A DNA stretch of 64,000 nt, from positions 1 through 64,000 of the IMG/VR virus record IMGVR_UViG_3300020171_000018. The stretch is one strand, 5' to 3'. Origin of the DNA: a virus. The notes below the pieces were generated by a model that did no database searches, was not told where the DNA came from, and saw nothing but the letters and a program-made list of their open reading frames with translations. Positions 1 through 64,000 of this stretch are shown here, piece after piece. Position 1 is the first letter of the stretch; the number at the start of each line of letters is the position of its first letter. Made by a program: the position numbers and the translations under genes.

Positions 1-126
1 CTGCTGGATGGCGTCAAGGCCATCTGCGTCGAGATGCAGCCCAATAGGTTTGGGGTGCGCGTCACGCTTGAGCAAACAGCGGGTGCCGTTAAGAACTACC
101 AGTGGCAGAGATTGGCGGAGGAATAG
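1..126 (+). CDS. C-terminal end of a virion-type protein (partial)
   Basis: Open from the window edge to a TAG at 124-126, giving 41 residues. The end (PNRFGVRVTLEQTAG, then YQWQRL) matches the end of the 33123-33635 product (KYGLKLTLQQMAG, then YTYQLWRK) and resembles that of 33646-34002. It is therefore the tail of a third member of that small family, which I infer to be virion-associated from its position before the fibre genes. Function unknown. Confidence 0.75.
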   Translation: MLDGVKAICVEMQPNRFGVRVTLEQTAGAVKNYQWQRLAEE

Positions 127-134
127 GGTGCGCA

Positions 135-821
135 ATGACAATTAGCACCGACAAGATAGGCTACAATGCGGGGTGCCTGCTCCGGCTGCCGTTCACCGAG
201 TACACGGGTCTCGTTACCTATGATACGAGCAAGGCCCCGCACCGGATGACGTTGACGGGGCCTCCCACATGGCTGGCTATGGGCAGCGGGCAGCCCTACC
301 TGTCGTTTGACGGCGCAGGCGACCGCCTCTCTTGCCCGGCTGCTAGTAGCATAGACCTCAACTTCACCTTTGAGGACTGGACGATGCTGGCCTGGGTCTA
401 CAACGCAGGGGCAGGTGGCGCCCAGCTACTCCTTGACCAGGGCCGCGTTGACGTTGACGGCTGGCAGTGGTTCTTGTTTGGGACTAATATATCGCTCAGA
501 ACCAATCAGGCAGGCTCCCATGATGAGATAGCTGCCGTTAGTGGACTTATTCCTAATATTTGGCAGCTCATCGGCGTCACGCGGGACGGCATCGCGGGAC
601 AATTCTACCGCAACGGCGCAGCGATACCCACGCTTTTAAACGGCGGCCTGGCCAACCCCGTAAGCGTCGCGGGCGGCAGGTTGCTATATGTTGGCTGTCA
701 AGAGGCTCTGGCCAACTTCTATGTTGGCTTTATGGCCCGTCCGCGCATCTGGCCCCGTGCCCTGAGTGCTGTTGAGATGGCACAAATCTTCGCGGTCAAG
801 CGGTCCCGCTTTGGAGTATAG
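135..821 (+). CDS. LamG/concanavalin-like fibre or adhesin protein
   Basis: 228 residues starting at ATG 135. A longer frame from TTG 102 would overlap the previous gene and is less likely. The body has the laminin-G/concanavalin jelly-roll pattern: a YLSFDGAGD strand near the start, FEDWTMLAWVYN, then GQFYRNGAAIP and FMARPRIWPRALSAVEM at the end. Such domains bind carbohydrate or act as trimeric fibre heads in phage tails. It is the first of a run of appendage genes on this strand. The fold is well supported; the ligand is unknown. Confidence 0.75.
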   Translation: MTISTDKIGYNAGCLLRLPFTEYTGLVTYDTSKAPHRMTLTGPPTWLAMGSGQPYLSFDGAGDRLSCPAASSIDLNFTFEDWTMLAWVYNAGAGGAQLLLDQGRVDVDGWQWFLFGTNISLRTNQAGSHDEIAAVSGLIPNIWQLIGVTRDGIAGQFYRNGAAIPTLLNGGLANPVSVAGGRLLYVGCQEALANFYVGFMARPRIWPRALSAVEMAQIFAVKRSRFGV

Positions 822-830
822 GAGCGCAGT

Positions 831-1931
831 ATGACAAGTGGAATTGATAGTGTCAATCGGCTGAAGCAGGTACGCCTCCTCCCCGATGGAGTGTACGTTG
901 ACTCCGACAACGGCGTTGCTGGCACCGCTTGGCCTATTGGAACACCAGGGCGTCCTGTAGACAACATGGCCGACGCGGTAACCATTATGCTTGCGCGCCG
1001 CCTAGTCAAAATATACGTGCATGACCGGAGCGGACTTCTGGCTCCAGATAACACGCCATTCGGTTTCATACCGCAGTACATAGGACGCGGCGGTCTAGGT
1101 GCTGGAGGTGCATGGGATGTAGATAGACTGGATTTTGCGCCTGCTAACAATCCTGGCTATCAAATGTACAAGGGTCTTTGGTTGACCGGACAAGCGGGTG
1201 GCACGGACCCCGTGTGGACAGAGGAATGCCATCTGTACAACGTTACTGGCAATCCAGAATTGCGCCTGATACGGTGCGTCTGTGGGGGCAATATCACGGT
1301 CGGAGCCCAAGGTTTTTGGGGCACCGACTGCGACTTCATAAACGCCATTCTATCAGCAACTGGAGCCCAGCCGCTCGACATCATACGCGCTTCGGGCATA
1401 CTCAACCTACGGGACATTGTAGGCGGCCTCAACGTGATCACTGGCGACGGGCTCGTACTGACCATAGAAGCATCTTGCACTGGGGGCACTATCAGCATCT
1501 ATGGCGATGTGACGGTAATAGACAACTCCAATGGTGCCCTTGTCCAAGATTACACGAACCAACAGCACCGCTATAGAACCTGGTTTAGCCTGAATCAGGG
1601 TGCTGCCAGCTATAACCTCTACACGACAAACCAGAGTGCTGTCCTGGAGGGGCTGATAATCAAATGCCCCAATGCTGCCGCTGGCGGCGCCCTTACGGCT
1701 ATATCAGTACAGACGGACGACTCCACTCCTCAGGTGCTCATATCGCAAGCCCAGGGAGCTGTCGCCAACCTGGCAGCAGAAGCGCAGTTAGCCTGGCAGG
1801 GCCTCTGCTGGTTGGACAAAACACGCAATCTGCAAGTGACCATTTATGGCGGAGCGACGGGCTTTGGATATACTCTGACTGTTGTGCTGCTTTGGAGAAG
1901 TGTCGGCGTGTTTAACAGTGTGGTGGCGTGA
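831..1931 (+). CDS. Beta-helix-like phage appendage protein
   Basis: 366 residues, ATG preceded by GGAG with good spacing. The N-terminus (GVYVDSDNGVAGTAWPIGTP, then VDNMADAVTI) is a pattern I associate with phage fibre and right-handed beta-helix proteins, where it marks the start of the repeated coils. The rest is rich in Gly, Thr, Asn and short hydrophobic strands, with no enzyme motif visible. It lies directly after a LamG protein and is probably part of the same receptor-binding apparatus. Confidence 0.6.
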   Translation: MTSGIDSVNRLKQVRLLPDGVYVDSDNGVAGTAWPIGTPGRPVDNMADAVTIMLARRLVKIYVHDRSGLLAPDNTPFGFIPQYIGRGGLGAGGAWDVDRLDFAPANNPGYQMYKGLWLTGQAGGTDPVWTEECHLYNVTGNPELRLIRCVCGGNITVGAQGFWGTDCDFINAILSATGAQPLDIIRASGILNLRDIVGGLNVITGDGLVLTIEASCTGGTISIYGDVTVIDNSNGALVQDYTNQQHRYRTWFSLNQGAASYNLYTTNQSAVLEGLIIKCPNAAAGGALTAISVQTDDSTPQVLISQAQGAVANLAAEAQLAWQGLCWLDKTRNLQVTIYGGATGFGYTLTVVLLWRSVGVFNSVVA

Positions 1932-1951
1932 CGACTCCCCCGGGTAGGAGT

Positions 1952-2041
1952 ATTGCAGGTGGCGCCGCTGGTGTGGCCCGCGTCTGTGATGTGATAGTCC
2001 ACTGGCGCGGCACCGGCGTAGCCCATAAGTTCTTGGTGTAG
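1952..2041 (+). other. Possible small ORF in the 1932-2049 gap
   Basis: The 118 bases between two fibre genes hold an open frame ending at TAG 2039-2041 that reads ARVCDVIVHWRGTGVAHKFL near its end, which looks protein-like. There is a TAGGAG at 1945-1950, but the nearest in-frame starts are an unusual ATT at 1952 or a GTG at 1973. It could be a small gene, the remnant of one, or chance. Confidence 0.2.
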
Positions 2042-2049
2042 GGGAGAAC

Positions 2050-2556
2050 ATGACTACACAGAAATCAGGACAGAGCGCATTAGGCACCAGGGATGATGCT
2101 GCGGTAACGGCAGTTGGAGTTGTGGCCTCCGCGCTGGCGTACCTCAAGGGGCTGCTGACCAGCCTGGACCTTGTCCAGCAGGCGGTAAACGGCCAACCCG
2201 TTCTGCTACAGTCCACCTTTACGGGCAACCTGTCTAATGCAGGCAGCGCCACCATCTGCGCCCTGGATGCACTTGGCGGAGCCATGCGGAACATCAGGGC
2301 AAAGGTGTTCATAAGCGGGGCTGTGGCTGGCGCTGGAATCACACCAGGCTGGTATGGGACTCGCTACGGCGACCTCGTGACCTTCACCCAGCAGACGGTT
2401 CCATCCTTGGGGGCGCAGCACGCTCCTGCTGCTGCCGTCGTGGAGGACTACGAGGTGGAGGACTTGCCAGAGGGGTTGCAGGGCGAGTTGCGGATAGCTT
2501 CCGCTGGCAACGATTCGGCCCTCACCTTCGAGGCCACGGTCACTTACGAAGGATAG
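2050..2556 (+). CDS. Unknown virion-module protein
   Basis: 168 residues with a good ribosome site (GGGGAGAAC before ATG). The N-terminal third is helical (VVASALAYLKGLLTSLDLVQ). The C-terminal part is a beta domain ending in YEVEDLPEGLQGELRIAS and FEATVTYEG. No catalytic motif is seen. Its place between a beta-helix protein and a coiled-coil protein suggests a structural or fibre-associated role. I do not recognise a named family. Confidence 0.6.
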   Translation: MTTQKSGQSALGTRDDAAVTAVGVVASALAYLKGLLTSLDLVQQAVNGQPVLLQSTFTGNLSNAGSATICALDALGGAMRNIRAKVFISGAVAGAGITPGWYGTRYGDLVTFTQQTVPSLGAQHAPAAAVVEDYEVEDLPEGLQGELRIASAGNDSALTFEATVTYEG

Positions 2557-2565
2557 GAGACGAAC

Positions 2566-2787
2566 ATGGTGAGCGCAAAGGTTCAGCCCTTACCTATCGA
2601 GATTCAGGCGCTGATAGACGCACAGCAGGCCGCCATCGCTCAGTGCGATGGTGAGCTGGCGAGCCTACAAAAGGCTGTGGATAACTGGCAAGCGCAGAAG
2701 CAGGCGGCGCTTAACGGAATCAAGGCGCTCAAGTTCAAGTACGGCAAGCCTGGCCTGACGGTATGGCCCCCAGAGGTAACGCTATGA
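2566..2787 (+). CDS. Small coiled-coil protein
   Basis: 73 residues, strong ribosome site (ATAGGAGACGAAC before ATG). Residues about 12-50 form an alternating Ala/Gln/Leu helix, likely a coiled coil. Its TGA overlaps the next gene's ATG (ATGA), which points to translational coupling with the LamG protein that follows. It may be a fibre connector or chaperone; that is inference from position. Confidence 0.65.
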   Translation: MVSAKVQPLPIEIQALIDAQQAAIAQCDGELASLQKAVDNWQAQKQAALNGIKALKFKYGKPGLTVWPPEVTL

Positions 2788-4127
2788 AGACGCCCCTCCC
2801 AATCACGTTCAGAGAACGCTGGGAGTTCTCGGGGACTCGTGGCCTCTTCGTGCCGACGGGCTGTGGCGGCGGTCATCCATTGACCGCCACAGGGGCGCAG
2901 AAGGGCACCACAGCCGACGGCGTGCACTTCACAGGCGCTGCTACCAGCAACATCGTGGTCACTGCGGCTGCGGGCCAGAACGCCCAGCAAGCCTTCCACA
3001 TCACCATCAGGTTTAAGCTCGACCAGACGTTTGCGGCTGGAGCAGCGGCGGACTTCTACCTCTTCCAGAAGCTACTGGCTGCCGACGATTACCTGCGTGT
3101 CTATCTGGAGAATGCCGATGGCAAACTCTACTGGATACAAGGTAACGCGGCGGGTGGTGTTGAGTTTACACTTACCTCTACAACGGTATCCTGGACAGCG
3201 GGCACTTGGTACACCGTGACTGTGAGCCTTACGAACACACCCACACAAAGGCTATTGGTTAATGGGACGGTTGAGGATACGGACACGGTAGCCACTCCTG
3301 TAGCCACTCCCAACGGCGGCGACATGGTAATTGGTTCTTCCTCTGACGGTGGGACAGACGGCGTCGTAGGCACCATCTCCTGGGTGGTCATCGGCGTTGG
3401 CGCTACGGCGGCGACGGCCCTAACCGCAGCCGAGGAGAGTGACCTGAGTAAGGGCGCCCCGCCGCCTACAGCCAAGGTCCAGTATATGTACTTGATGGAC
3501 GAGGGTCGAGGCGTAACGGCCACAGACCGAGGCAGTGCTGGTGGCAACGGTACGCTGGACACGGCCTGCGCCTGGCAGTACGGACAGGTGCAGCAGCCAG
3601 TCCTGAGCCTGGATGGGATAAACGACCACGGCGACAGTTCCAGTGGAGTTGACATCGGTGGAGACATAACACTCGTGCTGGTGATAAAGGCCAAAACCAC
3701 GTTTGCCGCTGCCGTGGCGAATGGGTTTCTATTGCAACTACGCATTGACGGTAACAACTACCTCGTGCTTCTCAACACCCCCACGACAATAATCAAGTGG
3801 CGCGCTGTCGTGGGCGGGGGCGTAAGTGATATTGACTACATAACCTCCTCTGTGATAGACGATTACCTGATACTGGTTGGTACGGTAACAGTGGCTGGTG
3901 CTCAGGCTTTCTATGTCAACGGCGCGCTAGTGAACACAGCGGCTGGCGGCGGGGCTACTTCCCATGCCGCTGCGACTGCATACTTTGGTTCGGAAGCAGG
4001 CGCTGGAAACTTTGACATCAACAAGCCCATCTATTCTGCCCTGATTGAAGGCGCGCTCACTGCTGCCCAGGTCAAGGCGTACTCCCGCTGGCTGCGGGAC
4101 AGGTTCAACCTGCCAGTGAGCATCTAG
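2784..4127 (+). CDS. Double LamG-domain fibre protein
   Basis: 447 residues. I chose ATG 2784 because it has AGAGGT at the right distance and overlaps the previous stop. Two jelly-roll units follow each other. The first ends with QRLLVNGTVEDTDTV and GDMVIGSSSDGG. The second begins near VLSLDGINDHGD and ends with AFYVNGALVN, YFGSEAGAGNF and LIEGALTAAQVKAYSRWLRD. This is the usual repeat of LamG/concanavalin folds. Probably a carbohydrate-binding tail appendage. Confidence 0.75.
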   Translation: MKTPLPITFRERWEFSGTRGLFVPTGCGGGHPLTATGAQKGTTADGVHFTGAATSNIVVTAAAGQNAQQAFHITIRFKLDQTFAAGAAADFYLFQKLLAADDYLRVYLENADGKLYWIQGNAAGGVEFTLTSTTVSWTAGTWYTVTVSLTNTPTQRLLVNGTVEDTDTVATPVATPNGGDMVIGSSSDGGTDGVVGTISWVVIGVGATAATALTAAEESDLSKGAPPPTAKVQYMYLMDEGRGVTATDRGSAGGNGTLDTACAWQYGQVQQPVLSLDGINDHGDSSSGVDIGGDITLVLVIKAKTTFAAAVANGFLLQLRIDGNNYLVLLNTPTTIIKWRAVVGGGVSDIDYITSSVIDDYLILVGTVTVAGAQAFYVNGALVNTAAGGGATSHAAATAYFGSEAGAGNFDINKPIYSALIEGALTAAQVKAYSRWLRDRFNLPVSI

Positions 4128-4136
4128 GAGACCGAC

Positions 4137-4664
4137 ATGGGCAGTAGAGGAAGTACAACGATGAAGCCCAGCGGCGCGCGGTTCTTGGCCAAAGTCATCC
4201 CTATGATGGTGATGCTCGTGGTGCTCGCCATCCTGGCCGTGCCGTTCCACGAAGCGGCCCACCAGCTTGTTGGCAACACGCTGTCCGGCACGCAAGGCTA
4301 CGTCATCTTCACCTGGGCCGGCGGCATGTACTACCAGTACCCCGGCACGCCATTGCAGGATTTCCTCACCCGAATTGCTGGTGGTCTGTTCCAAGCCCTC
4401 CTATTTGGCATCCTGTGGGCTTTGTCAGCATGGCAGGCCAGATACTCCAAGTGGGAGCTCGACACCTGCGCCATCTTTGGGATGCTCACCGTGGGCTACT
4501 TCGTCTACGCCTGGTTCGACGGGCTGGGCGTCTGGATAGACTACGGCGCCCTAATCGGCATAGTAGCAGCAATCACCGTCTGCGGAGTTCTGTACGGGAG
4601 GAAGCTCCTGTCCTGGATATTCGAGCTAAATGGCCTGACGGCCAACAAATCAGACATCACATAG
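4137..4664 (+). CDS. Membrane protein with HExxH motif (M50-like)
   Basis: 175 residues with about four membrane segments. The first hydrophobic helix ends in HEAAH at residues 38-42, an HExxH zinc-protease motif placed at the membrane edge as in site-2 (M50) proteases. Helices follow near 80-100, 110-130 and 135-155. The M50 partner motif (NPDG-type Asp) is not obvious, and the protein is shorter than usual. It could be a divergent intramembrane protease or a membrane protein that resembles one. It sits between a LamG protein and a dockerin protein with a membrane tail. Confidence 0.55.
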   Translation: MGSRGSTTMKPSGARFLAKVIPMMVMLVVLAILAVPFHEAAHQLVGNTLSGTQGYVIFTWAGGMYYQYPGTPLQDFLTRIAGGLFQALLFGILWALSAWQARYSKWELDTCAIFGMLTVGYFVYAWFDGLGVWIDYGALIGIVAAITVCGVLYGRKLLSWIFELNGLTANKSDIT

Positions 4665-4674
4665 AGGTGTAGCC

Positions 4675-5001
4675 ATGACAGTTTATTACGGAGACATAAA
4701 TGCCGACGGTGTGGTGGACATGGGCGATGCTCTCTTGGCCGAGGGGTTTGCCTTGGGGATCCAGACTCCAACGGCTGACCAGAAAAGGCGTGCCGATGTG
4801 AACGGGGACGGTCAGGTGACTGGAGCCGACGTCCAGCTCATCCAGCAATACATCATGGGGATGATAACTCAGTTCCCGGTGGAGCTGATACAGCCTCCCC
4901 CCGGCACATCATGGTCTCCACTAATCATCTTGGGGGGTCTGACTCTAGCTATGGTAGCGCTGTCACGGGGGTCTCGTAAACCACAAAAGAGCCGCCATTA
5001 G
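4675..5001 (+). CDS. Type I dockerin protein with C-terminal membrane segment
   Basis: 108 residues. Two calcium-loop repeats characteristic of type I dockerin are clear: GDINADGVVDMGD near residues 5-17 and ADVNGDGQVTGAD near 40-52, the second followed by the helix LIQQYIMGMITQFPVE. A Pro-rich linker, one membrane helix (LIILGGLTLAMVAL) and a basic tail (SRGSRKPQKSRH) follow. In cellulosome bacteria dockerins dock onto cohesins; in a phage the partner is unknown. The second repeat is nearly identical to one in 8256-9179, so the two genes share a duplicated module. Confidence 0.75.
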   Translation: MTVYYGDINADGVVDMGDALLAEGFALGIQTPTADQKRRADVNGDGQVTGADVQLIQQYIMGMITQFPVELIQPPPGTSWSPLIILGGLTLAMVALSRGSRKPQKSRH

Positions 5002-5038
5002 GTCACCGCTGAAAAACCTGTGAAAGACCTAAAAGACC

Positions 5039-5074
5039 TTGATACTTGCGACACTGTAGTACACTGTAGTGTAG
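5039..5074 (+). promoter_or_regulatory. Candidate promoter with tandem 10-bp repeat
   Basis: TTGATA at 5039-5044 and TACACT at 5060-5065 could form a promoter, but the 15-base spacer is short. The segment carries two head-to-tail copies of ACACTGTAGT (5051-5070) followed by GTAG, which could be an operator. It lies just upstream of the ribosome site of the long beta-helix gene. Weak evidence. Confidence 0.3.
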
Positions 5075-5090
5075 CGAGAGGAGGATGACC

Positions 5091-7985
5091 ATGACAACGA
5101 CACAGGCTCCACTGGGGTACATGAGTCCGGGTGCCTGGCATAACAAATGGCGCTCCCAGCAACTGGGCAGGAGCATCATTGTCGGCAAGACGTTTGGGAA
5201 GTTCTCCACTATGCAAGCGGGCATCACCAACGCCGTGGCTATGGGCGCTGTGTCCGCCGCCACCAGAACAACTGTGTTTGTTGGGCCTGGCATCTACGTG
5301 GAGGCCCCCACTATGGCCCCCTTCGTGGACGTGGTGAGCTTGTATGGGCCTGAGCAGACAGTCATTCGGCAAGCCAACGCCACTATAGCCACCCTTGCCT
5401 CTAACTCCAAGCTCCGTGGGTTCACGCTCGACCTCAACCTCCCAACTGCAGCTCGAAACATGATAGTGGACGGTGGAGTTGCAGTGACCGCTTGTGTGCT
5501 AGAAGACTGCATAATCTCCATCACGACGCCAGGCGGGTTCGCCAGCAGAGTGGTGCTTCTGTCCGCTGCGTCCAACATGACCCTGCTGAGGTGCAGGGGA
5601 ACCATCACCGATGGAGCCAACCCAGGAATACAGATACTTCGCAATGACACGGCGGGCGCCACTCTGCTGGTGGAGCAGTGCGACTTTACCCTGAATGACA
5701 CAGCGGGGTTTGTGGTGTTCTCCAACGTGGCCGGGACGTGGACGCTCAGGGGCAACGCGCTCTCTGGAACGGCAGGGGGCTATTCCGTCTCTTTGGGAAC
5801 CGTGCGGGGCTTTGGAAACAACATCACCACTACTGCGGCCCATGCTGTAACGGGTGGAAGCGTTACTGAGAAGAGCGGACGCCAGCGGTACGACGTGTAC
5901 GTTGGTATGCTCATCCAGCACGCCATAACCGCTGCTACCGCTGATACCCCGGCCCCCGCTGCGGCTGCCCCCTACGATGTGTTCATCAACTCAGGAGTGT
6001 ACGTTGAGGCGATAACCGGAAGCGCCTTCGTGAGCCTGCGAGCTGTGCAGATAGGCGCCGTGACCATCAGGCAGGCCGACGCTACTGTGCTTACCCTTGG
6101 AGCGTCTAACTACTGGGTGGAGGGCATCGTATTCGACCTGAATGCCCCCATTGCAGCTAGAAACATGGTAGTAGAGGGCGGCGTTCCGACGGCCCGAACG
6201 GGCATAGTCTTTACGAGGTGCCGGTTCACTATCACGACCCCGGGCGGCTTTACCCATAGAGTGTTCCTGATTCAAGCGGCCTCTGACATAGGGCTGCACA
6301 ACGTCCACTGCTCCATCACGGACGGGGCCAACCCGGCTATCCACATGATTCGCAACGATGCAGTAGGAGCCACATTCCACCTGTTGGAGTGCTGGCTGGA
6401 CCTGAACACCACTGCTGGGTTCATTATCTTCTCGAACGTAGCCGGTACATGGACGCTGCGACAAAACTCCCTGTCCGGCTCGGCGGGCGGCTACTCTGTA
6501 AGCGCCGGGAACCTCCGGGGTTACAACAACGTCATCACCACCACTGCTGCACACGCGGTCACGGGCGGCTCCGTGATAGAAAAGAGCGGCAAGCAGCAGT
6601 ACGAGGTTTACGCAGGCATGGTGATTGCCCACGCCATCGCCGCCGCCGCCGCGGATGTTCCCGCTCCTGCGGTTGGGGCACCCTACATAGTGCAGATACA
6701 CCCGGGCGTGTATGCGGAGTCCAACCTGGCCCTAGCTGCCTCCGTGCACCTTGTGGGCCTGAACGCGGATAGCTGCCGAATCATAGCTGCCGACGCTGCC
6801 AACCCGATAGTGGCCTGCGCCGTTAGCGGCACCATTGCTAACCTCACCATTGGCAACACCAACGCTGGCGCGCCCGCTGTTCGAGTAACCGGGGGTGCCC
6901 TGACAATGCGGCGCTGCGTCCTCTACGGCACGGGCGGGGGGGACTGCATAGCCATGACCGCTGGTCTCATGGACATCTACGACACCACCGTGGGCGTAGG
7001 GGACATAGACCTCTCCACTGCCCCTTGCATCCTTCAGATGTTCAGGTGCAGGTTGACCTCTGACCCCATTGACACGGCTGGCGCGTTCGCCCACAACCTC
7101 CACCTTGAGAACTGCGATTTTGGCGGGCAGAGTCTGGTGAGCGCGGCTACGGGCGCCACGACCTTGGATATGTTCAACTGCACCTACATAGCTGTCATAT
7201 CCAATGCGGGCACGGGGGTCTTTGTCATTCGGGAGTCTGACGTGGCAACCGTCACGGCCACCGTGGGCGTCATAAGGCTGAGGGGCACCCAGTACAGGAG
7301 CGCAATCAGGACCGGGGCAGGCGTTGTCATTGACGAGTCCCTTGGCCCTGCTGCTGCTGCCCTGAGAGTAGTCCACCGTCTGTGGGAGCTGGCGATCATA
7401 GCCAACCAGAACATCGCTACCAGACTGGCAATCGGTGGCGCGGTCCTTTCAGGGGGTACAGGACAGACCAGACTGCGTATAAACGACAACGCTGCGGATG
7501 CCGCTGGAACTGAGCAGGCTGCAGACGCTGCGGGTTCTTTGGCCTCCACTTGGACTCCAGCGAGGGGCATCAGGTACGTCATGCCAGTCAGCGTTGCGAA
7601 CTTCAGGGCCACCACCTCCATGTTCTTCGGAGTGCGAGGGGTCTTGGGAGTTGCGGTTCCTGCCGCTGCTGAGCACCATGCAGGGTTCATCTGGACAGGG
7701 GCGGCCTTCAACGCCAGCTCCAGCAACGGTGGCGGCGTAGGACAAGTGAGTGCTCTAGCTACTCCCAGCACGGGGGTGCATCACATCCTTGAGGTCATAG
7801 TGGTGGGTGCTGTGCAGGTTGAGTTCTATGTGGACGGGGCACTGGTTGCCACCCATGCCACGGCTGCTGGCGTACCCACCGCCGCCCAATACTTCCAGGA
7901 GTACGAGATAAGCACGGGCGCAGGTGGGGCCACCACTTCTGACATCACCCTGCGCGAGGGGTTCTTGCAGGAATGCACAGCCTAA
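5091..7985 (+). CDS. Large right-handed beta-helix tail protein
   Basis: 964 residues. ATG 5091 fits the AGAGGAGG better than ATG 5085, which is too close. The protein is built of short Val/Ile/Thr strands typical of pectate-lyase-like beta-helix folds (GPGIYVEAP, INSGVYVEA, IHPGVYAES). A unit of about 240 residues occurs twice in tandem: TTPGGF(A/T)xRV, ITDGANPxI and TAAHAVTGGSV recur at roughly residues 40-265 and 275-510, and a third, diverged unit follows. A jelly-roll-like domain ends the protein (VQVEFYVDGALVATHA). Likely a tailspike or fibre; no catalytic acid pair can be assigned by eye. Confidence 0.75.
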   Translation: MTTTQAPLGYMSPGAWHNKWRSQQLGRSIIVGKTFGKFSTMQAGITNAVAMGAVSAATRTTVFVGPGIYVEAPTMAPFVDVVSLYGPEQTVIRQANATIATLASNSKLRGFTLDLNLPTAARNMIVDGGVAVTACVLEDCIISITTPGGFASRVVLLSAASNMTLLRCRGTITDGANPGIQILRNDTAGATLLVEQCDFTLNDTAGFVVFSNVAGTWTLRGNALSGTAGGYSVSLGTVRGFGNNITTTAAHAVTGGSVTEKSGRQRYDVYVGMLIQHAITAATADTPAPAAAAPYDVFINSGVYVEAITGSAFVSLRAVQIGAVTIRQADATVLTLGASNYWVEGIVFDLNAPIAARNMVVEGGVPTARTGIVFTRCRFTITTPGGFTHRVFLIQAASDIGLHNVHCSITDGANPAIHMIRNDAVGATFHLLECWLDLNTTAGFIIFSNVAGTWTLRQNSLSGSAGGYSVSAGNLRGYNNVITTTAAHAVTGGSVIEKSGKQQYEVYAGMVIAHAIAAAAADVPAPAVGAPYIVQIHPGVYAESNLALAASVHLVGLNADSCRIIAADAANPIVACAVSGTIANLTIGNTNAGAPAVRVTGGALTMRRCVLYGTGGGDCIAMTAGLMDIYDTTVGVGDIDLSTAPCILQMFRCRLTSDPIDTAGAFAHNLHLENCDFGGQSLVSAATGATTLDMFNCTYIAVISNAGTGVFVIRESDVATVTATVGVIRLRGTQYRSAIRTGAGVVIDESLGPAAAALRVVHRLWELAIIANQNIATRLAIGGAVLSGGTGQTRLRINDNAADAAGTEQAADAAGSLASTWTPARGIRYVMPVSVANFRATTSMFFGVRGVLGVAVPAAAEHHAGFIWTGAAFNASSSNGGGVGQVSALATPSTGVHHILEVIVVGAVQVEFYVDGALVATHATAAGVPTAAQYFQEYEISTGAGGATTSDITLREGFLQECTA

Positions 7986-8040
7986 ATGCACAGCCTAGCT
8001 AATCTCCAAGCCGTACAATAGGATTCAGAAAGGGGGCCAC

Positions 8041-8205
8041 ATGGCCAAGAAGAGGGGTCAATCCAAGCGCAAGGGGGCAGGTCTGCTCCTGGCAGGGGCG
8101 GCAGTGCTGGGCCTCGTTGCTCTCGCAAGCCAGAAACCAACTCCCCCTCCACCGCCTCCGCCGCCACCTGGGGGAGGGCTGGACTTCAACATAACGATTG
8201 TCTGA
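8041..8205 (+). CDS. Small membrane protein with poly-proline tail
   Basis: 54 residues, with a ribosome site (GAAAGGGGG) before ATG. A basic N-terminus (MAKKRGQSKRKG) leads into one membrane helix (LLLAGAAVLGLVALA), then a run of nine prolines and the end GGGLDFNITIV. The 44513-45223 product has the same order of hydrophobic segment, poly-proline and a short beta-like end containing an NI pair, so the two may be related. Function unknown; probably an envelope-facing accessory protein. Confidence 0.65.
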   Translation: MAKKRGQSKRKGAGLLLAGAAVLGLVALASQKPTPPPPPPPPPGGGLDFNITIV

Positions 8206-8255
8206 GGGTGAGAGGGTGAGGAAGCAGTGAGGCCGCACGCGGAGAAGGGGGCAGC

Positions 8256-9179
8256 ATGTATTATGGCGACGTAAATGGTGACAATTCCATTGACATGGGC
8301 GACGTGCTCAAGGCTCAGGCCATCGCCGACTTCAACGCGCTCTATCCGCCAGTAGCAGCCGGCACCAAACGCTGGACTGTCACGTATCTCGCAGGCTACG
8401 GTATGTGGGTACGCGCTGACAGCCAGGATATGTCAGGCTGGAAGTACATAGTCCAGTACGACGAGCAACCCGGCATATGGCACGGCCCGCTCACCGAGCA
8501 GGAAGTGCTTGACCAGTGTGGCATGACGGTGGATGTGCTGACACGGGCTGACGTTGACGGTGATGGCGTTGTCACGCAGGCCGACGCGGGCTTGATTCAG
8601 CAGTACATCATGGGGATGATAACCCAGTTCCCGGTCGAGGTAGTACCAATAGAACCACCAGCAGAAACAGAATTGGTAGTAGGAGGAAGTATGCCAACCA
8701 GAACAATCACCGCACAAGGGGTCATACAAAACGCATCGTTGGTCTCCATCACCTGCGCTCTGCGCCTAGAGGTGCAGACGTACAATGTCGCCAGCGGGGG
8801 TACTCCGCTTGCCGGGGGTGGGAGCGTACAATCCAAGACGGGCCTTGTCCTAGCAAAAGCGCCCGAGGGGATATACGTCGTTGGGGCGCCTGCGGGCTAT
8901 ACTCCCAACCCAGCCCAGCCAGCCTTCTCGTACTCAGTGAATGTGCCCGAGGGTGGACGGGTAGAGGCACGGATAATACTCGACATCGTGTCCTGGGAGG
9001 GCAAGACAGCGGGGGAGTCCGCGAAGTTCGACTTCGCCGTCACGCCCTGGGTGGTCAGGCTGGAGTCCGTGATCTCAGCCGGATTGGTGAGCTGGGGCAC
9101 GGTCATAGCCGGACGAGGAGGGCGTGGGGTAGGGAGTAGAGCAGGGGGCAGGATGGGGATGCTCTCAGGGCAGAGCTAG
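8256..9179 (+). CDS. Split dockerin plus beta domain protein
   Basis: 307 residues, ATG preceded by GAGAAGGGGG. Loop one of a type I dockerin (GDVNGDNSIDMGD) is at the N-terminus. Loop two (ADVDGDGVVTQAD, then LIQQYIMGMITQFPVE) comes near residue 95, with an insert of about 65 residues between them. The C-terminal 160 residues form a beta-rich domain (TITAQGVIQNASLVSITCAL to WVVRLESVISAGLVSWG) ending in a Gly/Arg tail. A dockerin interrupted between its halves is unusual. Together with 4675-5001 it suggests calcium-dependent docking in the virion or at the cell surface. Confidence 0.7.
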   Translation: MYYGDVNGDNSIDMGDVLKAQAIADFNALYPPVAAGTKRWTVTYLAGYGMWVRADSQDMSGWKYIVQYDEQPGIWHGPLTEQEVLDQCGMTVDVLTRADVDGDGVVTQADAGLIQQYIMGMITQFPVEVVPIEPPAETELVVGGSMPTRTITAQGVIQNASLVSITCALRLEVQTYNVASGGTPLAGGGSVQSKTGLVLAKAPEGIYVVGAPAGYTPNPAQPAFSYSVNVPEGGRVEARIILDIVSWEGKTAGESAKFDFAVTPWVVRLESVISAGLVSWGTVIAGRGGRGVGSRAGGRMGMLSGQS

Positions 9180-9290
9180 ACCCGGACTCCCCCGACTCTT
9201 GCCCCGGACTCCTAGGACTCCCAGCGAACTCTTAATCGAGCCCTTGGGAGCTAACGTCTTCTGCTAGGATCCCATTAGGAGGTTGTGCGT

Positions 9291-9659
9291 ATGGATACCG
9301 GACAGGCTTTGCAACAGTTCCTAACAGGGAACCAGACCTTGGCGTTCTGGGCGCTGGTAGGGGTCAACCTTGTGCTGGGCGTCATCGTGGCCCTGAAGGA
9401 CAAGAAGTTCACGGTGGCCGAGCTGGGGGACATCTGCAAGAAGGTGCTCCCTTACTTCGGGGCGTACCTAGGGGCGGGACTGACGGGTACACTGCTACAG
9501 GACTGGTACGGCCAGACCCTCCAATGGGGCGGCGTGGTAGTTGGGTCCAGCGTGTTCGCGGTGGGGCTGGTGAAGAACATCGAGGCGCTGACTGGGGTGA
9601 AAGTGACCAAGCTGTTTGGGGGGTGGCTGGCACCGACTCCTACACCGCCCGCTGAGTAG
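9291..9659 (+). CDS. Holin-like membrane protein
   Basis: 122 residues. AGGAGG at 9277-9282 favours ATG 9291 over GTG 9285. A membrane helix (LAFWALVGVNLVLGVIVAL) is followed by a charged segment (KDKKFTVAELGDICKK), two more hydrophobic segments (YFGAYLGAGLTGTLL and VVVGSSVFAVGLV) and a Pro-rich end. Size and topology match phage holins, which open the cell membrane for lysis. No endolysin is recognisable nearby, so the call rests on topology and on its position at the end of the plus-strand module. Confidence 0.5.
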   Translation: MDTGQALQQFLTGNQTLAFWALVGVNLVLGVIVALKDKKFTVAELGDICKKVLPYFGAYLGAGLTGTLLQDWYGQTLQWGGVVVGSSVFAVGLVKNIEALTGVKVTKLFGGWLAPTPTPPAE

Positions 9660-9703
9660 GTGACAACTCCCCAGAGCGTGCCGTTTCCAGCTATAGGAAA
9701 CCA

Positions 9704-9761
9704 GCGCTGGGGCGTCCTGGGGCCAAGAGTGCCCATAGGACACATCCAAGTGCCCCAGCGC
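9704..9761. terminator. Nested inverted repeat between convergent genes
   Basis: GCGCTGGGGC (9704-9713) pairs perfectly with GCCCCAGCGC (9752-9761). Inside, GTCCTGGGGC (9714-9723) pairs with GCCCATAGGAC (9731-9741) with one bulged base. It lies between convergent genes and could end transcription from both sides. There is no T-run, so it is not a standard intrinsic terminator. Confidence 0.45.
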
Positions 9762-9786
9762 CCCCAACGGCCTACTCCGTATCAAG

Positions 9787-10158
9787 TTACTCTGTGTCAG
9801 GCACATGCTCGAACAGGGCGAACTGTCCCTCCACCACTACCTCCCTGGTTGCCCCGAACCTCTCCACTAAGGAGTCAAACAACTCCTTAGCCTGTACATC
9901 CAAGGTTCGATGGGGGCCAGCCAAGACACTAGCGCACCTAGCCACCCACTGGGCTACGGTGCTGTTCAGGGTGTTGACCAGGGTGACGAACTCCTGAGTG
10001 TTGGGCTGGTAGGCGCTGGACACCCTGGCCCAGAGTGGGACTGAGACGGCACTCCGGTTAGAGCCTTGGCTTCCATCTGAGCTGAGAACACTGGACTGCT
10101 TCTTTGGAGGCATGATGACCATGTGACCATAGGGAACGCGGACCCAGATGATGTCCAT
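9787..10158 (-). CDS. Unknown protein downstream of C5 methyltransferase
   Basis: 123 residues, with GGAGGT upstream of ATG. The middle and end are helical (FVTLVNTLNSTVAQWVARCA, then LDVQAKELFDSLVERFGA and VVVEGQFALFEHV). No motif recognised. It is the last gene of the minus-strand cluster and faces the holin-like gene across the inverted repeat. An alternative ATG at MVIMPPKK cannot be excluded. Confidence 0.6.
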   Translation of the reverse strand: MDIIWVRVPYGHMVIMPPKKQSSVLSSDGSQGSNRSAVSVPLWARVSSAYQPNTQEFVTLVNTLNSTVAQWVARCASVLAGPHRTLDVQAKELFDSLVERFGATREVVVEGQFALFEHVPDTE

Positions 10159-10175
10159 TGAGCTGACTACCTCCT

Positions 10176-11303
10176 TTACCCTTTTAACAATCGCAGAAGC
10201 TCTCGTACCACCGGCGATACGATGCCATTGCCACAGGCTCTAAGTCGGTCCACCCGATGGGAAGTCCCATTAGCCACTCCACGAATAGGGGATTCAAGCG
10301 ACGGCGCGAGTTCGGGCCATTGGTCGAGGACTCTTGCCCAAGCATCGGTGTCCTGGGGGCCTGGCGGCCAAGCAGACCAGCCGTCGGGGCCCTCTCGGAG
10401 GGGTTCGCCCCGTCCTTGTGGTCGCGGGTTGTCGGGGTTGCCCAAGTCACTGCTTGCACCACCAACTGTTTCTGATGCCCTGAGTCCGTCTGGCGACCGC
10501 TGTGCCGTGCTTCCTCTGCCCTCGGCGTTACCCATTCTTGTGCTGTTAGCCTCAAACCCGTCTCCCCTGGTCTGTCCTTGCCCTTCGTTGTCCTGCCACC
10601 CGTCACATCCCCTTCTAATGGGGTAGGCCATTCGCTTGCCCTTCTGCTCAGAGCCATCCCCGAATCCCGGGAGTTGTACTGCATCCTCTCTTCGGCCCTG
10701 GGAGTCGGCCAAAGTAGACTCGCAGCTTGCAGGTCGCCCCTGTCGTGGGGGCGCGGCAAGCCGTGGTGCTCCACACTTGCTTTCGGCGTCGGCCAAGCAC
10801 CACCACCTGTCCCGCCTGTGGGGTGCTCCGACATCTCTAGCACCCACAACTCCCCATTGGCAGTCATACCCCATCTTGGCAAGGTCAGCCAGAACCTTGT
10901 ACGCATACGCTGGCTGCTCACCTTTGCGGAGCTGGATTCCTGTATTCTCCAAGAGCACGTATCTGGGTTCAATCTCCCCAATAAGACGCGCTGTATCGGG
11001 CCAGAGGTCTCTGGGGTCATCTGCTCCCCTTCGCTTGCCCGCCGTGGAGTGAGGTTGACAGGGGAATCCCGCTGTAAGGAGGTCAACCAGGCCAGCCATT
11101 GGCCTACCGTCAAGCGTTCTTGCATCGTCCCAGATTGGGGCATCATCGAGATACCCGTCTCGGATGCGAACCGCAATGAGCGTTTGCAGGTACGGCTCAA
11201 TCTCGCAGTAGAGGACGGTCTGGAACTGGACTCCGGCAAGGGTGAGGCCAAGCTCGAAGCCCCCATAGCCCGTGTACAGAGAAACATGGGTAAGTACGCC
11301 CAC
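10176..11303 (-). CDS. DNA cytosine-5 methyltransferase
   Basis: 375 residues, GTG start. It transfers a methyl group from S-adenosylmethionine to carbon 5 of cytosine. Motifs in order: SAM site LYTGYGGFELGL (9-20), catalytic GFPCQPHS with Cys82, motif VI as ENT (119-121, usually ENV), motif VIII GAPHRRDRWW (159-168), a long target-recognition region, and motif X RACGNGIVSPVV near the end. It probably protects phage DNA from restriction. The GTG overlaps the ATG of a second long frame (10184-11305), which follows the stop of 11306-12022 without a gap; both would share one ribosome site. See findings for the overprint. Confidence 0.9.
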   Translation of the reverse strand: MGVLTHVSLYTGYGGFELGLTLAGVQFQTVLYCEIEPYLQTLIAVRIRDGYLDDAPIWDDARTLDGRPMAGLVDLLTAGFPCQPHSTAGKRRGADDPRDLWPDTARLIGEIEPRYVLLENTGIQLRKGEQPAYAYKVLADLAKMGYDCQWGVVGARDVGAPHRRDRWWCLADAESKCGAPRLAAPPRQGRPASCESTLADSQGRREDAVQLPGFGDGSEQKGKRMAYPIRRGCDGWQDNEGQGQTRGDGFEANSTRMGNAEGRGSTAQRSPDGLRASETVGGASSDLGNPDNPRPQGRGEPLREGPDGWSAWPPGPQDTDAWARVLDQWPELAPSLESPIRGVANGTSHRVDRLRACGNGIVSPVVRELLRLLKG

Positions 11304-11305
11304 AT
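10184..11305 (-). CDS. Long ORF overprinting the C5 methyltransferase
   Basis: 373 codons without a stop, shifted one frame from the methyltransferase along nearly its whole length. It starts at ATG 11305 directly after the TAG of the upstream gene, with GGAAAGG as a shared ribosome site. The translation has ordered segments: TLPRWGMTANGELW (141-154), PTGGTGGGAWPTPKA (162-176), repeated W(P/V/A)TP motifs, and near the end RLNPLFVEWLMGLPIGWTDL. From memory, segments of this type occur in annotated phage proteins. It may be a real overprinted gene, or a by-product of codon constraints on the methyltransferase motifs. Confidence 0.45.
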   Translation of the reverse strand: MWAYLPMFLCTRAMGASSLASPLPESSSRPSSTARLSRTCKRSLRFASETGISMMPQSGTMQERLTVGQWLAWLTSLQRDSPVNLTPRRASEGEQMTPETSGPIQRVLLGRLNPDTCSWRIQESSSAKVSSQRMRTRFWLTLPRWGMTANGELWVLEMSEHPTGGTGGGAWPTPKASVEHHGLPRPHDRGDLQAASLLWPTPRAEERMQYNSRDSGMALSRRASEWPTPLEGDVTGGRTTKGKDRPGETGLRLTAQEWVTPRAEEARHSGRQTDSGHQKQLVVQAVTWATPTTRDHKDGANPSERAPTAGLLGRQAPRTPMLGQESSTNGPNSRRRLNPLFVEWLMGLPIGWTDLEPVAMASYRRWYESFCDC

Positions 11306-12022
11306 CTACCGAGCCTTTCCGCGCACATCCGTCTTTGACAGCAGGCGCACCCCAGGTATGCTTAGCGCGCCCCTCTGCGCTCGGGCGGCTGCGTTCAACG
11401 CTACCATGCTGGGTTCCAAGTAGACCAACAATCCAGGGTTCTGAGCTGCCGCCTTCACAAGAGCTGAGAAGTCCGTGACCTCCGCTGCATAGGTGGTGAC
11501 TGATACCACGTCTGACCGCTTCTCATAGGTGGGCTCTACTTTGGCAACCTGCTCCACCACTAGGGGTTGTGCGAGTTCGGCGTCCACGGACTCCTGAGTG
11601 ACCCCTCGCATCAACGCCTCTGCCGCCCTGTCCCACTGTTCCTCTTGGGCTATCCGGCGCGCCTCTGCCTCCAAGGCCCGCTGAGCCTCTAGGCGTACCC
11701 GCTCTTGCTCCCTGAGCCATCCCCCAATTTTGTCTTTTAGGAGCCGCTCAGCATCGTCTAGGGGGCCGTCAAGCCGCTTCTTGGCCTCAAGGTTCATCTT
11801 CCAGTTGTCGTGGGCACTCTTGATAAGGGGGTCATGGTGCTCGGCAATCTGGCGCCTGATGCGCTTCACCACGGCATTCAGCAGGTCGCTGGCGTAGTCA
11901 AAGGTCTGCTGGTCTACTACTTGGACTAAGCGCACTCGGTCAGCTAGGCTCCGTACCTCTGTCTGGATTGGCTCGATGGCCTGGGTTTGGGCCTGTGTGG
12001 TCTGGGCCTGAGTCTGTGTCAT
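11306..12022 (-). CDS. Coiled-coil phage protein of a recombination-linked family
   Basis: 238 residues. The layout is one I know from phage genes near Erf/RecT-type recombinases: a short N-terminal segment, FDPxIKxAHxxxK-like helix (HHDPLIKSAHDNWK), GPLDDAERLLKDKIGGWLRE, a highly charged coiled coil (about 105-140), and an end like VALNAAARAQRGALSIPGVR. No enzymatic motif. ATG follows a GGAGGG site. It probably assists DNA recombination, but that is by association only. Confidence 0.65.
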   Translation of the reverse strand: MTQTQAQTTQAQTQAIEPIQTEVRSLADRVRLVQVVDQQTFDYASDLLNAVVKRIRRQIAEHHDPLIKSAHDNWKMNLEAKKRLDGPLDDAERLLKDKIGGWLREQERVRLEAQRALEAEARRIAQEEQWDRAAEALMRGVTQESVDAELAQPLVVEQVAKVEPTYEKRSDVVSVTTYAAEVTDFSALVKAAAQNPGLLVYLEPSMVALNAAARAQRGALSIPGVRLLSKTDVRGKAR

Positions 12023-12037
12023 GGGGCCCTCCTTCCT

Positions 12038-12229
12038 TTATGGTATTCGTACAATAGTGGGCTTCACGATACGCCCAAAGATGCTGTAGCAGTCACAGTC
12101 TTTGCACTTAGCCCTCCTGTGGAACAGGGGCCACCTGTGGCTGCATGGGCACTGGTCAAGCTCCGCACAGTTGAGTTTGGGTATCTGGTTGCTAGGCTGA
12201 TGTTGTCCCCACTTCCATAGACGAATCAC
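12038..12229 (-). CDS. Small zinc-binding protein
   Basis: 63 residues, GTG start with an excellent AAGGAGG eight bases upstream. Cys/His clusters (CPCSH, then CKDCDC) suggest one zinc site. Function unknown; one of many small metal-binding genes in the cluster. Confidence 0.6.
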   Translation of the reverse strand: MIRLWKWGQHQPSNQIPKLNCAELDQCPCSHRWPLFHRRAKCKDCDCYSIFGRIVKPTIVRIP

Positions 12230-12259
12230 GCGGGCCTCCTTCTATTTTGTGTCATGCAG

Positions 12260-12538
12260 TTACTCCTTCTTTATACCAAGTTTACGCTTTATCCAATCTG
12301 GGAAGCCCTTCCTTGGCTGAATGGGTGGCTGAATGGGCGCAGGGTCATCCCGATGCTCAATCACATAGAGCACTTCAGCATCTGTTATCTGTTGACCATA
12401 GAACCAATACGTTCCGTCCTTTCGCTTGTGAATACCCGTGTATCCAGGATGGGCAGGAATGTTGCCGTTGATGTCAAAGATTCCCTCTTCCATCATCTGC
12501 TGCCGTTCTCTCAGTGTAACCTCACGATACTCTGTCAT
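12260..12538 (-). CDS. Unknown small protein
   Basis: 92 residues with GGAAGGAGGG before the ATG. It contains GYTGIHKRKDGTYWFYGQQI, a compact beta-rich stretch, and a basic end (GFPDWIKRKLGIKKE). It overlaps the start of its downstream neighbour's upstream region by four bases, typical of coupled phage genes. No family recognised. Confidence 0.65.
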   Translation of the reverse strand: MTEYREVTLRERQQMMEEGIFDINGNIPAHPGYTGIHKRKDGTYWFYGQQITDAEVLYVIEHRDDPAPIQPPIQPRKGFPDWIKRKLGIKKE

Positions 12539-12858
12539 GTGGCCCTCCTTCCTGATCTTGACCGTTTCTTGGTTCTTGGCGCGGACATCAGTTTGAGCAA
12601 CGGCCCTATCCCCAACCCCTCCGCCTCCTCCTGAGCCACTATACCCATGCCCACCGCTACCCTTCTGAGCTCCACCACCACCTGTTTGGAGACCGCTGCC
12701 GCCCCAATTACGAACTCTGCCACCGCTGCCTGGGTCTCAGGGGTGGTGCTCTTGAGCAGGGCCTTAAGGGCAGACTTGGCCGCAGCTCGGATTCTTGGGT
12801 CAGAGTAGAACTGGCCCAAGTCTGAGAGAGGGGGCTTGTCTTGGCGCTGATTAGGCAT
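12535..12858 (-). CDS. Unknown helical protein
   Basis: 107 residues from ATG 12858, which overlaps the stop of the upstream membrane protein (ATGCCTAA); a GTG at 12891 is possible but worse placed. Mostly helical (IRAAAKSALKALLKS, VAEFVIGAAAVSKQVVVELR) with a basic end (RTKKRSRSGRR). Function unknown. Confidence 0.6.
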   Translation of the reverse strand: MPNQRQDKPPLSDLGQFYSDPRIRAAAKSALKALLKSTTPETQAAVAEFVIGAAAVSKQVVVELRRVAVGMGIVAQEEAEGLGIGPLLKLMSAPRTKKRSRSGRRAT

Positions 12859-13192
12859 AGGGCTTCTCAGGTGCAGGGACTGCTGGGCCACTCTCTTCTA
12901 GGAACATATGCTTATGCAGTAGTAGTCGGAGGCGTTGGAACCAGCCTCGCTTCCGGGGATGCTCTATGGTTTCCCCGTTTGGCAGGAGTTCCAAGGAGTC
13001 CCCACAGAAACAATGGAGCCGTGTGTGTGGCAGCAAGGGCAATTGGGGCTGGGGCTTGCTAATTGCCACGAGAACTCGTCGTAACTCTTCCGAGGATAGG
13101 TTACTCGTGGCCTTGACCGCTGCATAGCCAAGGGCACAAGCTAGAACAAAGATTCCCAAGTCCACAATGGTTGTGTCGCTACTCCTGCTCAT
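12851..13192 (-). CDS. Single-pass membrane protein
   Basis: 113 residues. One N-terminal membrane helix (IVDLGIFVLACALGYAAV) is followed by a soluble part with HCFCGD and a basic stretch (RKRGWFQRLRLLLHK). It overlaps the 3' end of the preceding gene by 14 bases and couples to the next. Function unknown. Confidence 0.6.
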   Translation of the reverse strand: MSRSSDTTIVDLGIFVLACALGYAAVKATSNLSSEELRRVLVAISKPQPQLPLLPHTRLHCFCGDSLELLPNGETIEHPRKRGWFQRLRLLLHKHMFLEESGPAVPAPEKPYA

Positions 13193-13763
13193 TTTCTTCC
13201 TCTTTCTCCTTCAACCCCTCCTCCCCTGTTGGCGCAGACGTGGGGGCGGGGGGCTCTATTATCCCCATCTCACCCAACGATGCGTCCCAAGGGTGCCCTG
13301 TCAGCAGTATCTCCACACAGTAGGCTGCATCCCTGGGTAGGCCCGTGCGAATTAGCGCCGTGGCGTCCCTCATGTCCATTCTCCTGACCCCCAGGGCATC
13401 GAACAGGGCCGGGAGGTAAAGGGCCGTCTTGTCGTCGCCGGACGTGCAACTCTCCGCCCGGCTGAGGATGTAGGTAGCGAACTCCTCCAAGAGGGCTAGG
13501 CGCGGGGATACAGGGGGCACCGGCGGGCGCTCTGGGGGAGGCGGCTCTTGGCGAACAGGGGTGCCTATGGTGATGGGCACAAGGGCCGTTTCCCCTGGGG
13601 CCAAGGAGGACATCATTACCACCTCAGAGACACTGCCCAGAGAACTCAGTGGAGCGGCCTCCTCTATTAGATGGGCCGAGACCCCATCTGGCCCGTTCTT
13701 GGTAACGAGGAGCATCTTGGTGCTGGTGTGGTTCGTCAGGGGTACACGCACTATTTCGTACAT
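13179..13763 (-). CDS. Unknown protein with proline-rich linker
   Basis: 194 residues from ATG 13763, which has a strong GGAGGGACCC site; a longer frame from 13823 would run into the upstream gene. A beta-rich first half (MYEIVRVPLTNHTSTKMLLV) is joined by a PPPPERPPVPPV linker to a helical half and an acidic end (EKEEENEQE). Function unknown. Confidence 0.65.
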   Translation of the reverse strand: MYEIVRVPLTNHTSTKMLLVTKNGPDGVSAHLIEEAAPLSSLGSVSEVVMMSSLAPGETALVPITIGTPVRQEPPPPERPPVPPVSPRLALLEEFATYILSRAESCTSGDDKTALYLPALFDALGVRRMDMRDATALIRTGLPRDAAYCVEILLTGHPWDASLGEMGIIEPPAPTSAPTGEEGLKEKEEENEQE

Positions 13764-13795
13764 GGGTCCCTCCTGCGTCTGAGTGGCGTCGCGGT

Positions 13796-14083
13796 TCACT
13801 TCTGCGGCATCTTGGCTAGACAAGCCTCGTGGCGATAGTCATTCGCCCCGACCTTTCTAACAGGGCTGCCCCCCTTCTGGCCGACATTCTGGTGGCACTT
13901 GGAGCAGGATATGTAGGTGCGAATGGGCTTCTGCCTCCTGGGGGGTTGGAGAGCCTCCTGTCCCATGGAGGCCTGCTGGGGTGTTGGCGTCCCCGCCTCA
14001 GTGGGCACCGTTACCTTGACCTTGCTCCGCAGGCGATAGAGTACAGACTTGAGCCAGAATATGAGCCGAGAGAATGGATTCAT
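13796..14083 (-). CDS. Small protein with C-terminal zinc motif
   Basis: 95 residues, AAGGAGGG before ATG. A hydrophobic amphipathic start (SRLIFWLKSVLYRL), a Pro/Thr/Gln linker, then CSKCHQN and HEACL, which can form one zinc site. Its ATG overlaps the stop of the integrase gene (ATGA), so the two are probably co-translated. Confidence 0.65.
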   Translation of the reverse strand: MNPFSRLIFWLKSVLYRLRSKVKVTVPTEAGTPTPQQASMGQEALQPPRRQKPIRTYISCSKCHQNVGQKGGSPVRKVGANDYRHEACLAKMPQK

Positions 14084-15003
14084 GGGTTCCCTCCTTCTAC
14101 ACCTTTCTGCATTCGCTCCTGACTGGGGTGGTCATATATGTCCAGTGTGGTCTTCACCGAGGCGTGCCCCAGCAGCTCCTTGACCACCTTCCAGTCATGC
14201 CCAGTGGCCTCGATTGCCTCGGTTGCGAAGGTGTGCCTCAGCATGTGAGGGTGCAGGCTAGGGATGTCCGCCTTCTTACCGTAGGACTTGACCTTCTTTC
14301 GGATAGCAGAGGTGGTGTAGCGGGTGCCGCGACTGCTAATGAACAGGGGAGCTTGAGGGTCTTTGTTGGTAGCCTCTGTCCTCTGTAGGAAGTAGGGTAT
14401 CAGCACATCCTCCAAGGCAGCAGCAATGGGTAGGGTGCGCTCCTTGCCCCCCTTGCCCATGACCACCAGCTCGTGGCGCACCCCCTCATCGGTTTGGAAA
14501 GGATGAACGCTGCCCAGATTGAGGTTGACCAGCTCCTGCTCCCTGACGCCGGTGTGGGCCAGGGTCATTATCATTGGGTAGTCGGCACCCTTACCCAACT
14601 TCTCCACCGTCCAGAGCAGCCTGTTACGCCTCTGAGGGGTGAGCACTACGGGGTTGCGAACCACCCTGCCCAGTGGTTGGATTCTGGTAGCTGGGCTGCG
14701 GTCAAGGCCCCGCTCCTCCACTAACCAGGTGAAAAATTTGCGGATGGAGACAAGGCGCCTGTTGATGGTAGCTACAGCCTTGATTGACCTCATGGAGTCA
14801 CGGTAAGTGCGAATGTCGGCTGGAGAGCAGTGTGCGGGGTCAAAACTCTCCTTGAGGGCAACCTGATACCACCTTATGAACTCCTGGAGGTCAGTTGAGT
14901 AGGCTTCTTGGGTCAGGGGCGAGAGGTGGCCACAGGCTGAGGCGATGAACTGCGCTGGCCAGGTTAGAGACTCAAGTTGGGTGAACCTTGGGCTAGTCAT
15001 CAT
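14080..15003 (-). CDS. Tyrosine recombinase / integrase (XerC/D type)
   Basis: 307 residues. It breaks and rejoins DNA through a phosphotyrosine and would insert the phage into the host chromosome or resolve multimers. The N-terminal SAM-like core-binding domain spans about 10-110. The catalytic set is complete: R154 (HTGVREQEL), a Lys in GKGGKER (184-189), H253 and R256 (HPHMLRH), H280 (LGHAS) and the nucleophile Y290 (DIYDH). The close fit to XerC/D leaves open a role in dimer resolution. No attachment site could be identified next to it. Both ends overlap neighbours by four bases. Confidence 0.92.
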   Translation of the reverse strand: MMTSPRFTQLESLTWPAQFIASACGHLSPLTQEAYSTDLQEFIRWYQVALKESFDPAHCSPADIRTYRDSMRSIKAVATINRRLVSIRKFFTWLVEERGLDRSPATRIQPLGRVVRNPVVLTPQRRNRLLWTVEKLGKGADYPMIMTLAHTGVREQELVNLNLGSVHPFQTDEGVRHELVVMGKGGKERTLPIAAALEDVLIPYFLQRTEATNKDPQAPLFISSRGTRYTTSAIRKKVKSYGKKADIPSLHPHMLRHTFATEAIEATGHDWKVVKELLGHASVKTTLDIYDHPSQERMQKGVEGGNP

Positions 15004-15182
15004 ACACGTCTTCGCCCAATGGCGTAGGCTATCTCTGCAGAGAGCATACCTAAGCCACCGACTATTGCACCGGCCACTGCATTAGCGGCCATCCTGTTAC
15101 CAATGCCCCAGAGAGCCTGTGTTGCACCAACAGCGGCTATGACCAAGATGATACCTACTACTACACCAACCCGAAAGGGCAT
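15000..15182 (-). CDS. Small two-helix membrane protein
   Basis: 60 residues, two hydrophobic helices (VGVVVGIILVIAAVGA and ANAVAGAIVGGLGMLSAEIAYA) and a basic end (GRRRV). Its stop overlaps the integrase ATG. Function unknown. Confidence 0.55.
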   Translation of the reverse strand: MPFRVGVVVGIILVIAAVGATQALWGIGNRMAANAVAGAIVGGLGMLSAEIAYAIGRRRV

Positions 15183-15212
15183 TCCAACCTCCCCTCAGTT
15201 CCTTCTAAGCAA

Positions 15213-15575
15213 CTATGCCGCCACAAAGCACAGGGCATCGTAGATACGCTTAATCAGGGCTCTGTCTATGTCCACATCCAGTCCTACTACAATGCACACT
15301 CCATCCTCATGGCGGAACACATTGGCGTAGGCCAGGTCATTACTGATACTCAACCAGTGTGTAAGCACCCTCCGCTCCAATACCATCCCCAGGCCGCAGG
15401 GCCAGCCTTTGGGGGGCATGGATTCGTTGTCTCGCATTCGGGACTCCCAGCGGCCCTCGGGATGAAGACCAAGCCCCTTGATGGCCCCCATTATCTCACC
15501 CCTGCTGAATGAGCGGCGTATCGTCAGTTGCGTACCCACTTCCTTGCTCAGTTCCCTCGTGCTTATCGTGTTCAT
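15213..15575 (-). CDS. Unknown protein
   Basis: 120 residues, ATG with TAGGAGGCCC. An N-terminal helix-turn-like stretch (STRELSKEVGTQL, then SRGEIMGAIKGLG) is followed by a compact alpha/beta part (VCIVVGLDVDIDRALIKRIYDAL). No family recognised; DNA binding is possible but unproven. Confidence 0.6.
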   Translation of the reverse strand: MNTISTRELSKEVGTQLTIRRSFSRGEIMGAIKGLGLHPEGRWESRMRDNESMPPKGWPCGLGMVLERRVLTHWLSISNDLAYANVFRHEDGVCIVVGLDVDIDRALIKRIYDALCFVAA

Positions 15576-15587
15576 TGGGCCTCCTAC

Positions 15588-15860
15588 TTAGTTCCTTCTG
15601 AGTAGCATCGTGAACTCCCACCCATCCAACAACTTCCCGGCCAGCAGACTCCCCACGGCGTACTCCACTGCCATCCTGGCCACCCCTGAATACCCCGGGT
15701 GCAGCACGATTGGCGGGAGCACGATTACAGGCGTCTCAGCCTCTACGTCCATCAACAAGCCGAGGTCATCCATGTTCAGGCCAAGATGCACTTCTACCTC
15801 CCGACCTGACCTCTGGGTGATTTTAGACTTGATGCCCGCTAAGAACTTCTCATCGTCCAA
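15588..15860 (-). CDS. Unknown small protein
   Basis: 90 residues. Acidic start and a middle rich in Val/Pro (PVIVLPPIVLHPGYSGVARM). GTAGGAGC lies upstream of the ATG, a little far. Function unknown. Confidence 0.55.
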   Translation of the reverse strand: MDDEKFLAGIKSKITQRSGREVEVHLGLNMDDLGLLMDVEAETPVIVLPPIVLHPGYSGVARMAVEYAVGSLLAGKLLDGWEFTMLLRRN

Positions 15861-15877
15861 AGGTGCCGCTCCTACCT

Positions 15878-16312
15878 TTACGGGTCAGCCGTGCAGTAAT
15901 GAGTAGGATACCTGATAGCCATGCCGCACCTACCGCACTGGTAGGGAAAGCTCCCAGACGGCTCTGCGGCCTTCGTTGAGGGCCAGACTTGGGTGTGCAA
16001 GCGCCACAGAGCCAAGAACTCGTCTGAGTCCTGGAGCATCTTTTGCTCGTGAAGTGCTCTGTCCATTGGGCCTCCTTTCGTTCTACCACCGAGGCTAACT
16101 GTAGGGGTGGCTATAGGGGTGGGATCCCCTGACTCCTCTACTGTGTGCCCGCTGCCCCCGAATCGCCTCTGGAGGTCCGCCCCGTATGCCTCCGCCTCCC
16201 CCCGGGAGGCGAATCGAATCCCCGGGTTGAACCTTGGTGGGAGCATCCGCAAGACCTCAGACGCATCCCCGACGTACAACCGAGCCTGACCCACCGTGGC
16301 CTGTAGCCTCAT
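15878..16312 (-). CDS. Unknown protein with C-terminal zinc ribbon and possible internal start
   Basis: 144 residues; ATG overlaps the upstream stop (ATGA). The first half has GIRFASRGEAEAYGADLQRR, a pattern common in small phage proteins. The second half ends in CGRCGMAIRYPTHYC, a zinc site. At 16066 an in-frame ATG is preceded by AAAGGAGGCCCA, as strong as any ribosome site here, so a 62-residue short form holding only the zinc domain may also be made. Confidence 0.65.
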   Translation of the reverse strand: MRLQATVGQARLYVGDASEVLRMLPPRFNPGIRFASRGEAEAYGADLQRRFGGSGHTVEESGDPTPIATPTVSLGGRTKGGPMDRALHEQKMLQDSDEFLALWRLHTQVWPSTKAAEPSGSFPYQCGRCGMAIRYPTHYCTADP

Positions 16313-17229
16313 GCCCGCACCTTCTTACGCTCCCGATGTCCCTGAGCTGACATGGCAACCTTGGGCCTGCCCGTTGACCCGTCCAAGGCACTCCGTAACG
16401 ATGATAGCCTTGGGAGTCGAGCCTTGCACACATCCAACACTGTTGGGGGCTGGTAGGCCAAATCATGTCTCCTGCACCAGTCCTGATAAACCGTAGGAGC
16501 ATCCAGCCCCACGGACCTACAGAGGAGCCAGAAGCAGGGGTCTTGAACCTGCCCAATGCCATCCAGTAGGGCCTCTCGAATGAGCTGCCCCATGAGGCGT
16601 AGCACGGACTCCTCCTCAAATTGCCAGCCAGCATTAGTGAGCATTCTAGCGCAGAACGGGCAGAGATTCAGAGTCACCAAGCCTGCCCCACGCTCCAAAA
16701 CTGTGATTGAACTGGTGAGGGCGTTTGAGTGGTTGAGACCCACCAGACACCCACAACCCTGACAATAGAGATGTTGTGTCAACGGAACATCGCAGATTTC
16801 GCAGGCTCTGGGTGCCTTTGGGACGCCCGGAGTGGGGACGCTGACCGCTGCTATCCTTGTCAGGTCTATGAACTGCCCGGTCAGCAGCCCAGCAGCAATT
16901 CCGATGTGTGGGGGTGGGAAGCAGAACACGCCGTCTAGGAGCCGGGCCCAAAGGACCCGCCATTTCACAGCACCGTCGTAGCCCAAGCGTTCTGATAGTG
17001 CCGTGGAGTTGGGGTTGATGCTGTGACCCTGGGCGGTCAGGGACTTCAGAATGCGCTCTCGGGCCCGTGGGAGCCTCTGGGCGTCTATTGAGCGCATCCA
17101 ACGGGCAAGGCCCTCCCAGCTCCTCATTCGGCGGGGGAGGTGCTTGACAGAGGCCGGGGAGTCGTCTGGGATTCGATAGACCTTCCAGATGAGCGTGGGA
17201 GCGGGCGTAGGTGGCAGTGTCGCGGTCAT
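16309..17229 (-). CDS. Unknown protein with two Cys pairs
   Basis: 306 residues from ATG 17229, one base after the TAG of the upstream gene; a longer frame would overlap it. Two CxxC sites frame the middle (CEICDVPLTQHLYCQGCGC and CPFCARM), probably binding two zinc ions. The rest is helical. It directly follows the RAMP-like gene in the same transcript, so the two may act together. Function unknown. Confidence 0.6.
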   Translation of the reverse strand: MTATLPPTPAPTLIWKVYRIPDDSPASVKHLPRRMRSWEGLARWMRSIDAQRLPRARERILKSLTAQGHSINPNSTALSERLGYDGAVKWRVLWARLLDGVFCFPPPHIGIAAGLLTGQFIDLTRIAAVSVPTPGVPKAPRACEICDVPLTQHLYCQGCGCLVGLNHSNALTSSITVLERGAGLVTLNLCPFCARMLTNAGWQFEEESVLRLMGQLIREALLDGIGQVQDPCFWLLCRSVGLDAPTVYQDWCRRHDLAYQPPTVLDVCKARLPRLSSLRSALDGSTGRPKVAMSAQGHRERKKVRA

Positions 17230-17230
17230 G

Positions 17231-17971
17231 CTAACCCTCGCCCACCTGCACATCGCCCCAAACATCAGCGGGCTCCACTACTGTGGCCTCCCCCAACTCG
17301 AAGGTGTAGCGCCCCATGCCGCGACCTCGGCCACCCCCAATGCCGTGGATGGCCCCGTAGTTCAGGATGGACCCCAGTATAGACCGCCCCCCTTTCCCCG
17401 CCCACCGGGGGTCGTTGACCACATAGAGCCTGAACTGTAACTCTACCCCCAGTGCGAACTCGGCGCGGCGGATGCTGCTTATCCTGCCCATCTTGTACAC
17501 ATCGGAGTGGGCAGGCCACGTCTCCACCTCTACCTTGCAGCCCGCCGGGAGGTAGATGCGCTCGGGCCGCACGAACACCGTCCGAGTGATGAGCTGCTGG
17601 AGGCCCCAGATGCCCAGCGCACGCGACAGGGCCTCACCACAATCTCTGAGGTGACCGCGGACGAAGTTGTCGTGGATGAACGGGTGCTGCTGTTCATCCC
17701 GGCGGAACACCGCCATCGGCTCTGGGGGCGGTTCGGCGGCGCCAGCCTCCTGCTCGACCTGCGCCTTGAGCTCATCCATTGGCTTGATGGGTTCCCCAGC
17801 CGCCAACCGAGCCGCTAGATCCGGCTCGCTGGGTTGGTTCCGCAACTGGTATGCAATGCTCTCCGGGTTGCTCGCCGTCGTGGCGTGCAGGGGACCGCGC
17901 ATCGTGAGGGTCACTGGGTATCTTGTGAACTTGAGTTCCTTGATTTCCTTGGGCTCCTTTGTCTCTGCCAT
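17231..17971 (-). CDS. Protein with RAMP-like glycine-rich loop
   Basis: 246 residues, ATG with AAGGAGGGTAGG. Near residues 213-228 it has IHGIGGGRGRGMGRYTFEL, a glycine- and arginine-rich loop followed by a strand, resembling the G-loop of the RAMP fold (Cas5/6/7-type proteins). Upstream are FIHDNFVRGHLRDCGEAL and a beta-rich middle. RAMP proteins bind RNA; I have seen similar loops in uncharacterised phage proteins. No CRISPR genes or array lie nearby, so an RNA-binding role is only inferred from the loop. Confidence 0.55.
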   Translation of the reverse strand: MAETKEPKEIKELKFTRYPVTLTMRGPLHATTASNPESIAYQLRNQPSEPDLAARLAAGEPIKPMDELKAQVEQEAGAAEPPPEPMAVFRRDEQQHPFIHDNFVRGHLRDCGEALSRALGIWGLQQLITRTVFVRPERIYLPAGCKVEVETWPAHSDVYKMGRISSIRRAEFALGVELQFRLYVVNDPRWAGKGGRSILGSILNYGAIHGIGGGRGRGMGRYTFELGEATVVEPADVWGDVQVGEG

Positions 17972-17984
17972 GTCCTACCCTCCT

Positions 17985-18955
17985 TAGCTATTTTGCTCTA
18001 TCCGTTCCGCTCCTGTCCTATCCAGTCGCCAGCCTAGCCCCGCCTTTCCTGCCCTAACCGTCCGCCGTCCTGACCGTTCCCATCTTGGCCGACCGCCACT
18101 TGGCCCATGCCGGCCCCAGCCCGCCCGTTCGTCGCCCTGACCACGCCCACCTCGCCCTACCCGTTCGCCAGCCTACCCTCTCCTCGCCAATCTGCTCGCC
18201 TACCCATCCTGTCCCTGCCGTACCGTCCCCAACCCTTCCGTTCGCCGCCCTGACCGTGCCTGACCTAACCGTCCCACGCCAGCCGCCTTCCTGCCCTTGT
18301 CTCGCTAACCCTGCCCTCTCGCCAGCCTGACCAGCCTCAGCCCAGCCCGTCCGCCCGCCAACCCGTCCGCTCCGTCCCCGGCCTCCCGCCAGCCTGTCCT
18401 CTCCCGACCATTCGCCAGCCTGCCCATCCCTGGCCCCTCCCACCCTCTCACCAGCCTACCCGGACCGACCCTCACCTAACGCCAGCCCAACCTCTCCCAT
18501 CCCGCCCTTTCGCAGCCTTTCCATCCCATCCCCATCGCCTACCCTACCCAATCCTCGCCTGCCCCATCGCCGACCTGCCCTTCCGCCAGCCCAGCCCTGC
18601 CGGCCCCACACCGCCCCGGCCGCCAACCTCACCAAGCCGCACGTCCCCTTTCCTACCGCCAGCCTGTCCTATCCTATCCAGTCCCGACCTAGCGTAGCGC
18701 CTCCGTGGCCGCTCCGCCCGTGTCGCTTCGCCGCCCGTACCCGACCTTGCCAAGCCCATCGCCAGCCTATCTTAGCCTGACCTATCGACTCGCCGCCCTA
18801 CCCCCTCTTGCCCGTCCGCCATCCTATCCGCACCCTCCTAGCCCCTGCCGTTCGTCAGCCTACCCTCTCCTGACTACCCTATGCCCGACCTTCCGCCTAC
18901 CTAGCCCATCCAGCCCTACCCTAGCGCCACCCCCTCCTTTCCACACTGGGCCTAT
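17985..18955. repeat. Pyrimidine-rich degenerate repeat tract without genes
   Basis: Nearly one kilobase without a credible gene. The plus strand is dominated by C and T, and the heptamer GCCAGCC recurs about a dozen times (for example near 18022, 18165, 18391, 18588, 18658, 18760), often followed by TACCC or TGTCC, at irregular spacings of a few tens of bases. The other strand is a dense series of short G-runs. Open frames here are low-complexity Pro/Ser/Thr products and are not credible. It could be a replication or packaging region, a transcribed purine-rich leader for 17231-17971, or decayed repeats. Confidence 0.7.
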
Positions 18956-18968
18956 TGCCCATCAGACG

Positions 18969-19460
18969 TTACTCCGCCCAACCAGCAGGTGTGTGAACCC
19001 GGCCAGTGTCCCTGTCCACCACTGAGATGATGCGCCCCCGCTCGTCTCGGTCTACTAGGAATCGGTCTGGTTGTTTGCTCAGGGACAGGGTTTGCTCCCA
19101 CTCAGCGTTGAAGGCGTTGAATCGGTCTGGCTGGCCTAGCAGCAGCGATCCCAGCATGGCCTTGGCCTTGGCCCGCCAGCAGGTGCAGCGGTTGGACAGG
19201 CTGGCCATCATTCCGCAATCCCTAGCGTGGTCATACCGTCCCTGCTCCAAGGCACCATGCAGTATCATTTGGAGCGTCGGCCCGTCCACCTGTACGGCGT
19301 CGGCGTTGGCGCCAGCCACGTTGCCTGCTAGGTGCTCCGCTAGAGTTGGCGCATCTAGGACGAACATATCGCCTAGTTTGTGAACCAATATTTGCCGCTC
19401 GAACCAGGCGGCGTCGGGCACACGCTGGACTAGGGTGATGGACGGGCGCTGCGTGCTCAT
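18969..19460 (-). CDS. Unknown protein
   Basis: 163 residues from ATG 19460, two bases after the upstream stop; the longer frame from 19541 would overlap that gene. The helical middle contains CGMMASLSNRCTCWRAKAKA, and the end is VDRDERGRIISVVDRDTGR. I do not recognise the family. First gene downstream of a run of three coupled small genes. Confidence 0.6.
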   Translation of the reverse strand: MSTQRPSITLVQRVPDAAWFERQILVHKLGDMFVLDAPTLAEHLAGNVAGANADAVQVDGPTLQMILHGALEQGRYDHARDCGMMASLSNRCTCWRAKAKAMLGSLLLGQPDRFNAFNAEWEQTLSLSKQPDRFLVDRDERGRIISVVDRDTGRVHTPAGWAE

Positions 19461-19461
19461 G

Positions 19462-19683
19462 CTAGTTACACTCCCTCTCCGCCCTGGCTTGCCTGATGGC
19501 CTGCACCGCAGCGGCGTAGGGGCAGTCCTTAGTGTGGGCAATAGTCGCGGGGGAACCTGCTCGGTTGCCGCATGTCACGCAGGTAGCTAGGTCGTCGGCC
19601 TTGAATCCCTGGGTGTAGCCGACGCAGCGAAAATAGAACCACTCTGCAGCCTCTAGGAGCGTCATGGTGCGCTCTGTGCTCAC
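19462..19683 (-). CDS. Small zinc-binding protein
   Basis: 73 residues. GTG start overlapping the previous TGA, with AAGGAGGTGG upstream. CVTCGN and HTKDCPY give a CxxC...HxxxxC zinc site. Function unknown. Confidence 0.6.
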   Translation of the reverse strand: MSTERTMTLLEAAEWFYFRCVGYTQGFKADDLATCVTCGNRAGSPATIAHTKDCPYAAAVQAIRQARAERECN

Positions 19684-19880
19684 GAGTCCACCTCCTTCAG
19701 GATGCGTTCGAGGATCGAATACTCAGCGTCTTCATCTCCGGCACTATGCCCATCGAACCCCATCGAGCGAAGGTGTGCTAGGCGCTCGCACACCAGCCGC
19801 CCGATGCGCTCGTGGCGCTGGCGGAGGGCTTCGGTTCGCAATGAGTCTTGGTGCTGTTCCCAGAGTGGCTTGCTGGTCAT
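19680..19880 (-). CDS. Small helical protein
   Basis: 66 residues, GTAAGGAGGG before ATG. Charged helix (LRTEALRQRHERIGRLVCER) and an acidic end. Function unknown. It is coupled to the next gene by a GTGA overlap. Confidence 0.6.
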   Translation of the reverse strand: MTSKPLWEQHQDSLRTEALRQRHERIGRLVCERLAHLRSMGFDGHSAGDEDAEYSILERILKEVDS

Positions 19881-19891
19881 GCCGTCCCTCC

Positions 19892-20164
19892 TTACAGGCT
19901 GTGTGTCTTGGTCTCTTGTGCTGGGGTCCCACTGCGACGCCTTACCTCACGGCAGGTCGGATTCCAGGAGGGTAGCCCCCAGCGGGCTGAGGAGTCTTGG
20001 TAACGGTACTCCCCCACCGCCATGCCTTTACCTATCATGGCAGGCTGGGTCTGTCTTTGCCCCGTCCCCAGCGCGGGTCTGGCTGTACATGTTTGGGTGG
20101 GTTGGCCGATGTCCCACTTGCAGCACCACTCCATCAGGGGTGCCGAGCCTGCCGCTTGCGCCAC
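19892..20164 (-). CDS. Doubtful small protein in the leader of promoter 20236
   Basis: A 90-residue frame from GTG 20164 with AAGGAG about 13 bases upstream. CCKWDIGQPTQTC could be a zinc site, but composition elsewhere is ordinary and the ribosome site is poorly spaced. The alternative is that 19881-20235 is an untranslated leader of about 350 bases. Confidence 0.3.
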   Translation of the reverse strand: MAQAAGSAPLMEWCCKWDIGQPTQTCTARPALGTGQRQTQPAMIGKGMAVGEYRYQDSSARWGLPSWNPTCREVRRRSGTPAQETKTHSL

Positions 20165-20235
20165 TGGGAGGCAGGGTCTCCTTTTGGTGGTGGCCGCCAG
20201 TTGAGGGCTGGGTGTCCTTGCCTTCAACAGTTATC

Positions 20236-20283
20236 ACATTATCAGGAATTGCTTTCCCTGTCAAGACCCTCCACCCCCCAATT
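20236..20283 (-). promoter_or_regulatory. Sigma70-type promoter with upstream G-box
   Basis: On the minus strand, TTGACA at 20264-20259, 17-base spacer, TAATGT at 20241-20236 (or GATAAT two bases earlier). Nine bases upstream of the -35 box is AATTGGGGGG (20283-20274). The same box at the same distance precedes the plus-strand promoter at 23100, so this looks like a phage promoter family. It would drive 19680-19880 and genes below it. Confidence 0.65.
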
Positions 20284-20327
20284 TAGCCCCAGTTTCCCAA
20301 CTCCCTCTCCCCCCTACACCCCTTTCC

Positions 20328-20345
20328 TGATAAGGGGGCTTATCA
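20328..20345. promoter_or_regulatory. Perfect palindrome TGATAAG-GGGG-CTTATCA
   Basis: Seven-base arms with a four-base centre, between the end of the sigma-like gene and the promoter at 20264. It could be a repressor operator or a hairpin ending the sigma-like gene. There is no T-run after it on the minus strand. Confidence 0.45.
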
Positions 20346-20373
20346 ACACCCCTTGAACTCTCCGTCCTCCCCC

Positions 20374-20763
20374 TCATTCCCCTCTCGGAAGGCCGTTCTG
20401 CGGAGGAAGGGCCCCGCTGTGCTCTATATGCCGCTTGAGGCGCCAGCAGGCATTCCGCGCTATCTGACGAACCCTCTCCCTGCTAATAGTGGCTCCTGTT
20501 GGCGCTACCGGTTTAGAGAACTGGTTGTAGGGCAGTCTGGGGATCATTACCTTGATCTCGTTAAGCGTCTTGGGAGCTTGCCCATCCAGGCCAAAATACA
20601 GCGTCAATACCTGCCGCATCCGTTTGGGCAAACTCGCCAGCCCCTCCCTAAGCAGCTCTTCCAAGGCCTCTCCGCATGGATACTGGCCCTCGTGGACGTG
20701 CGCGACATACTGCATATGTTTGAACAGCCTCCTCCAGCATTCACCTGATACAGCGTCGGCCAT
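20374..20763 (-). CDS. Sigma70 region 4-like protein
   Basis: 129 residues, GGAAG before ATG. Residues about 44-115 match sigma70 region 4: LPKRMRQVLTLYFGLDG, then TLNEI, then the recognition helix-turn-helix ISRERVRQIARNACWRLKR. This region binds the -35 box and the flap of RNA polymerase. Regions 1-3 are absent. Between the two halves is an insert of about 15 residues (PRLPYNQFSKPVAP). It may redirect host RNA polymerase to phage promoters. It stands just upstream of the palindrome and the G-box promoter. Confidence 0.7.
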   Translation of the reverse strand: MADAVSGECWRRLFKHMQYVAHVHEGQYPCGEALEELLREGLASLPKRMRQVLTLYFGLDGQAPKTLNEIKVMIPRLPYNQFSKPVAPTGATISRERVRQIARNACWRLKRHIEHSGALPPQNGLPRGE

Positions 20764-20789
20764 TTTTACTTCCTTCCCTATCCGTTGGG

Positions 20790-21584
20790 TTAGGCACTCC
20801 CGCCGCGCTCCCTGCTGGCCTCAATGCCCTGTTCGACCTCTGCCAGCTCCTCCAACGACTCCCCATCCCTGAACACTACTAGCTCCTCCCCCGCCAACCC
20901 CTCCCCCGCCAGCCCCCGCTCCACCAGTTCTCGCTCTGCCTCCATCTCGTTTATGCGGTAGTACGCCCCCCGAACCCCGCCGGAGAACATGCTCTCAGTC
21001 TTACACTTGAGGCAGACCCCGGAGCAGGCCCCGTTGGCGTCGTAGGGACTGCTAAGACGCCAGTGATGGGGGGTTCCGTCCGGGCAGAAGTGCCTTGGGT
21101 CTGTCTTGGGGTCTGTCCTGAGGTCTGTCTTGCCCAGCCCGCCCTGCTTGTCAGTGGTTCGGGGCTGGGGCACCCCTGTGGGTCTCCGTGCCTTAGCGCC
21201 CTTACGACGCCTATATGGAATGAAGTACCCGGTCATCAAACGCCTCCAAGTGTGATAGATGTGATAGAGCATCAGGTCCCAAACAGCCACCCACTGGGGC
21301 CTTTTAGAACGCCTGACCTGTTCTACCTGAGCCAAGACCGAGAACAGCAGGCCCCGGTGGTAGAGGAGCTGGTCAACCCAGGATTGCCTCTCTGCCAGCC
21401 TGCAGACCTTCACATGGGCCTCGATGACCCCCTCAGACTGCTTGCTGGGTTGGGTCCACCCGTGGAACAGCAACTCCCCACAGTATGGGCAGGAGAACCG
21501 AAGCCAGCCCCGGCCAGAGGACAGACTGACCTCTACGCGGGGGGTTCGAATGGATCCCAACTTTGACCTGCTACGGGTTGGCAT
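20790..21584 (-). CDS. Unknown zinc-binding protein
   Basis: 264 residues from ATG 21584, which overlaps the upstream stop; a longer frame from 21629 is unlikely. CPYCGELLFHGW with a later HVKVC forms one zinc site, and CSGVCLKCKTES another. A helical part between them and an acidic coiled end (LEELAEVEQGIEAS) complete it. Function unknown; it lies between the sigma-like and deoxyribosyltransferase genes. Confidence 0.6.
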   Translation of the reverse strand: MPTRSRSKLGSIRTPRVEVSLSSGRGWLRFSCPYCGELLFHGWTQPSKQSEGVIEAHVKVCRLAERQSWVDQLLYHRGLLFSVLAQVEQVRRSKRPQWVAVWDLMLYHIYHTWRRLMTGYFIPYRRRKGAKARRPTGVPQPRTTDKQGGLGKTDLRTDPKTDPRHFCPDGTPHHWRLSSPYDANGACSGVCLKCKTESMFSGGVRGAYYRINEMEAERELVERGLAGEGLAGEELVVFRDGESLEELAEVEQGIEASRERGGSA

Positions 21585-22041
21585 GGGCCTGTTGCTCCCC
21601 GTTGCTCTGGTACAGGCTGAGCGCCCCAAAGAGTTCCAGCGTAGTTCCGCACAGGAAGTCGGCCAGCCCGTACATCACGTCCCACTCTCCAACCACCCAT
21701 CCACCCTCTGGGGCCAGTATCCATAACCCCTTGCCTTGGCCCTTGGCATACCCTCCCTCGAGGTGAGCAGACTTCCCAGAGGGCAGGATCAGTACCACCC
21801 CATCACACCAGTCCAGCCACTTCTTGTCTTCGTAGTAGGCGTGCTGGGCCTCGGGCTGGAACAGGAACTCGGGGGCGGTTAGCCGGCCCCCATCAGGGAG
21901 TTCCTTGACCGCACTGAACACGTATCGGCCAGTGGATGTGTCGCAGAAGCAGTCAACCTCATGGCCTTTGCTGCGAAGGAGTTGAGCGAGGGCCAAGACG
22001 CGGGACTCGTTCCTCCAACTGCTAGCGATGTAGAGTCTCAT
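21571..22041 (-). CDS. Nucleoside 2-deoxyribosyltransferase-like protein
   Basis: 156 residues, AGAGGGTAGC before ATG 22041. Family pattern: MRLYIASSWRNESRVLALAQ at the start, WLDWCDGVVLILPSGKSAHL with the catalytic-type Glu95 (HLEGGYA), then GLWIL. These enzymes move deoxyribose between bases in nucleotide salvage; phage members may alter the nucleotide pool or degrade signal nucleotides. The related TIR/SIR-like folds are an alternative, but the Glu in a GxxAHxExG context favours this family. Confidence 0.75.
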   Translation of the reverse strand: MRLYIASSWRNESRVLALAQLLRSKGHEVDCFCDTSTGRYVFSAVKELPDGGRLTAPEFLFQPEAQHAYYEDKKWLDWCDGVVLILPSGKSAHLEGGYAKGQGKGLWILAPEGGWVVGEWDVMYGLADFLCGTTLELFGALSLYQSNGEQQAHANP

Positions 22042-22042
22042 G

Positions 22043-22195
22043 CTACCCTCTGACCTGTTCTTGAGCCTTCTTGCCCCTCCAAGGGCACTTTCTACACGCC
22101 CAATCCTGCGTCCGCTGGCGCCACTCAACGAGGGCACCGCAGGCCGGGCACTTGGGCCTGCCTGGAACCTCTGAGGCAACTGTGGTCTTATTCAC
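22043..22195 (-). CDS. 50-residue zinc ribbon protein
   Basis: GTG start with GGGGAG upstream; stops one base before the next gene. CPACGALVEW and CRKCPWRG form a standard zinc ribbon of the kind seen in many small phage proteins. Confidence 0.65.
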   Translation of the reverse strand: MNKTTVASEVPGRPKCPACGALVEWRQRTQDWACRKCPWRGKKAQEQVRG

Positions 22196-22273
22196 GGGTC
22201 AACTCCCCTTCTTGAAAATGAGGTAGAAGCAGTGTTTCCTTCCTAGCCAACTTGTCTCGTCTAATGAGCGCCA

Positions 22274-22552
22274 TTAGCTAGCTGCTGTTTCCAAGAGACT
22301 CCATATTGGGTTCTCCTTCAGTCCCATCCTACACCCATAGATTTTGCTGTGGTCGAAAGCCCCCTCCTTGAAAATGAGTCTGCCAATTTGGATACCATCG
22401 GGATTGGTCACAAATACACTCCCCCACATAGGCGTCCCGTAGTATGGTAGTCGTGAGCCGACTTTGCCAACGGTGAAGCGGTAACTTGGGAACTCTTGCC
22501 CCAAAGATAGGGCCTTCGCCTGCATTGAGTCCTCGCACTTGTGCCAATCCAT
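22274..22552 (-). CDS. Unknown small protein
   Basis: 92 residues, AAGGAGATATGAT before ATG. Beta-rich (FTVGKVGSRLPYYGTPMWGS, then VFVTNPDGIQIGRLIFKEG). No family recognised. Confidence 0.6.
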   Translation of the reverse strand: MDWHKCEDSMQAKALSLGQEFPSYRFTVGKVGSRLPYYGTPMWGSVFVTNPDGIQIGRLIFKEGAFDHSKIYGCRMGLKENPIWSLLETAAS

Positions 22553-22553
22553 A

Positions 22554-22640
22554 TCATATCTCCTTACGGTACTTGTACTTCCTCTCAGTGGAATCCCACT
22601 CTATGTAACCCTTCGAGACCGCCCCGCTTGCCCTATCCAT
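22554..22640 (-). CDS. Possible 28-residue protein
   Basis: ATG 22640 overlaps the stop of the upstream gene (ATGGATAG), suggesting coupled translation. Product MDRASGAVSKGYIEWDSTER plus a basic end. A frame starting at 22784 also exists but would lie inside the upstream gene. Confidence 0.45.
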   Translation of the reverse strand: MDRASGAVSKGYIEWDSTERKYKYRKEI

Positions 22641-22971
22641 GAGCCGGATCTTCGGGCTTGACCGCTGCTCCGGGTATGGGGTTGCCACGAAACCTGTTTG
22701 CGGCCAACTTGCTGGCGGGGCGGTAAGAGATGCTGTCTCCCCTTGCACCCTCTGGCAGGTCTGACGGCTTAGCAATCCTGACAAATGACTCGCTGGGCGC
22801 TTGGATAGGATAGCGGGTCAGCAGGTACTTCCCCGTTGCGGGCCCGGCTGTGACCTGGGCAAGGAGGCATAGCGTACCCTTGCTGCGCCAAGTCTTAACC
22901 ACCGCAGTGGAGGCGTAGTAGCCACTCGGAGCGAAGTCAGCCTTTTTTAGGTCTCGCAGTCGAATGGTCAT
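22633..22971 (-). CDS. Unknown protein, first gene of the leftward operon
   Basis: 112 residues, AAGGAGGCTCC before ATG. Beta-rich middle (GTLCLLAQVTAGPATGKYLL, then TRYPIQ) and a Pro/Gly-rich end. It is the first gene behind the minus-strand promoter at 23033-23061. Phage regulators often sit here, but no helix-turn-helix is evident. Confidence 0.6.
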   Translation of the reverse strand: MTIRLRDLKKADFAPSGYYASTAVVKTWRSKGTLCLLAQVTAGPATGKYLLTRYPIQAPSESFVRIAKPSDLPEGARGDSISYRPASKLAANRFRGNPIPGAAVKPEDPAHG

Positions 22972-23032
22972 GGAGCCTCCTTGTACCCGTAGTCAGGCAT
23001 CTATCTCTCCCACTCTCGCCAGCGTTTCCCCT

Positions 23033-23061
23033 AGCATATCACCAACTGAAAACCCTGTCAA
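23033..23061 (-). promoter_or_regulatory. Leftward sigma70-type promoter
   Basis: TTGACA at 23061-23056, a 17-base spacer and TATGCT at 23038-23033 on the minus strand. It faces away from the plus-strand promoter at 23100 and would start the leftward operon with 22633-22971, leaving a leader of about 55 bases. Confidence 0.7.
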
Positions 23062-23080
23062 GGGGCCAAAACTCGTACAA

Positions 23081-23128
23081 AATTGGGGGGTAAAGGGTAT
23101 TGACATTGTGTGAAAGGGGGTGTACTAT
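23081..23128 (+). promoter_or_regulatory. Rightward promoter with upstream G-box
   Basis: TTGACA at 23100-23105, 17-base spacer, TACTAT at 23123-23128. AATTGGGGGG at 23081-23090 lies nine bases before the -35 box, exactly as at the 20264 promoter, and AGGGT in the gap is also shared. The spacer has GAAAGGGGGT, similar to the promoter at 45504-45533. It drives the plus-strand accessory cluster. Confidence 0.75.
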
Positions 23129-23168
23129 TTCAGTGTACAGCGAGAGAATAGAAGGAGGGGGAGCGGCA

Positions 23169-23378
23169 ATGAGGAAGACGATGCTGACAGTCCGGGAGCA
23201 AAGGTTCGTGAACAACTTTGTGGGGTCGGAAGCGGGCCCCTACTGGCGCGCCAACTTGGAGGCTGACCTCGCCAGCTACCGCTACCCCCACACAGCAGCG
23301 GTGAGGGCGACCGTTGCGCGGTTGCAGGAGCAATACAACGCCACGGGGGCTTTCACACCCCTGCCCGAAACAATCTAG
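23169..23378 (+). CDS. Small unknown protein, first of rightward operon
   Basis: 69 residues, AGGAGGGGGAGCGGCA before ATG. LTVREQRFVNNFVGSEAGPY and a helical remainder. Function unknown; immediate neighbour of the rightward promoter. Confidence 0.6.
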   Translation: MRKTMLTVREQRFVNNFVGSEAGPYWRANLEADLASYRYPHTAAVRATVARLQEQYNATGAFTPLPETI

Positions 23379-23386
23379 CAGAGCCA

Positions 23387-23437
23387 CCCCTTGCCCAGCG
23401 CAAGGGGCTAATGCCCAGCCCGGTGGCAAGGCCGGGC
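23387..23437 (+). promoter_or_regulatory. Double hairpin leader
   Basis: CCCCTTG (23387-23393) pairs with CAAGGGG (23401-23407), then GCCCGG (23418-23423) pairs with CCGGGC (23432-23437) around the loop TGGCAAGG. The AAGAAGGA ribosome site of the next gene follows directly. Related loops occur at 24938 and 25160, so these may be regulated ribosome sites or RNA-processing sites. Confidence 0.5.
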
Positions 23438-23453
23438 AGAAAGAAGGAATGAC

Positions 23454-23711
23454 ATGGCGACAATGCAGGAGCGCATCAACAAGCAAGGGCAGGCGTACAT
23501 AGCGGGACTGGCAGCCACAGCCAAGAGTCTGTGGGCACTGGCCTGCAATGAGGATGGCATCCCGGTGGACAGCAAGTTCGCGGTCTTCTCGGACGGCAAC
23601 CGGGCAGCCAAGCTCCACGACAGGGCAATGCAGCAGTATTTCGAGGCTCGCCAACAGTACGCCGATGGGGGGTATGTCGGCCTGAGGATTGAGCAGGGCA
23701 GAGCAAAGTAG
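23454..23711 (+). CDS. Small helical protein
   Basis: 85 residues, AAGAAGGAATGAC before ATG. Helical with LATAAKSLWALA-like start (AGLAATAKSLWALACNEDG) and RAAKLHDRAMQQYFEARQQY. Function unknown. Confidence 0.6.
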   Translation: MATMQERINKQGQAYIAGLAATAKSLWALACNEDGIPVDSKFAVFSDGNRAAKLHDRAMQQYFEARQQYADGGYVGLRIEQGRAK

Positions 23712-23739
23712 GAACGCAGAAGAGGGAGGTAAGGCGATG
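23711..23739 (+). repeat. 29-bp leader repeat, copy 1
   Basis: Begins GGAACGCAGAAGAGGGAGGT and ends at the ATG of 23737-23919. It is identical to 23922-23950 before the next gene. It contains the ribosome site, so the two genes should have equal initiation signals. Confidence 0.9.
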
Positions 23740-23919
23740 GGACACGGGCAACTCGGCTGCTACAGAGCAATCAAGGTGACGGCCCCTTGCGGTCATGTAC
23801 TCCTAGTGAGCATCCCCCCAACGCGGAGTGGGCAGCCTGGGGCAGCAGGCCGCCGAAACATTGAGAGGGCCAAGAACCGCCCATGCTGGAATTGCAGACA
23901 GATACACCCTGGTCTTTAA
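23737..23919 (+). CDS. Small zinc-binding protein
   Basis: 60 residues behind the repeated leader. APCGHVLLV and CWNCRQIH can bind one zinc. Function unknown. Confidence 0.6.
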   Translation: MGHGQLGCYRAIKVTAPCGHVLLVSIPPTRSGQPGAAGRRNIERAKNRPCWNCRQIHPGL

Positions 23920-23921
23920 GG

Positions 23922-23950
23922 GGAACGCAGAAGAGGGAGGTAAGGCGATG
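23922..23950 (+). repeat. 29-bp leader repeat, copy 2
   Basis: Exact second copy of 23711-23739, ending at the ATG of the DUF3560 gene. The duplication suggests the intervening gene was inserted or copied with its leader. Confidence 0.9.
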
Positions 23951-24712
23951 ACATACAGGGAGCGCAAAGAGGCCAAGGCTGAGCGCCTCCGCGAGTGGGC
24001 GGCCAAGCGCAACGAGAAGGCCATAGCCGCCAGCGACAAAATGCACGCTATTATGGACAACATCCCCCTGGGCCAGCCAATCCTGGTCGGCCACCACTCC
24101 GAGGCCCATGCCCGACGCGACCAGGCCCGCATCGAAAGCAGCATGTCTGCTGTAGTGGAGAACACCCGCACGGCAGAGGCATTCGAGAGCCGCGCTGACA
24201 ACATCGAGAAGGCCCTGGACCGCTCCATCTACTCGGACGACGACAACGCCATCGCAGCTCTGGAGGCCCGCATAGCCCAGCATGAGCGGGAGCGCGACCA
24301 CATGAAGAACATCAACGGCCTTTTTCGCAAGGCTGACGTGGCAGGACTGGCCGCGCTGGGCCTGGACTATAGCACCCTCAAGGCCAAGGTGGACAAGGCG
24401 TACTCTTGGGAGAAGTCGCCCTACCCTGGATGGGCGCTGACCAACCTGGGCGCCCGCATTCGCACGGACAAGGAGCGCATGGAGACCATCAAGGCGCAAT
24501 CGGCCCGCCACGAGCAGGCAGAGGCCAGCGGGGGCGTCACGGTGGAGGGTGCCGAGTGGGTGCGTGTGACGTTCGCAGAAAAGCCAGAGCGCGAAATCCT
24601 GACGGCTCTCCGAGCTGCCGGCTTTTACTGGGGAGGTGGTTCCTGGAACGGGCAGAGGGCCAAGATACCCACCTGTGTGCCCATAGCCCAAGAAGCCCAA
24701 AAGGAATCTTAG
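23948..24712 (+). CDS. DUF3560-family protein
   Basis: 254 residues. The core SDKMHAIMDNIPLGQPILVG, HHSEAHARRDQ, then a long charged coiled coil (about 60-115) matches DUF3560, a family I associate with plasmids and phages whose role is unknown. The end (WVRVTFAEKP, then ILTALRAAGFYWGGGSW) resembles a small alpha/beta substrate-binding unit often fused to it. Starts within the second leader repeat. Confidence 0.75.
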   Translation: MTYRERKEAKAERLREWAAKRNEKAIAASDKMHAIMDNIPLGQPILVGHHSEAHARRDQARIESSMSAVVENTRTAEAFESRADNIEKALDRSIYSDDDNAIAALEARIAQHERERDHMKNINGLFRKADVAGLAALGLDYSTLKAKVDKAYSWEKSPYPGWALTNLGARIRTDKERMETIKAQSARHEQAEASGGVTVEGAEWVRVTFAEKPEREILTALRAAGFYWGGGSWNGQRAKIPTCVPIAQEAQKES

Positions 24713-24727
24713 AAGGAGATTGACACA

Positions 24728-24931
24728 ATGAAGCGTGAGTACATCATCTACGACTCAAGGCCCGCGTACTGCTTCGGCGGAGGGCACAAGTTCAACGCAT
24801 TCCCGACCCACAACCAGCCCTGGGAAGTCGTGAGGGAGTTCTTGCCGGCTGATGTGTGCAACTACGCTCGCACTATCGCAGAGAACAAGCCTGCGGCAGT
24901 CAAGGAGGCCAAGAGACGTTGGGCCAAGTAA
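24728..24931 (+). CDS. Small unknown protein
   Basis: 67 residues, AGAAGGAGATTGACACA before ATG. YIIYDSRPAYCFGGGHKFNA followed by a helical end. Function unknown. Confidence 0.55.
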   Translation: MKREYIIYDSRPAYCFGGGHKFNAFPTHNQPWEVVREFLPADVCNYARTIAENKPAAVKEAKRRWAK

Positions 24932-24937
24932 CGCCCA

Positions 24938-24969
24938 GCCACGGCGAGACGTGGCGGAAAGAGGATAGC
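24938..24969 (+). promoter_or_regulatory. Hairpin leader before 24970
   Basis: GCCACG (24938-24943) and CGTGGC (24950-24955) form a six-pair stem with a GCGAGA loop. GGAAAGAGGATAGC and the ATG follow, the same ending as the leaders at 23418 and 25160. Confidence 0.5.
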
Positions 24970-25155
24970 ATGATTGACGGAATGGCAGAAGCCAAAGCGC
25001 ACGAGAAGGCGCGAATCCACTCCAAGCACGGCCTAACGCGCTATGTGGTGTACGAGGGTGGCGAGTGGAGCACGGCAAGCGATTACGATATGGACACCTT
25101 CTACGCTGGCAATCAGCCAGTCGCCTGCTACGTGGACGGGAAACGCGATAGCTAG
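24970..25155 (+). CDS. Small unknown protein
   Basis: 61 residues, AAAGAGGATAGC before ATG 24970. Pattern RIHSKHGLTRYVVYEGGEWS and DTFYAGNQPVACYVDGK. Function unknown. Confidence 0.55.
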   Translation: MIDGMAEAKAHEKARIHSKHGLTRYVVYEGGEWSTASDYDMDTFYAGNQPVACYVDGKRDS

Positions 25156-25157
25156 CA

Positions 25158-25193
25158 GCCTGGTGGCAAGCCGAGGGGCGGAAAGAGGATACG
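25158..25193 (+). promoter_or_regulatory. Hairpin-like leader before 25194
   Basis: CAGCCTGGTGGCAAGCCGAG can form a weaker stem around GGTGGCAAG, followed by GGGGCGGAAAGAGGATACG and ATG. It shares its loop with the 23418 leader and its ending with the 24938 leader. Confidence 0.4.
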
Positions 25194-25553
25194 ATGGCAA
25201 CGATGGCGGAACTGGTAGAGATATTCGGGGAGCCAATCTCCACCTACACCCGCGCCCAGGGCATCGAGGACGGCGTGTTGGTGGACGTGACCGAGTGGGC
25301 CAGCCCCCAACAGATGATGGGCGGATTCACGGTGCCCGTGGCAATGACGGCGGCTCTGTGGGCGAAGGTGGAGGCTCCCAAGGGCAGCCTACAGGACACA
25401 CGGGGTCGCGCCCATGACGTGCTCTGGCTGGCGAGCTTGGCAGTGCGGCGCGGGCGGGAATATTACAAGGTCAAGCTCGGAAACCGCGCACCCGTGCTCC
25501 GCGTGGTGGTGGACGGCGACGGCGTAACCATCGGATACCCAGACGACTTCTAG
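25194..25553 (+). CDS. DUF6573-like accessory protein
   Basis: 119 residues. EPISTYTRAQGIEDGVLVDV, GGFTVPVAMTAALW, QDTRGRAHDVLWLAS and a C-terminal beta hairpin fit a family (DUF6573) I associate with plasmids and phages beside DUF3560-type genes. Role unknown. Probably co-transcribed with neighbours. Confidence 0.6.
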   Translation: MATMAELVEIFGEPISTYTRAQGIEDGVLVDVTEWASPQQMMGGFTVPVAMTAALWAKVEAPKGSLQDTRGRAHDVLWLASLAVRRGREYYKVKLGNRAPVLRVVVDGDGVTIGYPDDF

Positions 25554-25565
25554 GGGAGGTCTAAC

Positions 25566-26075
25566 ATGACCATCTATCGCACGAGAGGTCGCATTCGCCA
25601 GCGGGTTCGCACACTCGCCAAACTCGCAGGCATCGAGCCGCCCATCGTCGCCTTCTCACGAGCGGAGGTTCTGGCGCACCGCCCCGACATGGGAGACGCC
25701 CGGCGGTCAATGTTCACCAAACGCGACGACTGCTACGGACGGGCCTGTCACGCTATCCCCGCTATAGACAACTGCCCAACTCATCCAGCCTTGATATGGT
25801 TCTCTATGCCAGTTGCCGACAGCACGCTGGCGCACGAGGTCAATCATCTCAGGACGCGAACCAGCCACAACACCCAGACCTTTGACCGCCAAGTGGCCGC
25901 AATGGTGCGCGGCAAGGCCCCCACAGTCAAGTGGCATGATTACATCGTCACGGTTACTGTCTCGACGCGATACAAGGTGAGCGCACCATCACCAGCCGTC
26001 GCCAAGCAATCCTATAGGCGCGGCGAGGTACTGGACACCAAGCAGGCGCTGACCGCACGAAAGGGGGCAAAGTGA
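25566..26075 (+). CDS. Putative metallopeptidase-like protein (HEVNH)
   Basis: 169 residues, GGGGAGGTCTAAC before ATG. STLAHEVNHLRTRTSHN places HExxH at residues 90-94 within a helix, with a downstream His that could be the third zinc ligand. The N-terminal part has CYGRACHAIPAIDNC. Many phage and plasmid zinc peptidases of this size share the pattern, but substrate and activity are unknown. Confidence 0.55.
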   Translation: MTIYRTRGRIRQRVRTLAKLAGIEPPIVAFSRAEVLAHRPDMGDARRSMFTKRDDCYGRACHAIPAIDNCPTHPALIWFSMPVADSTLAHEVNHLRTRTSHNTQTFDRQVAAMVRGKAPTVKWHDYIVTVTVSTRYKVSAPSPAVAKQSYRRGEVLDTKQALTARKGAK

Positions 26076-26076
26076 G

Positions 26077-26214
26077 ATGAACAGCATAAGATTCCGCTTC
26101 TGGGGCCTGCTGTTTAAGTTCTGGTATCGGCTGGGGGAGTACAGTGGCCGCCGCGCTCAGGGGTGCGTTGACAGGATGCCTTGGTCCAAGCCCAAGAAGG
26201 AGGCCCAGCCATGA
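26077..26214 (+). CDS. Small basic protein
   Basis: 45 residues, AAAGGGGGCAAAGTGAG before ATG. A Trp/Phe/Arg-rich amphipathic start (RFRFWGLLFKFWYRLG) suggests membrane contact. Its TGA overlaps the next ATG (ATGA). Confidence 0.55.
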   Translation: MNSIRFRFWGLLFKFWYRLGEYSGRRAQGCVDRMPWSKPKKEAQP

Positions 26215-26342
26215 GTTGCGTAGGACGCCTGATACTACGCCTCTGGACATTCGTCTACGGCCGTCCGGCCCACACTCCTGTTATCTGGGGCGGGAGGGTC
26301 ATAATCATTCCTAATGAGCAAGGGCGGCGAGGGCGGCGATGA
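26211..26342 (+). CDS. Small basic protein, coupled
   Basis: 43 residues, AAGAAGGAGG before ATG. Similar style to its upstream neighbour (LILRLWTFVYGRP), ending in GRRGRR. Its TGA overlaps the ATG of 26339. Confidence 0.55.
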   Translation: MSCVGRLILRLWTFVYGRPAHTPVIWGGRVIIIPNEQGRRGRR

Positions 26343-26995
26343 GCCTAGAGACTACCCTTCCAGCCAAGGTGCAAATAGCCAACCTCTTTGCCAACTCAGG
26401 TCCCCAGGTCTCATCTTGGGCCAAGCTGGGGCGCCTAGTCAACCCTCCCATCTCCCGTGAGCGGGCCAGGGTGATAGGTCGCATCCTTGGCCTCTCCCTG
26501 CCCGAGAAGAATAGCTCGCACCTGTGCCAGTCCTGCGGCACAAAGGTACACCGGGCATCCAACATCTGCCGGGCCTGCAACAGTCAGAAGAGGTTCGCGG
26601 ACTCCTCGGTGGAGCTCACCTGCACTGGCTGCGGTGTCATCAAGCGGGTCCTGAAGTCCTACGCACGGGAGCTGGAACGGAGAGGCCACAAACGGTTCTA
26701 CCATGACCGGGCCTGCTTCTTGGCTCACGGCGGCAGGCCCCCTAGTGGATCCGTGGCGTCCATGCAGACCATCAAGCCCGGGGAGGCCAGGCGCATTGAG
26801 CACCCAGATGTATCCTGCATATCCAGAAAGGCTCAGGGGCGGGGGTCTGGGTACATTTGCACTCTGGCCCATGCGTTCTATCGGACTGGGTGGAAAGGGG
26901 TGGTGTACCATGAGGGGGAGCATGTGGCGGTGGTAGTGAGGTTCCCAGAGTCAACCATTATCCCTTCATATGCCTATCTGGTTAACTCCCAATGA
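26339..26995 (+). CDS. Zinc-finger protein with HTH-like start
   Basis: 218 residues. A helix-turn-helix-like stretch (WAKLGRLVNPPISRERARVI) is followed by CQSCGTKVHRASNICRACN and CTGCGVIKRV with a later HDRAC, i.e. two zinc sites. A C-terminal beta domain ends within the left 25-bp inverted repeat, so the last eight residues (AYLVNSQ and stop) are part of the repeat. Possibly a DNA-binding regulator. Confidence 0.6.
   Translation: MSLETTLPAKVQIANLFANSGPQVSSWAKLGRLVNPPISRERARVIGRILGLSLPEKNSSHLCQSCGTKVHRASNICRACNSQKRFADSSVELTCTGCGVIKRVLKSYARELERRGHKRFYHDRACFLAHGGRPPSGSVASMQTIKPGEARRIEHPDVSCISRKAQGRGSGYICTLAHAFYRTGWKGVVYHEGEHVAVVVRFPESTIIPSYAYLVNSQ
26968..26992. repeat. 25-bp inverted repeat, left copy
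   Basis: Begins ATATGCCTATCTGGTTAACT and is an exact inverse of 27764-27788. It lies over the last codons of 26339-26995. The pair encloses only the gene 27024-27728. Confidence 0.95.
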
Positions 26996-27023
26996 TACTA
27001 GGGGTAGTAGGAGGATGTAAACG

Positions 27024-27728
27024 ATGAGAAACGATACGTCGAGTGCATCTCGGCATGGTAGAATCCTGGGTAACGGTATCCTGTTGTGGGGCGCAACCGT
27101 TATGATGATGGGGACGTTCTCAGCAGTATTCGCCTCTTACGCAGCAGGGGATATTGGATTCGGGCCAGCTATTGCCGTGGGACTCATTGCTGCTACGTTC
27201 TCTGCCTTACTGGCACTCTTTGGGGTACTCGGCGTGTGGTTGTGGCACCATTGGTTGCAGCCCAACCTGACATATGAGGTGCTCTTTCATCCGCATGTTG
27301 CTGGTGGGTGTGAATGGCCTCCAACGTCAGACCACGACATTCAATGGCAACAAAAGATGACTCGTCCTATTCCCGGGCCTCCTGATGGTGCTTTCATCTA
27401 TCTACGGCTTCGAGCAACAATGGGGGGCACCGTTCGGGATGTTCATGTGCAATTCGTCACGCGACATTGGAAGCTGCATCCATCCTTGTGGCAGTGGGAT
27501 GCAGCTACTCCCATTGTTGAACAACTTGAGGACCCCGTTACGGAGGGCAACCAAAGGGGTGGTCAAACGCTCACCTATAGCAAGCCAAAGGAACTGTCCA
27601 AAGGGGACTGCTTGTACCTTCGTCTAGTCGTTGCTGCTAGGAATCAATGGTCGGGCCACTTGGAGGTGAGTACACAGGCGGCCTATGGACAAAAGGGGTT
27701 CATACGGCGCTCCGTTACTTTGGTATAA
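27024..27728 (+). CDS. Two-helix membrane protein in inverted-repeat cassette
   Basis: 234 residues, TAGGAGGATGTAAACG before ATG. Two membrane helices (TVMMMGTFSAVFASYAAG and AIAVGLIAATFSALLALFGV) precede a soluble beta-rich domain with FIYLRLRATMGGTVRDVHVQ and CLYLRLVVAARNQWSGHLEV. I do not recognise a family. Being the only gene between perfect inverted repeats, it looks like a cargo or moron gene, for example altering the host envelope. Confidence 0.6.
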   Translation: MRNDTSSASRHGRILGNGILLWGATVMMMGTFSAVFASYAAGDIGFGPAIAVGLIAATFSALLALFGVLGVWLWHHWLQPNLTYEVLFHPHVAGGCEWPPTSDHDIQWQQKMTRPIPGPPDGAFIYLRLRATMGGTVRDVHVQFVTRHWKLHPSLWQWDAATPIVEQLEDPVTEGNQRGGQTLTYSKPKELSKGDCLYLRLVVAARNQWSGHLEVSTQAAYGQKGFIRRSVTLV

Positions 27729-27763
27729 GAAAAGGGTAACTGGCTCTACAAGGGGTGGTAGTC

Positions 27764-27788
27764 TTGGGAGTTAACCAGATAGGCATAT
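27764..27788. repeat. 25-bp inverted repeat, right copy
   Basis: Inverse of 26968-26992, in the gap between convergent genes. The rest of the gap (27789-27926) shows only a short stem TCGCC/GGCGA near 27870-27886 and no gene. Confidence 0.95.
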
Positions 27789-27926
27789 CCCTTCAAACCC
27801 CTTCTAACACCCCCTGAAAACCAGTACCGCCAATAGTGGCCCAGGCTATCAGCGGCACCGGAAGGAGGGTCGCCACGAAGCGGCGAGGATGAATGCTAAG
27901 TAGGCGCTACTGCCATTGGCTCCTTC

Positions 27927-28394
27927 TCATGCTATCCTCAGTGGAGTCAGCACCCTCGTCCTGATGGTAGTCACCTTGCTGCGCACGTCTTCAATTTCGG
28001 ATATGACGGCAGAGACGGCGATGCTCAGGCTGTAGGTCACGTAGTCAGCAGGAGCCAGCGGGTCATGTGGGTCAGGTCCATTGGCTGCTGCGGTGATGAA
28101 GTTGCCCCCTGTGATGCTTACTCGCACAAAGGATGGCCCTCCTCTGTCCGCAGCCTTCAGTCGCCAGCCGTTCAGCAGCTCCACGGTCAACCCGGTCTTG
28201 AGGCCACCACCTAGGTCATTCTGCCCGGATGCCCTGGCGACAATCTTGCTGTCCATGTGGTTCAGGTTGGCCGAGGCATCATGGGCAGAGTCGTAGATTT
28301 CTTGGAGCGTGATGGTCACGTAGGCTATCTGCAACTCCATAATCTGCGTATCGAAGTTGAAGTCGAACTTCCCAAAGGTCTGAGTGTTAGCCAC
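27927..28394 (-). CDS. Virion-module protein
   Basis: 155 residues, GTG start with AGGAAG. LNGWRLKAADRGGPSFVRVS and the following GGNFIT, then DYVTYSLSIAV are like the tail-associated phage proteins found beside long fibres. Helical end. Last gene of the minus-strand virion module. Confidence 0.6.
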   Translation of the reverse strand: MANTQTFGKFDFNFDTQIMELQIAYVTITLQEIYDSAHDASANLNHMDSKIVARASGQNDLGGGLKTGLTVELLNGWRLKAADRGGPSFVRVSITGGNFITAAANGPDPHDPLAPADYVTYSLSIAVSAVISEIEDVRSKVTTIRTRVLTPLRIA

Positions 28395-28677
28395 TAGTGG
28401 CTTCCTGCAACAGGTCTAGCAGTTCGACTTTATGGGCTTTCTCGTTCTTGATGCCCCCCTCAAACATCAGAACATTCGCGTCGCACTGGTCAATCGCTGC
28501 CCTCAATGCCTTCGGGTCATACCGAGTCTTGCGGGGGAGGGACATTTTGACGCTCAACTGGCCCGCCCTCGCAAGCTCCATTACATGGTTCCAGCACAGC
28601 GGGAGGTTGTCCTCCCGCCGTGTGACCACAGCATCCTCGTGACACCCGTTCTGTCCGCAAGCACCTAAGTTCTTCAT
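28387..28677 (-). CDS. Small protein with Cys/His cluster
   Basis: 96 residues; ATG overlaps the end of the 830-residue fibre gene (ATGA). CGQNGCHEDA and LCWNHV could bind zinc, followed by a helical segment. Function unknown; tightly coupled to the fibre gene. Confidence 0.6.
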   Translation of the reverse strand: MKNLGACGQNGCHEDAVVTRREDNLPLCWNHVMELARAGQLSVKMSLPRKTRYDPKALRAAIDQCDANVLMFEGGIKNEKAHKVELLDLLQEATSG

Positions 28678-31166
28678 GTGGCGTTCGGGTCTGGGGTGCG
28701 GGTGGCCGTTGCCGACAGACCCGTTGTGCCTATGCTCCCTGTAGACTCGAACGGTACGATTGGCACGCCTGCTGATTCCCTCACCCGGATAATCACCGAG
28801 ATTGCAGTCGTCTGCACGATGTCGTTGGACTCGCTTGCAGCGTCCGCCACGCGGTCCAGGTAGGGCACATAGGCGTCGTCGTCTGTACCATATGCCCTGA
28901 CCAGCCTGTTTATCTGGTAGGTGTCAGTCGACACCTGACCAGCGATGGGCGGGCTGATGGTAAGCTCCGTGGCAGTCACCGCCGTCACATAGCTGCTGAG
29001 TGCCCGGGTGACGTTGTACACGATGTCTCCCACCAGCACGGGCTCTGCACCCAGCCAGTTGGCACCCGAGTTCACCATGAGGGTGGTTGTAGTATTTGCT
29101 GTGAGCGTCCCTGCGGAGTTCGTCACCACCGTCAGCACGAATGTGACGCCGCTAAAGCTGGAGAACCGATACCTGTCCTCGATTGCCAGTACCGTGTCAA
29201 TGACGCGGATGGCCGCTCGGTTGATGTCTTTGCCGTCTGGCACATCCAACTGAATGGTTGCGTGTCCGTCCCCATCGTCAGTGATAACGATGTCCAGGTC
29301 ACTCAGGTTGTTGCCCGCCGCCAGGTTGAACGTAGCGTGCTTGTGCTCAGCACCTACTGGGGTCTGCGTGGGGAGCTTGAGGACTGCCCCGCTGGCGTCC
29401 ACCTGGAATACAGCTACGGAGTCTCCAGCCACCAGACCGCCTACCGTGACAGGCACTGTGTTCGGCGGAGCCTGCGTTGAGCCGTCGTCTCCAATCAGGG
29501 TGTAGTTCTGCTTGTCCGCCGTCGCCATAAGCTTGACGTAGACGCCCCTGGCTCCGAACAGCTTGCCTCCTGCAAATGTACCGAAAGCGGCAGCTTTGGG
29601 ACTTGAGATTGCCGTCACAACGGTACAGTTGGCCGCCGTCAACGTCGGGGTAGTAATCTGCTCCGAGGTCTGGAAGGTCCCATCGAGCCGTGTCACCATG
29701 AGGTATCCCGCCGCACCTGAAGCAGTGGCACTGGCCACGACACCCTTTGCACCTGAGGTTCCACCCGTCACGACCTCGCCCACCACAGCGTTGCCCGTCG
29801 CACCGTTGTAGTCGAGCCGTACCTCGACGCCCTTGTAAAACTGCCCCTGTACTGCTAGGGCTGCACCGGAGTCAATATCCGCTGTGACCCCACGTCGCAT
29901 CCTGTACTGGAGCACCTCATAGGTGTCCTTCATCAACTCGGCGCTGCAGTCAATCTCGACGGAGTAAAGGATTGGGCCATTACCGTTGAGCAGGTCACGG
30001 CTGATGCGTCCAAAGGTGATGGTCACATCGGACTGCGGCGCAACAGCAGCATTGATGTTGGTGATGGTGCCTACCGTGGCGACAGCACTGCTGGACTGGC
30101 CTTCGAGTACGTCACCCACAGCTATGTCAAGGTGGCCTAGCTGCATGATGTCCAGCGTGATGGTCGGGTTGCTGCCGGACTTCGCTCGTATGTAGCCAAC
30201 GAAGCCCTTGTTGGAAGGCGTCGTTGGGACCTTGATAACCTCACCCACCGTGAACGTCCCACTGGATGAGGTGGTGGTCAACCGCCTCGTGCCATCCGTG
30301 TTGTTGATGTCTGTGGCGGTGGCGAAGGCGATAACGCTGTTACCACCAATCTTGCTGGCCTCAAAGTTGTCGTACACGGTGCCCTCCTTATGGGCAAAGA
30401 ACTGTACGCGGCCAGCGTTTATAGCCTTTCCCGCCTCCTGCGTCGCCACTAGGATGTCTATCTGCCCCAGTGAGCCGAGGGCCCCGTTGGTCTCTGTGGC
30501 TGATGCATGTTCTGGAAGCACCCCGATAGGGATGCCTACTGCCGACCTGTCCTGTACGGCGTACAGTTTGGTATCGGGAGTTCCCGCTACCTGGGCGTGA
30601 ATCGTGCCCAGGGTGCTGAACTGTGACCAGAAGTTCTCGCCGGTGGCGGAGCCGCCAGTTTGGAATGTGGCGGTGAAGTTGCCCGCAGCTACGGAGTTGC
30701 TGACCGTATATGCCTCGGTTGCGTTGTTGAAGGTGCCGGTAAGTACTCTGATATAGACGACACCTATCTCCGAGCCATACCGCTGGTCCCAGCCCAGAAT
30801 CTTTCCAGTGGCGGTCGATGTAGTACCCGTGATGGTCTCACCACGGTCATCGGCCTCGAACATCACGCCCGCGCCAGAGGCGTTATAGGAGATTGCTCGA
30901 ATCACCCCGGTCGCCCATCCACTGGTCGTGAGAGAGCCTGTCTTGATGTACTGAAGCGAGTCCGAGTCTATAAACCAGCCATTTATCATGGTGAACTGAG
31001 TCGGTGTCTGTGCCGACATGGGTACCTGGTCATCCATCTGGTTCAGGGCATCGAACAGGTCCTGCAACTCTGAGTACATCGTCTGGGCACTGTAAATGTC
31101 CGTTCCAGTCAGGTGCCGTATGATTTTGTTGGCATAGTCAATGCTGAAGTCGCTTAGGAATGCCAT
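28674..31166 (-). CDS. Large fibre/baseplate-type protein
   Basis: 830 residues, GAGGAGGACGAC before ATG. The helical start (FSIDYANKIIRHLTGTDIYS, then AQTMYSELQDLFDALNQMDD) is followed by hundreds of residues of Gly/Thr/Val-rich beta strands with repeated TVGEVI, VGDVLEG and VVGEVVTGG units. It ends with STGSIGTTGLSATATRTPDP, an ending shared with the neighbour 31182-32918. Probably a tail or receptor-binding structure. Confidence 0.65.
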   Translation of the reverse strand: MAFLSDFSIDYANKIIRHLTGTDIYSAQTMYSELQDLFDALNQMDDQVPMSAQTPTQFTMINGWFIDSDSLQYIKTGSLTTSGWATGVIRAISYNASGAGVMFEADDRGETITGTTSTATGKILGWDQRYGSEIGVVYIRVLTGTFNNATEAYTVSNSVAAGNFTATFQTGGSATGENFWSQFSTLGTIHAQVAGTPDTKLYAVQDRSAVGIPIGVLPEHASATETNGALGSLGQIDILVATQEAGKAINAGRVQFFAHKEGTVYDNFEASKIGGNSVIAFATATDINNTDGTRRLTTTSSSGTFTVGEVIKVPTTPSNKGFVGYIRAKSGSNPTITLDIMQLGHLDIAVGDVLEGQSSSAVATVGTITNINAAVAPQSDVTITFGRISRDLLNGNGPILYSVEIDCSAELMKDTYEVLQYRMRRGVTADIDSGAALAVQGQFYKGVEVRLDYNGATGNAVVGEVVTGGTSGAKGVVASATASGAAGYLMVTRLDGTFQTSEQITTPTLTAANCTVVTAISSPKAAAFGTFAGGKLFGARGVYVKLMATADKQNYTLIGDDGSTQAPPNTVPVTVGGLVAGDSVAVFQVDASGAVLKLPTQTPVGAEHKHATFNLAAGNNLSDLDIVITDDGDGHATIQLDVPDGKDINRAAIRVIDTVLAIEDRYRFSSFSGVTFVLTVVTNSAGTLTANTTTTLMVNSGANWLGAEPVLVGDIVYNVTRALSSYVTAVTATELTISPPIAGQVSTDTYQINRLVRAYGTDDDAYVPYLDRVADAASESNDIVQTTAISVIIRVRESAGVPIVPFESTGSIGTTGLSATATRTPDPNAT

Positions 31167-31181
31167 GTCGTCCTCCTCATG

Positions 31182-32918
31182 CTACAGATTTGGGTCTACC
31201 GATAATGCTATGGTTGAAACCAGTCCCGTTGCAGGAATCGTTGAAGGAGTCGAAATGGGAACGTATCGGGTGCTTCCTACGGATGTCTTGCGCACCCGTA
31301 TTGTAACGGCCTTTGGGGTTGAGCCAGGATAGCTTCCAGAGGCTATCCCGTCTGGCGCCACACTCAGTGTATTCATGTACTCATCGTTGGTCGTTGCGTC
31401 GTAGACGCCTACCCGTGCGTCTATCACTGCCACTGCGCCTTGGTCAACGATGGTCAGGGTAATATCCACTGAAGAAGAGAAGGTCATTGTGCCCGCGCCA
31501 GCGTTCTCTGCGGTCAGCCCTGTTGTGCCCCCAACAATGGCAACAACAGTGTTGCTGGCCCCCTCATAGCGTACAGCCAGAGCGACCGTTCCAAACGTGA
31601 GGTTGGTGAACGTCAGGGTAGGCGAGGGGGTACTCTCCACCACGATGGAGTGAAAGGCAGGGTTCACAAACAGCGAACTCTGGCAGTTTGTGCTGTTGTC
31701 CCACTTCACTGCGCCGTCCAATGTCCCAACAATCGAGTTCAGTATGTTGCAGTTGCGGACTTTGGCTGCCCCTAGGTAGACACGTCCACAGGCATCGAAC
31801 GTGGTGCCGAATATCTCGTCGCTAACGTCGCAGTTAGTGAAGTCAATGGCGTTGGCTTCGTCCGCCCGCTCACAGTTCTTGAAGGTTGTAGCATAGAGGT
31901 CAAAGTCCTCCACCGCAGCGGTCCTGGTAAGACGCCACCCCTGCCGTGTAGACCCTGAGTTGATTTCGGGGTTCGCCGCCACGGAGAAACTCGGCCCGCT
32001 GCGTCCTCGGTCAGTACCCACAGCCACGCCAAACGTAACCACCGTATCACCCGATGGAGTCGTGGCATTGCCCACCACATCAAGTCCCCAGTAGCACAGC
32101 CCCGCTGCGTCCTCGTCGGGAACCGCCTTGACCCTGCTGGTGCCGTTGTAGTACATGGGAGTTTCCCAGACAAGGTTTTCTGCCTGACTGGAGAAGGTCA
32201 AGCCTGCAGCCGCAACGGCGTCGCCCAGCACAAACTTACACCTACAGAAGAAGGTGCCTGCCTTTTCAATAATCATGCCGTAGCGTCGGCTCTTGGTACC
32301 CCAGTCCCAGTCCGCTATCTCCTTGAAGCCCGCACCTGCAACCGCCACGGTGCCGGATACCCGTATCTCACCACGCCCATAGCATATCTGGTCTATGGCG
32401 AAGTTCTGACCTTTGGCGGTGCCAGTCGTTGTGATTGTCGCTCCAAAGTACTGAATGCTGGAAAGGGTCAGTCCAGCGCCACCGTAGGTGGAACGTGTCT
32501 GACTTGGGTCAATCACGTACATCACCCAACCATCACTATCAGGAATACCATAGTCAGAGCCACCCACGTAATACTCGTTATAATCAGTGGTAGTAGTACC
32601 AAGGCGAATGGAGAGGCCACCAAGCGCAAGAGTTTGGATTAGCTTTGGCGTGTTGCAGCGCAGCCACATGAAGATGAGCATCTTGTAGGCTGCTCCACCT
32701 GAGGCGAAGTTGAGTCCCGACCCCCTGTTGTACCACGCCCCCTTTGTGACTGCACCCGATACCGCTTTTGAGATACAACCAGCACCAGACCCAGCCGTCC
32801 GCTGCACCCAAGTGTCAGTTTCATCCACTATTGAAGTAGTGCCAATTTGAATCCACACTGACCCACCGGCATCGGCATCGTTCAGCACCGTTAGGTCTGT
32901 GCTTATTGCGAGTGTCAT
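31182..32918 (-). CDS. Beta-rich appendage protein
   Basis: 578 residues; ATG overlaps the preceding stop. Jelly-roll-like start (KMLIFMWLRCNTPKLIQTLA), then beta-helix-like coils (FKNCERADEANAIDFTNCDV and NCNILNSIVG). The C-terminal YVPISTPSTIPATGLVSTIA aligns with the end of 28674-31166, suggesting a common assembly or anchoring element. Confidence 0.65.
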   Translation of the reverse strand: MTLAISTDLTVLNDADAGGSVWIQIGTTSIVDETDTWVQRTAGSGAGCISKAVSGAVTKGAWYNRGSGLNFASGGAAYKMLIFMWLRCNTPKLIQTLALGGLSIRLGTTTTDYNEYYVGGSDYGIPDSDGWVMYVIDPSQTRSTYGGAGLTLSSIQYFGATITTTGTAKGQNFAIDQICYGRGEIRVSGTVAVAGAGFKEIADWDWGTKSRRYGMIIEKAGTFFCRCKFVLGDAVAAAGLTFSSQAENLVWETPMYYNGTSRVKAVPDEDAAGLCYWGLDVVGNATTPSGDTVVTFGVAVGTDRGRSGPSFSVAANPEINSGSTRQGWRLTRTAAVEDFDLYATTFKNCERADEANAIDFTNCDVSDEIFGTTFDACGRVYLGAAKVRNCNILNSIVGTLDGAVKWDNSTNCQSSLFVNPAFHSIVVESTPSPTLTFTNLTFGTVALAVRYEGASNTVVAIVGGTTGLTAENAGAGTMTFSSSVDITLTIVDQGAVAVIDARVGVYDATTNDEYMNTLSVAPDGIASGSYPGSTPKAVTIRVRKTSVGSTRYVPISTPSTIPATGLVSTIALSVDPNL

Positions 32919-33121
32919 GGATAAGCCTCGTCAAGTGCGGCCTGTAGCTCTGCCTCAGTCAGTGTATCATCCCACGGACCATTGTTCTTGACACCTCTCT
33001 CAATAACACAGTGCCCCTTCACGCACATGACACCAAAGCGGGCAATGTTCACCTTGAGCACCCACACTATCTCCTTGTCCAGTGAGCATCGTCCATAGAC
33101 CGCGACATCGCTTACTAGCAT
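32915..33121 (-). CDS. Small unknown protein
   Basis: 68 residues, GAGGGTGGC before ATG, ATGA overlap with the next fibre gene. KVNIARFGVMCVKGHCVI and an acidic helical end. Function unknown. Confidence 0.55.
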   Translation of the reverse strand: MLVSDVAVYGRCSLDKEIVWVLKVNIARFGVMCVKGHCVIERGVKNNGPWDDTLTEAELQAALDEAYP

Positions 33122-33122
33122 A

Positions 33123-33635
33123 TTAAGCCACCCTCTTCCGCCAGAGCTGGTAGGTGTATGTCCTGTTCACACCTGCCATTTGCTGTAGCGTGAGCTTGAG
33201 GCCATACTTGGCAGGTTTGGTCGTAATGAATAGAACGAACAGGGTTTGAGCATCCAAGTAGGTCTCCTCCGCATACTTGAGATAGGTTGTAGGACCCGTC
33301 ACGAGGCTCATGTACTGGCGGATGATTAGCGTGTCGCCAGCCTGCATTGGACTCAGGCCAACATAGCCCTCTAAGTACCTGCTGGGGTTGCCTGCCGTCT
33401 CGTCTAGGATGATGTTCTGCTCAAGGCCGTCTGCGACGATGGTTCCCTCGATGGCGGCGTCGAAAGCTTCTATCCTATCTATGCGGGCCTTTCTGGCACC
33501 CGTACCAGCCTCGAAGGTCGCGTCCTCACCCAAGAGGTCCGTCCTGGGTTGACCGGTAAGAGCGGTCAGCGCCCTAGTCGCGTGTCCCCATATCTCACCT
33601 ACGCTTGCGCCTCCTCTAGCCGGAAAGTCAGGCAT
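33123..33635 (-). CDS. Virion-module beta protein, paralogue family
   Basis: 170 residues, GAGGGGTAAGCC before ATG. Pattern LEGYVGLSPMQAGDTLIIRQ and YAEETYLDAQ, then KYGLKLTLQQMAG, shared with 33646-34002 and with the partial gene at 1-126. These look like copies of one structural protein. Role unknown. Confidence 0.65.
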   Translation of the reverse strand: MPDFPARGGASVGEIWGHATRALTALTGQPRTDLLGEDATFEAGTGARKARIDRIEAFDAAIEGTIVADGLEQNIILDETAGNPSRYLEGYVGLSPMQAGDTLIIRQYMSLVTGPTTYLKYAEETYLDAQTLFVLFITTKPAKYGLKLTLQQMAGVNRTYTYQLWRKRVA

Positions 33636-33645
33636 GGCTTACCCC

Positions 33646-34002
33646 TCACATCTCGCTGAAGAACTCGTAATCTACATCAACATCCGGCCCTGCCACCGTC
33701 CGAACCGTGACCTTTAGCCCATAGGTATCCGGGCGCCCCTCGATAAAGACCACCGGGCTGGGCAGGGGTGCCGTATAGGTCTCCTGATGGTACTGTTGCC
33801 AAGCGCCCCCTGGCCTTACTTTCACGTAGAGCGCCACAACAACGGAGCCGCCCGGTGCCAACTTTGACAGGTCTACGTAGCCCGATAGTTTGTGGGGGAC
33901 GCCCCCAGATGCCTCAACGAGTGGGGACTCTGCATTGCTGCACAGAACGCTCCCAGAGCCCAACTCGTAAAGTCCCCGCACCCTAACCGTAGTGATTCCC
34001 AT
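33646..34002 (-). CDS. Virion-module beta protein, paralogue
   Basis: 118 residues from ATG 34002; a longer frame would overlap the upstream gene. LSGYVDLSKLAPGGSVVVAL, YHQETYTAPL and TYGLKVTVRTVAG align with 33123-33635. Function unknown. Confidence 0.65.
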   Translation of the reverse strand: MGITTVRVRGLYELGSGSVLCSNAESPLVEASGGVPHKLSGYVDLSKLAPGGSVVVALYVKVRPGGAWQQYHQETYTAPLPSPVVFIEGRPDTYGLKVTVRTVAGPDVDVDYEFFSEM

Positions 34003-34006
34003 GATT

Positions 34007-34573
34007 CTACCTTCGCCATCCTTCTTGCCCGGGGATGGCCGTTGCGTCCCCCTGCTCGATGGGGGTCTTTCCTTCAATGACGCTCAATCGAATAGCCGCC
34101 GTAGCCCCAGCCACCGCCGTTTGGAAGAACAACCTGTAGATAATCGGGTAGCGAAGGTCCACTCCGTAGCTCTCAGTTGGCAGTACGAAGTGGGCGTACA
34201 TCAGAGCGTCCTGATTATTTATAGCCACACCTACATTGTTGGGCCCGTCGTTTATCACATTGAATGAGATGCAGGGTCTGGGCAACTCGAACCGAGTCAC
34301 GGCGAAGCCTATGGTGCGCGAGTACCCCTTACTCCCCGTTGGAATCTTGCTCTCTTCCAACCTACGCAATCGGGCAAGCTGAGCGGCAGAGGCGGCCTGC
34401 ACAAGAAACGACATCACATCAGGCCGCATCCGGGCCTCATCCCCACTCAGCACCTCTGACCCCTGCAACCCCTGAGGAGTGGCAAGCGCCGACTCCTTCA
34501 GCAAGCGGGCCAAGTCTGTTCTGTCTAGGTCTGTTCTGTCTTGGTTACTGGGGTTACTGGCGTTTTGCGTCAC
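34007..34573 (-). CDS. Unknown virion-module protein
   Basis: 188 residues. Polar start (Asn/Asp/Arg/Thr), helical middle (MSFLVQAASAAQLARLRRLE), then a beta domain with FNVINDGPNNVGVAINNQDA. Overlaps the upstream gene's end by 20 bases. No family recognised. Confidence 0.6.
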   Translation of the reverse strand: MTQNASNPSNQDRTDLDRTDLARLLKESALATPQGLQGSEVLSGDEARMRPDVMSFLVQAASAAQLARLRRLEESKIPTGSKGYSRTIGFAVTRFELPRPCISFNVINDGPNNVGVAINNQDALMYAHFVLPTESYGVDLRYPIIYRLFFQTAVAGATAAIRLSVIEGKTPIEQGDATAIPGQEGWRR

Positions 34574-34838
34574 GGTGTATCTCCACCTCGGTTGGCAGCA
34601 GCGTCACGGGGTCCCACCGAATCTTCCAGACTTCCTTGTTGGTGTACGTGGCAGGGGCAGCAATAGGGGCAGCAACAGGAGCGCTAATGCTGTTGTTGGG
34701 GTTGCGAGAACGCAGCCATACCACTAACCCTATGGCAGCAACTAATCCCACGGCCAGCCACAGGCCAGTGTTGTCACGGTGCTCTTTACGGTTCTCTCCG
34801 CTCTCTCTGCGGGCCAGCCTTCTTGACTTAGTCGCCAC
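34554..34838 (-). CDS. Single-pass membrane protein with RNP motif
   Basis: 94 residues from GTG 34838, which has GGGAGGGGGC at good distance. A basic start, one membrane helix (GLWLAVGLVAAIGLVVWL) and directly after it RSRNPNN, the Arg-Asn-Pro motif that recurs in neighbouring products. Soluble end. Confidence 0.6.
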   Translation of the reverse strand: MATKSRRLARRESGENRKEHRDNTGLWLAVGLVAAIGLVVWLRSRNPNNSISAPVAAPIAAPATYTNKEVWKIRWDPVTLLPTEVEIHRDAKRQ

Positions 34839-34860
34839 GATTAGCCCCCTCCCACTCCTG

Positions 34861-35442
34861 TTACGGCCCCCCAATGGTAGCTAGGGGAGCAACCGTCTCA
34901 GGAGTCAACTTCCCGCCTGGTACGGTAGTCTCCATCCCATACACCCGCCCTTGAATCCAAGTCCTAGCCATAGCGTGATCCAACTCCCCGTCGTTGTCCA
35001 AGTCGTAGTAGGCTATGTCGGCGGGGAGACCCGCTTGACGGGCAAGACTGGCAGCCAGGATCGCCGTATCATCACAGTCTCTCCATTTTGGCACCTGTCC
35101 CTGGGCCAGCATAGAAGCGAACTCATCAGGACTCGTGATGCTCTCCATGCCAACTGGGTCATCAGTGTACCCCACCGTGTCCGATATGTAGGTCTGGATG
35201 GCCTGGGCCGCCTGAGGGGTGCCGGGGTTGGCGCCTGCTTGGGACAGCACCGAGCGGGCAAGGTGGCTCACGGACTCGCTCTGCTCCCCACGGTGCAGGA
35301 ACTCCTGAGAGGCTTGCATGACCTGATTGGCGGAGTCGGGGCTGATTGGGAACTGGACTACCTCGCCAATGCTGCTGCCGATACCTGGCCGCCCCTTGAC
35401 CCCAGTAGACCCCAATCCTGACCCTTGGCTCAGTCTCAGCAC
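34861..35442 (-). CDS. Transglutaminase-like cysteine protease fold protein
   Basis: 193 residues. WRDCDDTAILAASLARQAGL holds the nucleophile-type Cys123, LDHAMARTWI the His156, and an acidic residue follows at Glu171 (YGMETTVPG). This Cys-His-Asp/Glu order over about 50 residues is the transglutaminase-like/cysteine-protease pattern, common in phage structural modules. It could process virion proteins or crosslink them. Confidence 0.7.
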   Translation of the reverse strand: MLRLSQGSGLGSTGVKGRPGIGSSIGEVVQFPISPDSANQVMQASQEFLHRGEQSESVSHLARSVLSQAGANPGTPQAAQAIQTYISDTVGYTDDPVGMESITSPDEFASMLAQGQVPKWRDCDDTAILAASLARQAGLPADIAYYDLDNDGELDHAMARTWIQGRVYGMETTVPGGKLTPETVAPLATIGGP

Positions 35443-35464
35443 TGCTACCCCCTCTCCCCGTATC

Positions 35465-35806
35465 TCACCCGTATCTTAGCACCAACGGGGGTGAGAATCG
35501 GAGGTTGTTCTTACCCGCTTTGCCTCGCAACACCTCAATTGTACCACTGCCCTCTAGGAAAGCCTCTTGTAATACACGGCCATAGAGGTCATCACCGGGG
35601 AGCACCCGCAACTCTCCAACCGATTTCCCACCAAGCAGCTCATCCAGTGACCAGACCGCCACGGCTCCACTATTGGGGAACACCACGGCGAGTTTTCGGT
35701 CGTGGGGCATTCCTCTGGACTCGTCTACGAACTCCACCAGTTGAAACCCAGTACCCCCCACGCCGTTACCGTGGTAGGCCACCTCATGCACCTTGATGCG
35801 CCCCAC
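35465..35806 (-). CDS. Unknown virion-module protein
   Basis: 113 residues, GTG start with AAAGGGGG. Beta-rich (FQLVEFVDESRGMP, then KLAVVFPNSGAVAVWSLDEL). Function unknown. Confidence 0.55.
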   Translation of the reverse strand: MGRIKVHEVAYHGNGVGGTGFQLVEFVDESRGMPHDRKLAVVFPNSGAVAVWSLDELLGGKSVGELRVLPGDDLYGRVLQEAFLEGSGTIEVLRGKAGKNNLRFSPPLVLRYG

Positions 35807-35819
35807 TGCGCCCCCTTTC

Positions 35820-36137
35820 TCACTTCAATAGCCTGTTGACGACTTCCACTACCAAGCCGCCCAGGGCCACCGCTCCTGCCCAGGGGCTGAACTTGACTAT
35901 GATGTTGCGGGGCCTAGTCCTCTTCTGGTGGTTCTGCTCAAGGGTCTGCACCACCAAGTTGGGGATGGTCTGCTCCAAGCTTCTCACCATCCACCAGGCC
36001 GAGGAGAGTTGGATTGCAGTGGGAGTCGCGGACATGCCTCTCGCGGCCACCTCGTCCAGCCCTACCTCCACCAGCCTGTCCATCTGTGAGAGGTCCCTAG
36101 TTGGCGTCATATCGGTCTCCTCTTGGTGAGAGTCCAT
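35820..36137 (-). CDS. Unknown protein with C-terminal hydrophobic helix
   Basis: 105 residues from ATG 36137 (GAGGTGGGG upstream); a frame from 36170 is less likely. Helical, ending in PWAGAVALGGLVVEVVNRLL, probably membrane-associated. Function unknown. Confidence 0.55.
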   Translation of the reverse strand: MDSHQEETDMTPTRDLSQMDRLVEVGLDEVAARGMSATPTAIQLSSAWWMVRSLEQTIPNLVVQTLEQNHQKRTRPRNIIVKFSPWAGAVALGGLVVEVVNRLLK

Positions 36138-36177
36138 TGTGCCCCACCTCTTTGCGCACAGAATACCCAATCGTATT

Positions 36178-36195
36178 CTCTCCGTACAGGGAGAG
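36178..36195. terminator. Hairpin in the leader of 36137
   Basis: CTCTCC (36178-36183) and GGAGAG (36190-36195) with a six-base loop. It lies between the 850-residue gene and the next. No T-run; it may slow rather than end transcription. Confidence 0.35.
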
Positions 36196-36238
36196 GTGGC
36201 GCATCAGTACAAAAGAGCGGGTCACACAAGTACCTACT

Positions 36239-38791
36239 TTACGCCCTTGTGGTCTTGTGGTAACTTGCGTCTCCCTTGAACCCCGTAGTGCCCGTCTTTC
36301 GGTACTCCCCAGACTTCTCGTTGTACCGATACCAGTGGTACAAGCCGCTTTTACGCACGCCAATGAGGCCACTGGGGTCACTATACCACCCCTTCGCCTT
36401 ATCTAGTTCCTTGACGCCTGTGGCACCTGGGTTGCGGAAGATGATGCTCCCGTTGACGTTGTAGAGCTGCGGGGCGGTCTTGAGCTCACCCCTGTTGGCG
36501 GCGTCCAGCTCTTGGAACGGGATAGAGTCGGGGTTCTTCTTCCCGCCCACCCCCTTTGCCCCTTTCACCCCTCGCACCCCCCTAGCCCCCCTGATGTACT
36601 CATGGAGCGCCCCAGGGTACGCCTCAGGAGCAGCCCTAGACTCAGTGGGCTTGGTCTCAACCGTCCCCTCGGTGTGGACAAGGCCCCCTGGGGTGGTTGT
36701 GGACTCCAGCACGGACTCAGGAGCGGGGGCATCGGGGAAGTCGGTGATGGAGCTGGCGTCCATCTCCCCAAAAGTGGGGTTGCGCTTGCCCTTGTGGTAG
36801 TGCGGCCCAATGTACCGCTTGCTGCCCTTAGTAAGTTGGTGCCCAATTGTGGCTACGAGGCCCTCTCCTTTTGCATCGTGGTAGTGCCTAGGGCCATGAT
36901 GGGTCACTTTCCCGCGCCGAGAAGCATGGGTGTGCCAGTAGCCCTCTGGGTTTTGGGGGTTCTGCAGGGGCGGCTCAATCACCCTCCCTTTATCCCCAAG
37001 AGCTGGCGTCACCAGCGTCGCCAGCTCCTTCTGAGAGGTGTACTCCTCAGGGCCGGGCTGGATTGACACCCCAGCCCCGCAGCCACTGCACCGCCCGACT
37101 CCTACTGACCCAGACTCGAATGGTTGACCACAGGACGGGCATTTTAGCTCTGAAACGATTGACATTGGATTCTCCTTCCTTCTACCATATGTTCCCCCAG
37201 AGTGCCCATACCCGCCACGCTGCTTGTGAGGGGATGGGGCATTGGGGGGTATAAACGAGATTATAGGGGACTCCAAGGCCATCTCAAGGTTCAGGTATGC
37301 CACTGTGCTACTCCAGCCAGAGTGGGCCTTGGCGAACTCCTTGGCCGCCCAGACCATTCGAGCGTGCCTGCTATCATCTTTACCCGCAAGGGCAGCTCTG
37401 GCAAGGTGATAGAGGTTCACAAGCTCAGCCTGTTCCCTTTTGTTGGCATATCTACTGGGATTCTTGCTCATATCAGCCTTCTCTCTAACAGGGCCTAGCC
37501 ACTCCTGACCCTTGCCCTTCTTCAACCCCAACTCTTTCAGGTACGCAAGGTCTCCTGCTGTGATGCTACCTTTGCCCTTGAAAGTCAACACATACTGCAC
37601 GGACGCCACGGGGCTTGGCCCAAACCACCCCGTAGGCCCAATGACTAGCTGCCCCTGAGCGTCCCACCTATTCGCTCTGAGCGTCCACCCAGGGGACATA
37701 CGAGACAGGTCTGGCATATTGGTGGGATTCATGGTGAACAGTGGCAGCATCGCACCCCTCCAGGCACTTGGAACCTTCGGCCTCTTCAGCTTCTCCCCGG
37801 TATCGCTCTTATAGTAGTGCTCCGCCATCCTGTCGTAGTACGTTTCCAGCTTCTTCAGCTTCTTCCCGTACTTCCGGCGTAGCTCTTCCTGCTCTTTGTA
37901 GACGGGGAACTGGGCATGACCCATCTCACTCCACTCCAACATGCGCTTCGTCTTGAGCTGGACCTCAACGGGCAGGCCGTTCGACTCAACAAGCAGGTGG
38001 TAGGAGCGGTACAGGCCCTTGGGCTGGGTTATGTAGTCCTCCTCTTCTATCACATTGAACTCGCCACGAATCTTTTTCAGTCCAGCGTACAGGGAGTCCA
38101 AGGTGGAGAATACGACGCGGACGCCCGCTATGTCGGTTAGTGAGGATAGCTCAGTACCCCGCCTAGTCAGCTTCTCCATGATGCTCTCCACGGTCTTTAG
38201 CCGGGATGAGACCTTGCCGGGGAACATGCGCTCCAACTCTGTAGAGACCTGAGATAGGGACTCCCGGTAGCGTGCCTGGTACGCCTCGATGCTTGTGTCA
38301 CTGAGGCCATTGGATCCCTCTGGGTTCCCCTTGGGCATCGTCTCAGAGGTGGTCAGCCACATTTTGTGACCCAATCCCAGCTTCTTAATCTCCTTCTGGG
38401 CGTCCCTTAGGCTACCAGCGAACACTAGCTTGCCATCGGAGACTCTGAATATCTTGTAGCTGGTGCTCTTGGGTATGGGGTTCCCGCTTCCTTCCTTGGT
38501 CTTCTCCAACAGTCCCAGAAACGCCTCGACCACTTCAGCCTCTGCCGCCATCTTGGTAGTGGCCCTTCTCGACCCCAGTTTCCTAGAGCCATCCCAGATA
38601 GCCCACTCCCAATCGTTGTGACCGAGCCTCTTCACCGCCGCCGAGTATTCCTGGAGGCCAAGGTAGGTCTCCCTGTCAGGGTGCAGGGCCTCCCATTCGT
38701 CATGCCCCACAGAGCGCCAGGCTACCTTGTCCCGCATCTCCTGGAGGGCGAGCCGGCGCCTCATCAGCTTGAACTGTGTAGTCAAGGGCAT
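36239..38791 (-). CDS. Multidomain protein with RelA/SpoT synthetase-like domain
   Basis: 850 residues. Residues about 175-330 match the RelA/SpoT nucleotidyltransferase: TDIAGVRVVF (Asp220), DYITQPKGLYRSYH (Lys258, Tyr261, His265) and VEVQLKTKRMLEWSEMGHA (Glu276, His292). These are the positions that make (p)ppGpp-type alarmones in known enzymes, so activity is possible. No hydrolase domain is seen. A zinc ribbon (CPSCGQPF, then CSGCGAG) comes near 540-565, then a His-rich part. Motifs of type GNP, KNP or RNP recur at domain borders (GNPIP, KNPSRY, KRNPTF, KKNPDS, FRNPGA). It lies in the presumed virion module and may be cut into pieces or carried in the particle. Confidence 0.7.
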   Translation of the reverse strand: MPLTTQFKLMRRRLALQEMRDKVAWRSVGHDEWEALHPDRETYLGLQEYSAAVKRLGHNDWEWAIWDGSRKLGSRRATTKMAAEAEVVEAFLGLLEKTKEGSGNPIPKSTSYKIFRVSDGKLVFAGSLRDAQKEIKKLGLGHKMWLTTSETMPKGNPEGSNGLSDTSIEAYQARYRESLSQVSTELERMFPGKVSSRLKTVESIMEKLTRRGTELSSLTDIAGVRVVFSTLDSLYAGLKKIRGEFNVIEEEDYITQPKGLYRSYHLLVESNGLPVEVQLKTKRMLEWSEMGHAQFPVYKEQEELRRKYGKKLKKLETYYDRMAEHYYKSDTGEKLKRPKVPSAWRGAMLPLFTMNPTNMPDLSRMSPGWTLRANRWDAQGQLVIGPTGWFGPSPVASVQYVLTFKGKGSITAGDLAYLKELGLKKGKGQEWLGPVREKADMSKNPSRYANKREQAELVNLYHLARAALAGKDDSRHARMVWAAKEFAKAHSGWSSTVAYLNLEMALESPIISFIPPNAPSPHKQRGGYGHSGGTYGRRKENPMSIVSELKCPSCGQPFESGSVGVGRCSGCGAGVSIQPGPEEYTSQKELATLVTPALGDKGRVIEPPLQNPQNPEGYWHTHASRRGKVTHHGPRHYHDAKGEGLVATIGHQLTKGSKRYIGPHYHKGKRNPTFGEMDASSITDFPDAPAPESVLESTTTPGGLVHTEGTVETKPTESRAAPEAYPGALHEYIRGARGVRGVKGAKGVGGKKNPDSIPFQELDAANRGELKTAPQLYNVNGSIIFRNPGATGVKELDKAKGWYSDPSGLIGVRKSGLYHWYRYNEKSGEYRKTGTTGFKGDASYHKTTRA

Positions 38792-38793
38792 AC

Positions 38794-39204
38794 CTACCCC
38801 CCGCCCCCAAGAGTGCCCAGTAGTTCCATCACCTTTGCTCTCCCTCTCCCACCTTGATTCCTGTGCTCCCTCACAATCAACCAGTATAGCTGTCTCCCAA
38901 ACCTGTCCTTGGCTGGCCGGGAGTAGAACCCCTTGCTGGGTCTGTGCGGATACCCCAGACAGTGCGTTAACTCGTGAACCAGCCTCTTTCTGCGTTCATG
39001 CACCCTTTGCTTGGCCCACTCAGGAGTCACCACAATCAGCTTCTTGGCCGGGACCGCCCAGATGTCTGGGTACTTCCCCCTGTACGTTGGCTCCTCTTGC
39101 AAATACACCCGCTCCACCCCCATGATGGGGCACGCAACCTTCTCAAGCCAGTCCATGTCGGCCTGGTGAATCAGGACCGCTCCTCTGGCCAACTTGGCGG
39201 GCAT
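38794..39204 (-). CDS. Small metzincin-type zinc protease candidate
   Basis: 136 residues. LVHELTHCLGYPHRP gives HExxHxxGxxH exactly at residues 77-87, the zinc-binding signature of metzincins, preceded by an all-helical stretch. The usual Met-turn after it is not obvious. The family is normally larger, so this is a minimal or divergent member. Its position between proteins rich in Asn-Pro motifs makes a maturation protease a reasonable hypothesis. Confidence 0.6.
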   Translation of the reverse strand: MPAKLARGAVLIHQADMDWLEKVACPIMGVERVYLQEEPTYRGKYPDIWAVPAKKLIVVTPEWAKQRVHERRKRLVHELTHCLGYPHRPSKGFYSRPAKDRFGRQLYWLIVREHRNQGGRGRAKVMELLGTLGGGG

Positions 39205-39417
39205 CTACACTCTCGCCCTCTTAGCCCGCCGTGCCTCATTTATCAAGATAATCCAAGAGTCATTCGGGAGCAGGCCAGGCCCCTCAGCAATCATTAGCTC
39301 TCCCCTTGAGTTGAAATGCAACTTGACGGGCACGAGAGGCATCAGGGTGCCGTGCCGCTTCTCCAAGGCGCGGAGCTCCTGTTTCGAGAAGGAGACCATA
39401 AACGAGGGGTTACGCAA
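39205..39417 (-). CDS. Small protein starting MRNP
   Basis: 70 residues. TTG start supported by AGGAGGTGCATC at ideal distance. Begins MRNPSFMVSFSKQELRALEK, so the Asn-Pro motif of the neighbours stands at the very start. Stop abuts the next ATG. Function unknown. Confidence 0.55.
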   Translation of the reverse strand: MRNPSFMVSFSKQELRALEKRHGTLMPLVPVKLHFNSRGELMIAEGPGLLPNDSWIILINEARRAKRARV

Positions 39418-39427
39418 GATGCACCTC

Positions 39428-41602
39428 CTAGCTCACCATCAGAGTGGCACCACAGTCACACTGGTACACCCCGGGGTCAGGGTTCCCGATTGACCCCTGG
39501 CATGAGGGGCAGCTCAGAGATGGGTTCCTTCCGGGATTGCTCCTTCTGGGATTACCTGGGTTAGCCTCCACCGTCTTTGCCCCTGCTACCAGACTACTCA
39601 CCACCTCTTTACTCGGTGCCGCCACAAACAGCGGCATGATAACGATGTCCTGCATGACGCTCCCTGAGAACGTCCCGGGGCTGCTCTCGGTAGTCAGACC
39701 CACTGATATGGTCTCGGTCTCCTTGAACGTCCTGACAACGGTGTCACTGAGGTAGCTTGCGTCAAAGGCTATGTACCGTCTCTTGTCTTGCCCCGTCCAA
39801 TCTCCATTGAGAGACGCTGGCACCAGAGCGGCCTTGGGGTCAGAGTACGTGAATACCAGCAGCCTATCTCCGGCTATCCCCACTGTGCTCCAAGGCATGA
39901 ACCCCACCTGTTTGGACTCCTTGTACCTACCAGTAATCAGGCCCCCAGTTTCCGCAAGGGCCGCCACCAGTGCCCCAGCCCTCACATCGAAGCCCCACTC
40001 CTGCCCGGAAGGGATTAGTTGGGGGTAGTTGGGGAACTTGCCTAGTATCCCCTTGAACGATTGCTCCTTATCCCCAACGGCCACAACCAGACCGGGGACA
40101 TCGCTGACCTCGGTGCTGATAATGCTGCCTGCCCTGTTCTTGTTCACAAAGGTCTCATAGCTGGATACTGGAACGAAGTCAATCAGGGCCTTGCCACCCT
40201 TGAGTGCCTTTGCAGGTATGCCAGACGCCCACTTTGCCAGCTCCTTAGCGGGGATGTTGGCCGTCCAATCACCCCTCCCCGCAGTCTCTAGGGTCAGTGA
40301 TGCGTGGGCCAGCCGGAACCCGTCCGCCGCTGCCAGGTCTAGGAGCTCCCCCTGCTTCTGGATGTTGATGCAGGTAAGAGTGGGCCTTGCTCTGTCGGTA
40401 GCAGCGTACAGGGTTATGCGCTTGATTACGTCCACGAGCAGGTTGGCACTGATTGTTGAGGGGTCACCAGCGGGCTTGCCAATCCTAGACTTGGCTACCT
40501 CCTCAGCCTCCTGAGCAGCTTTGGCCTCAGCAGCCTCCTTCTGCTTCTTGCGCTCGGCGGCCTCCTTGACCTCTTGAATGGCCTGTTTCGCCAAGGGGTG
40601 GAGAGGCTTGACCTCATCCTCTGGGCCCCATCTACCGCCGCTGAACAGGTCGGAAGGCCCACCCAGCACGCCTACCGTGTCATCGCTTTGAGAGACGGGC
40701 CCTACCCCGACCTCCAGACTGTTTGCCTCCTCTAGGACCGGGCTGGGTGGGGGCAATTTTACCAGAACGAACTTCCCCTGCACATTTTGGAACTCCTCAC
40801 CGCCTTGGGCCCCCGCAAACATAATGGGGAGAGAGTGCTTTGCTAGACTCTCTTCATGTTCCAGCCAGCTCCTCCAGTGCGGGTCAGCCTGCAACTCCTC
40901 CTTTGCTACAGCCCTAATGTAAGCTACATGGTGGGCTCCGTCAGCCCCCAACCAAGAGGCCATCTCATACCACTGGCCCAGTTTGAGCCCATATTTGTCG
41001 GCCTGCTTTTGGCGTTCCCCCTTGACCCTAGCTAGGGCCTGCCGTGATGCCCACTGGTAGCCGAATAAGGACCGATTGAACTTGCTTGTCTTGACCGCCT
41101 CACCCAGCCCCACAATCCGGCTAATGGTCCGTCCCACCTTGTTGTTGCCTACAGGCTTGGGAGGGTGCATGGTGTCCATATTGGCCCACCGCACGGCCTC
41201 CCAAGCAGACGGCTCACTATGAACCCCTCGCTCTCTGGTAAGAATCTCTCGTAGCCTCTCGGTGCTAGGCTTGCCCCCGTACCTAGTGGACATTATCACG
41301 TACCCCTCAGGGCCCTTCACTAGGTAGTAGTCCAGCCGTGGGTCCCCATAGCGCCCAGTAGTGCCGGGTTTGGAGGCGTATAGGACGGGCGTCTCGGTTA
41401 TCAGCCCGTCCAAGGCAGCAATAGCCTGTTGCTGGGTGGCCTCAGCATCGGCAACAGCCTTGTCCAGCTTAGCAGCCTCACGGTCATACTCCCCTTGGTC
41501 TGGGGTAGAGGGGGGCATAGTGGTCTCCCCACGGTGGGAAGCCTCTACAGCCCAAGGTTCGCCAGCCTGTACATGCTCCTCAAAGGGCGGATTGCGGGAC
41601 AT
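39428..41602 (-). CDS. Protein with sliding-clamp-like domain and zinc-ribbon end
   Basis: 724 residues from ATG 41602 (AGGAGAGTGAGC upstream; GTG 41608 is too close). N-terminus SRNPPF, unknown first half, charged coiled coil (about 345-375). Residues about 385-660 follow the bacterial DNA polymerase III beta clamp: LLDLAAADGFRLAHASL, NIPAKELAKW, KFPNYPQLIPSG, then YIAFDASYLSDTVVRTF, ETISVGLTTE and VIMPLF. Clamps encircle DNA and tether polymerases. The end has GNPRRSNPGRNPSLSCPSCQ and CDCGATLMVS, a zinc ribbon nearly identical in style to the ends of 36239 (internal) and 41622. Confidence 0.6.
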   Translation of the reverse strand: MSRNPPFEEHVQAGEPWAVEASHRGETTMPPSTPDQGEYDREAAKLDKAVADAEATQQQAIAALDGLITETPVLYASKPGTTGRYGDPRLDYYLVKGPEGYVIMSTRYGGKPSTERLREILTRERGVHSEPSAWEAVRWANMDTMHPPKPVGNNKVGRTISRIVGLGEAVKTSKFNRSLFGYQWASRQALARVKGERQKQADKYGLKLGQWYEMASWLGADGAHHVAYIRAVAKEELQADPHWRSWLEHEESLAKHSLPIMFAGAQGGEEFQNVQGKFVLVKLPPPSPVLEEANSLEVGVGPVSQSDDTVGVLGGPSDLFSGGRWGPEDEVKPLHPLAKQAIQEVKEAAERKKQKEAAEAKAAQEAEEVAKSRIGKPAGDPSTISANLLVDVIKRITLYAATDRARPTLTCINIQKQGELLDLAAADGFRLAHASLTLETAGRGDWTANIPAKELAKWASGIPAKALKGGKALIDFVPVSSYETFVNKNRAGSIISTEVSDVPGLVVAVGDKEQSFKGILGKFPNYPQLIPSGQEWGFDVRAGALVAALAETGGLITGRYKESKQVGFMPWSTVGIAGDRLLVFTYSDPKAALVPASLNGDWTGQDKRRYIAFDASYLSDTVVRTFKETETISVGLTTESSPGTFSGSVMQDIVIMPLFVAAPSKEVVSSLVAGAKTVEANPGNPRRSNPGRNPSLSCPSCQGSIGNPDPGVYQCDCGATLMVS

Positions 41603-41621
41603 GCTCACTCTCCTAGGCAGC

Positions 41622-43007
41622 CTAACTCACTTGGAACTCAGCGCCACACCCGTCGCACCGATACGTGCCAGCGCCCAGGCTGCCCACCCCCTGGTTGCAG
41701 CCTGGGCAGGAAAGGGAGTCTGGGTTCCCTCTTGGTGTCCCTTCGTACTCTCGTATCAATCTGTCCTGAGTAGCGTTGTCGTACCCATGCCACACACCGG
41801 CGGTCACCTGAGCAATCCGCCTCTTGCCGAACTTGGGATACTCAGCCTTGATTCTGGGCAGCATCATGGCCCACCACTTGGCGGGGGGTCTGGTGGACTT
41901 CCCAGGCGCTGAGCGGGGATTCAGGGAAGGGGCACTCCCGCCTTCCCCCTCAACATACCTTTGGGCTACCTTGCGCGGCAGCGTCTCACGCTCTATCTTG
42001 GGTAGGCGCTCACTTACTAGCCGTTGTAGCTCATCCCGACCCTTCTCATTGGTAGGTCTGCCTACCCACATCTGCTCGACGCTGCCCTTGAATGGTAGCT
42101 CTATTTGGCGCACGTCTGTGAGCCCATATTGGTCTACGAGCCATTGGTCAGGCCCCTCTTTTGTACCAAGATAGCGCCAACCCCTAACCGCCAACTCGGC
42201 AATTAGCACATGGCGCTCACGGCCAGACCCAAACATCCACAGATTGCCCTCCAGCTTCTTGGTAACTGAGGTAATGCCCCGAAGGGAAGACGGCAGCGGC
42301 TTTCCACGAGGGTTAGTATGGTCAAGGCCAACCTGTTCAGGTCTTAGCCCTGCCTTGGCATAGGCAAAGCATGTCTTGTGGTAGGTGTGCAGCTTCCCCA
42401 CCTTCACACCTCCAGCATAGATGGGGCGCGTGCAGAAGAAGCAGGTAGCCTTGCCCCTCTCCTGCTTTCGGGAGCGCCAGGTCCGCTTGGAGACGGCTGA
42501 GCGTTCGGCGTGAGAGAGGGGGTTCATGCAGCACCCTGGGTTCTTTCCACCACAACACCCAGCCCTGACCCCTGGGTTAGCTACTGGTTGGTAGGCGTGC
42601 TGCTCCACCCACTCCATAGCCTTGGCTCTAGCCTTAAACCAGCGCACCTTTGCCTTGCTGGGGGCTATCCAAGCTTTCGCCCTCCACGGCTTACCCTCGT
42701 GACCCTGGGGGGCATCGGGGAAATAGGCCACACTCCCGTATTCCAGACCGGAGAGGTCACCCCAGAACATGATGCCCTTCTCCTGTCCGGCCCATTGGAG
42801 CTTACTGGGGTTGGACACGGGTTGCGTTACATGCTGCACTACCCCATCCCCGTCCCGCACAATTACGGGCCTCTCCACGGGCCCCTCTCCAACTCCCCTG
42901 ACAACCCCCTTGGTAATGGACTGAGCGCCGGACTGGGTAGTCTCAGGCCCAGGGTGCTCTACCCTGACTGTGGCTGTTGTTTCATTCAGACTGTTCGGAT
43001 TAGCCAT
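41622..43007 (-). CDS. Asn-Pro-rich multidomain protein with zinc-ribbon end
   Basis: 461 residues from ATG 43007. Starts MANPNSLN; further NP sites at VSNPSK, VANPGV, KNPGCCMNP, TNPRGK, LNPRSA, RGNPDS. An internal CFFCTRPIY...HKTC zinc finger and the C-terminal SLSCPGCNQG...CDGCGAEFQVS ribbon. The region around IKAEYPKFGKRRIAQVTAGV resembles small DNA-binding phage domains. No enzyme recognised. Confidence 0.6.
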   Translation of the reverse strand: MANPNSLNETTATVRVEHPGPETTQSGAQSITKGVVRGVGEGPVERPVIVRDGDGVVQHVTQPVSNPSKLQWAGQEKGIMFWGDLSGLEYGSVAYFPDAPQGHEGKPWRAKAWIAPSKAKVRWFKARAKAMEWVEQHAYQPVANPGVRAGCCGGKNPGCCMNPLSHAERSAVSKRTWRSRKQERGKATCFFCTRPIYAGGVKVGKLHTYHKTCFAYAKAGLRPEQVGLDHTNPRGKPLPSSLRGITSVTKKLEGNLWMFGSGRERHVLIAELAVRGWRYLGTKEGPDQWLVDQYGLTDVRQIELPFKGSVEQMWVGRPTNEKGRDELQRLVSERLPKIERETLPRKVAQRYVEGEGGSAPSLNPRSAPGKSTRPPAKWWAMMLPRIKAEYPKFGKRRIAQVTAGVWHGYDNATQDRLIREYEGTPRGNPDSLSCPGCNQGVGSLGAGTYRCDGCGAEFQVS

Positions 43008-43182
43008 GTCCACGCTCCTTTAGTCCAACTGTTCTAAACACAATCACTCGGTCACACCTCTCACAGTACCGTACCGACCCAAGGCACCTGGCCCACTTCT
43101 TAGCCCTCTCAGCCCCCTTCACTTGGTACACCACTATCTCTCCCCAACGATGATTGCAGGCTGGCCCAGACCCCCCCTTCAC
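43000..43182 (-). CDS. Small zinc-ribbon protein
   Basis: 60 residues, GTG overlapping the upstream stop (GTGA). ACNHRWGEIV, then CERCDRVIVF. Function unknown. Confidence 0.55.
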   Translation of the reverse strand: MKGGSGPACNHRWGEIVVYQVKGAERAKKWARCLGSVRYCERCDRVIVFRTVGLKERGHG

Positions 43183-43844
43183 CCAACCACGCCCCTAGAA
43201 GTCAACTGAGGGTATCGGTCGCCCCCCTTCACCTTGGCTATGAACAGCCCCTTGCCGTGCTCGTCTGTGAATACCCAATACTCGGTGCCGACCTTCCCAC
43301 TTCCCAAGTCGCCCACCTCATGCTCCCAAAGGCTGCCAGCCCGTTTGGAGGGCTTCCAAGATTCGTAAACAAAGGAGCGAAGCCTCCCAATTACGATGCC
43401 CCTCTTGGGGTAGTCCTCTATCTCCACCTCTACCAGCTCTTGGGGCTCGGTCTCGTGGAACTCCCGGTACTTCTTGACCAGCTCAGGGGGGAGATTGGAT
43501 ACATCCATTTGGGCCTGAGGGTTCTTCTGCACGTTGTCTCGTGGGTTCCCTTGTACCCCCCTTGGCAGTATCTCTAGCAGGTTGATTTCCGTTCGGTAGT
43601 ACCGTCTCTTGGGGGTTATGACCTCTACTTGACCCGTGAAGGGAATCCACACTCCCTCCCCAGTGCTAAGGCCATGCTCTCCCTTGTTGGTGACTGTGAA
43701 TATCCTCGATGGGGGCATAGTGACCACTGGGTACTGCCCCTCCAACAGGGCAAAGGAGACGTTCTTGACCCTATCCCCCACTCTGACTTTACTAGCTGGA
43801 ACCAACTTCCCACTCACTATGACACCCCTCAAAATACCAGCCAT
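43179..43844 (-). CDS. Unknown protein with Asn-Pro motifs
   Basis: 221 residues. A beta-rich first half (LVPASKVRVGDRVKNVSFAL), then QGNPRDNVQKNPQAQMD as a likely linker, then a second beta-rich half (VEIEDYPKRGIVIGRLRSFV). Weak ribosome site. Fits the Asn-Pro-linked module. Confidence 0.55.
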   Translation of the reverse strand: MAGILRGVIVSGKLVPASKVRVGDRVKNVSFALLEGQYPVVTMPPSRIFTVTNKGEHGLSTGEGVWIPFTGQVEVITPKRRYYRTEINLLEILPRGVQGNPRDNVQKNPQAQMDVSNLPPELVKKYREFHETEPQELVEVEIEDYPKRGIVIGRLRSFVYESWKPSKRAGSLWEHEVGDLGSGKVGTEYWVFTDEHGKGLFIAKVKGGDRYPQLTSRGVVG

Positions 43845-43923
43845 CTTCCCAGTGAAATGCCATCCAAACGCCTCCTCATTGGGTTATAGCCCCCTTCTGG
43901 CGCTCCTGACGCTCCCAAGCCCT

Positions 43924-44472
43924 TTACGCCCACTTGGCATCGAACCCGCTCAGAGCCGCCCCTGACACCACTCTCAGCACTCCCACATCAGTGTCAATCA
44001 GCGTGAACCCTGAGTCATCCAAGAACGCCGCCGCGCCGTAGAGGGTTGTCAACGCACTATCCACCACCCAGATGTAGGCGTCGAAGGTGCGCCCGGCCCA
44101 GGCCGACTCTATGAGCAGCGCCACCGGGGTAGAGAGGGTCTGCTGCACTACGCCGACCGTACCCCTGCTTGGCGTGGTGAATGCGGACACGGTGTACTTC
44201 CCGTCGGCCAGGTTGGCGCCGTCGTTGAAGTCACCTGAGCCCTTCTTCAGCCCGATGAGCACCCAGAACAAGGTGGCCGGGCCCACCCAGTTGTACTGCA
44301 CGTCCGTGACTCTCAGGTACTCACCCGGATTCTTGTTCAACGGCAGGGAGCCGGGATTGAGCGCCCCGAGGCCCCGCCCGACCATCCCCACTCGAAACCC
44401 GCTCATCCTGCTCACGTGGTTGCTCATCCGGTGCTTGCTCACTGTTCCCTCGTTGCTCATCCTGATGGCCAT
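43924..44472 (-). CDS. Unknown virion-module protein
   Basis: 182 residues, AGGAGGCTGAC before ATG. Basic start, LPLNKNPGEYLRVTDV (another KNP), then beta strands (YNWVGPATLFWVLIGLKKGS). No family recognised. Confidence 0.6.
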   Translation of the reverse strand: MAIRMSNEGTVSKHRMSNHVSRMSGFRVGMVGRGLGALNPGSLPLNKNPGEYLRVTDVQYNWVGPATLFWVLIGLKKGSGDFNDGANLADGKYTVSAFTTPSRGTVGVVQQTLSTPVALLIESAWAGRTFDAYIWVVDSALTTLYGAAAFLDDSGFTLIDTDVGVLRVVSGAALSGFDAKWA

Positions 44473-44512
44473 GTCAGCCTCCTGCCAGCTCTGTTAGCTC
44501 CACCCGACTTTG

Positions 44513-45223
44513 TTAGCTCCACTTCACTGCGATGTTTGATAGGACCCCTTCTGGTGGCGGCGGTGGCGGCGGGGGAGGAGGAGGGGTAGTGCCCTTGCCC
44601 CCCAGCATCAACAGCGCACCAACCCCTACTGCCGCTATACCCAACATCCCGCCCCCGCCCCCCTTTTCTGGGTTGCGTGGGTTGCGTGGGTTGCGCCGTA
44701 CACGGGGAACCACACCCTTCTTCGCCAGGGCCTGGTATGCGATGAACAGCCCCCCACCAATGAGAAGGAGCGGCCCCAGACCAGCGGCTATTCCTCCCCC
44801 GATGTCTTTCCATGAAGAGCGCGCCAGCTTGAACGTCAACGCCCCAAACAGGGCTAGTATTCCGATGGCAATAGCGATTACAATGATGGCTGGCCAGGCC
44901 CCTATGCCCCCGCTTCTGGACCCCACTCCGTTCTCCGTCACAACCCCGTTCCGGACCGTGCCGCTGGACTCCCTCTCAGGCGCCCCCTCCATGTCCACCG
45001 TCACCCGATACCCGTCGAATATCGGGGCCGTGTCCTGCTCAATGACGTAGTGGAGGAGCTTCCCCCGGAGTCCCGGAGTCCACCCGGTTCCGGCGTTTAT
45101 AGCGGCTGCAATGGTGCCAGAGAGCCCCGGAGTCCCAGAGAACGCCATCACCAACTGACTGGAGGGGCCGTGGTAGCTGTCACCCCGGGGCGTAGTCACC
45201 TCTCTTGATATAGCGTAGGCCAT
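44513..45223 (-). CDS. Multi-pass membrane protein with NP repeat and poly-proline tail
   Basis: 236 residues, GGGAGGTAATC before ATG. Beta-rich start, three hydrophobic segments (IIVIAIAIGILALFGAL, AAGLGPLLLIGGGLFIAY, MLGIAAVGVGALLML). Between the last two is RVRRNPRNPRNPEKGGGG. After them comes a run of eleven prolines and EGVLSNIAVKWS. The end parallels the small protein at 8041-8205. Confidence 0.65.
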   Translation of the reverse strand: MAYAISREVTTPRGDSYHGPSSQLVMAFSGTPGLSGTIAAAINAGTGWTPGLRGKLLHYVIEQDTAPIFDGYRVTVDMEGAPERESSGTVRNGVVTENGVGSRSGGIGAWPAIIVIAIAIGILALFGALTFKLARSSWKDIGGGIAAGLGPLLLIGGGLFIAYQALAKKGVVPRVRRNPRNPRNPEKGGGGGMLGIAAVGVGALLMLGGKGTTPPPPPPPPPPPEGVLSNIAVKWS

Positions 45224-45225
45224 GA

Positions 45226-45456
45226 TTACCTCCCTTGACCCGGTTGACCGCGCCTTGGTTGACCGCGCCCCCGGGTGTCATATGGGGCGTTTATGTATCG
45301 CTCGACCTCCACGGCGTCAACATACAGGATTCCCCGTACCTTGACCCCGTGGAGGTCGTTGGCCTTTATCATGCGATAGATGGTGATGAGGGGCTTTCCA
45401 AGCTCCTGAGATACCCTTTTGACCGTCAAGAGAACTAGGGAGCCGTCATCCGCCAC
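45226..45456 (-). CDS. Excisionase-type helix-turn-helix protein
   Basis: 76 residues, GTG start. LTVKRVSQELGKPLITIYRM, then GVKVRGILYVDAVEVERYI, is the winged helix of the excisionase/MerR-like DNA-binding family. It is the first gene behind the promoter at 45504-45533, so it may regulate the virion operon or act with the integrase, which is about 30 kb away. Confidence 0.7.
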   Translation of the reverse strand: MADDGSLVLLTVKRVSQELGKPLITIYRMIKANDLHGVKVRGILYVDAVEVERYINAPYDTRGRGQPRRGQPGQGR

Positions 45457-45503
45457 GTCAACACCACCAATTTCTACAAGTTTTTCAGCTTTTGATACCT
45501 AGA

Positions 45504-45533
45504 ATACTACCCCCTTTATCACGTTGTTGTCAA
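45504..45533 (-). promoter_or_regulatory. Promoter of the leftward virion module
   Basis: Minus strand: TTGACA at 45533-45528, 18-base spacer ending in AAAGGGGG, TAGTAT at 45509-45504. The AAAGGGGGT before the -10 box is shared with the promoter at 23100. It overlaps the stop of 45530-45832. Confidence 0.65.
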
Positions 45534-45832
45534 GTGGCCCTCTTAGATGAAGCCAACAGCTCCTTGTTGGTCGGCCCCATACCATCCCCGGTTCGCCGAA
45601 GTGCGTCAAACAACGTTTCAAGCTCGTCCCTGCATCTGGTACACAAGTTGAAGCCTGTACGTGGAGGCTCCGTGCCGGGAGGGTTTGCGCAATGATGCTG
45701 GAACCTCGTATCTACCCAGGCGCGGTGCCTATCGCAGGTATCCTTCTTGCACATCGCACAGGCGGTACTGGCCTCGTCTGGGAGAGTTGGTTCACACAGG
45801 TCACAGATATAGATTACCTTGGTTGTCTTCAT
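45530..45832 (-). CDS. Cys-rich zinc-binding protein
   Basis: 100 residues from ATG 45832 with AAGGAGG. CDLCEPT, CAMCKKDTCDRH, HHC and CTRCRD give at least two zinc sites. A similar C..CxxDxCxxH pattern is in 59555-59848. Function unknown. Confidence 0.6.
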   Translation of the reverse strand: MKTTKVIYICDLCEPTLPDEASTACAMCKKDTCDRHRAWVDTRFQHHCANPPGTEPPRTGFNLCTRCRDELETLFDALRRTGDGMGPTNKELLASSKRAT

Positions 45833-45929
45833 CAGGAGAAACCTCCTTCGTTGCTCAATGATTCGCATACAGCAACCCCTCCTTACCACACTGCGCCATA
45901 AAGCCCCCGGATTTACCCGTGGGGAGTAG

Positions 45930-46496
45930 TCACCAAGCCCCAGGCAGCTTCCTAAAGGCATTCAACGCCCTGATTCGCATGTTGGGGCCATTGGTCACTG
46001 CTACTACAGCCACCCTCTCCATTTCTGGGGGCGTGATAAGCACCAACCAGTGGAGCACTATCAGCAACCCCTCAGGCCGAGTGACTCTAGCGGCCTCTCT
46101 TGCCATGATATTGGGTCTGGGGTACGGATACCCCCAGTAGGCGGCCCGACTCTCGTCATATGGCGGGTCGCATATCACTATTCCAAAGAGGCTGTCAGCA
46201 AAGGGCAGGTGGCAGGCATCCGCTAGAACAGTAGGTCTAACAGCCGGGTTCATGTCCACTGACATCCCCTCTTTGACTAGCCCAGAGCAGACGAACAGGA
46301 CAGGCTCCTCCCAGCCTATGCGCTCTTTGATGCGCTCAAGAAGCAGGCCAGGAAAGCGTTGGGCATACTTGCCCGTGGCCCTGGGGAGCGCCCACACCTC
46401 AGTCTTACCTATCTGGTGGTACTGTCCAGAGCCCCCAGCCCAGCGATTAGGAGTAGGAGTGGGTTGAGTCACAGCGACGGAAGGCCGCTCACTCAC
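45930..46496 (-). CDS. Class I SAM-dependent methyltransferase, DPPY type
   Basis: 188 residues from GTG 46496, which overlaps the upstream stop. VLADACHLPFADSLFGIVIC is the SAM-binding acidic strand region and DPPYDESRAA the catalytic motif of N6-adenine or N4-cytosine methyltransferases. Short compared with restriction-type enzymes. Probably modifies phage DNA. Confidence 0.7.
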   Translation of the reverse strand: MSERPSVAVTQPTPTPNRWAGGSGQYHQIGKTEVWALPRATGKYAQRFPGLLLERIKERIGWEEPVLFVCSGLVKEGMSVDMNPAVRPTVLADACHLPFADSLFGIVICDPPYDESRAAYWGYPYPRPNIMAREAARVTRPEGLLIVLHWLVLITPPEMERVAVVAVTNGPNMRIRALNAFRKLPGAW

Positions 46497-46782
46497 GTCG
46501 TACCAACTTCCATCTTGGGAACCACCCCTGACTTCGCATCTTGGCCAGGGCAAACACCAGCATGTTTATGGCATCCAAGGCATCATCCTTTGCCTTGTAG
46601 GGGGGAGTCTCTACCAGTAGATGGGACTTTGGCACCTCTACCAAGCTCCCCCTCTTGGCCTTGTACGCAGCCTGCCCCATTAGCTCCTCCACCGAAAAGT
46701 GTTTCCACAGGTCTGCATAGGGGGAGTCCTTGTGGATCTGGAAGGCCACAGAGATTATGGAGTCGTACTCGTCTCTGGTCAT
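46489..46782 (-). CDS. Unknown protein
   Basis: 97 residues from ATG 46782 (ATGA overlap with the deaminase gene). LWKHFSVEELMGQAAYKAKR and KDDALDAINMLVFALAKMRS; probably helical. Function unknown. Confidence 0.55.
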   Translation of the reverse strand: MTRDEYDSIISVAFQIHKDSPYADLWKHFSVEELMGQAAYKAKRGSLVEVPKSHLLVETPPYKAKDDALDAINMLVFALAKMRSQGWFPRWKLVRRE

Positions 46783-47252
46783 GGCCTGCCCTCTCGCGGA
46801 GACACAAGGGCCTTGGGGAGCTGCAACCCAACCTGCCCCTGATACCGTCCCCGGTACAGCGGCTCGTCCACTGCCAGCTTCAGGTAGGAGATGGACCACA
46901 CCTTCATGCACGGCTCTATCCTGATGCCGTAGCAGGAGCCGTTGAATACCTCCATCGTGAGGGTGCCCTTGAACCCAGGGTCCGCCACTGTTGGAGGGGC
47001 CATCAACCCCAGCCTTGCCCAGGTGGAGCGGAGGCAGATAAGGCCAATGACTCCCGCAGGCACCTCAACAGTCTCTATAGTGGAGGCAAGAATCCGTCTC
47101 ATGGGTGGGATGACCATAGGCAGGGCGATGGGCTCCCAGAACATCCTATCTATGGACTCTTGATTGGTAGCATCTATGAACAGGGCTGGCAAGATTCGAT
47201 TATCCTGGGGGTGCCTCTCGAACACTACCCTGTCAGCAATTGTCAGATCCAT
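46779..47252 (-). CDS. dCTP deaminase / dUTPase family protein
   Basis: 157 residues. LRSTWARLGLMAPPTVADPG and FKGTLTMEVFN match the trimeric dUTPase/dCTP deaminase fold: Ser76-Arg80, the nucleotide-binding Asp91 and the strand with Glu101. Such enzymes lower dUTP and make dUMP for thymidylate. Whether it deaminates or hydrolyses cannot be decided by eye. It fits a genome that also encodes a uracil-DNA glycosylase fused to its polymerase. Confidence 0.75.
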   Translation of the reverse strand: MDLTIADRVVFERHPQDNRILPALFIDATNQESIDRMFWEPIALPMVIPPMRRILASTIETVEVPAGVIGLICLRSTWARLGLMAPPTVADPGFKGTLTMEVFNGSCYGIRIEPCMKVWSISYLKLAVDEPLYRGRYQGQVGLQLPKALVSPREGRP

Positions 47253-47256
47253 GTTT

Positions 47257-47598
47257 CTACCCCCCTTTCCGTTCGACTATCAACCGAGTCCCAGGCACTC
47301 CAACCTTTGTGGCCTGCTCGATGATCCTCGGACTCACCCCGAGGGTCAGGAGTGCCTGCTTATCCAAGGTTGCCCGGCCCTGAGTCGGTGCCAGAGATAC
47401 CTCGTATCCACCGGCGTACCAGGCCCTGGGCAGCTCCAACTCAACTGCGGCATCCAGTAGGGCCTGCTTGAGCCTGTCCTCCTCTTCTTTCAGGGCCGCA
47501 AGAGCCTCATGGGTGTTGAAGTAGTCTTGGGCCAGAACGGACATTCTCTGGGCGTCTGAACCAGCGAGAACTAGTGGCTCTACCTTAGTCTCCGCCAC
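47257..47598 (-). CDS. Unknown coiled-coil protein
   Basis: 113 residues from GTG 47598 (best spacing from AGGAG). A coiled coil (about 25-55) then RATLDKQALLTLGVSPRIIE and TKVGVPGTRLIVER, a pattern of small phage proteins near replication genes. Function unknown. Confidence 0.6.
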   Translation of the reverse strand: MAETKVEPLVLAGSDAQRMSVLAQDYFNTHEALAALKEEEDRLKQALLDAAVELELPRAWYAGGYEVSLAPTQGRATLDKQALLTLGVSPRIIEQATKVGVPGTRLIVERKGG

Positions 47599-47613
47599 TG
47601 ACACACCTCCTAC

Positions 47614-47754
47614 TCACTTGCCAAGAATCCGGGCCCGGGCATCCCTGAACTGCTTCCATATCCCCTCTCTGGCCTCCTTCCATGTCTTCTCTATCGCCCT
47701 CAGCGCCTCATCCCGCTCCCGCCGCGCTCTCTGTAGCTCACTCTTGATGCTCAT
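47614..47754 (-). CDS. 46-residue coiled-coil protein
   Basis: AAAGGAGGGTAGCC before ATG. Highly charged helix MSIKSELQRARRERDEALRA and a basic end. No family recognised. Confidence 0.6.
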   Translation of the reverse strand: MSIKSELQRARRERDEALRAIEKTWKEAREGIWKQFRDARARILGK

Positions 47755-47756
47755 GG

Positions 47757-48188
47757 CTACCCTCCTTTCGTTTCCTGCTTTGATCTGGTTCTACGGGGCC
47801 TTCTTGTCACCGTGGTCCTCTCCGTGACGTTCTCAGCCATGTAGTGTGCGGGGCAATCGTGCCCAAACAGCCCACACGACCTGTTCGTTTGCTGATGTAC
47901 TGACCCACCAGGCATCTTCATGCCAGGCAGGGGATAGACTTCCACAAGCCCCCCGTATGGGCAGAATCCCGCCTTGAGGCAGGGGTGCTCAACGTCCTGG
48001 GAGACTACCCTCTCACAGTTGACCCAGAGACCCTTGTGGAAGTCCCAGAGGGCACGCTTCTGTGTTTCGGGGTCTGGAATACCCACCCTGAGTGCGTTAG
48101 ACACGGCCTCATCGTAGGCTGCGTAGGCTCTGTAAACATCGTCGCTTTCGCCCTCGGGGTTCTTGGAACCTTTGCTGTTGCTACTCAT
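47757..48188 (-). CDS. Cys-rich protein with KNP start
   Basis: 143 residues from ATG 48188 (AGAGGAG upstream). Early SKGSKNPEGES, then CLKAGFCPYGG and CGLFGHDCPAHY, a four-Cys site with His, and a basic end. Function unknown; directly downstream of the polymerase gene. Confidence 0.6.
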   Translation of the reverse strand: MSSNSKGSKNPEGESDDVYRAYAAYDEAVSNALRVGIPDPETQKRALWDFHKGLWVNCERVVSQDVEHPCLKAGFCPYGGLVEVYPLPGMKMPGGSVHQQTNRSCGLFGHDCPAHYMAENVTERTTVTRRPRRTRSKQETKGG

Positions 48189-48202
48189 GCCTCTACTCCT
48201 CT

Positions 48203-50839
48203 TTATCTCCAATCTAGCTTCTCCATTTCGCCCCACCTGTACCCCACCTTGGCATCGCACGGCGTCGGCACGTCCAACTTCACCGCCGACTCCATGATTG
48301 GCACAACCAGTCCCGCCAGCTCCTCCACCTCCCAGGCCGGGCACTCAAACACCAACTCGTCATGCACCTGTAGAATCATCCTGCCCTGCAACCTAGCCTT
48401 TTGGAGTGCCCAGTCAATCCGTATCATGGCTATCTTGAGGATGTCTGCGGCTGTCCCTTGGACCGGCATGTTGACGGCCATCCTGATGCCCTCAGCCCGC
48501 TCCTTCCTGATTGGCGAGTAGGCCTCAGGCACCCACCTCACCCGATTGAACATATCTTTGACCCACCCCCTCTCTAGTATCTCAGCCTCTTTGGTCTTCA
48601 TGTAGGCCCTGACACCTTGATACGTCTCAAACCAGGTGTTCAGGTGCCCCTGCCAGTCCTCCACGCCGATGTTCCTGTCCTGCTTGTAAAGGCCCATCGC
48701 CGAGATGCCATAAATGACGCCGAAGTTGACCCTCTTGGCGGCCTTCCTCTCATCGGGGGTTATCTGCTGGGCCAACTTCTCGTACATATAGGTTGCGGTC
48801 TCGGCGTGAAGGTCCCGCCCCTCCCTGAACGCACGCAGCATTACAGGGTCTTGGCTGAGATGGGCCATGCAGCGCATCTCTATCTGTGAGGCGTCCACCG
48901 ATAGCAGCACCCAGTCCCAGGATGGGGCCGTAAACACCCTACGCACCACCAACCCGTACCCCTCTACAGGTACATTCTGTACATTTGGAGCCTCGGATGA
49001 GAGGCGCCCAGTCGCCGTCCGGGTCTGCTTGTAGGTGGTTCGTATTCTGCCATCTGGATGCACAATCCTGGGGTACACGTCTATGTACGTCCCCTTGAGC
49101 TTCTCTATCTCCCTGTGCTCCATGATGGCATCCACAACCGGGTGCCGGCCCTTCAGCTCCTCCAGCACATCATCGTCCGTGGAGATGCCACCAGTCGGGG
49201 TTCGCTTGGTGGGCTTCAACCCTAATCTGTCGAACAGGAGCCACGCCACCTGCTGGGGAGAAGATACGTTGAAGGGTGTCCCTGCCTCCCACCACACCTG
49301 GCCCAGGGCGTCCTCCAACTTCTCAGCCATCTCCTTGGCTATCCGCTCGTTCTCAACCCTGTCCCAATACAACCCCTGAGCTGTCATGCGGTTCAGTATG
49401 GGCACTAGGGGCAACTCTATATCCCACAGCAGTGACCCCATATCCCAATGCTTGATTTGGCGTTCGAGCACCGGCCTGAGCTGGTGAGTTGCGATTGCGT
49501 CCATCGCTGAGTAGCGAACCCACTTGGCCTCAGTGGGCACATCAGCGATGGTCGGGTGAGGCACCGTTAGCCCCGTGGCCCGCTCTATGGCCTCCCTCTC
49601 CACCGCCTCAAGGTTCCCTACCAGTTTGAATCCGTCCGCCCCCTGCCCCACCTTCTTGGCCATAGATCCCAGCTTCCTCTCTAGGGGCTGGTGCTTGTGC
49701 GTCTTTAGCAGGATGTCGGTCTTGCCTTTGTTCCACTCCCACCTGTCCTCTGGGGGCATGGGGCCGTACTTGTGCTTGGCGGCCTCCAAGAGGTAGCGTT
49801 TGACCTTCTCGGCCCCATACTGGCCCACTAGGTCATCGTAGCGGGCCATCTTCAAGCCAAGGTCACGGTAGGCCAACTCTTTCAGGGCCTGACTCTCCTT
49901 CCCCAAAAGGTAGGCCGCAATCATGGAGTCAAACACGGTCTTGTCAACCTTGATACTGACCGACTCAAGGACTCTTACATCGTAAAGTGCGTTGTGCATC
50001 ACCACCACCAGCCCGGGCCTGTTCAGGGCCTCAGTTAGCCTCTTGGCCCCGTCTGCCCCCAGGTCATCCCGATGCACCACGTACCCAGTCCGACCATCCG
50101 TGCTAAATGACATGCAGAACAGGCCCCGCTCGTCTGATTCTGTGTCCACCGCCACACTAGGGGACTGGCTGATGGCCTCCACCACTGTGTCCACACTTAC
50201 TCTGATGGTCACGAGGTCTGGTCTGGAGTTGTCCCTGCTGAACCTCAGGCCATCCGCCAGAAACGCCCCTAGTGCCTTGAAGTCATCCATCACCAGCTTC
50301 CTGAACCGGGCCTGCCTGAGTCCCGCCGCCGGGTGATAGCATGGGAACACGACCGTCCTATGCCCCGCCACCATGACCTCCTTGGGCAGTCCATGAGTCT
50401 GGCTGACTGTGAGAGTGGGATCATTTAGCACCCAGCGAATCGCAGCGGCACCTACGGGGATGATGAGCTTGGGGCGCATGGCGCGAATCTCATCAACTAG
50501 CCAAAGAGTGGTGCAGATGGAGACCGCTTCTTCTGGGGGGGTGCCACTCCCCGTGGCGCTTGACAGGCAATTTATAGTATTAGTGAGCAGCACCCCTGTT
50601 CTGCCCAGCCCCGCTATCTCCAACAACTCATTCAGGTATCTCCCGGCGTTTCCAATGAATGGTATGCCCCCCGATTCAGGGTCCGCCTCTTCCTTGCCGG
50701 GCTGCTCCCCAATCAGCATGACCTCTAGCTCATCGTCGGCCCACCAAGGGGGAACAGGGATACCGTGCTTGCCAGCCAGGGAGCAGGAGGCGCAGGAGCG
50801 CACGCCGTCAGCTATCTGGGAGAGTTGGGTGGAGTTCAC
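48203..50839 (-). CDS. Uracil-DNA glycosylase fused to family A DNA polymerase
   Basis: 878 residues, GTG start overlapping the methyltransferase stop. Residues 1-200 are a family 4-like uracil-DNA glycosylase: Fe-S cysteines C16, C19, C91, C109, the active-site GEQPGKEEAD and PFIGNAGR, and HPAAG. Residues about 225-330 are the 3'-5' exonuclease (VDTESDERG, HNALYDVRVLE, FDSMIAAYLL). The polymerase follows with motif A DASQIEMRC (~650), motif B RKAAKRVNFGVIYG (~703) and motif C QVHDELVF (~825). Motif A has Ala where Tyr is usual (DYSQIE). The fused enzyme could remove uracil while copying DNA. Confidence 0.9.
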   Translation of the reverse strand: MNSTQLSQIADGVRSCASCSLAGKHGIPVPPWWADDELEVMLIGEQPGKEEADPESGGIPFIGNAGRYLNELLEIAGLGRTGVLLTNTINCLSSATGSGTPPEEAVSICTTLWLVDEIRAMRPKLIIPVGAAAIRWVLNDPTLTVSQTHGLPKEVMVAGHRTVVFPCYHPAAGLRQARFRKLVMDDFKALGAFLADGLRFSRDNSRPDLVTIRVSVDTVVEAISQSPSVAVDTESDERGLFCMSFSTDGRTGYVVHRDDLGADGAKRLTEALNRPGLVVVMHNALYDVRVLESVSIKVDKTVFDSMIAAYLLGKESQALKELAYRDLGLKMARYDDLVGQYGAEKVKRYLLEAAKHKYGPMPPEDRWEWNKGKTDILLKTHKHQPLERKLGSMAKKVGQGADGFKLVGNLEAVEREAIERATGLTVPHPTIADVPTEAKWVRYSAMDAIATHQLRPVLERQIKHWDMGSLLWDIELPLVPILNRMTAQGLYWDRVENERIAKEMAEKLEDALGQVWWEAGTPFNVSSPQQVAWLLFDRLGLKPTKRTPTGGISTDDDVLEELKGRHPVVDAIMEHREIEKLKGTYIDVYPRIVHPDGRIRTTYKQTRTATGRLSSEAPNVQNVPVEGYGLVVRRVFTAPSWDWVLLSVDASQIEMRCMAHLSQDPVMLRAFREGRDLHAETATYMYEKLAQQITPDERKAAKRVNFGVIYGISAMGLYKQDRNIGVEDWQGHLNTWFETYQGVRAYMKTKEAEILERGWVKDMFNRVRWVPEAYSPIRKERAEGIRMAVNMPVQGTAADILKIAMIRIDWALQKARLQGRMILQVHDELVFECPAWEVEELAGLVVPIMESAVKLDVPTPCDAKVGYRWGEMEKLDWR

Positions 50840-52569
50840 TGGGCGTTCTTCTGGGCGTCCCTTGGGTCAACCATTCTGTTCGCCGCAATGTCCAGATAGT
50901 GCTGGTCTTGGTCTATCCCGATGCACTCGAACCCCTCCAAGATACAGGCGAGGCGAGTCGTACCTGAGCCTATGAAGGGGTCAAGGACTACGCCATTGGG
51001 GGGAGTGATAAGCCTGCACAGCCACCGCATCAAGTCAAGGGGTTTACAGGTGGGGTGATCCGCCTTGATGCCTGTCCCCCCTAGCCCGTATTCCCGTTCA
51101 GAGCGCGAAGCCTTAGAGGTATAGAAGAACCTGCTAACAGGCCCGCTATCCCCGTAGTTGCGAATCAGCTCGCGCCTACTGCCATCTGGATGATCTGTGC
51201 GCCCCTCCATACGCCGCCAAGCATTTAGAGTACCTGAACCGTCTGTGATGCGGAATGAGCCGCCTTTGCGCTCCCCTGCTTGCTCGTCCAGTAATTGGGC
51301 AGCCCCTTCATCTAGCAGCAGGTTGGCGGGCCAGCGGCCCTCTGTACTCAACTCACCACTGCTAGTGCGGGACTTGGTGTGCAGAATCGGGTTCGCCCGC
51401 CTATCCGACTCTATCGGATGGAGAAGAGGTTTTGACCCAGGGATGCGACATGCCCCAATGTTCAACCCGCCCACACTCCATCGAAGGACGTTCTGGGCCA
51501 CTGTTGGCTCCGACAGGGGCTTGCGAACTAGGATAATTGGCTCATAGCTGGGTTTAAGAGCGACGTTCCATCCACGCCAGACGGACAATGTTCCCAATCC
51601 CGGCCCGGAAGCAAGCACGGGAACAAAAGCACCTGGGATGGTGCTCAAACTCAAGCTTCCTACGCTCAAACCGTTTACCGCAAGACAAGCAGAATACCAT
51701 GACCCATTTACTTGGATGCCTGATTGGGGGGTGAAAGTCTCTTGTGTGAGCAGCCCAATCAAGCAGGATAAGGTTTTCAGGTCGGTTGTCATCTCGTTGG
51801 TGATTCCCATGATGGACGTGCTCGTTCGGCTGCAATCGCCGTTGGATGATGCCTTCCATGATGACATCGTGTTCAAGGCGATAGTCACCATTGGGGCATC
51901 TGACCGCGATATAGCCATCACTACGCTTGAACCGTCCGCCCTTCCAATTTCCATTAGCAACGCCTCGGCGTCCCCTGGCCGGATTAGAGCAAGGGCGGCT
52001 GCAATAGGTTCCTTCACCTCTTCGGATTTGAGACAAAAAAACTCGGAACGTTGTACCACATGCGGGACATTGGCGCTCAACAGACATTTTTCTACCTCCT
52101 CTCGGAGATAGTTTACCACATTCAGACCTTTCGGGAACCCAGTTCCGAAAAGATACATAAGACAGTCCCTCACCTCAAACCCAGCGTCCTCAAGAGCGCA
52201 CATGAGCCTGTGATGGGTTCGAGTCCCTCCGAACACCAAGGCATGACCCCCGGGCTTGAGGACTCGCAGGGCTTCAACGGCCCAGGTCTTGTGCCACTCT
52301 TGGGCAGACAAGCCAGCATGATAGCGCGGCTTTGCACCACCAGCACCGAACCAGGTCTTCCCACTAATCCCTGGTATGCCCTCCTTACCATCTTTAGGCA
52401 AACGCCAATCGCCCGCTAGTTTGTCCCACTCTTTGCCCATGAACTCCAATCCATACGGGGGATCAGTCACGATTGCATCCACCGAGCTCTCTGCCATCTC
52501 AGCCATGACAACCCTACAGTCCCCCAGATACAGGGTGGTTGTCAAGTCCTCGTAGTACGGTGCTCTCAT
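50836..52569 (-). CDS. N4/N6 DNA methyltransferase with internal insertion
   Basis: 577 residues. Order of motifs is beta-type: DAIVTDPPYGLEFMGKEWDK (DPPY near 35), GHALVFGGTRTHHRLM, GTGFPKGLNVV, then a roughly 180-residue stretch of non-conserved sequence, then WNVALKPSYEPIILVRKPL and the SAM motif LDPFIGSGTT. The odd stretch is the out-of-frame reading of the nested HNH gene (51554-52087). No stop interrupts it, so a single long protein is possible; an intron or loss of function are the alternatives. Confidence 0.8.
   Translation of the reverse strand: MRAPYYEDLTTTLYLGDCRVVMAEMAESSVDAIVTDPPYGLEFMGKEWDKLAGDWRLPKDGKEGIPGISGKTWFGAGGAKPRYHAGLSAQEWHKTWAVEALRVLKPGGHALVFGGTRTHHRLMCALEDAGFEVRDCLMYLFGTGFPKGLNVVNYLREEVEKCLLSANVPHVVQRSEFFCLKSEEVKEPIAAALALIRPGDAEALLMEIGRADGSSVVMAISRSDAPMVTIALNTMSSWKASSNGDCSRTSTSIMGITNEMTTDLKTLSCLIGLLTQETFTPQSGIQVNGSWYSACLAVNGLSVGSLSLSTIPGAFVPVLASGPGLGTLSVWRGWNVALKPSYEPIILVRKPLSEPTVAQNVLRWSVGGLNIGACRIPGSKPLLHPIESDRRANPILHTKSRTSSGELSTEGRWPANLLLDEGAAQLLDEQAGERKGGSFRITDGSGTLNAWRRMEGRTDHPDGSRRELIRNYGDSGPVSRFFYTSKASRSEREYGLGGTGIKADHPTCKPLDLMRWLCRLITPPNGVVLDPFIGSGTTRLACILEGFECIGIDQDQHYLDIAANRMVDPRDAQKNAQ
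51554..52087 (-). CDS. HNH endonuclease nested in a methyltransferase gene
   Basis: 177 residues, own strong site GAGAGGAGGTAGAAAA before ATG. Zinc ribbon C7, C10, C29, C33, then GYIAVRCPNGDYRLEHDVI, HVHHGNHQRDDNRPENLILL (His92-His93, Asn101, Asn105) and a later His114, the HNH_3-type homing endonuclease core. A second zinc ribbon (CLSCGKRF, CFCSRACF) follows. Its last codons overlap, in another frame, the conserved WNVALKP of the methyltransferase. Confidence 0.85.
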   Translation of the reverse strand: MSVERQCPACGTTFRVFLSQIRRGEGTYCSRPCSNPARGRRGVANGNWKGGRFKRSDGYIAVRCPNGDYRLEHDVIMEGIIQRRLQPNEHVHHGNHQRDDNRPENLILLDWAAHTRDFHPPIRHPSKWVMVFCLSCGKRFERRKLEFEHHPRCFCSRACFRAGIGNIVRLAWMERRS

Positions 52570-52827
52570 TTAGTAGCCGCTGCCCGTTGTGAGCACATAG
52601 GTAAAGAAAGCGCTGCCCATTCCCCGACGCAACCTTGCCCGGATTCTGTTGTAGCCCGCCCCCATGTCCACCTGCAACTGCGGAACAGTGGTCGCCCCGC
52701 ACTTATCACAGGTCAGGGTCTTGGGGAACCCCCTTACCCTTTGACTCAGCGCATCGGTGCCGCAGTACCAGCACATTGGACTGACTCTATGGGTAGTCGG
52801 TGTCCATCGGACGTTTATCATACCCAT
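52570..52827 (-). CDS. Small zinc-ribbon protein
   Basis: 85 residues, AGGAGGAGGGTTCA before ATG. CWYCGT and CDKCGA form one zinc ribbon. Its stop abuts the methyltransferase ATG. Function unknown. Confidence 0.65.
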   Translation of the reverse strand: MGMINVRWTPTTHRVSPMCWYCGTDALSQRVRGFPKTLTCDKCGATTVPQLQVDMGAGYNRIRARLRRGMGSAFFTYVLTTGSGY

Positions 52828-52875
52828 TGAACCCTCCTCCTACGATGCTCTATAGCGCTTTCTTGTCCGTAATCT

Positions 52876-53511
52876 CTACTGTCCTATCACCAAGAGAGCA
52901 GGATCAAGCACGGCCCCCTGCTCCTTATTGGCCTTTTCGCCCTCATTGCCAATCTGCGTCTTCAGGTTGTGCCAAATACGGAGTTCCTCGCCATGTACCC
53001 AGCACGTAGCCAACATGCTGACAGCAGCGCCGTACATGAATCCAGTAATGCCCTCAAGGTCGGCTTCGTGAGACACCTCTTTAGCAATATCCACCAACTT
53101 GGTGCCTGTGGCCATGCGGGCTTCCATAAGGTTGGCCCAGCGTGCTGCATACCTCACACAAGCAGCACCATATGGATCCTTGTTGAACTTAACCCAGGTA
53201 TTCCACTTGGTAACGTTGGTGACAGTGAACGGCTTGATGCCCTCAGCGGCGGCAGCTTCGGCACGGCGTTGCGCTTCTGCGCGCTCGGCAAGCACTCGCT
53301 GGCCCTCAGGTGAGGCTTCCCACCTCTGATGGCGGCGGTTCACCTCCGCGAAGTATTCGTTGACCATGAGCAGGGGGTCACTATCGGGGTTGGCTGTAAT
53401 CGACACGTCGTTGAATGTGGTCGTTACTACCCTGCGGCTCTCAGATGCCCGCTTTGCCATGCGCCGTGTGACCTGTTCTATGGTTTCACCAACCATCGGC
53501 TCGTCCTTCAT
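52876..53511 (-). CDS. Conserved phage protein of unknown role
   Basis: 211 residues. WNTWVKFNKDPYGAACVRYA, ARWANLMEARM, SHEADLEGITGFMYGAAVSM and ELRIWHNLKTQIG form a pattern I recognise from uncharacterised genes of other tailed phages. Helical, no catalytic motif. Confidence 0.65.
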   Translation of the reverse strand: MKDEPMVGETIEQVTRRMAKRASESRRVVTTTFNDVSITANPDSDPLLMVNEYFAEVNRRHQRWEASPEGQRVLAERAEAQRRAEAAAAEGIKPFTVTNVTKWNTWVKFNKDPYGAACVRYAARWANLMEARMATGTKLVDIAKEVSHEADLEGITGFMYGAAVSMLATCWVHGEELRIWHNLKTQIGNEGEKANKEQGAVLDPALLVIGQ

Positions 53512-53572
53512 TTACTTCTCCTTCCTTAGTCATTGTCGCTCTCCTACCTGTGATTCCCTTTTAGCTGACTCT

Positions 53573-53755
53573 CTAGAAGAACAGCCACAAACCGCTAACG
53601 TCCTTGAAGCCGAGAGCGGGAAGGTATCCAGCCAATGGGGTATGAGGTAGGATAGCTCCCCAACTTATCATCACTATCCACATACAAAACATGTAGGCAG
53701 GTACGAAAAGCACCGCAAGCCCTATGTAGTAGAAGGGATCCGAGTTGTCTTCCAT
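53573..53755 (-). CDS. Small membrane protein
   Basis: 60 residues from ATG 53755 (ATAGGAGGAATAGT). Two hydrophobic segments (FYYIGLAVLFVPAYMFCMWI and WGAILPHTPLAGYL). Function unknown. Confidence 0.5.
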   Translation of the reverse strand: MEDNSDPFYYIGLAVLFVPAYMFCMWIVMISWGAILPHTPLAGYLPALGFKDVSGLWLFF

Positions 53756-53765
53756 ACTATTCCTC

Positions 53766-54536
53766 CTATAACGCTCTCTTGTCCCACCGCTTGTGTATCT
53801 CAGCCACAACCCCCTTGCTGACCACTGACCCGAATCCCTCTATCCCCCGCCACTCAGACACAGAGGCATTCACCATCTCCGCAATACTCCCAAAGTGCTT
53901 GGCCGCCGCAATCGCCCTCTTCGGCCCCAATAGCGGGTGCTCTCTGGTCCCACTGAGGGCCAGCGCCACCCTCTCCAGCATCGTGGCCTCCCCGAACATG
54001 AACGGGTCCGGAGGCTTGACCAAGGGCGCAGGCATGGGCGTCTGGTAGGAATCGTACAGGCTAAGAATAGTCCGCGCCACCTCTCTGTCGCTCTCTACCC
54101 ACTTTACCAGCACCCCCATCTCCTGCCGGGCGGTATCCCAGGCACAAAGGCTATGGTACATGAACCCGGATGACTTCCAGACCACTTTCCCATCCCTGCT
54201 CCTTCCTGCCATGTACTCCAGCAGGCCCTCAGTACCCACCCTAACCCCCTGACGATTGATTATCACCCAAGACCTATCATAGGCGTGCAGCATCCCCGCA
54301 AGTTGCCAGTTAGCCCTCCCCGATTCTATGTCCCCCGTGAGGGACCTGACCTTCTTGTACTCAATCCCAATCTGGATCGGTTTGGAGTGGTGGTCCACCC
54401 CGAAGAAGGCGTAGTCTCCAAACTCCAACTCCGTTATCTCTACGGCCCTACCCAGTATAGATAGGATGGCAGGAGAGGATGCCTGCTCCCGGCGGTCTGC
54501 GAGGATGACTGGGGGGGCCTCTTCGCCACTCGACAT
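53766..54536 (-). CDS. ERCC4-type (XPF-like) nuclease
   Basis: 256 residues. N-terminal ERCC4 nuclease pattern: ILADRREQASSPAILSIL, ELEFGDYAFFG, IQIGIEYKKVRSL. The conserved ERK triad reads EYK, so one residue differs. The C-terminal part looks like tandem helix-hairpin-helix (LLGPKRAIAAAKHFGS, WRGIEGFGSVVS). XPF-type nucleases cut branched DNA; here it may process replication or recombination forks. Confidence 0.7.
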   Translation of the reverse strand: MSSGEEAPPVILADRREQASSPAILSILGRAVEITELEFGDYAFFGVDHHSKPIQIGIEYKKVRSLTGDIESGRANWQLAGMLHAYDRSWVIINRQGVRVGTEGLLEYMAGRSRDGKVVWKSSGFMYHSLCAWDTARQEMGVLVKWVESDREVARTILSLYDSYQTPMPAPLVKPPDPFMFGEATMLERVALALSGTREHPLLGPKRAIAAAKHFGSIAEMVNASVSEWRGIEGFGSVVSKGVVAEIHKRWDKRAL

Positions 54537-54542
54537 ACTCCC

Positions 54543-54830
54543 CTACCAGACTGCGATGAACCAGTAGTTCGACTTGTTGACCACGCATAGCCTCTCCTCA
54601 ACAGGCCCCTTGATTAAGTAGTTGCCATTTGGCGCTATCTTCTCGGTGGCAGCCAAGGTGAACGTGTACCTCTCTACGGACTCAATGGTTCCCTTGAGGG
54701 CCACCTGAGCTGAGAACCAGACCGTGACCAACTTCCCCATTAGGCCCTTGAGCTGGTCTATGTCGTAGGGTGAAAGAGGTTTGCTCTCCTTGCCTTGGGA
54801 GCCTTGGGGGCCTTGTGGATGTTCAGGCAT
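54543..54830 (-). CDS. Small beta protein, perhaps Sm-like
   Basis: 95 residues. LKGLMGKLVTVWFSAQVALK, GTIESVERYTFTL and a final VNKSNYWFIAV resemble the five strands of Sm/Hfq-type proteins (G..V...G.I......L........I.K). Low-confidence fold guess; RNA binding would follow if right. Confidence 0.5.
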   Translation of the reverse strand: MPEHPQGPQGSQGKESKPLSPYDIDQLKGLMGKLVTVWFSAQVALKGTIESVERYTFTLAATEKIAPNGNYLIKGPVEERLCVVNKSNYWFIAVW

Positions 54831-54881
54831 TATTGTCTCCCTGTTGTTTGTCCAGTTCCCCGCTCAGTGTCTTGGCCCGAC

Positions 54882-55664
54882 TCAGGGGTATATCAGGTCC
54901 AAAACCCTCGGTATGGTCAACCCCTGCTCAACCGTGGTGTCATACGGGGGCTCCGCATCCACTGCGAACTCCGCCCCGTACAGCCACGCAGCCAACCTGC
55001 AGTCAACCACATTCGCTACAAACCCACGCCTAGAATGATGCTCCGTTCGCACATTCATCTGCACCAGATATGGACTCTGGTTGAACCCCCGCCTCACCTG
55101 CTTGCCGGTCGCCTTGTCGTTCACATACTCCCCATGGAGCTGGAATGTGACCAGCAGGTTCACATCGGTCTCGTAGGCGTCCTTGTATATCTGCGACTGC
55201 TCGGCGTTGACTGGCCCATAGTCCCTGGGGAGCACCTGGGTGAGCTTACCAAACCGGGCCAGCCTGTGCAGCTCCCACATCTCCGACCCTGAGTCAATAG
55301 CAATAGAGGCTGCGTTCTTCAGGGCATACTTGTAGTCGCCCACGAACTGCTCCCAGGTCTCCAGGTACTTGTCCTTGTCGGCCTGTATCGGCACCTCCGG
55401 CACATCGTAGTGGGCCACGTAGATGTCCCCTGGGCCGAACTCTGTCAGCCCCAAGAACTTGTCCACCACCCCTTCTAGGCCCTTGTCAAAGTTCATCACG
55501 TAGAGGGGCTGAGGGGCGGTCAGTGCCAAGGTGCTCTTGCCGGACTTCTCACCCCCCTCTACGGCGGCGATTATGCGCCTCTTGGTGGAGACTGTGGCTG
55601 GCTTGAATCGAGTGGTGCGGTCTGTGGTGGGTTGTATTTTGTCAACGGCCTTAGGTACGGGCAT
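54882..55664 (-). CDS. Sak4-like RecA-fold ATPase
   Basis: 260 residues. Walker A GGEKSGKST (37-45), a Walker B-like SIAIDS near 120, then VLPRDYGPVNAEQSQI and NLLVTFQLHGEYV. This is the AAA_24/Sak4 family of phage single-strand annealing or strand-exchange proteins. Overlaps its upstream gene by 14 bases. It likely works with the nuclease and helicase next to it. Confidence 0.75.
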   Translation of the reverse strand: MPVPKAVDKIQPTTDRTTRFKPATVSTKRRIIAAVEGGEKSGKSTLALTAPQPLYVMNFDKGLEGVVDKFLGLTEFGPGDIYVAHYDVPEVPIQADKDKYLETWEQFVGDYKYALKNAASIAIDSGSEMWELHRLARFGKLTQVLPRDYGPVNAEQSQIYKDAYETDVNLLVTFQLHGEYVNDKATGKQVRRGFNQSPYLVQMNVRTEHHSRRGFVANVVDCRLAAWLYGAEFAVDAEPPYDTTVEQGLTIPRVLDLIYP

Positions 55665-56073
55665 CGCTCTGGGCCTCCTGCATGGGAATCAGGAGTATGA
55701 GCAAGTCATAGGCGCGTTTGGCCTCTCGGTCAAAGCGGAAATCTGGACTACGCACGTTCCTGTCCAACTCGTGCAAAACGCCCAACAGGGTAGAGGCTGC
55801 TTGGTACGAGGGCATCTGCTCCTTGGTCAACCTGTGTGCCCACACAATTCCCCCAGCCAGCATGATGTCCGCCGCACTCGAAATCGAGAACCCTTGGAGA
55901 ACCCGGGACGCCTCTTCCCAAGACTTCACCAAGAGTTCCAGCTTGCCCAGGGCCTCGTTCACGGTTGAGTCTGCCTGACTCACCGTGCTGGCCCTGAGGG
56001 TGTTCAGGGATTCCTGGGCCTCCTTGACCACTTGCTTCTTGTAGGACTCTAAGGCTTGCGAAATGCTAGACAT
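55651..56073 (-). CDS. Unknown helical protein
   Basis: 140 residues, GGAGGTTAGTC before ATG. Helical throughout (YKKQVVKEAQESLNTLRAST, then ALGKLELLVKSWEEASRVLQ). Function unknown; lies between the Sak4-like and Cas4-like genes. Confidence 0.6.
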   Translation of the reverse strand: MSSISQALESYKKQVVKEAQESLNTLRASTVSQADSTVNEALGKLELLVKSWEEASRVLQGFSISSAADIMLAGGIVWAHRLTKEQMPSYQAASTLLGVLHELDRNVRSPDFRFDREAKRAYDLLILLIPMQEAQSDART

Positions 56074-56091
56074 GACTAACCTCCTTGGTCT

Positions 56092-56838
56092 TTACTCTCC
56101 TGTCAGTATCTTGTCAGATTCCTCCACCAGTACCGCCCACCCCTCCTCCACACTCAGCCCCACCCCTAGCCTATCGCACACCCCCTTCACCGGGCACCTC
56201 GGACAGAACCTCGTTTTATCCACTGTCTGTGGCGGAATCGGCCCCTCAGCCGCCATCGCCCTCTCCACCACATCCCTGCCCGACACAATGGTCCGCCAAT
56301 GCTCCTCCAACTCCCTAGGGGTAAAACTCACCCTGTACCTGTCTGGCCCCCTTGGAGCTGGCGGCGCATAGTTGCCGTTGACCCAGAGCACCGCTAGCCC
56401 CGCCTCTCCTTGAATGTACTCAGGCCTCAGCCTCACCATGTAGAGGTAGGCTCCAATTTGCACGAACCACTCCCAATGGGCTTCTGGGCCTTTGTTGCTC
56501 GATGTCCAGGTTGCCTTGGCCTCCCAGATTCTCCCACCCTCCACCCAGTCGGGAGTGCCCAGAATGCCGTCCAACACGAGCCCTGGGTGCCTTGTAGTCC
56601 CCTCTGGGGCAGTGGGGGCCAGCAGGTTCTCCCAAGCCTCTCCCACACCGAACAGGGTCAGGGTCTCTCGGGAGATGTTGTACTGACCCATGACTCGGAT
56701 TATGAATGTGCGCCTGAGACACACAATAAAATCCGAAATGTGCGGGTCTGGCCTGGGGTTAGCTATGATTCCCCCAGTCTGCCCAGGTTGCCCCTGTTCC
56801 CCTGCTGTTCCTACTGCCCCAAAGGGTTCTATCTTCAC
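56092..56838 (-). CDS. Cas4/RecB-like PD-(D/E)XK nuclease
   Basis: 248 residues, GTG start with AAAGG. GILGTPDWVE (Asp97) and IWEAKATW (Glu106, Lys108), with Gln127 after, give the PD-(D/E)XK core. Cys40 and the C-terminal CPRCPVKGVC make the four-Cys iron-sulfur site of Cas4/AddB-type nucleases. Phage versions trim DNA ends for recombination. No CRISPR locus is present, so this is not an adaptation gene here. Confidence 0.75.
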   Translation of the reverse strand: MKIEPFGAVGTAGEQGQPGQTGGIIANPRPDPHISDFIVCLRRTFIIRVMGQYNISRETLTLFGVGEAWENLLAPTAPEGTTRHPGLVLDGILGTPDWVEGGRIWEAKATWTSSNKGPEAHWEWFVQIGAYLYMVRLRPEYIQGEAGLAVLWVNGNYAPPAPRGPDRYRVSFTPRELEEHWRTIVSGRDVVERAMAAEGPIPPQTVDKTRFCPRCPVKGVCDRLGVGLSVEEGWAVLVEESDKILTGE

Positions 56839-56868
56839 ATCAAGCCTTTCACCGAACTGGAGCTGGGT

Positions 56869-57666
56869 TTATGGTGTGCTCAGATTCCCCTCAGTCTCCA
56901 CCAGCAGCCCGGCCTCCACCATCGCCCTGAGGCTTCTCATGGCCGTTTGCTTGGTGGCGTTGTCGGCCACCTTGACCTCCGGGTTCGCCTTCTGCAACTC
57001 CTCCAGCTTCCTGCCCATTATCTGGCCGGGCAGCTTGGTTCGGGCGATGGTGCCGCCGTTGATCTTGATGACGGCGTACACCAAGTTGGTGATGTCCTCA
57101 CTGATGGCCTGAGGCTCAGCGACCCCCTCAGCAGCCTCTGTACCCGTCGCTGGGGCCGTCGCGGGCTTCCCGCCCTTCTTGTACGCCTGTCCGGGCTTTC
57201 CCACGAGCCTGGTTGGGAGCAGTATGGTCGGCTGCCGAACAGTCGCCCCATCTTCAGACGCAGACCTGAACCCGGTGGTGGTGGGCTTGCGCTCCACGTA
57301 GAGCTTGTACCCTACCAGCCACTTGAGGTCTGGGGCGTCGGTCTCCTTCTTGGGAATGCCGCAGTTCACGCACTCCCGCAGGAACTGGGCCAGGTTGCTC
57401 GTCTTGACCAGACCATCCCTCGGGGCGTCCTCCACGGTCTGTCTGTCCTCGCTCACCACCCACTCGTCGGGGGCACCGCTGAGCGGGTATATCTGTTCGG
57501 CCTCCTCCGCTGGGGGATCCAAGGGCTTCATTTTGAGGTGGGCCGCCATGACCGTCACTCCCCTGCCAGGGTAAGTGAACGGCTCAAAGCTGTAGCCCGT
57601 TATCTCGACTACGGACTTGTCCAGTAGCCCTTCTTCTTGCTTTTCTACCGAGAATGTAAAGGCCAT
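56869..57666 (-). CDS. Recombination/replication accessory protein (unknown family)
   Basis: 265 residues. Beta-rich start (SVVEITGYSFEPFTYPGRGV) and CVNCGIPKKE, a linker, then a winged-helix-like end (KQTAMRSLRAMVEAGLLVET). Size and place beside helicase and Sak4-like genes suggest a single-strand DNA-binding or accessory role; no OB-fold is proven. Confidence 0.55.
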   Translation of the reverse strand: MAFTFSVEKQEEGLLDKSVVEITGYSFEPFTYPGRGVTVMAAHLKMKPLDPPAEEAEQIYPLSGAPDEWVVSEDRQTVEDAPRDGLVKTSNLAQFLRECVNCGIPKKETDAPDLKWLVGYKLYVERKPTTTGFRSASEDGATVRQPTILLPTRLVGKPGQAYKKGGKPATAPATGTEAAEGVAEPQAISEDITNLVYAVIKINGGTIARTKLPGQIMGRKLEELQKANPEVKVADNATKQTAMRSLRAMVEAGLLVETEGNLSTP

Positions 57667-57723
57667 GTTGGGCTGTTCTCCTTTCGTGACCCGTTTCGAC
57701 TTCTACTTTAGCTACCATGTTAG

Positions 57724-59397
57724 CTACCGTGGTTCCAATGGATCCGGTAGGGTTGCATACTCCCTCCATGCTTGCTGGAACCACCAAGGAAAGAACCTAT
57801 TGTATTGTCGTCTAAACCACCTCCATGTATCATCCAAGACAATCGTTTCACTCCAATCCGTCTCTGACCTGATTGCTCGGAAGCTCTGTTGAATTAGCGT
57901 AGTGGCAGCCACATACGCGGCGTAATCTGGGTCTTGGGCCTCTCTGGCCTTGAGCTGATTGGTCTGTGTGGTCGGGAACGGCACCTTGGGGAGAATCTGA
58001 TACCTGGCCAGATTTCCCATCAAATCAAGCCCAATTCCCGCCCTTGGGGATATTAGGACCGCCGGAGGGTCAGCCGCCTTGAACTCCTCCAGCGGCCCAT
58101 CCCCATTCCCCCGCTCATGGACGTAGAACAGCGACCTGTGCTGCGTCCGGGCCAGAATCGCCTCTTGGAGCCAATATGAAACAGAGTGCACCACCCCCTT
58201 TCTATCGAGCCTTCGTCCTATCACCTGGTCAATCCTGGCCGCCAGAGTATCCAGCTCCTCTGACGTGACCTGATAGCGCATCTTGGCCGTTGGCACGTAT
58301 ATCACTGGCCTATTCTCCACTGGCCAGCGACAGGGGTATGAGGCATAGTCCCACTGCCCATCTGGAACCCCCAGCAGGTGGGCGTACATCTTCCCATCGG
58401 GCATGGTGCCACTCATAAACACAACTTTGCTCTCCGCCAATGTGTAGATGTCTTGGGCAAACTCTCCCACCCAGATTGGCTTGAGGTCAGCACCCACTAG
58501 GGAGCCCGGGGAAATCTCCGCCCCGTGTCTCCTGCGGTGCCGAGCATCCGCGGCAATGATGGGCTCCACCACCCAGCTCTCGGGCTTCATAACGGAGATT
58601 CGCAGCAGGGCATCCACCAGGGTTTCGGCCTTCTTGAGACCCTTGGCCGTCTCCCTTGGTATGTCGTCGTTGGTGCCCCCCTGCGTGGCCTCCTTGACCC
58701 GTCCGGCCCATCCTGCCAACTCCTGTCGGGCCAACTTGAGGGTCTCCTTGGCCCAGGCTGCCCAGTCCTCTACCTTCTCGCTGGCTGGTAGCCCAATATC
58801 CGCATCCAATCCCAACACCTGTTCTAGTTGTGGGAGCGTGACTCTGACGGATACTAATTGCATTAGCCAGCCCTCAAGCAAATGGGCCTCATCCACAATG
58901 ATGGTGTGCCATTTACCCAGGCCGCCCCCAAACTTGTTGGCGTACCAGAAGTAGGCGACGTTGGTAATGAGGATTCTGGTGGTCTGGGCTTCCCTCTTGG
59001 CGTCGTAGTAGGAACAGCCCCCGTCTCTTAGCTCACACTTGAACCCGAGATGGCAGGGACCCTCTTCTACGGTTAGGAATGGTTTGAGGGCGCAACTATG
59101 TTCGCTCATTCCTTTCATCACGAACGCCTGCCCCTCGAACTCTTGTGCGTATTGATCTTGGAGACTTTTGAGGGGCACAAGGATAGCCACTCGTTGGTCA
59201 TCCATGAGAAGTTGAGCAATGGACATGGCGACAACCGACTTGCCGGAGCCAGGAGGTGCCTCACGAATGGTGTATCTCTTGGGGGAGGAAAGAATAGAAG
59301 AAGTCATGCGCCACTGGTCCCGACGCCAGCTAGGGTGCTTGAACCCCAAATCCGTTGGGGGGAAAGGCGCATCGTCTACAGGTGGCCGTCTGGTCAC
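57724..59397 (-). CDS. XPD/DinG-type superfamily 2 helicase
   Basis: 557 residues, GTG start (AAAAGGGG). Walker A APPGSGKS (47-54), VDEAH (168-172), Fe-S cysteines C102, C115, C121, C128, and a C-terminal ISPRAGIGLDLMG region with RxxQ-like motif VI replaced by RYQILPKVPFP. This is the iron-sulfur XPD/DinG/Rad3 family, which unwinds DNA 5'-3'. Likely replication or repair helicase of the phage. Confidence 0.8.
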   Translation of the reverse strand: MTRRPPVDDAPFPPTDLGFKHPSWRRDQWRMTSSILSSPKRYTIREAPPGSGKSVVAMSIAQLLMDDQRVAILVPLKSLQDQYAQEFEGQAFVMKGMSEHSCALKPFLTVEEGPCHLGFKCELRDGGCSYYDAKREAQTTRILITNVAYFWYANKFGGGLGKWHTIIVDEAHLLEGWLMQLVSVRVTLPQLEQVLGLDADIGLPASEKVEDWAAWAKETLKLARQELAGWAGRVKEATQGGTNDDIPRETAKGLKKAETLVDALLRISVMKPESWVVEPIIAADARHRRRHGAEISPGSLVGADLKPIWVGEFAQDIYTLAESKVVFMSGTMPDGKMYAHLLGVPDGQWDYASYPCRWPVENRPVIYVPTAKMRYQVTSEELDTLAARIDQVIGRRLDRKGVVHSVSYWLQEAILARTQHRSLFYVHERGNGDGPLEEFKAADPPAVLISPRAGIGLDLMGNLARYQILPKVPFPTTQTNQLKAREAQDPDYAAYVAATTLIQQSFRAIRSETDWSETIVLDDTWRWFRRQYNRFFPWWFQQAWREYATLPDPLEPR

Positions 59398-59439
59398 GGT
59401 GGCCCCTTTTCTATGTTCCTGACAGGCTAGGTTCCAGTT

Positions 59440-59477
59440 TTGGGGCCCCAGCAGTCTCTTGTCGAAACGGGCCCCAA
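59440..59477. terminator. Inverted repeat upstream of helicase gene
   Basis: TTGGGGCCC (59440-59448) pairs with GGGCCCCAA (59469-59477) across a 20-base loop. It lies in the 157-base gap before the helicase and could limit read-through from 59555-59848. No T-run. Confidence 0.4.
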
Positions 59478-59554
59478 TCCTATCCCAGTGTTAGCTCACA
59501 GACTCGGCAAAAGCTATTGCCGTGCGCTTCGCATCACCTTCCCGGCTGCGTCTG

Positions 59555-59848
59555 TCAGACCTGCATAGGCCCCCGGTCAGACAATGCTCTCTTGGTATAG
59601 AAAGAGTCCCAGATAAACTTATGCCTTTCGGCGGTCAAATAGGAGCGTATGCTGCCGAGATGTTCTGCATTATGATTACAGCAAACGAGGAAACGCAAAC
59701 TTCCAAGGCTTGACCCCGGTAGTCGCATCTCTACCGAGTGTGTATCACACAAGTCGGCACCGCAGATGATGCAGGGGCTAATAGCTACATTGTCGCACTT
59801 CGGCATGTCACAGAGTAGGAACATCTTGGTTATCTCACGAATACTCAT
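59555..59848 (-). CDS. Cys-rich zinc-binding protein
   Basis: 97 residues, GAGGAGGTAGC before ATG. CDMPKC, CIICGADLCDTH and CCNH give two zinc sites; the middle one resembles 45530-45832. Function unknown. Confidence 0.6.
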   Translation of the reverse strand: MSIREITKMFLLCDMPKCDNVAISPCIICGADLCDTHSVEMRLPGSSLGSLRFLVCCNHNAEHLGSIRSYLTAERHKFIWDSFYTKRALSDRGPMQV

Positions 59849-59886
59849 GCTACCTCCTCTTTATCCCGCTTACCTTGAGGTACTTC

Positions 59887-59899
59887 GGGGGGGGGGGGG
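59887..59899. repeat. Run of 13 G
   Basis: Thirteen consecutive G on the plus strand, three bases past the stop of 59903-60784. Such runs slip in replication and in sequencing, so its true length is uncertain. Confidence 0.9.
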
Positions 59900-59902
59900 C
59901 AT

Positions 59903-60784
59903 CTACGGGTAGAAAGACCCCTTACTCTCACTCCCGCCCCCGTTCACTTCTACCGCCTGCAACTCCTCGCGCCTCTCCACGGTCGGGTGCTCTCTCCAGC
60001 TCATCAACTGCCCCATCCCCTCCCCGTTATCCTCCACCAAGAGTGTCAGGTTCCAACCCCTAGAGGCCAGACCATGCAAGGCCGAGCCGTACATGGGAGT
60101 ATTCTCCACCTGCGCCCAAAAGAACCTGCGCCATTCTAGGCTCCCAATCCCGTCCAAAACCGCCTTGAGTTGGGTGAGTTGCTCATATATCCCCGACCAA
60201 TCCCCGACCTTCATGCTCATATCCAGGGTATGGGCGTACCCCACTATGGCGCTGGCTGCCTTGCCCTTGAGCCGCGTTCTCTCGCCAAACTCGAAAAAAA
60301 TATCACTTGCTGCTATTGCCGAGTTGTCTACATCCAGCACATCCATGCTCATGCCCTGCACCACGTAGGCGACACAAGTACGCACAAAATCAGAGGGGGT
60401 CTTGAAATGCGCCCGATAGGTCTCGCATATCTGGTGGACGTAATGGGCCATCTCCGGTGGCACCACCACGTCAAACCTCTCCTTGTGGCCCTTCTCGTCG
60501 GTTGAGCGGACATGCGGCGAGAGGGAGTCAGAGTCCAAGGTCTTAGTGACACCGGCGAGGTCCGCTAGGGAGATGCGAGAGCCGTGAGCCGTTCGTGGGA
60601 GGTCGGAGAAGGGGGTCTGTTGGTCAAAGGTCCGCTGGTCAAACCCGGGGTCAATAGAGGAGGCTGGGGGGGCCGAGAGGGTCAGGGGAGATGAGGGGGC
60701 CGCAGCAGTAGAAGTAGGGGTAGGAAGTGCGATGGAGCCGTGGCCGTCGTGGGCGTTCTCTCGCCCAGCACTATTTCGTCTCAT
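59903..60784 (-). CDS. Unknown protein
   Basis: 293 residues from ATG 60784 (CGGAGGATCTTG upstream). Ser/Pro/Ala-rich first 90 residues, then a helical domain with VVVPPEMAHYVHQICETYRA and SDFVRTCVAYVVQGM, resembling a ribbon-helix-helix or CopG-like start, and an alpha end. Function unknown. Confidence 0.6.
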   Translation of the reverse strand: MRRNSAGRENAHDGHGSIALPTPTSTAAAPSSPLTLSAPPASSIDPGFDQRTFDQQTPFSDLPRTAHGSRISLADLAGVTKTLDSDSLSPHVRSTDEKGHKERFDVVVPPEMAHYVHQICETYRAHFKTPSDFVRTCVAYVVQGMSMDVLDVDNSAIAASDIFFEFGERTRLKGKAASAIVGYAHTLDMSMKVGDWSGIYEQLTQLKAVLDGIGSLEWRRFFWAQVENTPMYGSALHGLASRGWNLTLLVEDNGEGMGQLMSWREHPTVERREELQAVEVNGGGSESKGSFYP

Positions 60785-60901
60785 CAAGATCCTCCGAGGC
60801 GGCTCGTAGGTTTTAGGCCGGGTCTCAAACAGGCATTGTAGAGCATACACTAGGGGTCAAGGGCTCCGCAATAGAACGGAAGTACAGGTGCAGCGGCGTG
60901 G

Positions 60902-60961
60902 TCACTTCGGCTCCACCACAGTAGCAGGCATAAGGGAGACGACGCCCCGCTTGACCATCAT
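60902..60961 (-). CDS. Possible 19-residue leader peptide
   Basis: MMVKRGVVSLMPATVVEPK, with GAGAGG seven bases before ATG. It lies in the 281-base gap 60785-61065, inside an 11-bp inverted repeat (60858-60868 with 61033-61043). May be a leader peptide or a gene remnant. The rest of the gap shows no gene. Confidence 0.3.
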   Translation of the reverse strand: MMVKRGVVSLMPATVVEPK

Positions 60962-61065
60962 GTAGTACCTCTCAGCGCTCTAGGCTGGAGGTATCCTACA
61001 CGACTTCGGGGTACTAGTCCATAGTTACGCAACGGAGCCCTTGGTTCCTAACGCTAACGGCGTGG

Positions 61066-61344
61066 TCACGATGGCTCCTCCTGCGCCTTGTGCCACGCCA
61101 TATGTTCTCGCCAAGCGCGTAGAGACCGCCCACCGTCTATCTCCTCCCTGACAAGGGCCGCCTGAACACCGCAGTAGCGGCAGCGTCCACAATCGCAAGA
61201 AGGACAAACATCGGTGCCGCCCATCGAGGCTTCAAGAACACGTTCACCACAGACACGGCAGGGGGCGTTCTCGTCATACTCCACGACGACACACCCACCA
61301 CCAATTAGGGGATACCGTGTTAGGGGATACCGTGCTGTTTTCAT
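61066..61344 (-). CDS. Cys-rich zinc-binding protein
   Basis: 92 residues from ATG 61344 (AAGGAGCAAGC). CRVCGERV, CPSCDCGRCRYCG give two zinc sites plus a terminal HMAWH. Overlaps the upstream gene by four bases. Confidence 0.65.
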   Translation of the reverse strand: MKTARYPLTRYPLIGGGCVVVEYDENAPCRVCGERVLEASMGGTDVCPSCDCGRCRYCGVQAALVREEIDGGRSLRAWREHMAWHKAQEEPS

Positions 61345-61787
61345 GCTTGCTCCTTCTGCGCCAGCGCCGTTAGCAGACACTCACCATCCTTGAAGGTCGT
61401 CCCTCTGTTCTCCTCCCAGCTCGTGACGTGAATCGTTGGCATCTTCGATGCTGGATGCCAAATGACATGGACTACATAACCCGCGTTGGCAAGTGCAGGC
61501 TCCCACACCCGCCTGTCCAGCGAGGCCATCCAGCCACGGCCACCACAAGGCTGACACACATCTAGTTCCTCACCACCATGTTTCAAGCTCTTTCGCCACG
61601 CTCTACGTGTGCCTCCGCAGTTTTTGCACAGCACCCGCACGGAGTCGTCGAAGACAAACACCTTGCCCGTACCGTGGCAATCAGGGCACTCTTGAAGGTT
61701 GTGGAATCCTAGACCATGACAACCTAGGCACAGCCGATGCATCCCCGCCAACTGCGTGGCGAGGGCATCACGCCCATTTGTAGTCAT
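61341..61787 (-). CDS. DnaJ-type zinc-finger protein
   Basis: 148 residues, AAGGAGAACTGAGAC before ATG. Four CxxCxGxG-like repeats: CLGCHGLG, CPDCHGTG, CKNCGG, CQPCGGRG, the layout of the DnaJ central zinc domain, without a J domain. The C-terminal half is an unrelated alpha/beta part. Possibly a chaperone-like or RNA-binding accessory. Confidence 0.65.
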   Translation of the reverse strand: MTTNGRDALATQLAGMHRLCLGCHGLGFHNLQECPDCHGTGKVFVFDDSVRVLCKNCGGTRRAWRKSLKHGGEELDVCQPCGGRGWMASLDRRVWEPALANAGYVVHVIWHPASKMPTIHVTSWEENRGTTFKDGECLLTALAQKEQA

Positions 61788-61971
61788 GTCTCAGTTCTCC
61801 TTCGTCATCAAGTACTCCCCTTGTTTTCGCCTCGCTCTGGCACAAGCAGGGGCCGTTGTGCCGACTAGGGAGTGCGCACTCACGCCAACGAGTACAACGG
61901 GCAGTACGATTTGGCTTTCGGGGGATTCCCGCCAGCATCCGCACGAGGGCAAGAGTCTCCTCTTGGTTCAC
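61768..61971 (-). CDS. Small zinc-binding protein
   Basis: 67 residues from GTG 61971, overlapping the upstream TGA (GTGA) with AAAGGAGATAC. ARCTRWRECALPSRHNGPCL is a Cys/His-rich site. Overlaps the next start by 20 bases. Confidence 0.55.
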   Translation of the reverse strand: MNQEETLALVRMLAGIPRKPNRTARCTRWRECALPSRHNGPCLCQSEAKTRGVLDDEGELRHDYKWA

Positions 61972-62216
61972 GTATCTCCTTTGCCCCCCAGTTGGGCAAC
62001 TAGCGCCCATATCTGCTCTCGCTCCTCTTGGCTGGTGTATGCAGACTCACTGCCCCAATAGCTTTCTGTGACCGTAAGCACATATTTCAGCGCCGCCGCT
62101 AGCGCCTCCACCGTGCGGCAGAGGTCAAGGGTGCTATCTAGCGCAACTTCTTGCCAAGGTCCCTCCAACTTTCTTTGTTTGGCTTCGCGCACCTGCTCCA
62201 GCGACATGATGGTCAT
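61968..62216 (-). CDS. Small helical protein
   Basis: 82 residues, GGAGGTGAAGC before ATG. Helical (LDLCRTVEALAAALKYVLTV) with an acidic end. Function unknown. Confidence 0.55.
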   Translation of the reverse strand: MTIMSLEQVREAKQRKLEGPWQEVALDSTLDLCRTVEALAAALKYVLTVTESYWGSESAYTSQEEREQIWALVAQLGGKGDT

Positions 62217-62219
62217 GCT

Positions 62220-62333
62220 TCACCTCCAACCTTCAAGCAAGGCATCTAACTCGAACATCTCCCAATCCTCGCCGTCCATGTAGGTCTCCTGGTAGTAGCA
62301 CTTGAATAACTCTACAATCTCTTCGGCTATCAT
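62220..62333 (-). CDS. 37-residue acidic protein
   Basis: ATG 62333 with AGAGGTGAAGC. MIAEEIVELFKCYYQETYMD and an acidic remainder ending LLEGWR. Its stop is three bases before the next gene. Confidence 0.55.
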   Translation of the reverse strand: MIAEEIVELFKCYYQETYMDGEDWEMFELDALLEGWR

Positions 62334-62368
62334 GCTTCACCTCTCACTATTGCTGGCCCGCCGCCTGG

Positions 62369-62587
62369 CTACTGCCCCGACCTCAAGGTAGTCAGGACAT
62401 CGTTGTGCCCCAACCCGTACTGGTCTATTACCGCCAAGAATGCAGCCTCTGGATACGCCTGTGATTCTCCGCGCCGCTCCCTGTAGGCATTTAGTGCCTT
62501 CATGCCCTCAATAGTTGCCAGAGCCGCCACGCACTGGCTGAAGACGAAGGCTACTTGTCGCATGGTAAGGACATCGTAACTATTCAT
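62369..62587 (-). CDS. Small helical protein
   Basis: 72 residues from ATG 62587 (AGAGAGGAGAAGAGCC). VAFVFSQCVAALATIEGMKA and DQYGLGHNDVLTTLRSGQ. The leader before it resembles that of 62220-62333. Confidence 0.55.
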   Translation of the reverse strand: MNSYDVLTMRQVAFVFSQCVAALATIEGMKALNAYRERRGESQAYPEAAFLAVIDQYGLGHNDVLTTLRSGQ

Positions 62588-62677
62588 GGCTCTCTTCTCC
62601 TCTCTACTATTGCTGCCCGCCGCTCGGCGTGTGTACGCTACCCTCTGCCCCGTCGGGCAAAGTCGCCGATACCTGAC

Positions 62678-62711
62678 AGTAGACACGGCGGGCTTGCTGG
62701 CGCTGTCTACT
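62678..62711. terminator. Hairpin after the lipoprotein gene
   Basis: AGTAGACA (62678-62685) pairs with TGTCTACT (62704-62711), 18-base loop. It covers the lipoprotein stop codon. No T-run follows, so the terminator role is tentative. Confidence 0.4.
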
Positions 62712-63102
62712 TTGGCATCTCAACGTCAATATCAGGTATGATAACGGATGGCCTGAATATCACCCTGTAGCGGTAGGCGTCCGCGCGTACAGGTTCCAGT
62801 TGCTCCACGAAGTAGCTGACGTTGTCTGATAGGCCCAGGAAGTGCTTCTTGTAGGTGCTAGGCCCTACCTTGCAAGTCACAGAGAGTTCACTTGACGGGT
62901 CATAGTTGCCTAGTGAACACAGTCCTTCGATAGTTAGCAGGTATGTGTCCGTGATGCCGTTGAAGAACACAATCCTACGTGTAACCTCGAATTGGTCTGC
63001 CGCCTTTGATACGTTCTTTGAAGCTACGTCCGCTTCTGAAGAACAGGCTACCAGGGCCAGGACGCCGGCAACGAGGACGAGTAGGCACAGTAGCTTCTTC
63101 AT
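62707..63102 (-). CDS. Beta-sandwich lipoprotein
   Basis: 131 residues from ATG 63102 (AAGGAGGAGAC). Signal MKKLLCLLVLVAGVLALVAC with the lipobox Cys at position 20. Then FEVTRRIVFFNGITDTYLLT, LSVTCKVGPSTYKKHFLGLS and YRVIFRPSVIIPDIDVEM. This matches a lipoprotein family seen in many phages; proposed roles include envelope modification and superinfection exclusion. Here the function is unproven. Confidence 0.8.
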   Translation of the reverse strand: MKKLLCLLVLVAGVLALVACSSEADVASKNVSKAADQFEVTRRIVFFNGITDTYLLTIEGLCSLGNYDPSSELSVTCKVGPSTYKKHFLGLSDNVSYFVEQLEPVRADAYRYRVIFRPSVIIPDIDVEMPK

Positions 63103-63127
63103 GTCTCCTCCTTCAATTAGTGGGCTT

Positions 63128-63656
63128 GCTGGCGCTGGCCCAGCTTGCGCACTGCTTTCGGGTGGTCTCCACCACCAGCGCCAGCCTTGGCAGCCTTGCC
63201 GCAGGAGAACTTGCCCTTTCGGGTAGCTGTCGTCCCACGACTGCCCTATCCTTCCCCGCCGACTGCCACGGGAAGGCCCTTGCCCTCCCTGACGGAGCGG
63301 GCCCCTCAAACTGGCGGTTGCGCTTTTGTCTGTGGCCCTCTGCCACCACGTCCACGCCAGTTATTAGGCATTGTAGCGTGCTGGCACCCCTCGTCTATTA
63401 AGGCATCTCCTGATACGTCCACAAGAGTCTGGCAACTCACCAGTCCGAGCCTGTGGACTGCTCTTGTGCTGGACTCCTAGTTGTCCGCACATGCCACCAG
63501 CACGCTACGACTCAGAGCCTACATTAGTCTCCATCGCCGACCGGACACTTCCACCAGGCCACTGCCATCCTTTGGCGACTCCGGCAGCACCTACACCGTT
63601 CTGGTTTCGCGGTGTCCACGATACATCGTCTCGTGAACTCGCCCTCGGCTCTGAGT
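63128..63656 (-). ncRNA. Candidate large structured RNA
   Basis: The 594 bases between the lipoprotein and 63697-63852 hold no credible gene but have several perfect inverted repeats: 63128-63138 with 63175-63185 (11), 63309-63316 with 63355-63362 (8), 63373-63384 with 63497-63508 (12), 63510-63519 with 63647-63656 (10), and inner stems at 63421-63427/63461-63467 and 63441-63446/63455-63460. On the minus strand CCC-GAAA-GGG gives a GNRA tetraloop (near 63221). Transcription could come from the promoter at 63905. Class unknown; large phage RNAs such as GOLLD and ROOL are of this order of size. Confidence 0.5.
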
Positions 63657-63696
63657 AGTCGCCTAAGTCGTTAAAACCCTTCTACGGGCTACCCAC

Positions 63697-63852
63697 CTAC
63701 GTTGACTTTGGAATCCCTATAGGCTCCACAGGCTCCACAGGCTCCACAGGCTTCTGGCAACGAGGGCATCGGCGCACCTCTACCTTCCGTGGAGCCCAAC
63801 TGTGCCCGCAGAAGGCGCAGGTGACCATAGTTACTGGGACGTTGACCGGCAT
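63697..63852 (-). CDS. 51-residue zinc-ribbon protein with VEP repeats
   Basis: CGGAGGTTTGCA before ATG. CAFCGHSW and CPRCQKP form a zinc ribbon, then three tandem PVE units from a 9-base direct repeat (63721-63750). First gene behind the minus-strand promoter. Confidence 0.65.
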   Translation of the reverse strand: MPVNVPVTMVTCAFCGHSWAPRKVEVRRCPRCQKPVEPVEPVEPIGIPKST

Positions 63853-63876
63853 TGCAAACCTCCGACGTTATGATAT

Positions 63877-63905
63877 ATGATATACTCTAATAATTCCACC
63901 GTCAA
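63877..63905 (-). promoter_or_regulatory. Leftward promoter at the right edge
   Basis: TTGACG at 63905-63900, 17-base spacer, TATCAT at 63882-63877 on the minus strand. A plus-strand partner is possible with TTGCAA (63853-63858), 17 bases, TATGAT (63876-63881), feeding the gene at 63918. Confidence 0.65.
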
Positions 63906-63917
63906 GGGGGGTGTTTG

Positions 63918-64000
63918 GTGACAGCCATAGGCAAGCCCCGCCGAACCATAATCGTCACTCCGGCCAGATCCCCTATTCCACCCAGACCTGATCCCAGCCC
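63918..64000 (+). CDS. Start of a plus-strand gene (partial)
   Basis: GTG 63918 behind AAGGGGGGTGTTTG; open to the window end. Product MTAIGKPRRTIIVTPARSPI and more prolines. Basic, Pro-rich N-terminus; function not determinable. Confidence 0.5.
   Translation, partial: MTAIGKPRRTIIVTPARSPIPPRPDPS

Follow-up and report, generated by a model that had tools for sequence, protein, structure and literature searches.

Why does one dipeptide, Asn-Pro (NP), recur through the products of a single block of genes in a virus, and what might it do there? The source record, IMG/VR IMGVR_UViG_3300020171_000018, comprises 85,802 bases, of which bases 1-64000 form the window, that is, the whole 64,000-nucleotide stretch presented here. 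Genes were predicted with a codon-usage caller over the first 80,000 bases of the record, and the NP module, as counted, spans 33.1-48.2 kb and holds 24 predicted proteins (4,837 aa). A preliminary description of this DNA had reported RNP, KNP or GNP in nine named minus-strand products, and had quoted the strings RNPRNPRNP, MRNPSF, SRNPPF and MANPNS; all nine products carry such a motif, and every one of the strings is present. The genes at 45226-47754, inside the interval then described, contain just two NP and lack [RKG]NP altogether.

The impression that the motif is common here and rare elsewhere is borne out by counting. NP occurs 39 times in the module against 8.9 ± 3.0 in composition-preserving shuffles (maximum 17 in 200), and [RKG]NP 22 times against 2.1 (maximum 6), while over the remainder of the first 80 kb the figures are 45 against 27.8 for NP and 3 against 2.9 for [RK]NP. 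Asn is followed by Pro in 29% of cases in the module and in 8% elsewhere. NP is by a wide margin the most enriched dipeptide of the module (z 10.2; the runner-up reaches 3.4), and this does not depend on any one gene product, z staying at 8.0 or above when each protein is left out in turn and at 4.4 when the three big proteins are removed together. As a reference, 217 chunks of 9-15 kb were drawn from other viral loci, a set biased towards the motif since many of its members had been retrieved with RNP patterns. Their best NP z was 3.8, compared with 10.8 for the module, and only three contained any dipeptide at z of at least 9. The residue before the Asn is basic in 15 of the 39 sites, and small or polar residues predominate at the two positions that follow the Pro.

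Such an excess might stem from a skewed composition, from a DNA element present in repeats or from a GGGTT word with strand bias, and Pro is indeed a little more frequent in the module (6.5%) than outside it (5.4%). The shuffles, however, preserve composition, and the reversed dipeptide PN is flat (11 vs 9.1). The underlying word AAYCC occurs 39 times in frame 0 of the module but 4 and 9 times in the remaining two, and elsewhere its frames are even (29:23:28); the codons used at NP sites are mixed, with no preference, and none of the direct repeats in the region reaches a useful length or identity. An artefact of composition or DNA is thus refuted by the shuffle, PN, frame, codon and repeat tests, and is barely credible. 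Because the excess is confined to the coding frame, is written in mixed codons and is accompanied by no DNA repeat, we conclude that it is real and that NP is selected at the protein level.

The operon at 34.5-45.2 kb encodes multidomain proteins together with a few small proteins of membrane or beta type; the module proteins named below (by their left coordinate) all lie on the minus strand. Copies of NP range from 1 to 10 per protein. Ten are found in the 850-aa product of 36239..38791, at residues 104, 156, 355, 444, 541, 611, 614, 671, 753 and 787; its layout comprises N-terminal domains, a RelA_SpoT domain (residues ~165-345; Pfam E 1.4e-22), a zinc ribbon (551-573), a His-rich stretch (616-670) and a C-terminal beta domain. 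NP156 and NP355 bracket a RelA/SpoT unit of 199 aa. Its free-standing homologues, from a Nitrososphaera provirus and faecal phages, measure 210-234 aa, and the Nitrososphaera protein, the only one whose alignment covers the domain's C-terminal end, terminates near the same point as the unit. Residues 399-508 of 36239 are weakly matched by a DUF3560 protein (Pfam E 3.2e-27) encoded outside the module, at 23828-24712 on the plus strand.

The 724-aa product of 39428..41602 begins MSRNPPF and carries a sliding clamp (DnaN) at residues 381-657 (Pfam DNA_pol3_beta_2 E 1.3e-9; PHROG 947; NCBIfam dnan), an NP cluster at 681-693 (ANPGNPRRSNPGRNP) and a C-terminal zinc ribbon. From residue 4 to 681, a stretch of 677 aa that includes the clamp, it has no NP, and a long charged linker free of NP joins two of its domains. 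The 461-aa product of 41622..43007 begins MANPNS and contains eight NP, spaced 63-131 aa apart save for the cluster CCGGKNPGCCMNP; searches of Pfam and PHROG gave no match to it, and its C-terminal zinc ribbon is paralogous to those of 39428 and 36239.

The remaining members are smaller. A 70-aa protein (39205..39417) begins MRNPSF, with GGAGG 6 nt upstream of its TTG start; a 221-aa protein (43179..43844) has GNP100 and KNP108 between its two halves; and a 182-aa protein (43924..44472) carries LNPGSLPLNKNPGEY close to the N-terminus, as do two others their SNP7 (188 aa, 34007..34573) and KNP10 (143 aa, 47757..48188). A 94-aa single-span membrane protein (34554..34838) has WLRSRNPNN past its hydrophobic segment, and a 236-aa membrane protein (44513..45223) has RRNPRNPRNPEKGGGGG followed directly by the last hydrophobic segment and a poly-Pro tail. 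The C-terminal part of the latter resembles a stand-alone protein encoded at 8041-8205 (blastp 41% over 51 aa, E 2e-10, partly low complexity), in which plain basic residues stand in place of RNPRNPRNP. Beyond the window, a 168-aa membrane protein (78362-78868 of the record, plus strand) bears GNPANPRRHRRHYRRNP at its start and is a further clear NP member.

NP sites cluster in stretches prone to disorder that lead into a module or separate two of them. Disorder propensity around NP exceeds that at other Asn residues (TOP-IDP, p 8e-5), and, as an inter-domain linker would require, the sites lie mostly outside annotated domains: two of the 39 fall inside an independently annotated domain against 6.2 expected, a weak test with a binomial P of 0.04, or 0.11 when conditioned on Asn positions. 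In an AlphaFold2 model of 36239, of low confidence and 61% coil overall, all ten NP are in coil. In 36239 and 41622 most NP-bounded segments measure 52-199 aa, and NP stands about 3-10 residues before each of the three paralogous zinc ribbons. Three genes start with it (MRNP in 39205, MSRNP in 39428, MANP in 41622), each with a GGAG-type ribosome-binding site 6-7 nt upstream. The ribbons that it precedes, the RelA/SpoT unit that it brackets and these gene starts together indicate that NP behaves chiefly as a module prefix and less as a general spacer. The preliminary description had placed NP at apparent domain borders, and most sites agree; the placement breaks down at GNP707, which is within the zinc ribbon of 39428, at ANP72, on the edge of a Transglut_core match, and along the 677 NP-free residues of 39428.

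The reading that we favour, with a probability of roughly 0.45, is that the operon encodes "polyvalent"-like multidomain proteins assembled from small modules and joined by an NP linker element peculiar to this lineage. The modules would be the alarmone-type RelA/SpoT nucleotide transferase, the sliding clamp, the three copies of one zinc ribbon and several domains of other kinds. NP, usually after a basic residue or Gly and before small or polar ones, would be the standard linker, its Asx-Pro turn closing one folded unit and opening the next between flexible flanks. As NP-prefixed modules were fused and duplicated the prefix would have been copied along with them, and their spread would also leave the same prefix at the very start of some genes. 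Such a role would need no cutting at NP. The NP-free linker of 39428 and GNP707 inside its ribbon count against this reading. Slow decoding of Asn-Pro at module borders might instead help co-translational folding; the placement of NP ahead of modules fits, but there is no codon preference, a pause at the N-terminus would precede any domain, and GP, SP and DP, like the other Pro pairs of this kind, are not enriched in the module, so that we regard pausing as very improbable.

That NP is used rather than any flexible sequence, and that it occurs in many unrelated proteins, some of them single-domain, and at extreme N-termini, is better explained by a recognised linear motif than by a mere linker. 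One such reading, doubtful but foremost among the alternatives, is that NP is a short motif bound by a single partner (the capsid interior, a membrane or a replication factory) and so gathers the proteins that bear it. This would account well for the N-terminal copies as for those between domains of unrelated proteins, and the membrane protein beyond the window, with GNPANPRRHRRHYRRNP, belongs to the same virus. The RelA/SpoT protein of the Nitrososphaera provirus adjoins portal and capsid genes, RelA/SpoT is also found fused to MuF (PMC5512222), and the internal proteins of T4 carry capsid targeting sequences some 10 residues long at their N-termini (PMC9026906). Against docking, copy number (1 to 10) and position vary, the flanks are loose, and the binding partner is hypothetical. 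An NPF/EH motif reading of the sites was rejected from their sequence contexts.

Proteolytic release would mean that a viral peptidase cleaves the long chains at NP or close by, liberating their domains either ahead of packaging or once the virus has entered; we hold this to be rather unlikely. The likeliest enzyme would be a 136-aa protein (38794..39204) with the zincin-type motif HELTHCLGYPH (HExxHxxGxxH) and no NP of its own, whose gene lies between the NP genes 39205 and 36239. A second candidate is a 193-aa transglutaminase-like protein of cysteine-protease fold (34861..35442; Pfam Transglut_core E 2e-6, above the cut-off), with Cys123 and His156 as candidate residues. Zincin-like peptidases have been proposed to process polyvalent proteins, and DdrB of P1 is cut before packaging (PMC5512222); short motifs suffice for phage proteases, as in T4 (L/I-X-E) and phiKZ (S/A-X-E) (PMC9026906); and a metallopeptidase that reads NP is known, PPEP-1, which recognises VNP↓PVP and whose gene is beside that of its substrate (PMC10413326). 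On the other side, the assignment of 38794 as a peptidase comes from the motif, Pfam, NCBIfam, PHROG and PDB having returned no match, and the AlphaFold2 models of 36239 and 38794 were too poor for fold searches. Where NP occupies residues 3-4, as in three of the proteins, a cut would free nothing, and clusters such as RNPRNPRNP would suffer several cuts. A scan of IMG/VR for HELTHxLG[YF]xH found five loci, whose neighbours lack a comparable [RKG]NP excess, and the PPEP-1 site has a PP that is missing here: NPP occurs in 2 of the 39 and PxP in neither, from which the Pro-Pro endopeptidase site xNP↓PxP is rejected. Ribosome skipping of the 2A type was likewise rejected (NPGP in 0 of 39 contexts). 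No assemblin- or S78-type prohead protease was matched in Pfam or PHROGs among the module proteins and the larger proteins searched, in a record that may be a fragment.

The preliminary description had taken NP for a common cleavage or sorting signal of virion proteins. This is not supported: no module gene could be linked to the virion, neither candidate protease is connected with NP, the flanks are loose, several sites are at extreme N-termini, and 8041 has no NP at the corresponding place. The plain basic residues that replace RNPRNPRNP in that protein argue against a strict signal, bearing in mind that the similarity is partly of low complexity. Its suggestion of a polyprotein-like system is kept in play by the zincin-motif gene among the NP genes. 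The broadest version, in which a single factor, either the HELTHCLGYPH peptidase or a docking protein, reads (R/K/G)NP in a dozen proteins and so has their chains cut or targeted, we think distinctly unlikely; if true, it would amount to a maturation and sorting system unlike that of the Glu-specific prohead proteases.

Relatives sharing the NP trait were sought in viral collections and in genome contigs, and none appeared among the matches listed, the single-protein scans being able to reach close relatives only. Searched one at a time, 36239, 39428 and the polymerase gave no relatives. RNPRNPRNP had 31 loci in IMG/VR among the matches listed, nearly all out of frame; those in frame were rejected as relatives, all belonging to one family of tape-measure-like proteins among the matches listed. 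A scan for a ribosome-binding site followed by MRNP yielded no NP-rich relative among the 120 matches listed from IMG/VR, and one for three spaced RNP had 28 of the 116 matches listed in frame, those inspected being tandem repeats or shadow ORFs. GYWHTH gave two loci in genome contigs, as many as expected by chance, and neither is an in-frame protein match. Virus Rctr197k, which tblastn weakly matched to 31182 within a run of large genes, was rejected because it is not NP-rich; two adjoining large proteins in it (L154:17482-21425) end in RNYxNP (ERNYSNP and DRNYANP), a C-terminal NP motif. A search with a polymerase alignment found 80 loci with the replication cassette, and the NP module in none of them.

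That cassette (53766-59307, minus strand) consists of an ERCC4-type nuclease, AAA_24, PD-(D/E)XK and a helicase adjoining polymerase A, and is common to several otherwise different IMG/VR contigs (L161, L171, L177, L184 and L195). Also on the minus strand are a protein strongly matching Tad4, the inhibitor of type I Thoeris anti-phage defence (52876-53511; Pfam E 9.6e-32), and a DNA methyltransferase (50836-52569) whose two matched halves are split by a long insertion (roughly residues 150-350). Paralogous pairs are seen at 28674-34002 (minus strand), namely the C-termini of 28674 and 31182, and 33123 with 33646. On the plus strand, Laminin_G-like and dockerin-like proteins (2784-4127 and 8256-9179) plausibly have a surface or adhesion role. 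Among the proteins searched in the 85.8-kb record, none was recognised as a terminase, portal, major capsid or tail protein. Further along it, a P-loop ATPase-like protein (70066-71676) and numerous small beta proteins (79.7-85.8 kb) suggest an unusual virion or an incomplete record.

A two-residue mark of module joints, shared by unrelated proteins of one virus, would offer a direct handle on how multidomain effectors are built, delivered or cut. Q-linkers are lineage-specific inter-domain linkers, in which a compositional element recurs at the module joints of unrelated proteins; NP resembles them in recurring at joints, and differs in its two-residue core of high specificity and in its presence at extreme N-termini. 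In T4 and phiKZ head maturation and capsid targeting, too, very short motifs steer the targeting and cutting of many virion proteins, but there the cuts follow Glu (L/I-X-E, S/A-X-E) and are made by an assemblin-type serine protease, none of which was found here among the proteins searched (PMC9026906). PPEP-1 offers the likeness of a metallopeptidase that reads an NP-containing site and is encoded beside its substrate; it differs in needing a Pro after NP (VNP↓PVP) and in being a secreted bacterial enzyme (PMC10413326). In architecture the parallel is with polyvalent proteins, where RelA/SpoT is among the domains, zincin-like peptidases outnumber every other domain, and processing and co-injection are proposed (Iyer et al. 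2017, PMC5512222). The passages of that account considered here describe no NP punctuation and do not use the word "linker". The module likewise combines unrelated domains within single chains of a mobile element, at least two in 36239 (RelA_SpoT and zinc ribbon) and in 39428 (clamp and zinc ribbon), with RelA/SpoT among them and a zincin-like motif nearby. It differs in its clamp and zinc-ribbon fusions and in that its candidate peptidase (HExxHxxGxxH) is a separate 136-aa gene product of no detectable homology. One small candidate peptidase and a delimited collection of NP sites make the zincin hypothesis for polyvalent proteins testable in this virus.

Follow-up and report, generated by a model that had tools for sequence, protein, structure and literature searches.

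A Candidate Structured Non-coding RNA of About 580 nt Without Match to the GOLLD and ROOL Models in a Viral Genome

Introduction

To our knowledge, few classes of giant RNAs carried by phages have been described, and their purpose is unsolved. ROOL assembles as an RNA-only cage via kissing loops and A-minor contacts, and its location near tRNA islands is frequent, not obligatory. Both ROOL and GOLLD are often found near tRNA islands, and GOLLD often exceeds 800 nt (PMC12286853).

The window analyzed here comprises 64,000 nt, i.e., positions 1 to 64,000 of the IMG/VR virus record IMGVR_UViG_3300020171_000018 (record length 85.8 kb). A previous sequence-only reading of it had marked a gene-free stretch with many perfect inverted repeats as a possible large phage RNA, which could be a new or divergent relative of GOLLD and ROOL, or a processed leader. 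The reading with the best support, by folding as well as by the lack of a coding signal, is a large structured RNA of the minus strand; a processed leader of the next gene is less likely, and divergent membership in GOLLD or ROOL is not supported.

Locus and Coding Content

The stretch (63104-63696) is situated between a 51-aa ORF (63697-63852, minus strand) and a 131-aa lipoprotein gene (62707-63102, minus strand). The 51-aa product is labeled a zinc-ribbon protein on weak Pfam matches, all under the cut-off, and its gene ends exactly at the 5' helix of the RNA candidate; a 9-nt tandem repeat (VEPVEPVEP) is located within this ORF at 63721-63752. The promoter that had been described upstream together with one small gene was likewise recovered as a sigma-70-like sequence, TTGACG-17-TATCAT (63905-63877, minus strand), which agrees with the consensus at 10 of 12 positions and is a consensus match only. 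No terminator was found at the locus, and next to it lies a divergent region of about 780 bp without coding content (63906-64684).

The supposed absence of genes held up as well. A codon-usage scan trained on the large genes of the same genome detected no coding signal in the frames of 63220-63700, none of eight translated ORFs or frames of the stretch had a match in PHROGs or Pfam at an E-value of 0.1, and one of its longest ORFs had zero matches in phage DNA. In this respect, the stretch has what is expected of a large structured phage RNA, namely no protein-coding frame.

Inverted Repeats and Folding Energy

A search for perfect arms with an arm span of at most 200 bases revealed five inverted repeats of 8-12 bp, instead of the four originally counted, in an ordered arrangement over 529 bases (63128-63656), in agreement with the approximately 530 bases and the repeat sizes given before. 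These are 11 bp at 63128-63138/63175-63185, 8 bp at 63309-63316/63355-63362, 12 bp at 63373-63384/63497-63508, 8 bp at 63420-63427/63461-63468 and 10 bp at 63510-63519/63647-63656, with the repeat 63420/63461 overlapping and competing with a more stable helix (63417-63425/63450-63458). The stems were compared with dinucleotide-preserving shuffles and with 341 equally long segments from all over the 85.8-kb record. At least five stems of at least 8 bp occurred in 1 of 200 shuffles and 19 of the 341 segments, and three stems of at least 10 bp in none of the shuffles (0/200) and no other genome segment (0/341). The best non-crossing stem sum of 56 bp was reached by 0/200 shuffles and a single segment out of 341.

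Folding both strands against shuffled sequence, a check suggested along with the first observation, resulted in -260.8 kcal/mol for the minus strand (z about -4.1) and -225.6 kcal/mol for the plus strand (z about -4.7), with 0/100 shuffles as low on either strand. Among 206 size-matched stretches of the same genome (593 nt, both strands), the two strands of the candidate take the first two ranks, their energies being -31.6 and -29.5 kcal/mol below their own shuffles vs. a mean of -0.9 (sd 9.1) for the others. The neighboring sequences showed no folding excess, neither the lipoprotein coding sequence (z -0.2) nor the upstream non-coding region 63906-64684 (z above +1). Both the folding energy and the long stems thus exceed chance, as is expected of a large structured phage RNA. 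Nevertheless, strong folding energy is not in itself the mark of an ornate RNA, since the ROOL RNA of plasmid pMP118, measured in the same way, has a z no lower than -1.5 on its true strand.

Due to the perfect inverted repeats, both strands are foldable and similarly unusual by z, so that the choice of strand is indirect. The minus strand is favored as the better RNA strand because of its tighter fold, its more numerous well-defined pairs (>0.8; 40% of bases vs. 27% on the plus strand), its purine-rich loops, a GAAA hairpin, and the common direction of the flanking genes and the promoter-like site. The hairpin loops of the minus strand consist of 78% purines, a proportion as high in 3/100 shuffles, and this purine richness is confined to one strand. 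The GNRA tetraloop that had been noticed on the minus strand is indeed present, with one such loop in the hairpin CCC-GAAA-GGG (63223-63214).

Predicted Architecture

From closing helix to closing helix, the candidate large structured RNA covers about 579 nt of the minus strand (63119-63697; predicted fold, z -4.1, no coding signal). The closing helix P1 (GGUGGGU/GCCCACU, 63697-63691/63125-63119) has a mean pair probability of 0.97 in the isolated RNA; it opens with the final base of the zinc-ribbon stop codon and stops a few bases short of the lipoprotein gene's ribosome-binding site. P2 (UUAGGC/GCCUAA, 63666-63661/63369-63364, mean pair probability 0.65) encloses P3 and P4. The predicted P3 domain (63510-63656) consists of a 10-bp helix (63656-63647/63519-63510) and inner hairpins including 63638-63631/63621-63614, while the P4 domain (63373-63508) features a 14-bp helix (63508-63495/63386-63373; 12 bp Watson-Crick) and two inner hairpin arms, with a pair probability of 0.96 that is also found in a transcript of 1164 nt. 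Toward the 3' end, the predicted fold continues with the P6 domain (AACUGGCG/CGCCAGUU, 8 bp, 63309-63362), the P7 hairpin (63289-63270), the P8 domain (63268-63188) with the CCC-GAAA-GGG hairpin inside it, and P9, a 12-bp helix (63185-63174/63139-63128) with inner hairpins (63128-63185), all on the minus strand. In the fold of the 1164-nt transcript (63870-62707), P4, P5, P7 and most hairpins are kept, and P1, P2, P8 and P9 lose most of their pair probability, which may partly result from competing pairing with flanking gene sequences.

Known RNA Families and Homologs

Scanning the whole record with Rfam 15 (cmscan) gave zero matches at the gathering score. In the kilobase around the stretch, permissive filters up to an E-value of 5 yielded a single chance match, and no group I or group II intron was matched at the stretch. 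The best Rfam match, Methylosinus-1, is due to chance (11.9 bits vs. a gathering score of 145.1). Neither the ROOL model (RF03087; membership needs at least 99.1 bits) nor the GOLLD model (RF02032; conserved 3' region; membership needs at least 150 bits) matched anywhere in the record at an E-value of 10. Plasmid pMP118 served as positive control with 130.4 bits over the full ROOL model, a control that covers ROOL alone. The record contains no tRNA and hence no tRNA cluster or island, and ROOL and GOLLD were likewise absent from 50 virus records carrying the lipoprotein gene. By the covariance-model searches that had been recommended, the candidate belongs to none of the Rfam 15 families, GOLLD and ROOL included, and the idea of a divergent GOLLD or ROOL member is not supported.

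A search for homologs as a source of compensatory changes, covering phages, plasmids and about 70 virus records overall, yielded zero homologs. By blastn, the stretch found none in phages at E-values of 1e-5 and 10 and none in plasmids, and comparison with the 50 records carrying the lipoprotein gene returned only short chance-level matches. A 16-nt pattern of the P4 stem gave chance hits only in viral contigs, and a P4-domain covariance model, which has low power because it derives from one sequence, detected no homolog in 50 records. Since no relatives were found, the structured RNA remains a candidate.

The Virus and Its Further Features

Searches for sibling viruses via the zinc-ribbon protein, a DnaJ-like protein, the DNA polymerase, an ATPase candidate, the helicase and the transposase revealed no closely related virus, the DNA polymerase alignment reaching relatives of just 28-44% identity. 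By the proteins tried, the collections searched, which may omit near records, thus contain no close relative of the virus, and the carrier of the RNA is best read as an orphan temperate virus. No terminase was found among the proteins scanned in the record, so that the virus, unusual in its size of 85.8 kb, might be non-tailed. For a possible capsid protein and the ATPase candidate, single-sequence structure prediction gave results of too low quality for use.

Several further features of the genome were recorded. These include a Walker-type ATPase candidate (GRRNSGKTT ... CAVILDD) along with a run of small orphan proteins (L092:7066-8676 and L093; record 63001-85802), a DNA polymerase A fused with an N-terminal uracil-DNA-glycosylase domain (48203-50839), an 850-aa viral protein with a RelA/SpoT domain (36239-38791) and, in a 726-aa protein (39428-41608), the central domain of the sliding clamp of DNA polymerase III. 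Besides, virus-encoded dockerin type I and laminin-G-like lectin domains are located at 8256-9179, 102-821 and 2763-4127. A second RNA was considered at 45301-45600, the most stable of the genome's 300-nt stretches, and rejected, as this is a coding helix-turn-helix gene with a hairpin; the strong imperfect 26-nt hairpin lies at 45303-45358 inside this small, excisionase-like gene.

The Lipoprotein Gene and the 3' Edge

The lipoprotein gene corresponds to Phage_VG64 (PF25682) and phrog_478, annotated as RDF, and shares 57-73% identity with its 80 best relatives in other viruses. PHROG 478 denotes a recombination directionality factor, yet the gene product starts with a lipoprotein signal (LVAC), so that the labels conflict.

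An observation not contained in the earlier note is an exact 16-bp direct repeat, GGGCTTGCTGGCGCTG, which brackets this gene, with one copy at 63122-63137 and the other just past the gene at 62690-62705 (both plus strand). A repeat of this length was found in 2/1000 shuffles of the 1316-bp region, and the greater part of P9's 3' strand as well as the GCCC of P1 fall within the first copy. As the repeat brackets the lipoprotein gene and one copy forms the 3' helix of the RNA, an insertion of the gene at the 3' edge of the RNA is suggested. A recent arrival would also fit with the 57-73% identical relatives of this gene, given that no close relative was found for polymerase, helicase and ATPase candidate. 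That the gene family as a whole behaves as a mobile cassette was rejected, as flanking repeats of at least 13 bp occurred in only 3 of 44 relatives, with about 1% of control positions featuring repeats of at least 12 bp.

Just past the second repeat copy, a second structured intergenic stretch (62590-62712, minus strand, z -2.2) is predicted to adopt a compact three-way fold, in which a 9-bp closing helix (GCCCGCCGU/GCGGCGGGC) surrounds two hairpins. Joining the RNA to this stretch without the lipoprotein insert resulted in a 684-nt fold with a z of -4.6. Hence, 62590-62712 is possibly a displaced 3' end of the RNA, which may once have extended into this stretch before a lipoprotein cassette was inserted at its 3' edge.

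Interpretation and Alternative Explanations

Most likely, with a probability of roughly 0.55, 63119-63697 is the gene of a large structured non-coding RNA (about 580 nt) on the minus strand. The reading is based on the lack of a coding signal and of protein matches, on stem and energy statistics beyond all shuffles, and on a predicted fold that fits exactly between a stop codon and a ribosome-binding site, with neighbors lacking such structure. Transcription would start at the promoter-like site 63905-63877, include the zinc-ribbon gene of 51 aa and probably continue into the lipoprotein gene. The part of the transcript that follows the stop codon and precedes the next ribosome-binding site is predicted to fold as serial long helical domains closed by a helix of the 5' and 3' ends. 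The RNA might then be cut out of the polycistronic transcript or persist from it. If it resembles ROOL and GOLLD in this respect, it could function in infection or lysogeny as a stable RNA scaffold or as a particle that assembles itself. The lipoprotein gene would have been inserted later and is flanked by 16-bp copies of the 3' end of the RNA itself.

The position of the stretch, which ends a few nucleotides ahead of the lipoprotein ribosome-binding site, would suit a long structured leader or intercistronic mRNA element that controls translation or stability of the lipoprotein or zinc-ribbon gene and has no independent life. An 11-nt segment within the RNA candidate (63447-63457), which is antisense to the tandem repeat of the zinc-ribbon ORF (19/1000 shuffles reach 11 nt), could serve as a switch, and the change of the helices near the 3' end in the longer transcript points in the same direction. 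However, six hundred nucleotides are long for a leader, and ORFs occupy most of the sequence ahead of the lipoprotein gene in its relatives, so that no such leader accompanies the gene elsewhere; a linkage of RNA and lipoprotein gene was not seen in other viruses. Moreover, the direct repeat suggests the gene to be the later arrival, in which case the RNA would predate its supposed target. A leader is therefore regarded as unlikely.

Debris is present in phage genomes, and the zero homologs as well as the past insertion suggested by the 16-bp repeat could be explained by a decayed remnant of dead genes or a dead mobile intron, the inverted repeats being leftovers or chance. Long perfect stems decay quickly, yet the three stems of at least 10 bp lie beyond all 341 genome segments, and neither a group I/II intron or other Rfam match nor any protein similarity was found, which makes a remnant quite improbable. 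Very improbable is a DNA-level element, i.e., a replication origin or a packaging or recombination region with the inverted repeats as DNA hairpins or protein sites. The similar z-scores of both strands, the adjoining non-coding divergent stretch and the direct repeat at the edge would be consistent with such an element, but the stretch contains no iterons (arrays of repeated short sites), its stems are all different and arranged in ordered nested domains, the purine-rich loops occur on one strand only, and the adjacent 63906-64684, the likelier origin, is unstructured.

A structured RNA at this site could further represent a large ornate RNA of a new class, without relation to GOLLD or ROOL, whose virus would be temperate and possibly not an ordinary tailed phage, with the RNA gene split or trimmed at its 3' edge by a lipoprotein cassette flanked with copies of the RNA 3' end. 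In its entirety, this reading is tentative and rather doubtful. If true, one more class without relation to the others, in another type of virus, would mean that such RNAs arise repeatedly, and one RNA with two small neighbor genes would offer a clean system for testing the role of giant RNAs.

Comparison With Known Systems

With the structured intercistronic and leader RNAs of phage operons, the candidate shares the site between two co-directional genes, but it is far longer, has many domains and shows no terminator/antiterminator pair. GOLLD is likewise a large phage-encoded structured RNA, whereas the candidate lacks a model match at an E-value of 10 as well as tRNA, and GOLLD is often longer (PMC12286853). 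ROOL differs in that the candidate has neither a match to its model at the same E-value nor a tRNA cluster, and in that the fold is here predicted only. It is encoded by phages, prophages or plasmids, and no protein partner is known (PMC12286853). Without a model match and without tRNA, the candidate belongs to neither family by test, and it may still work like them. Its length of about 579 nt vs. 574 positions of the ROOL model and its predicted multi-domain fold resemble ROOL, and its function is perhaps like that of ROOL or GOLLD.
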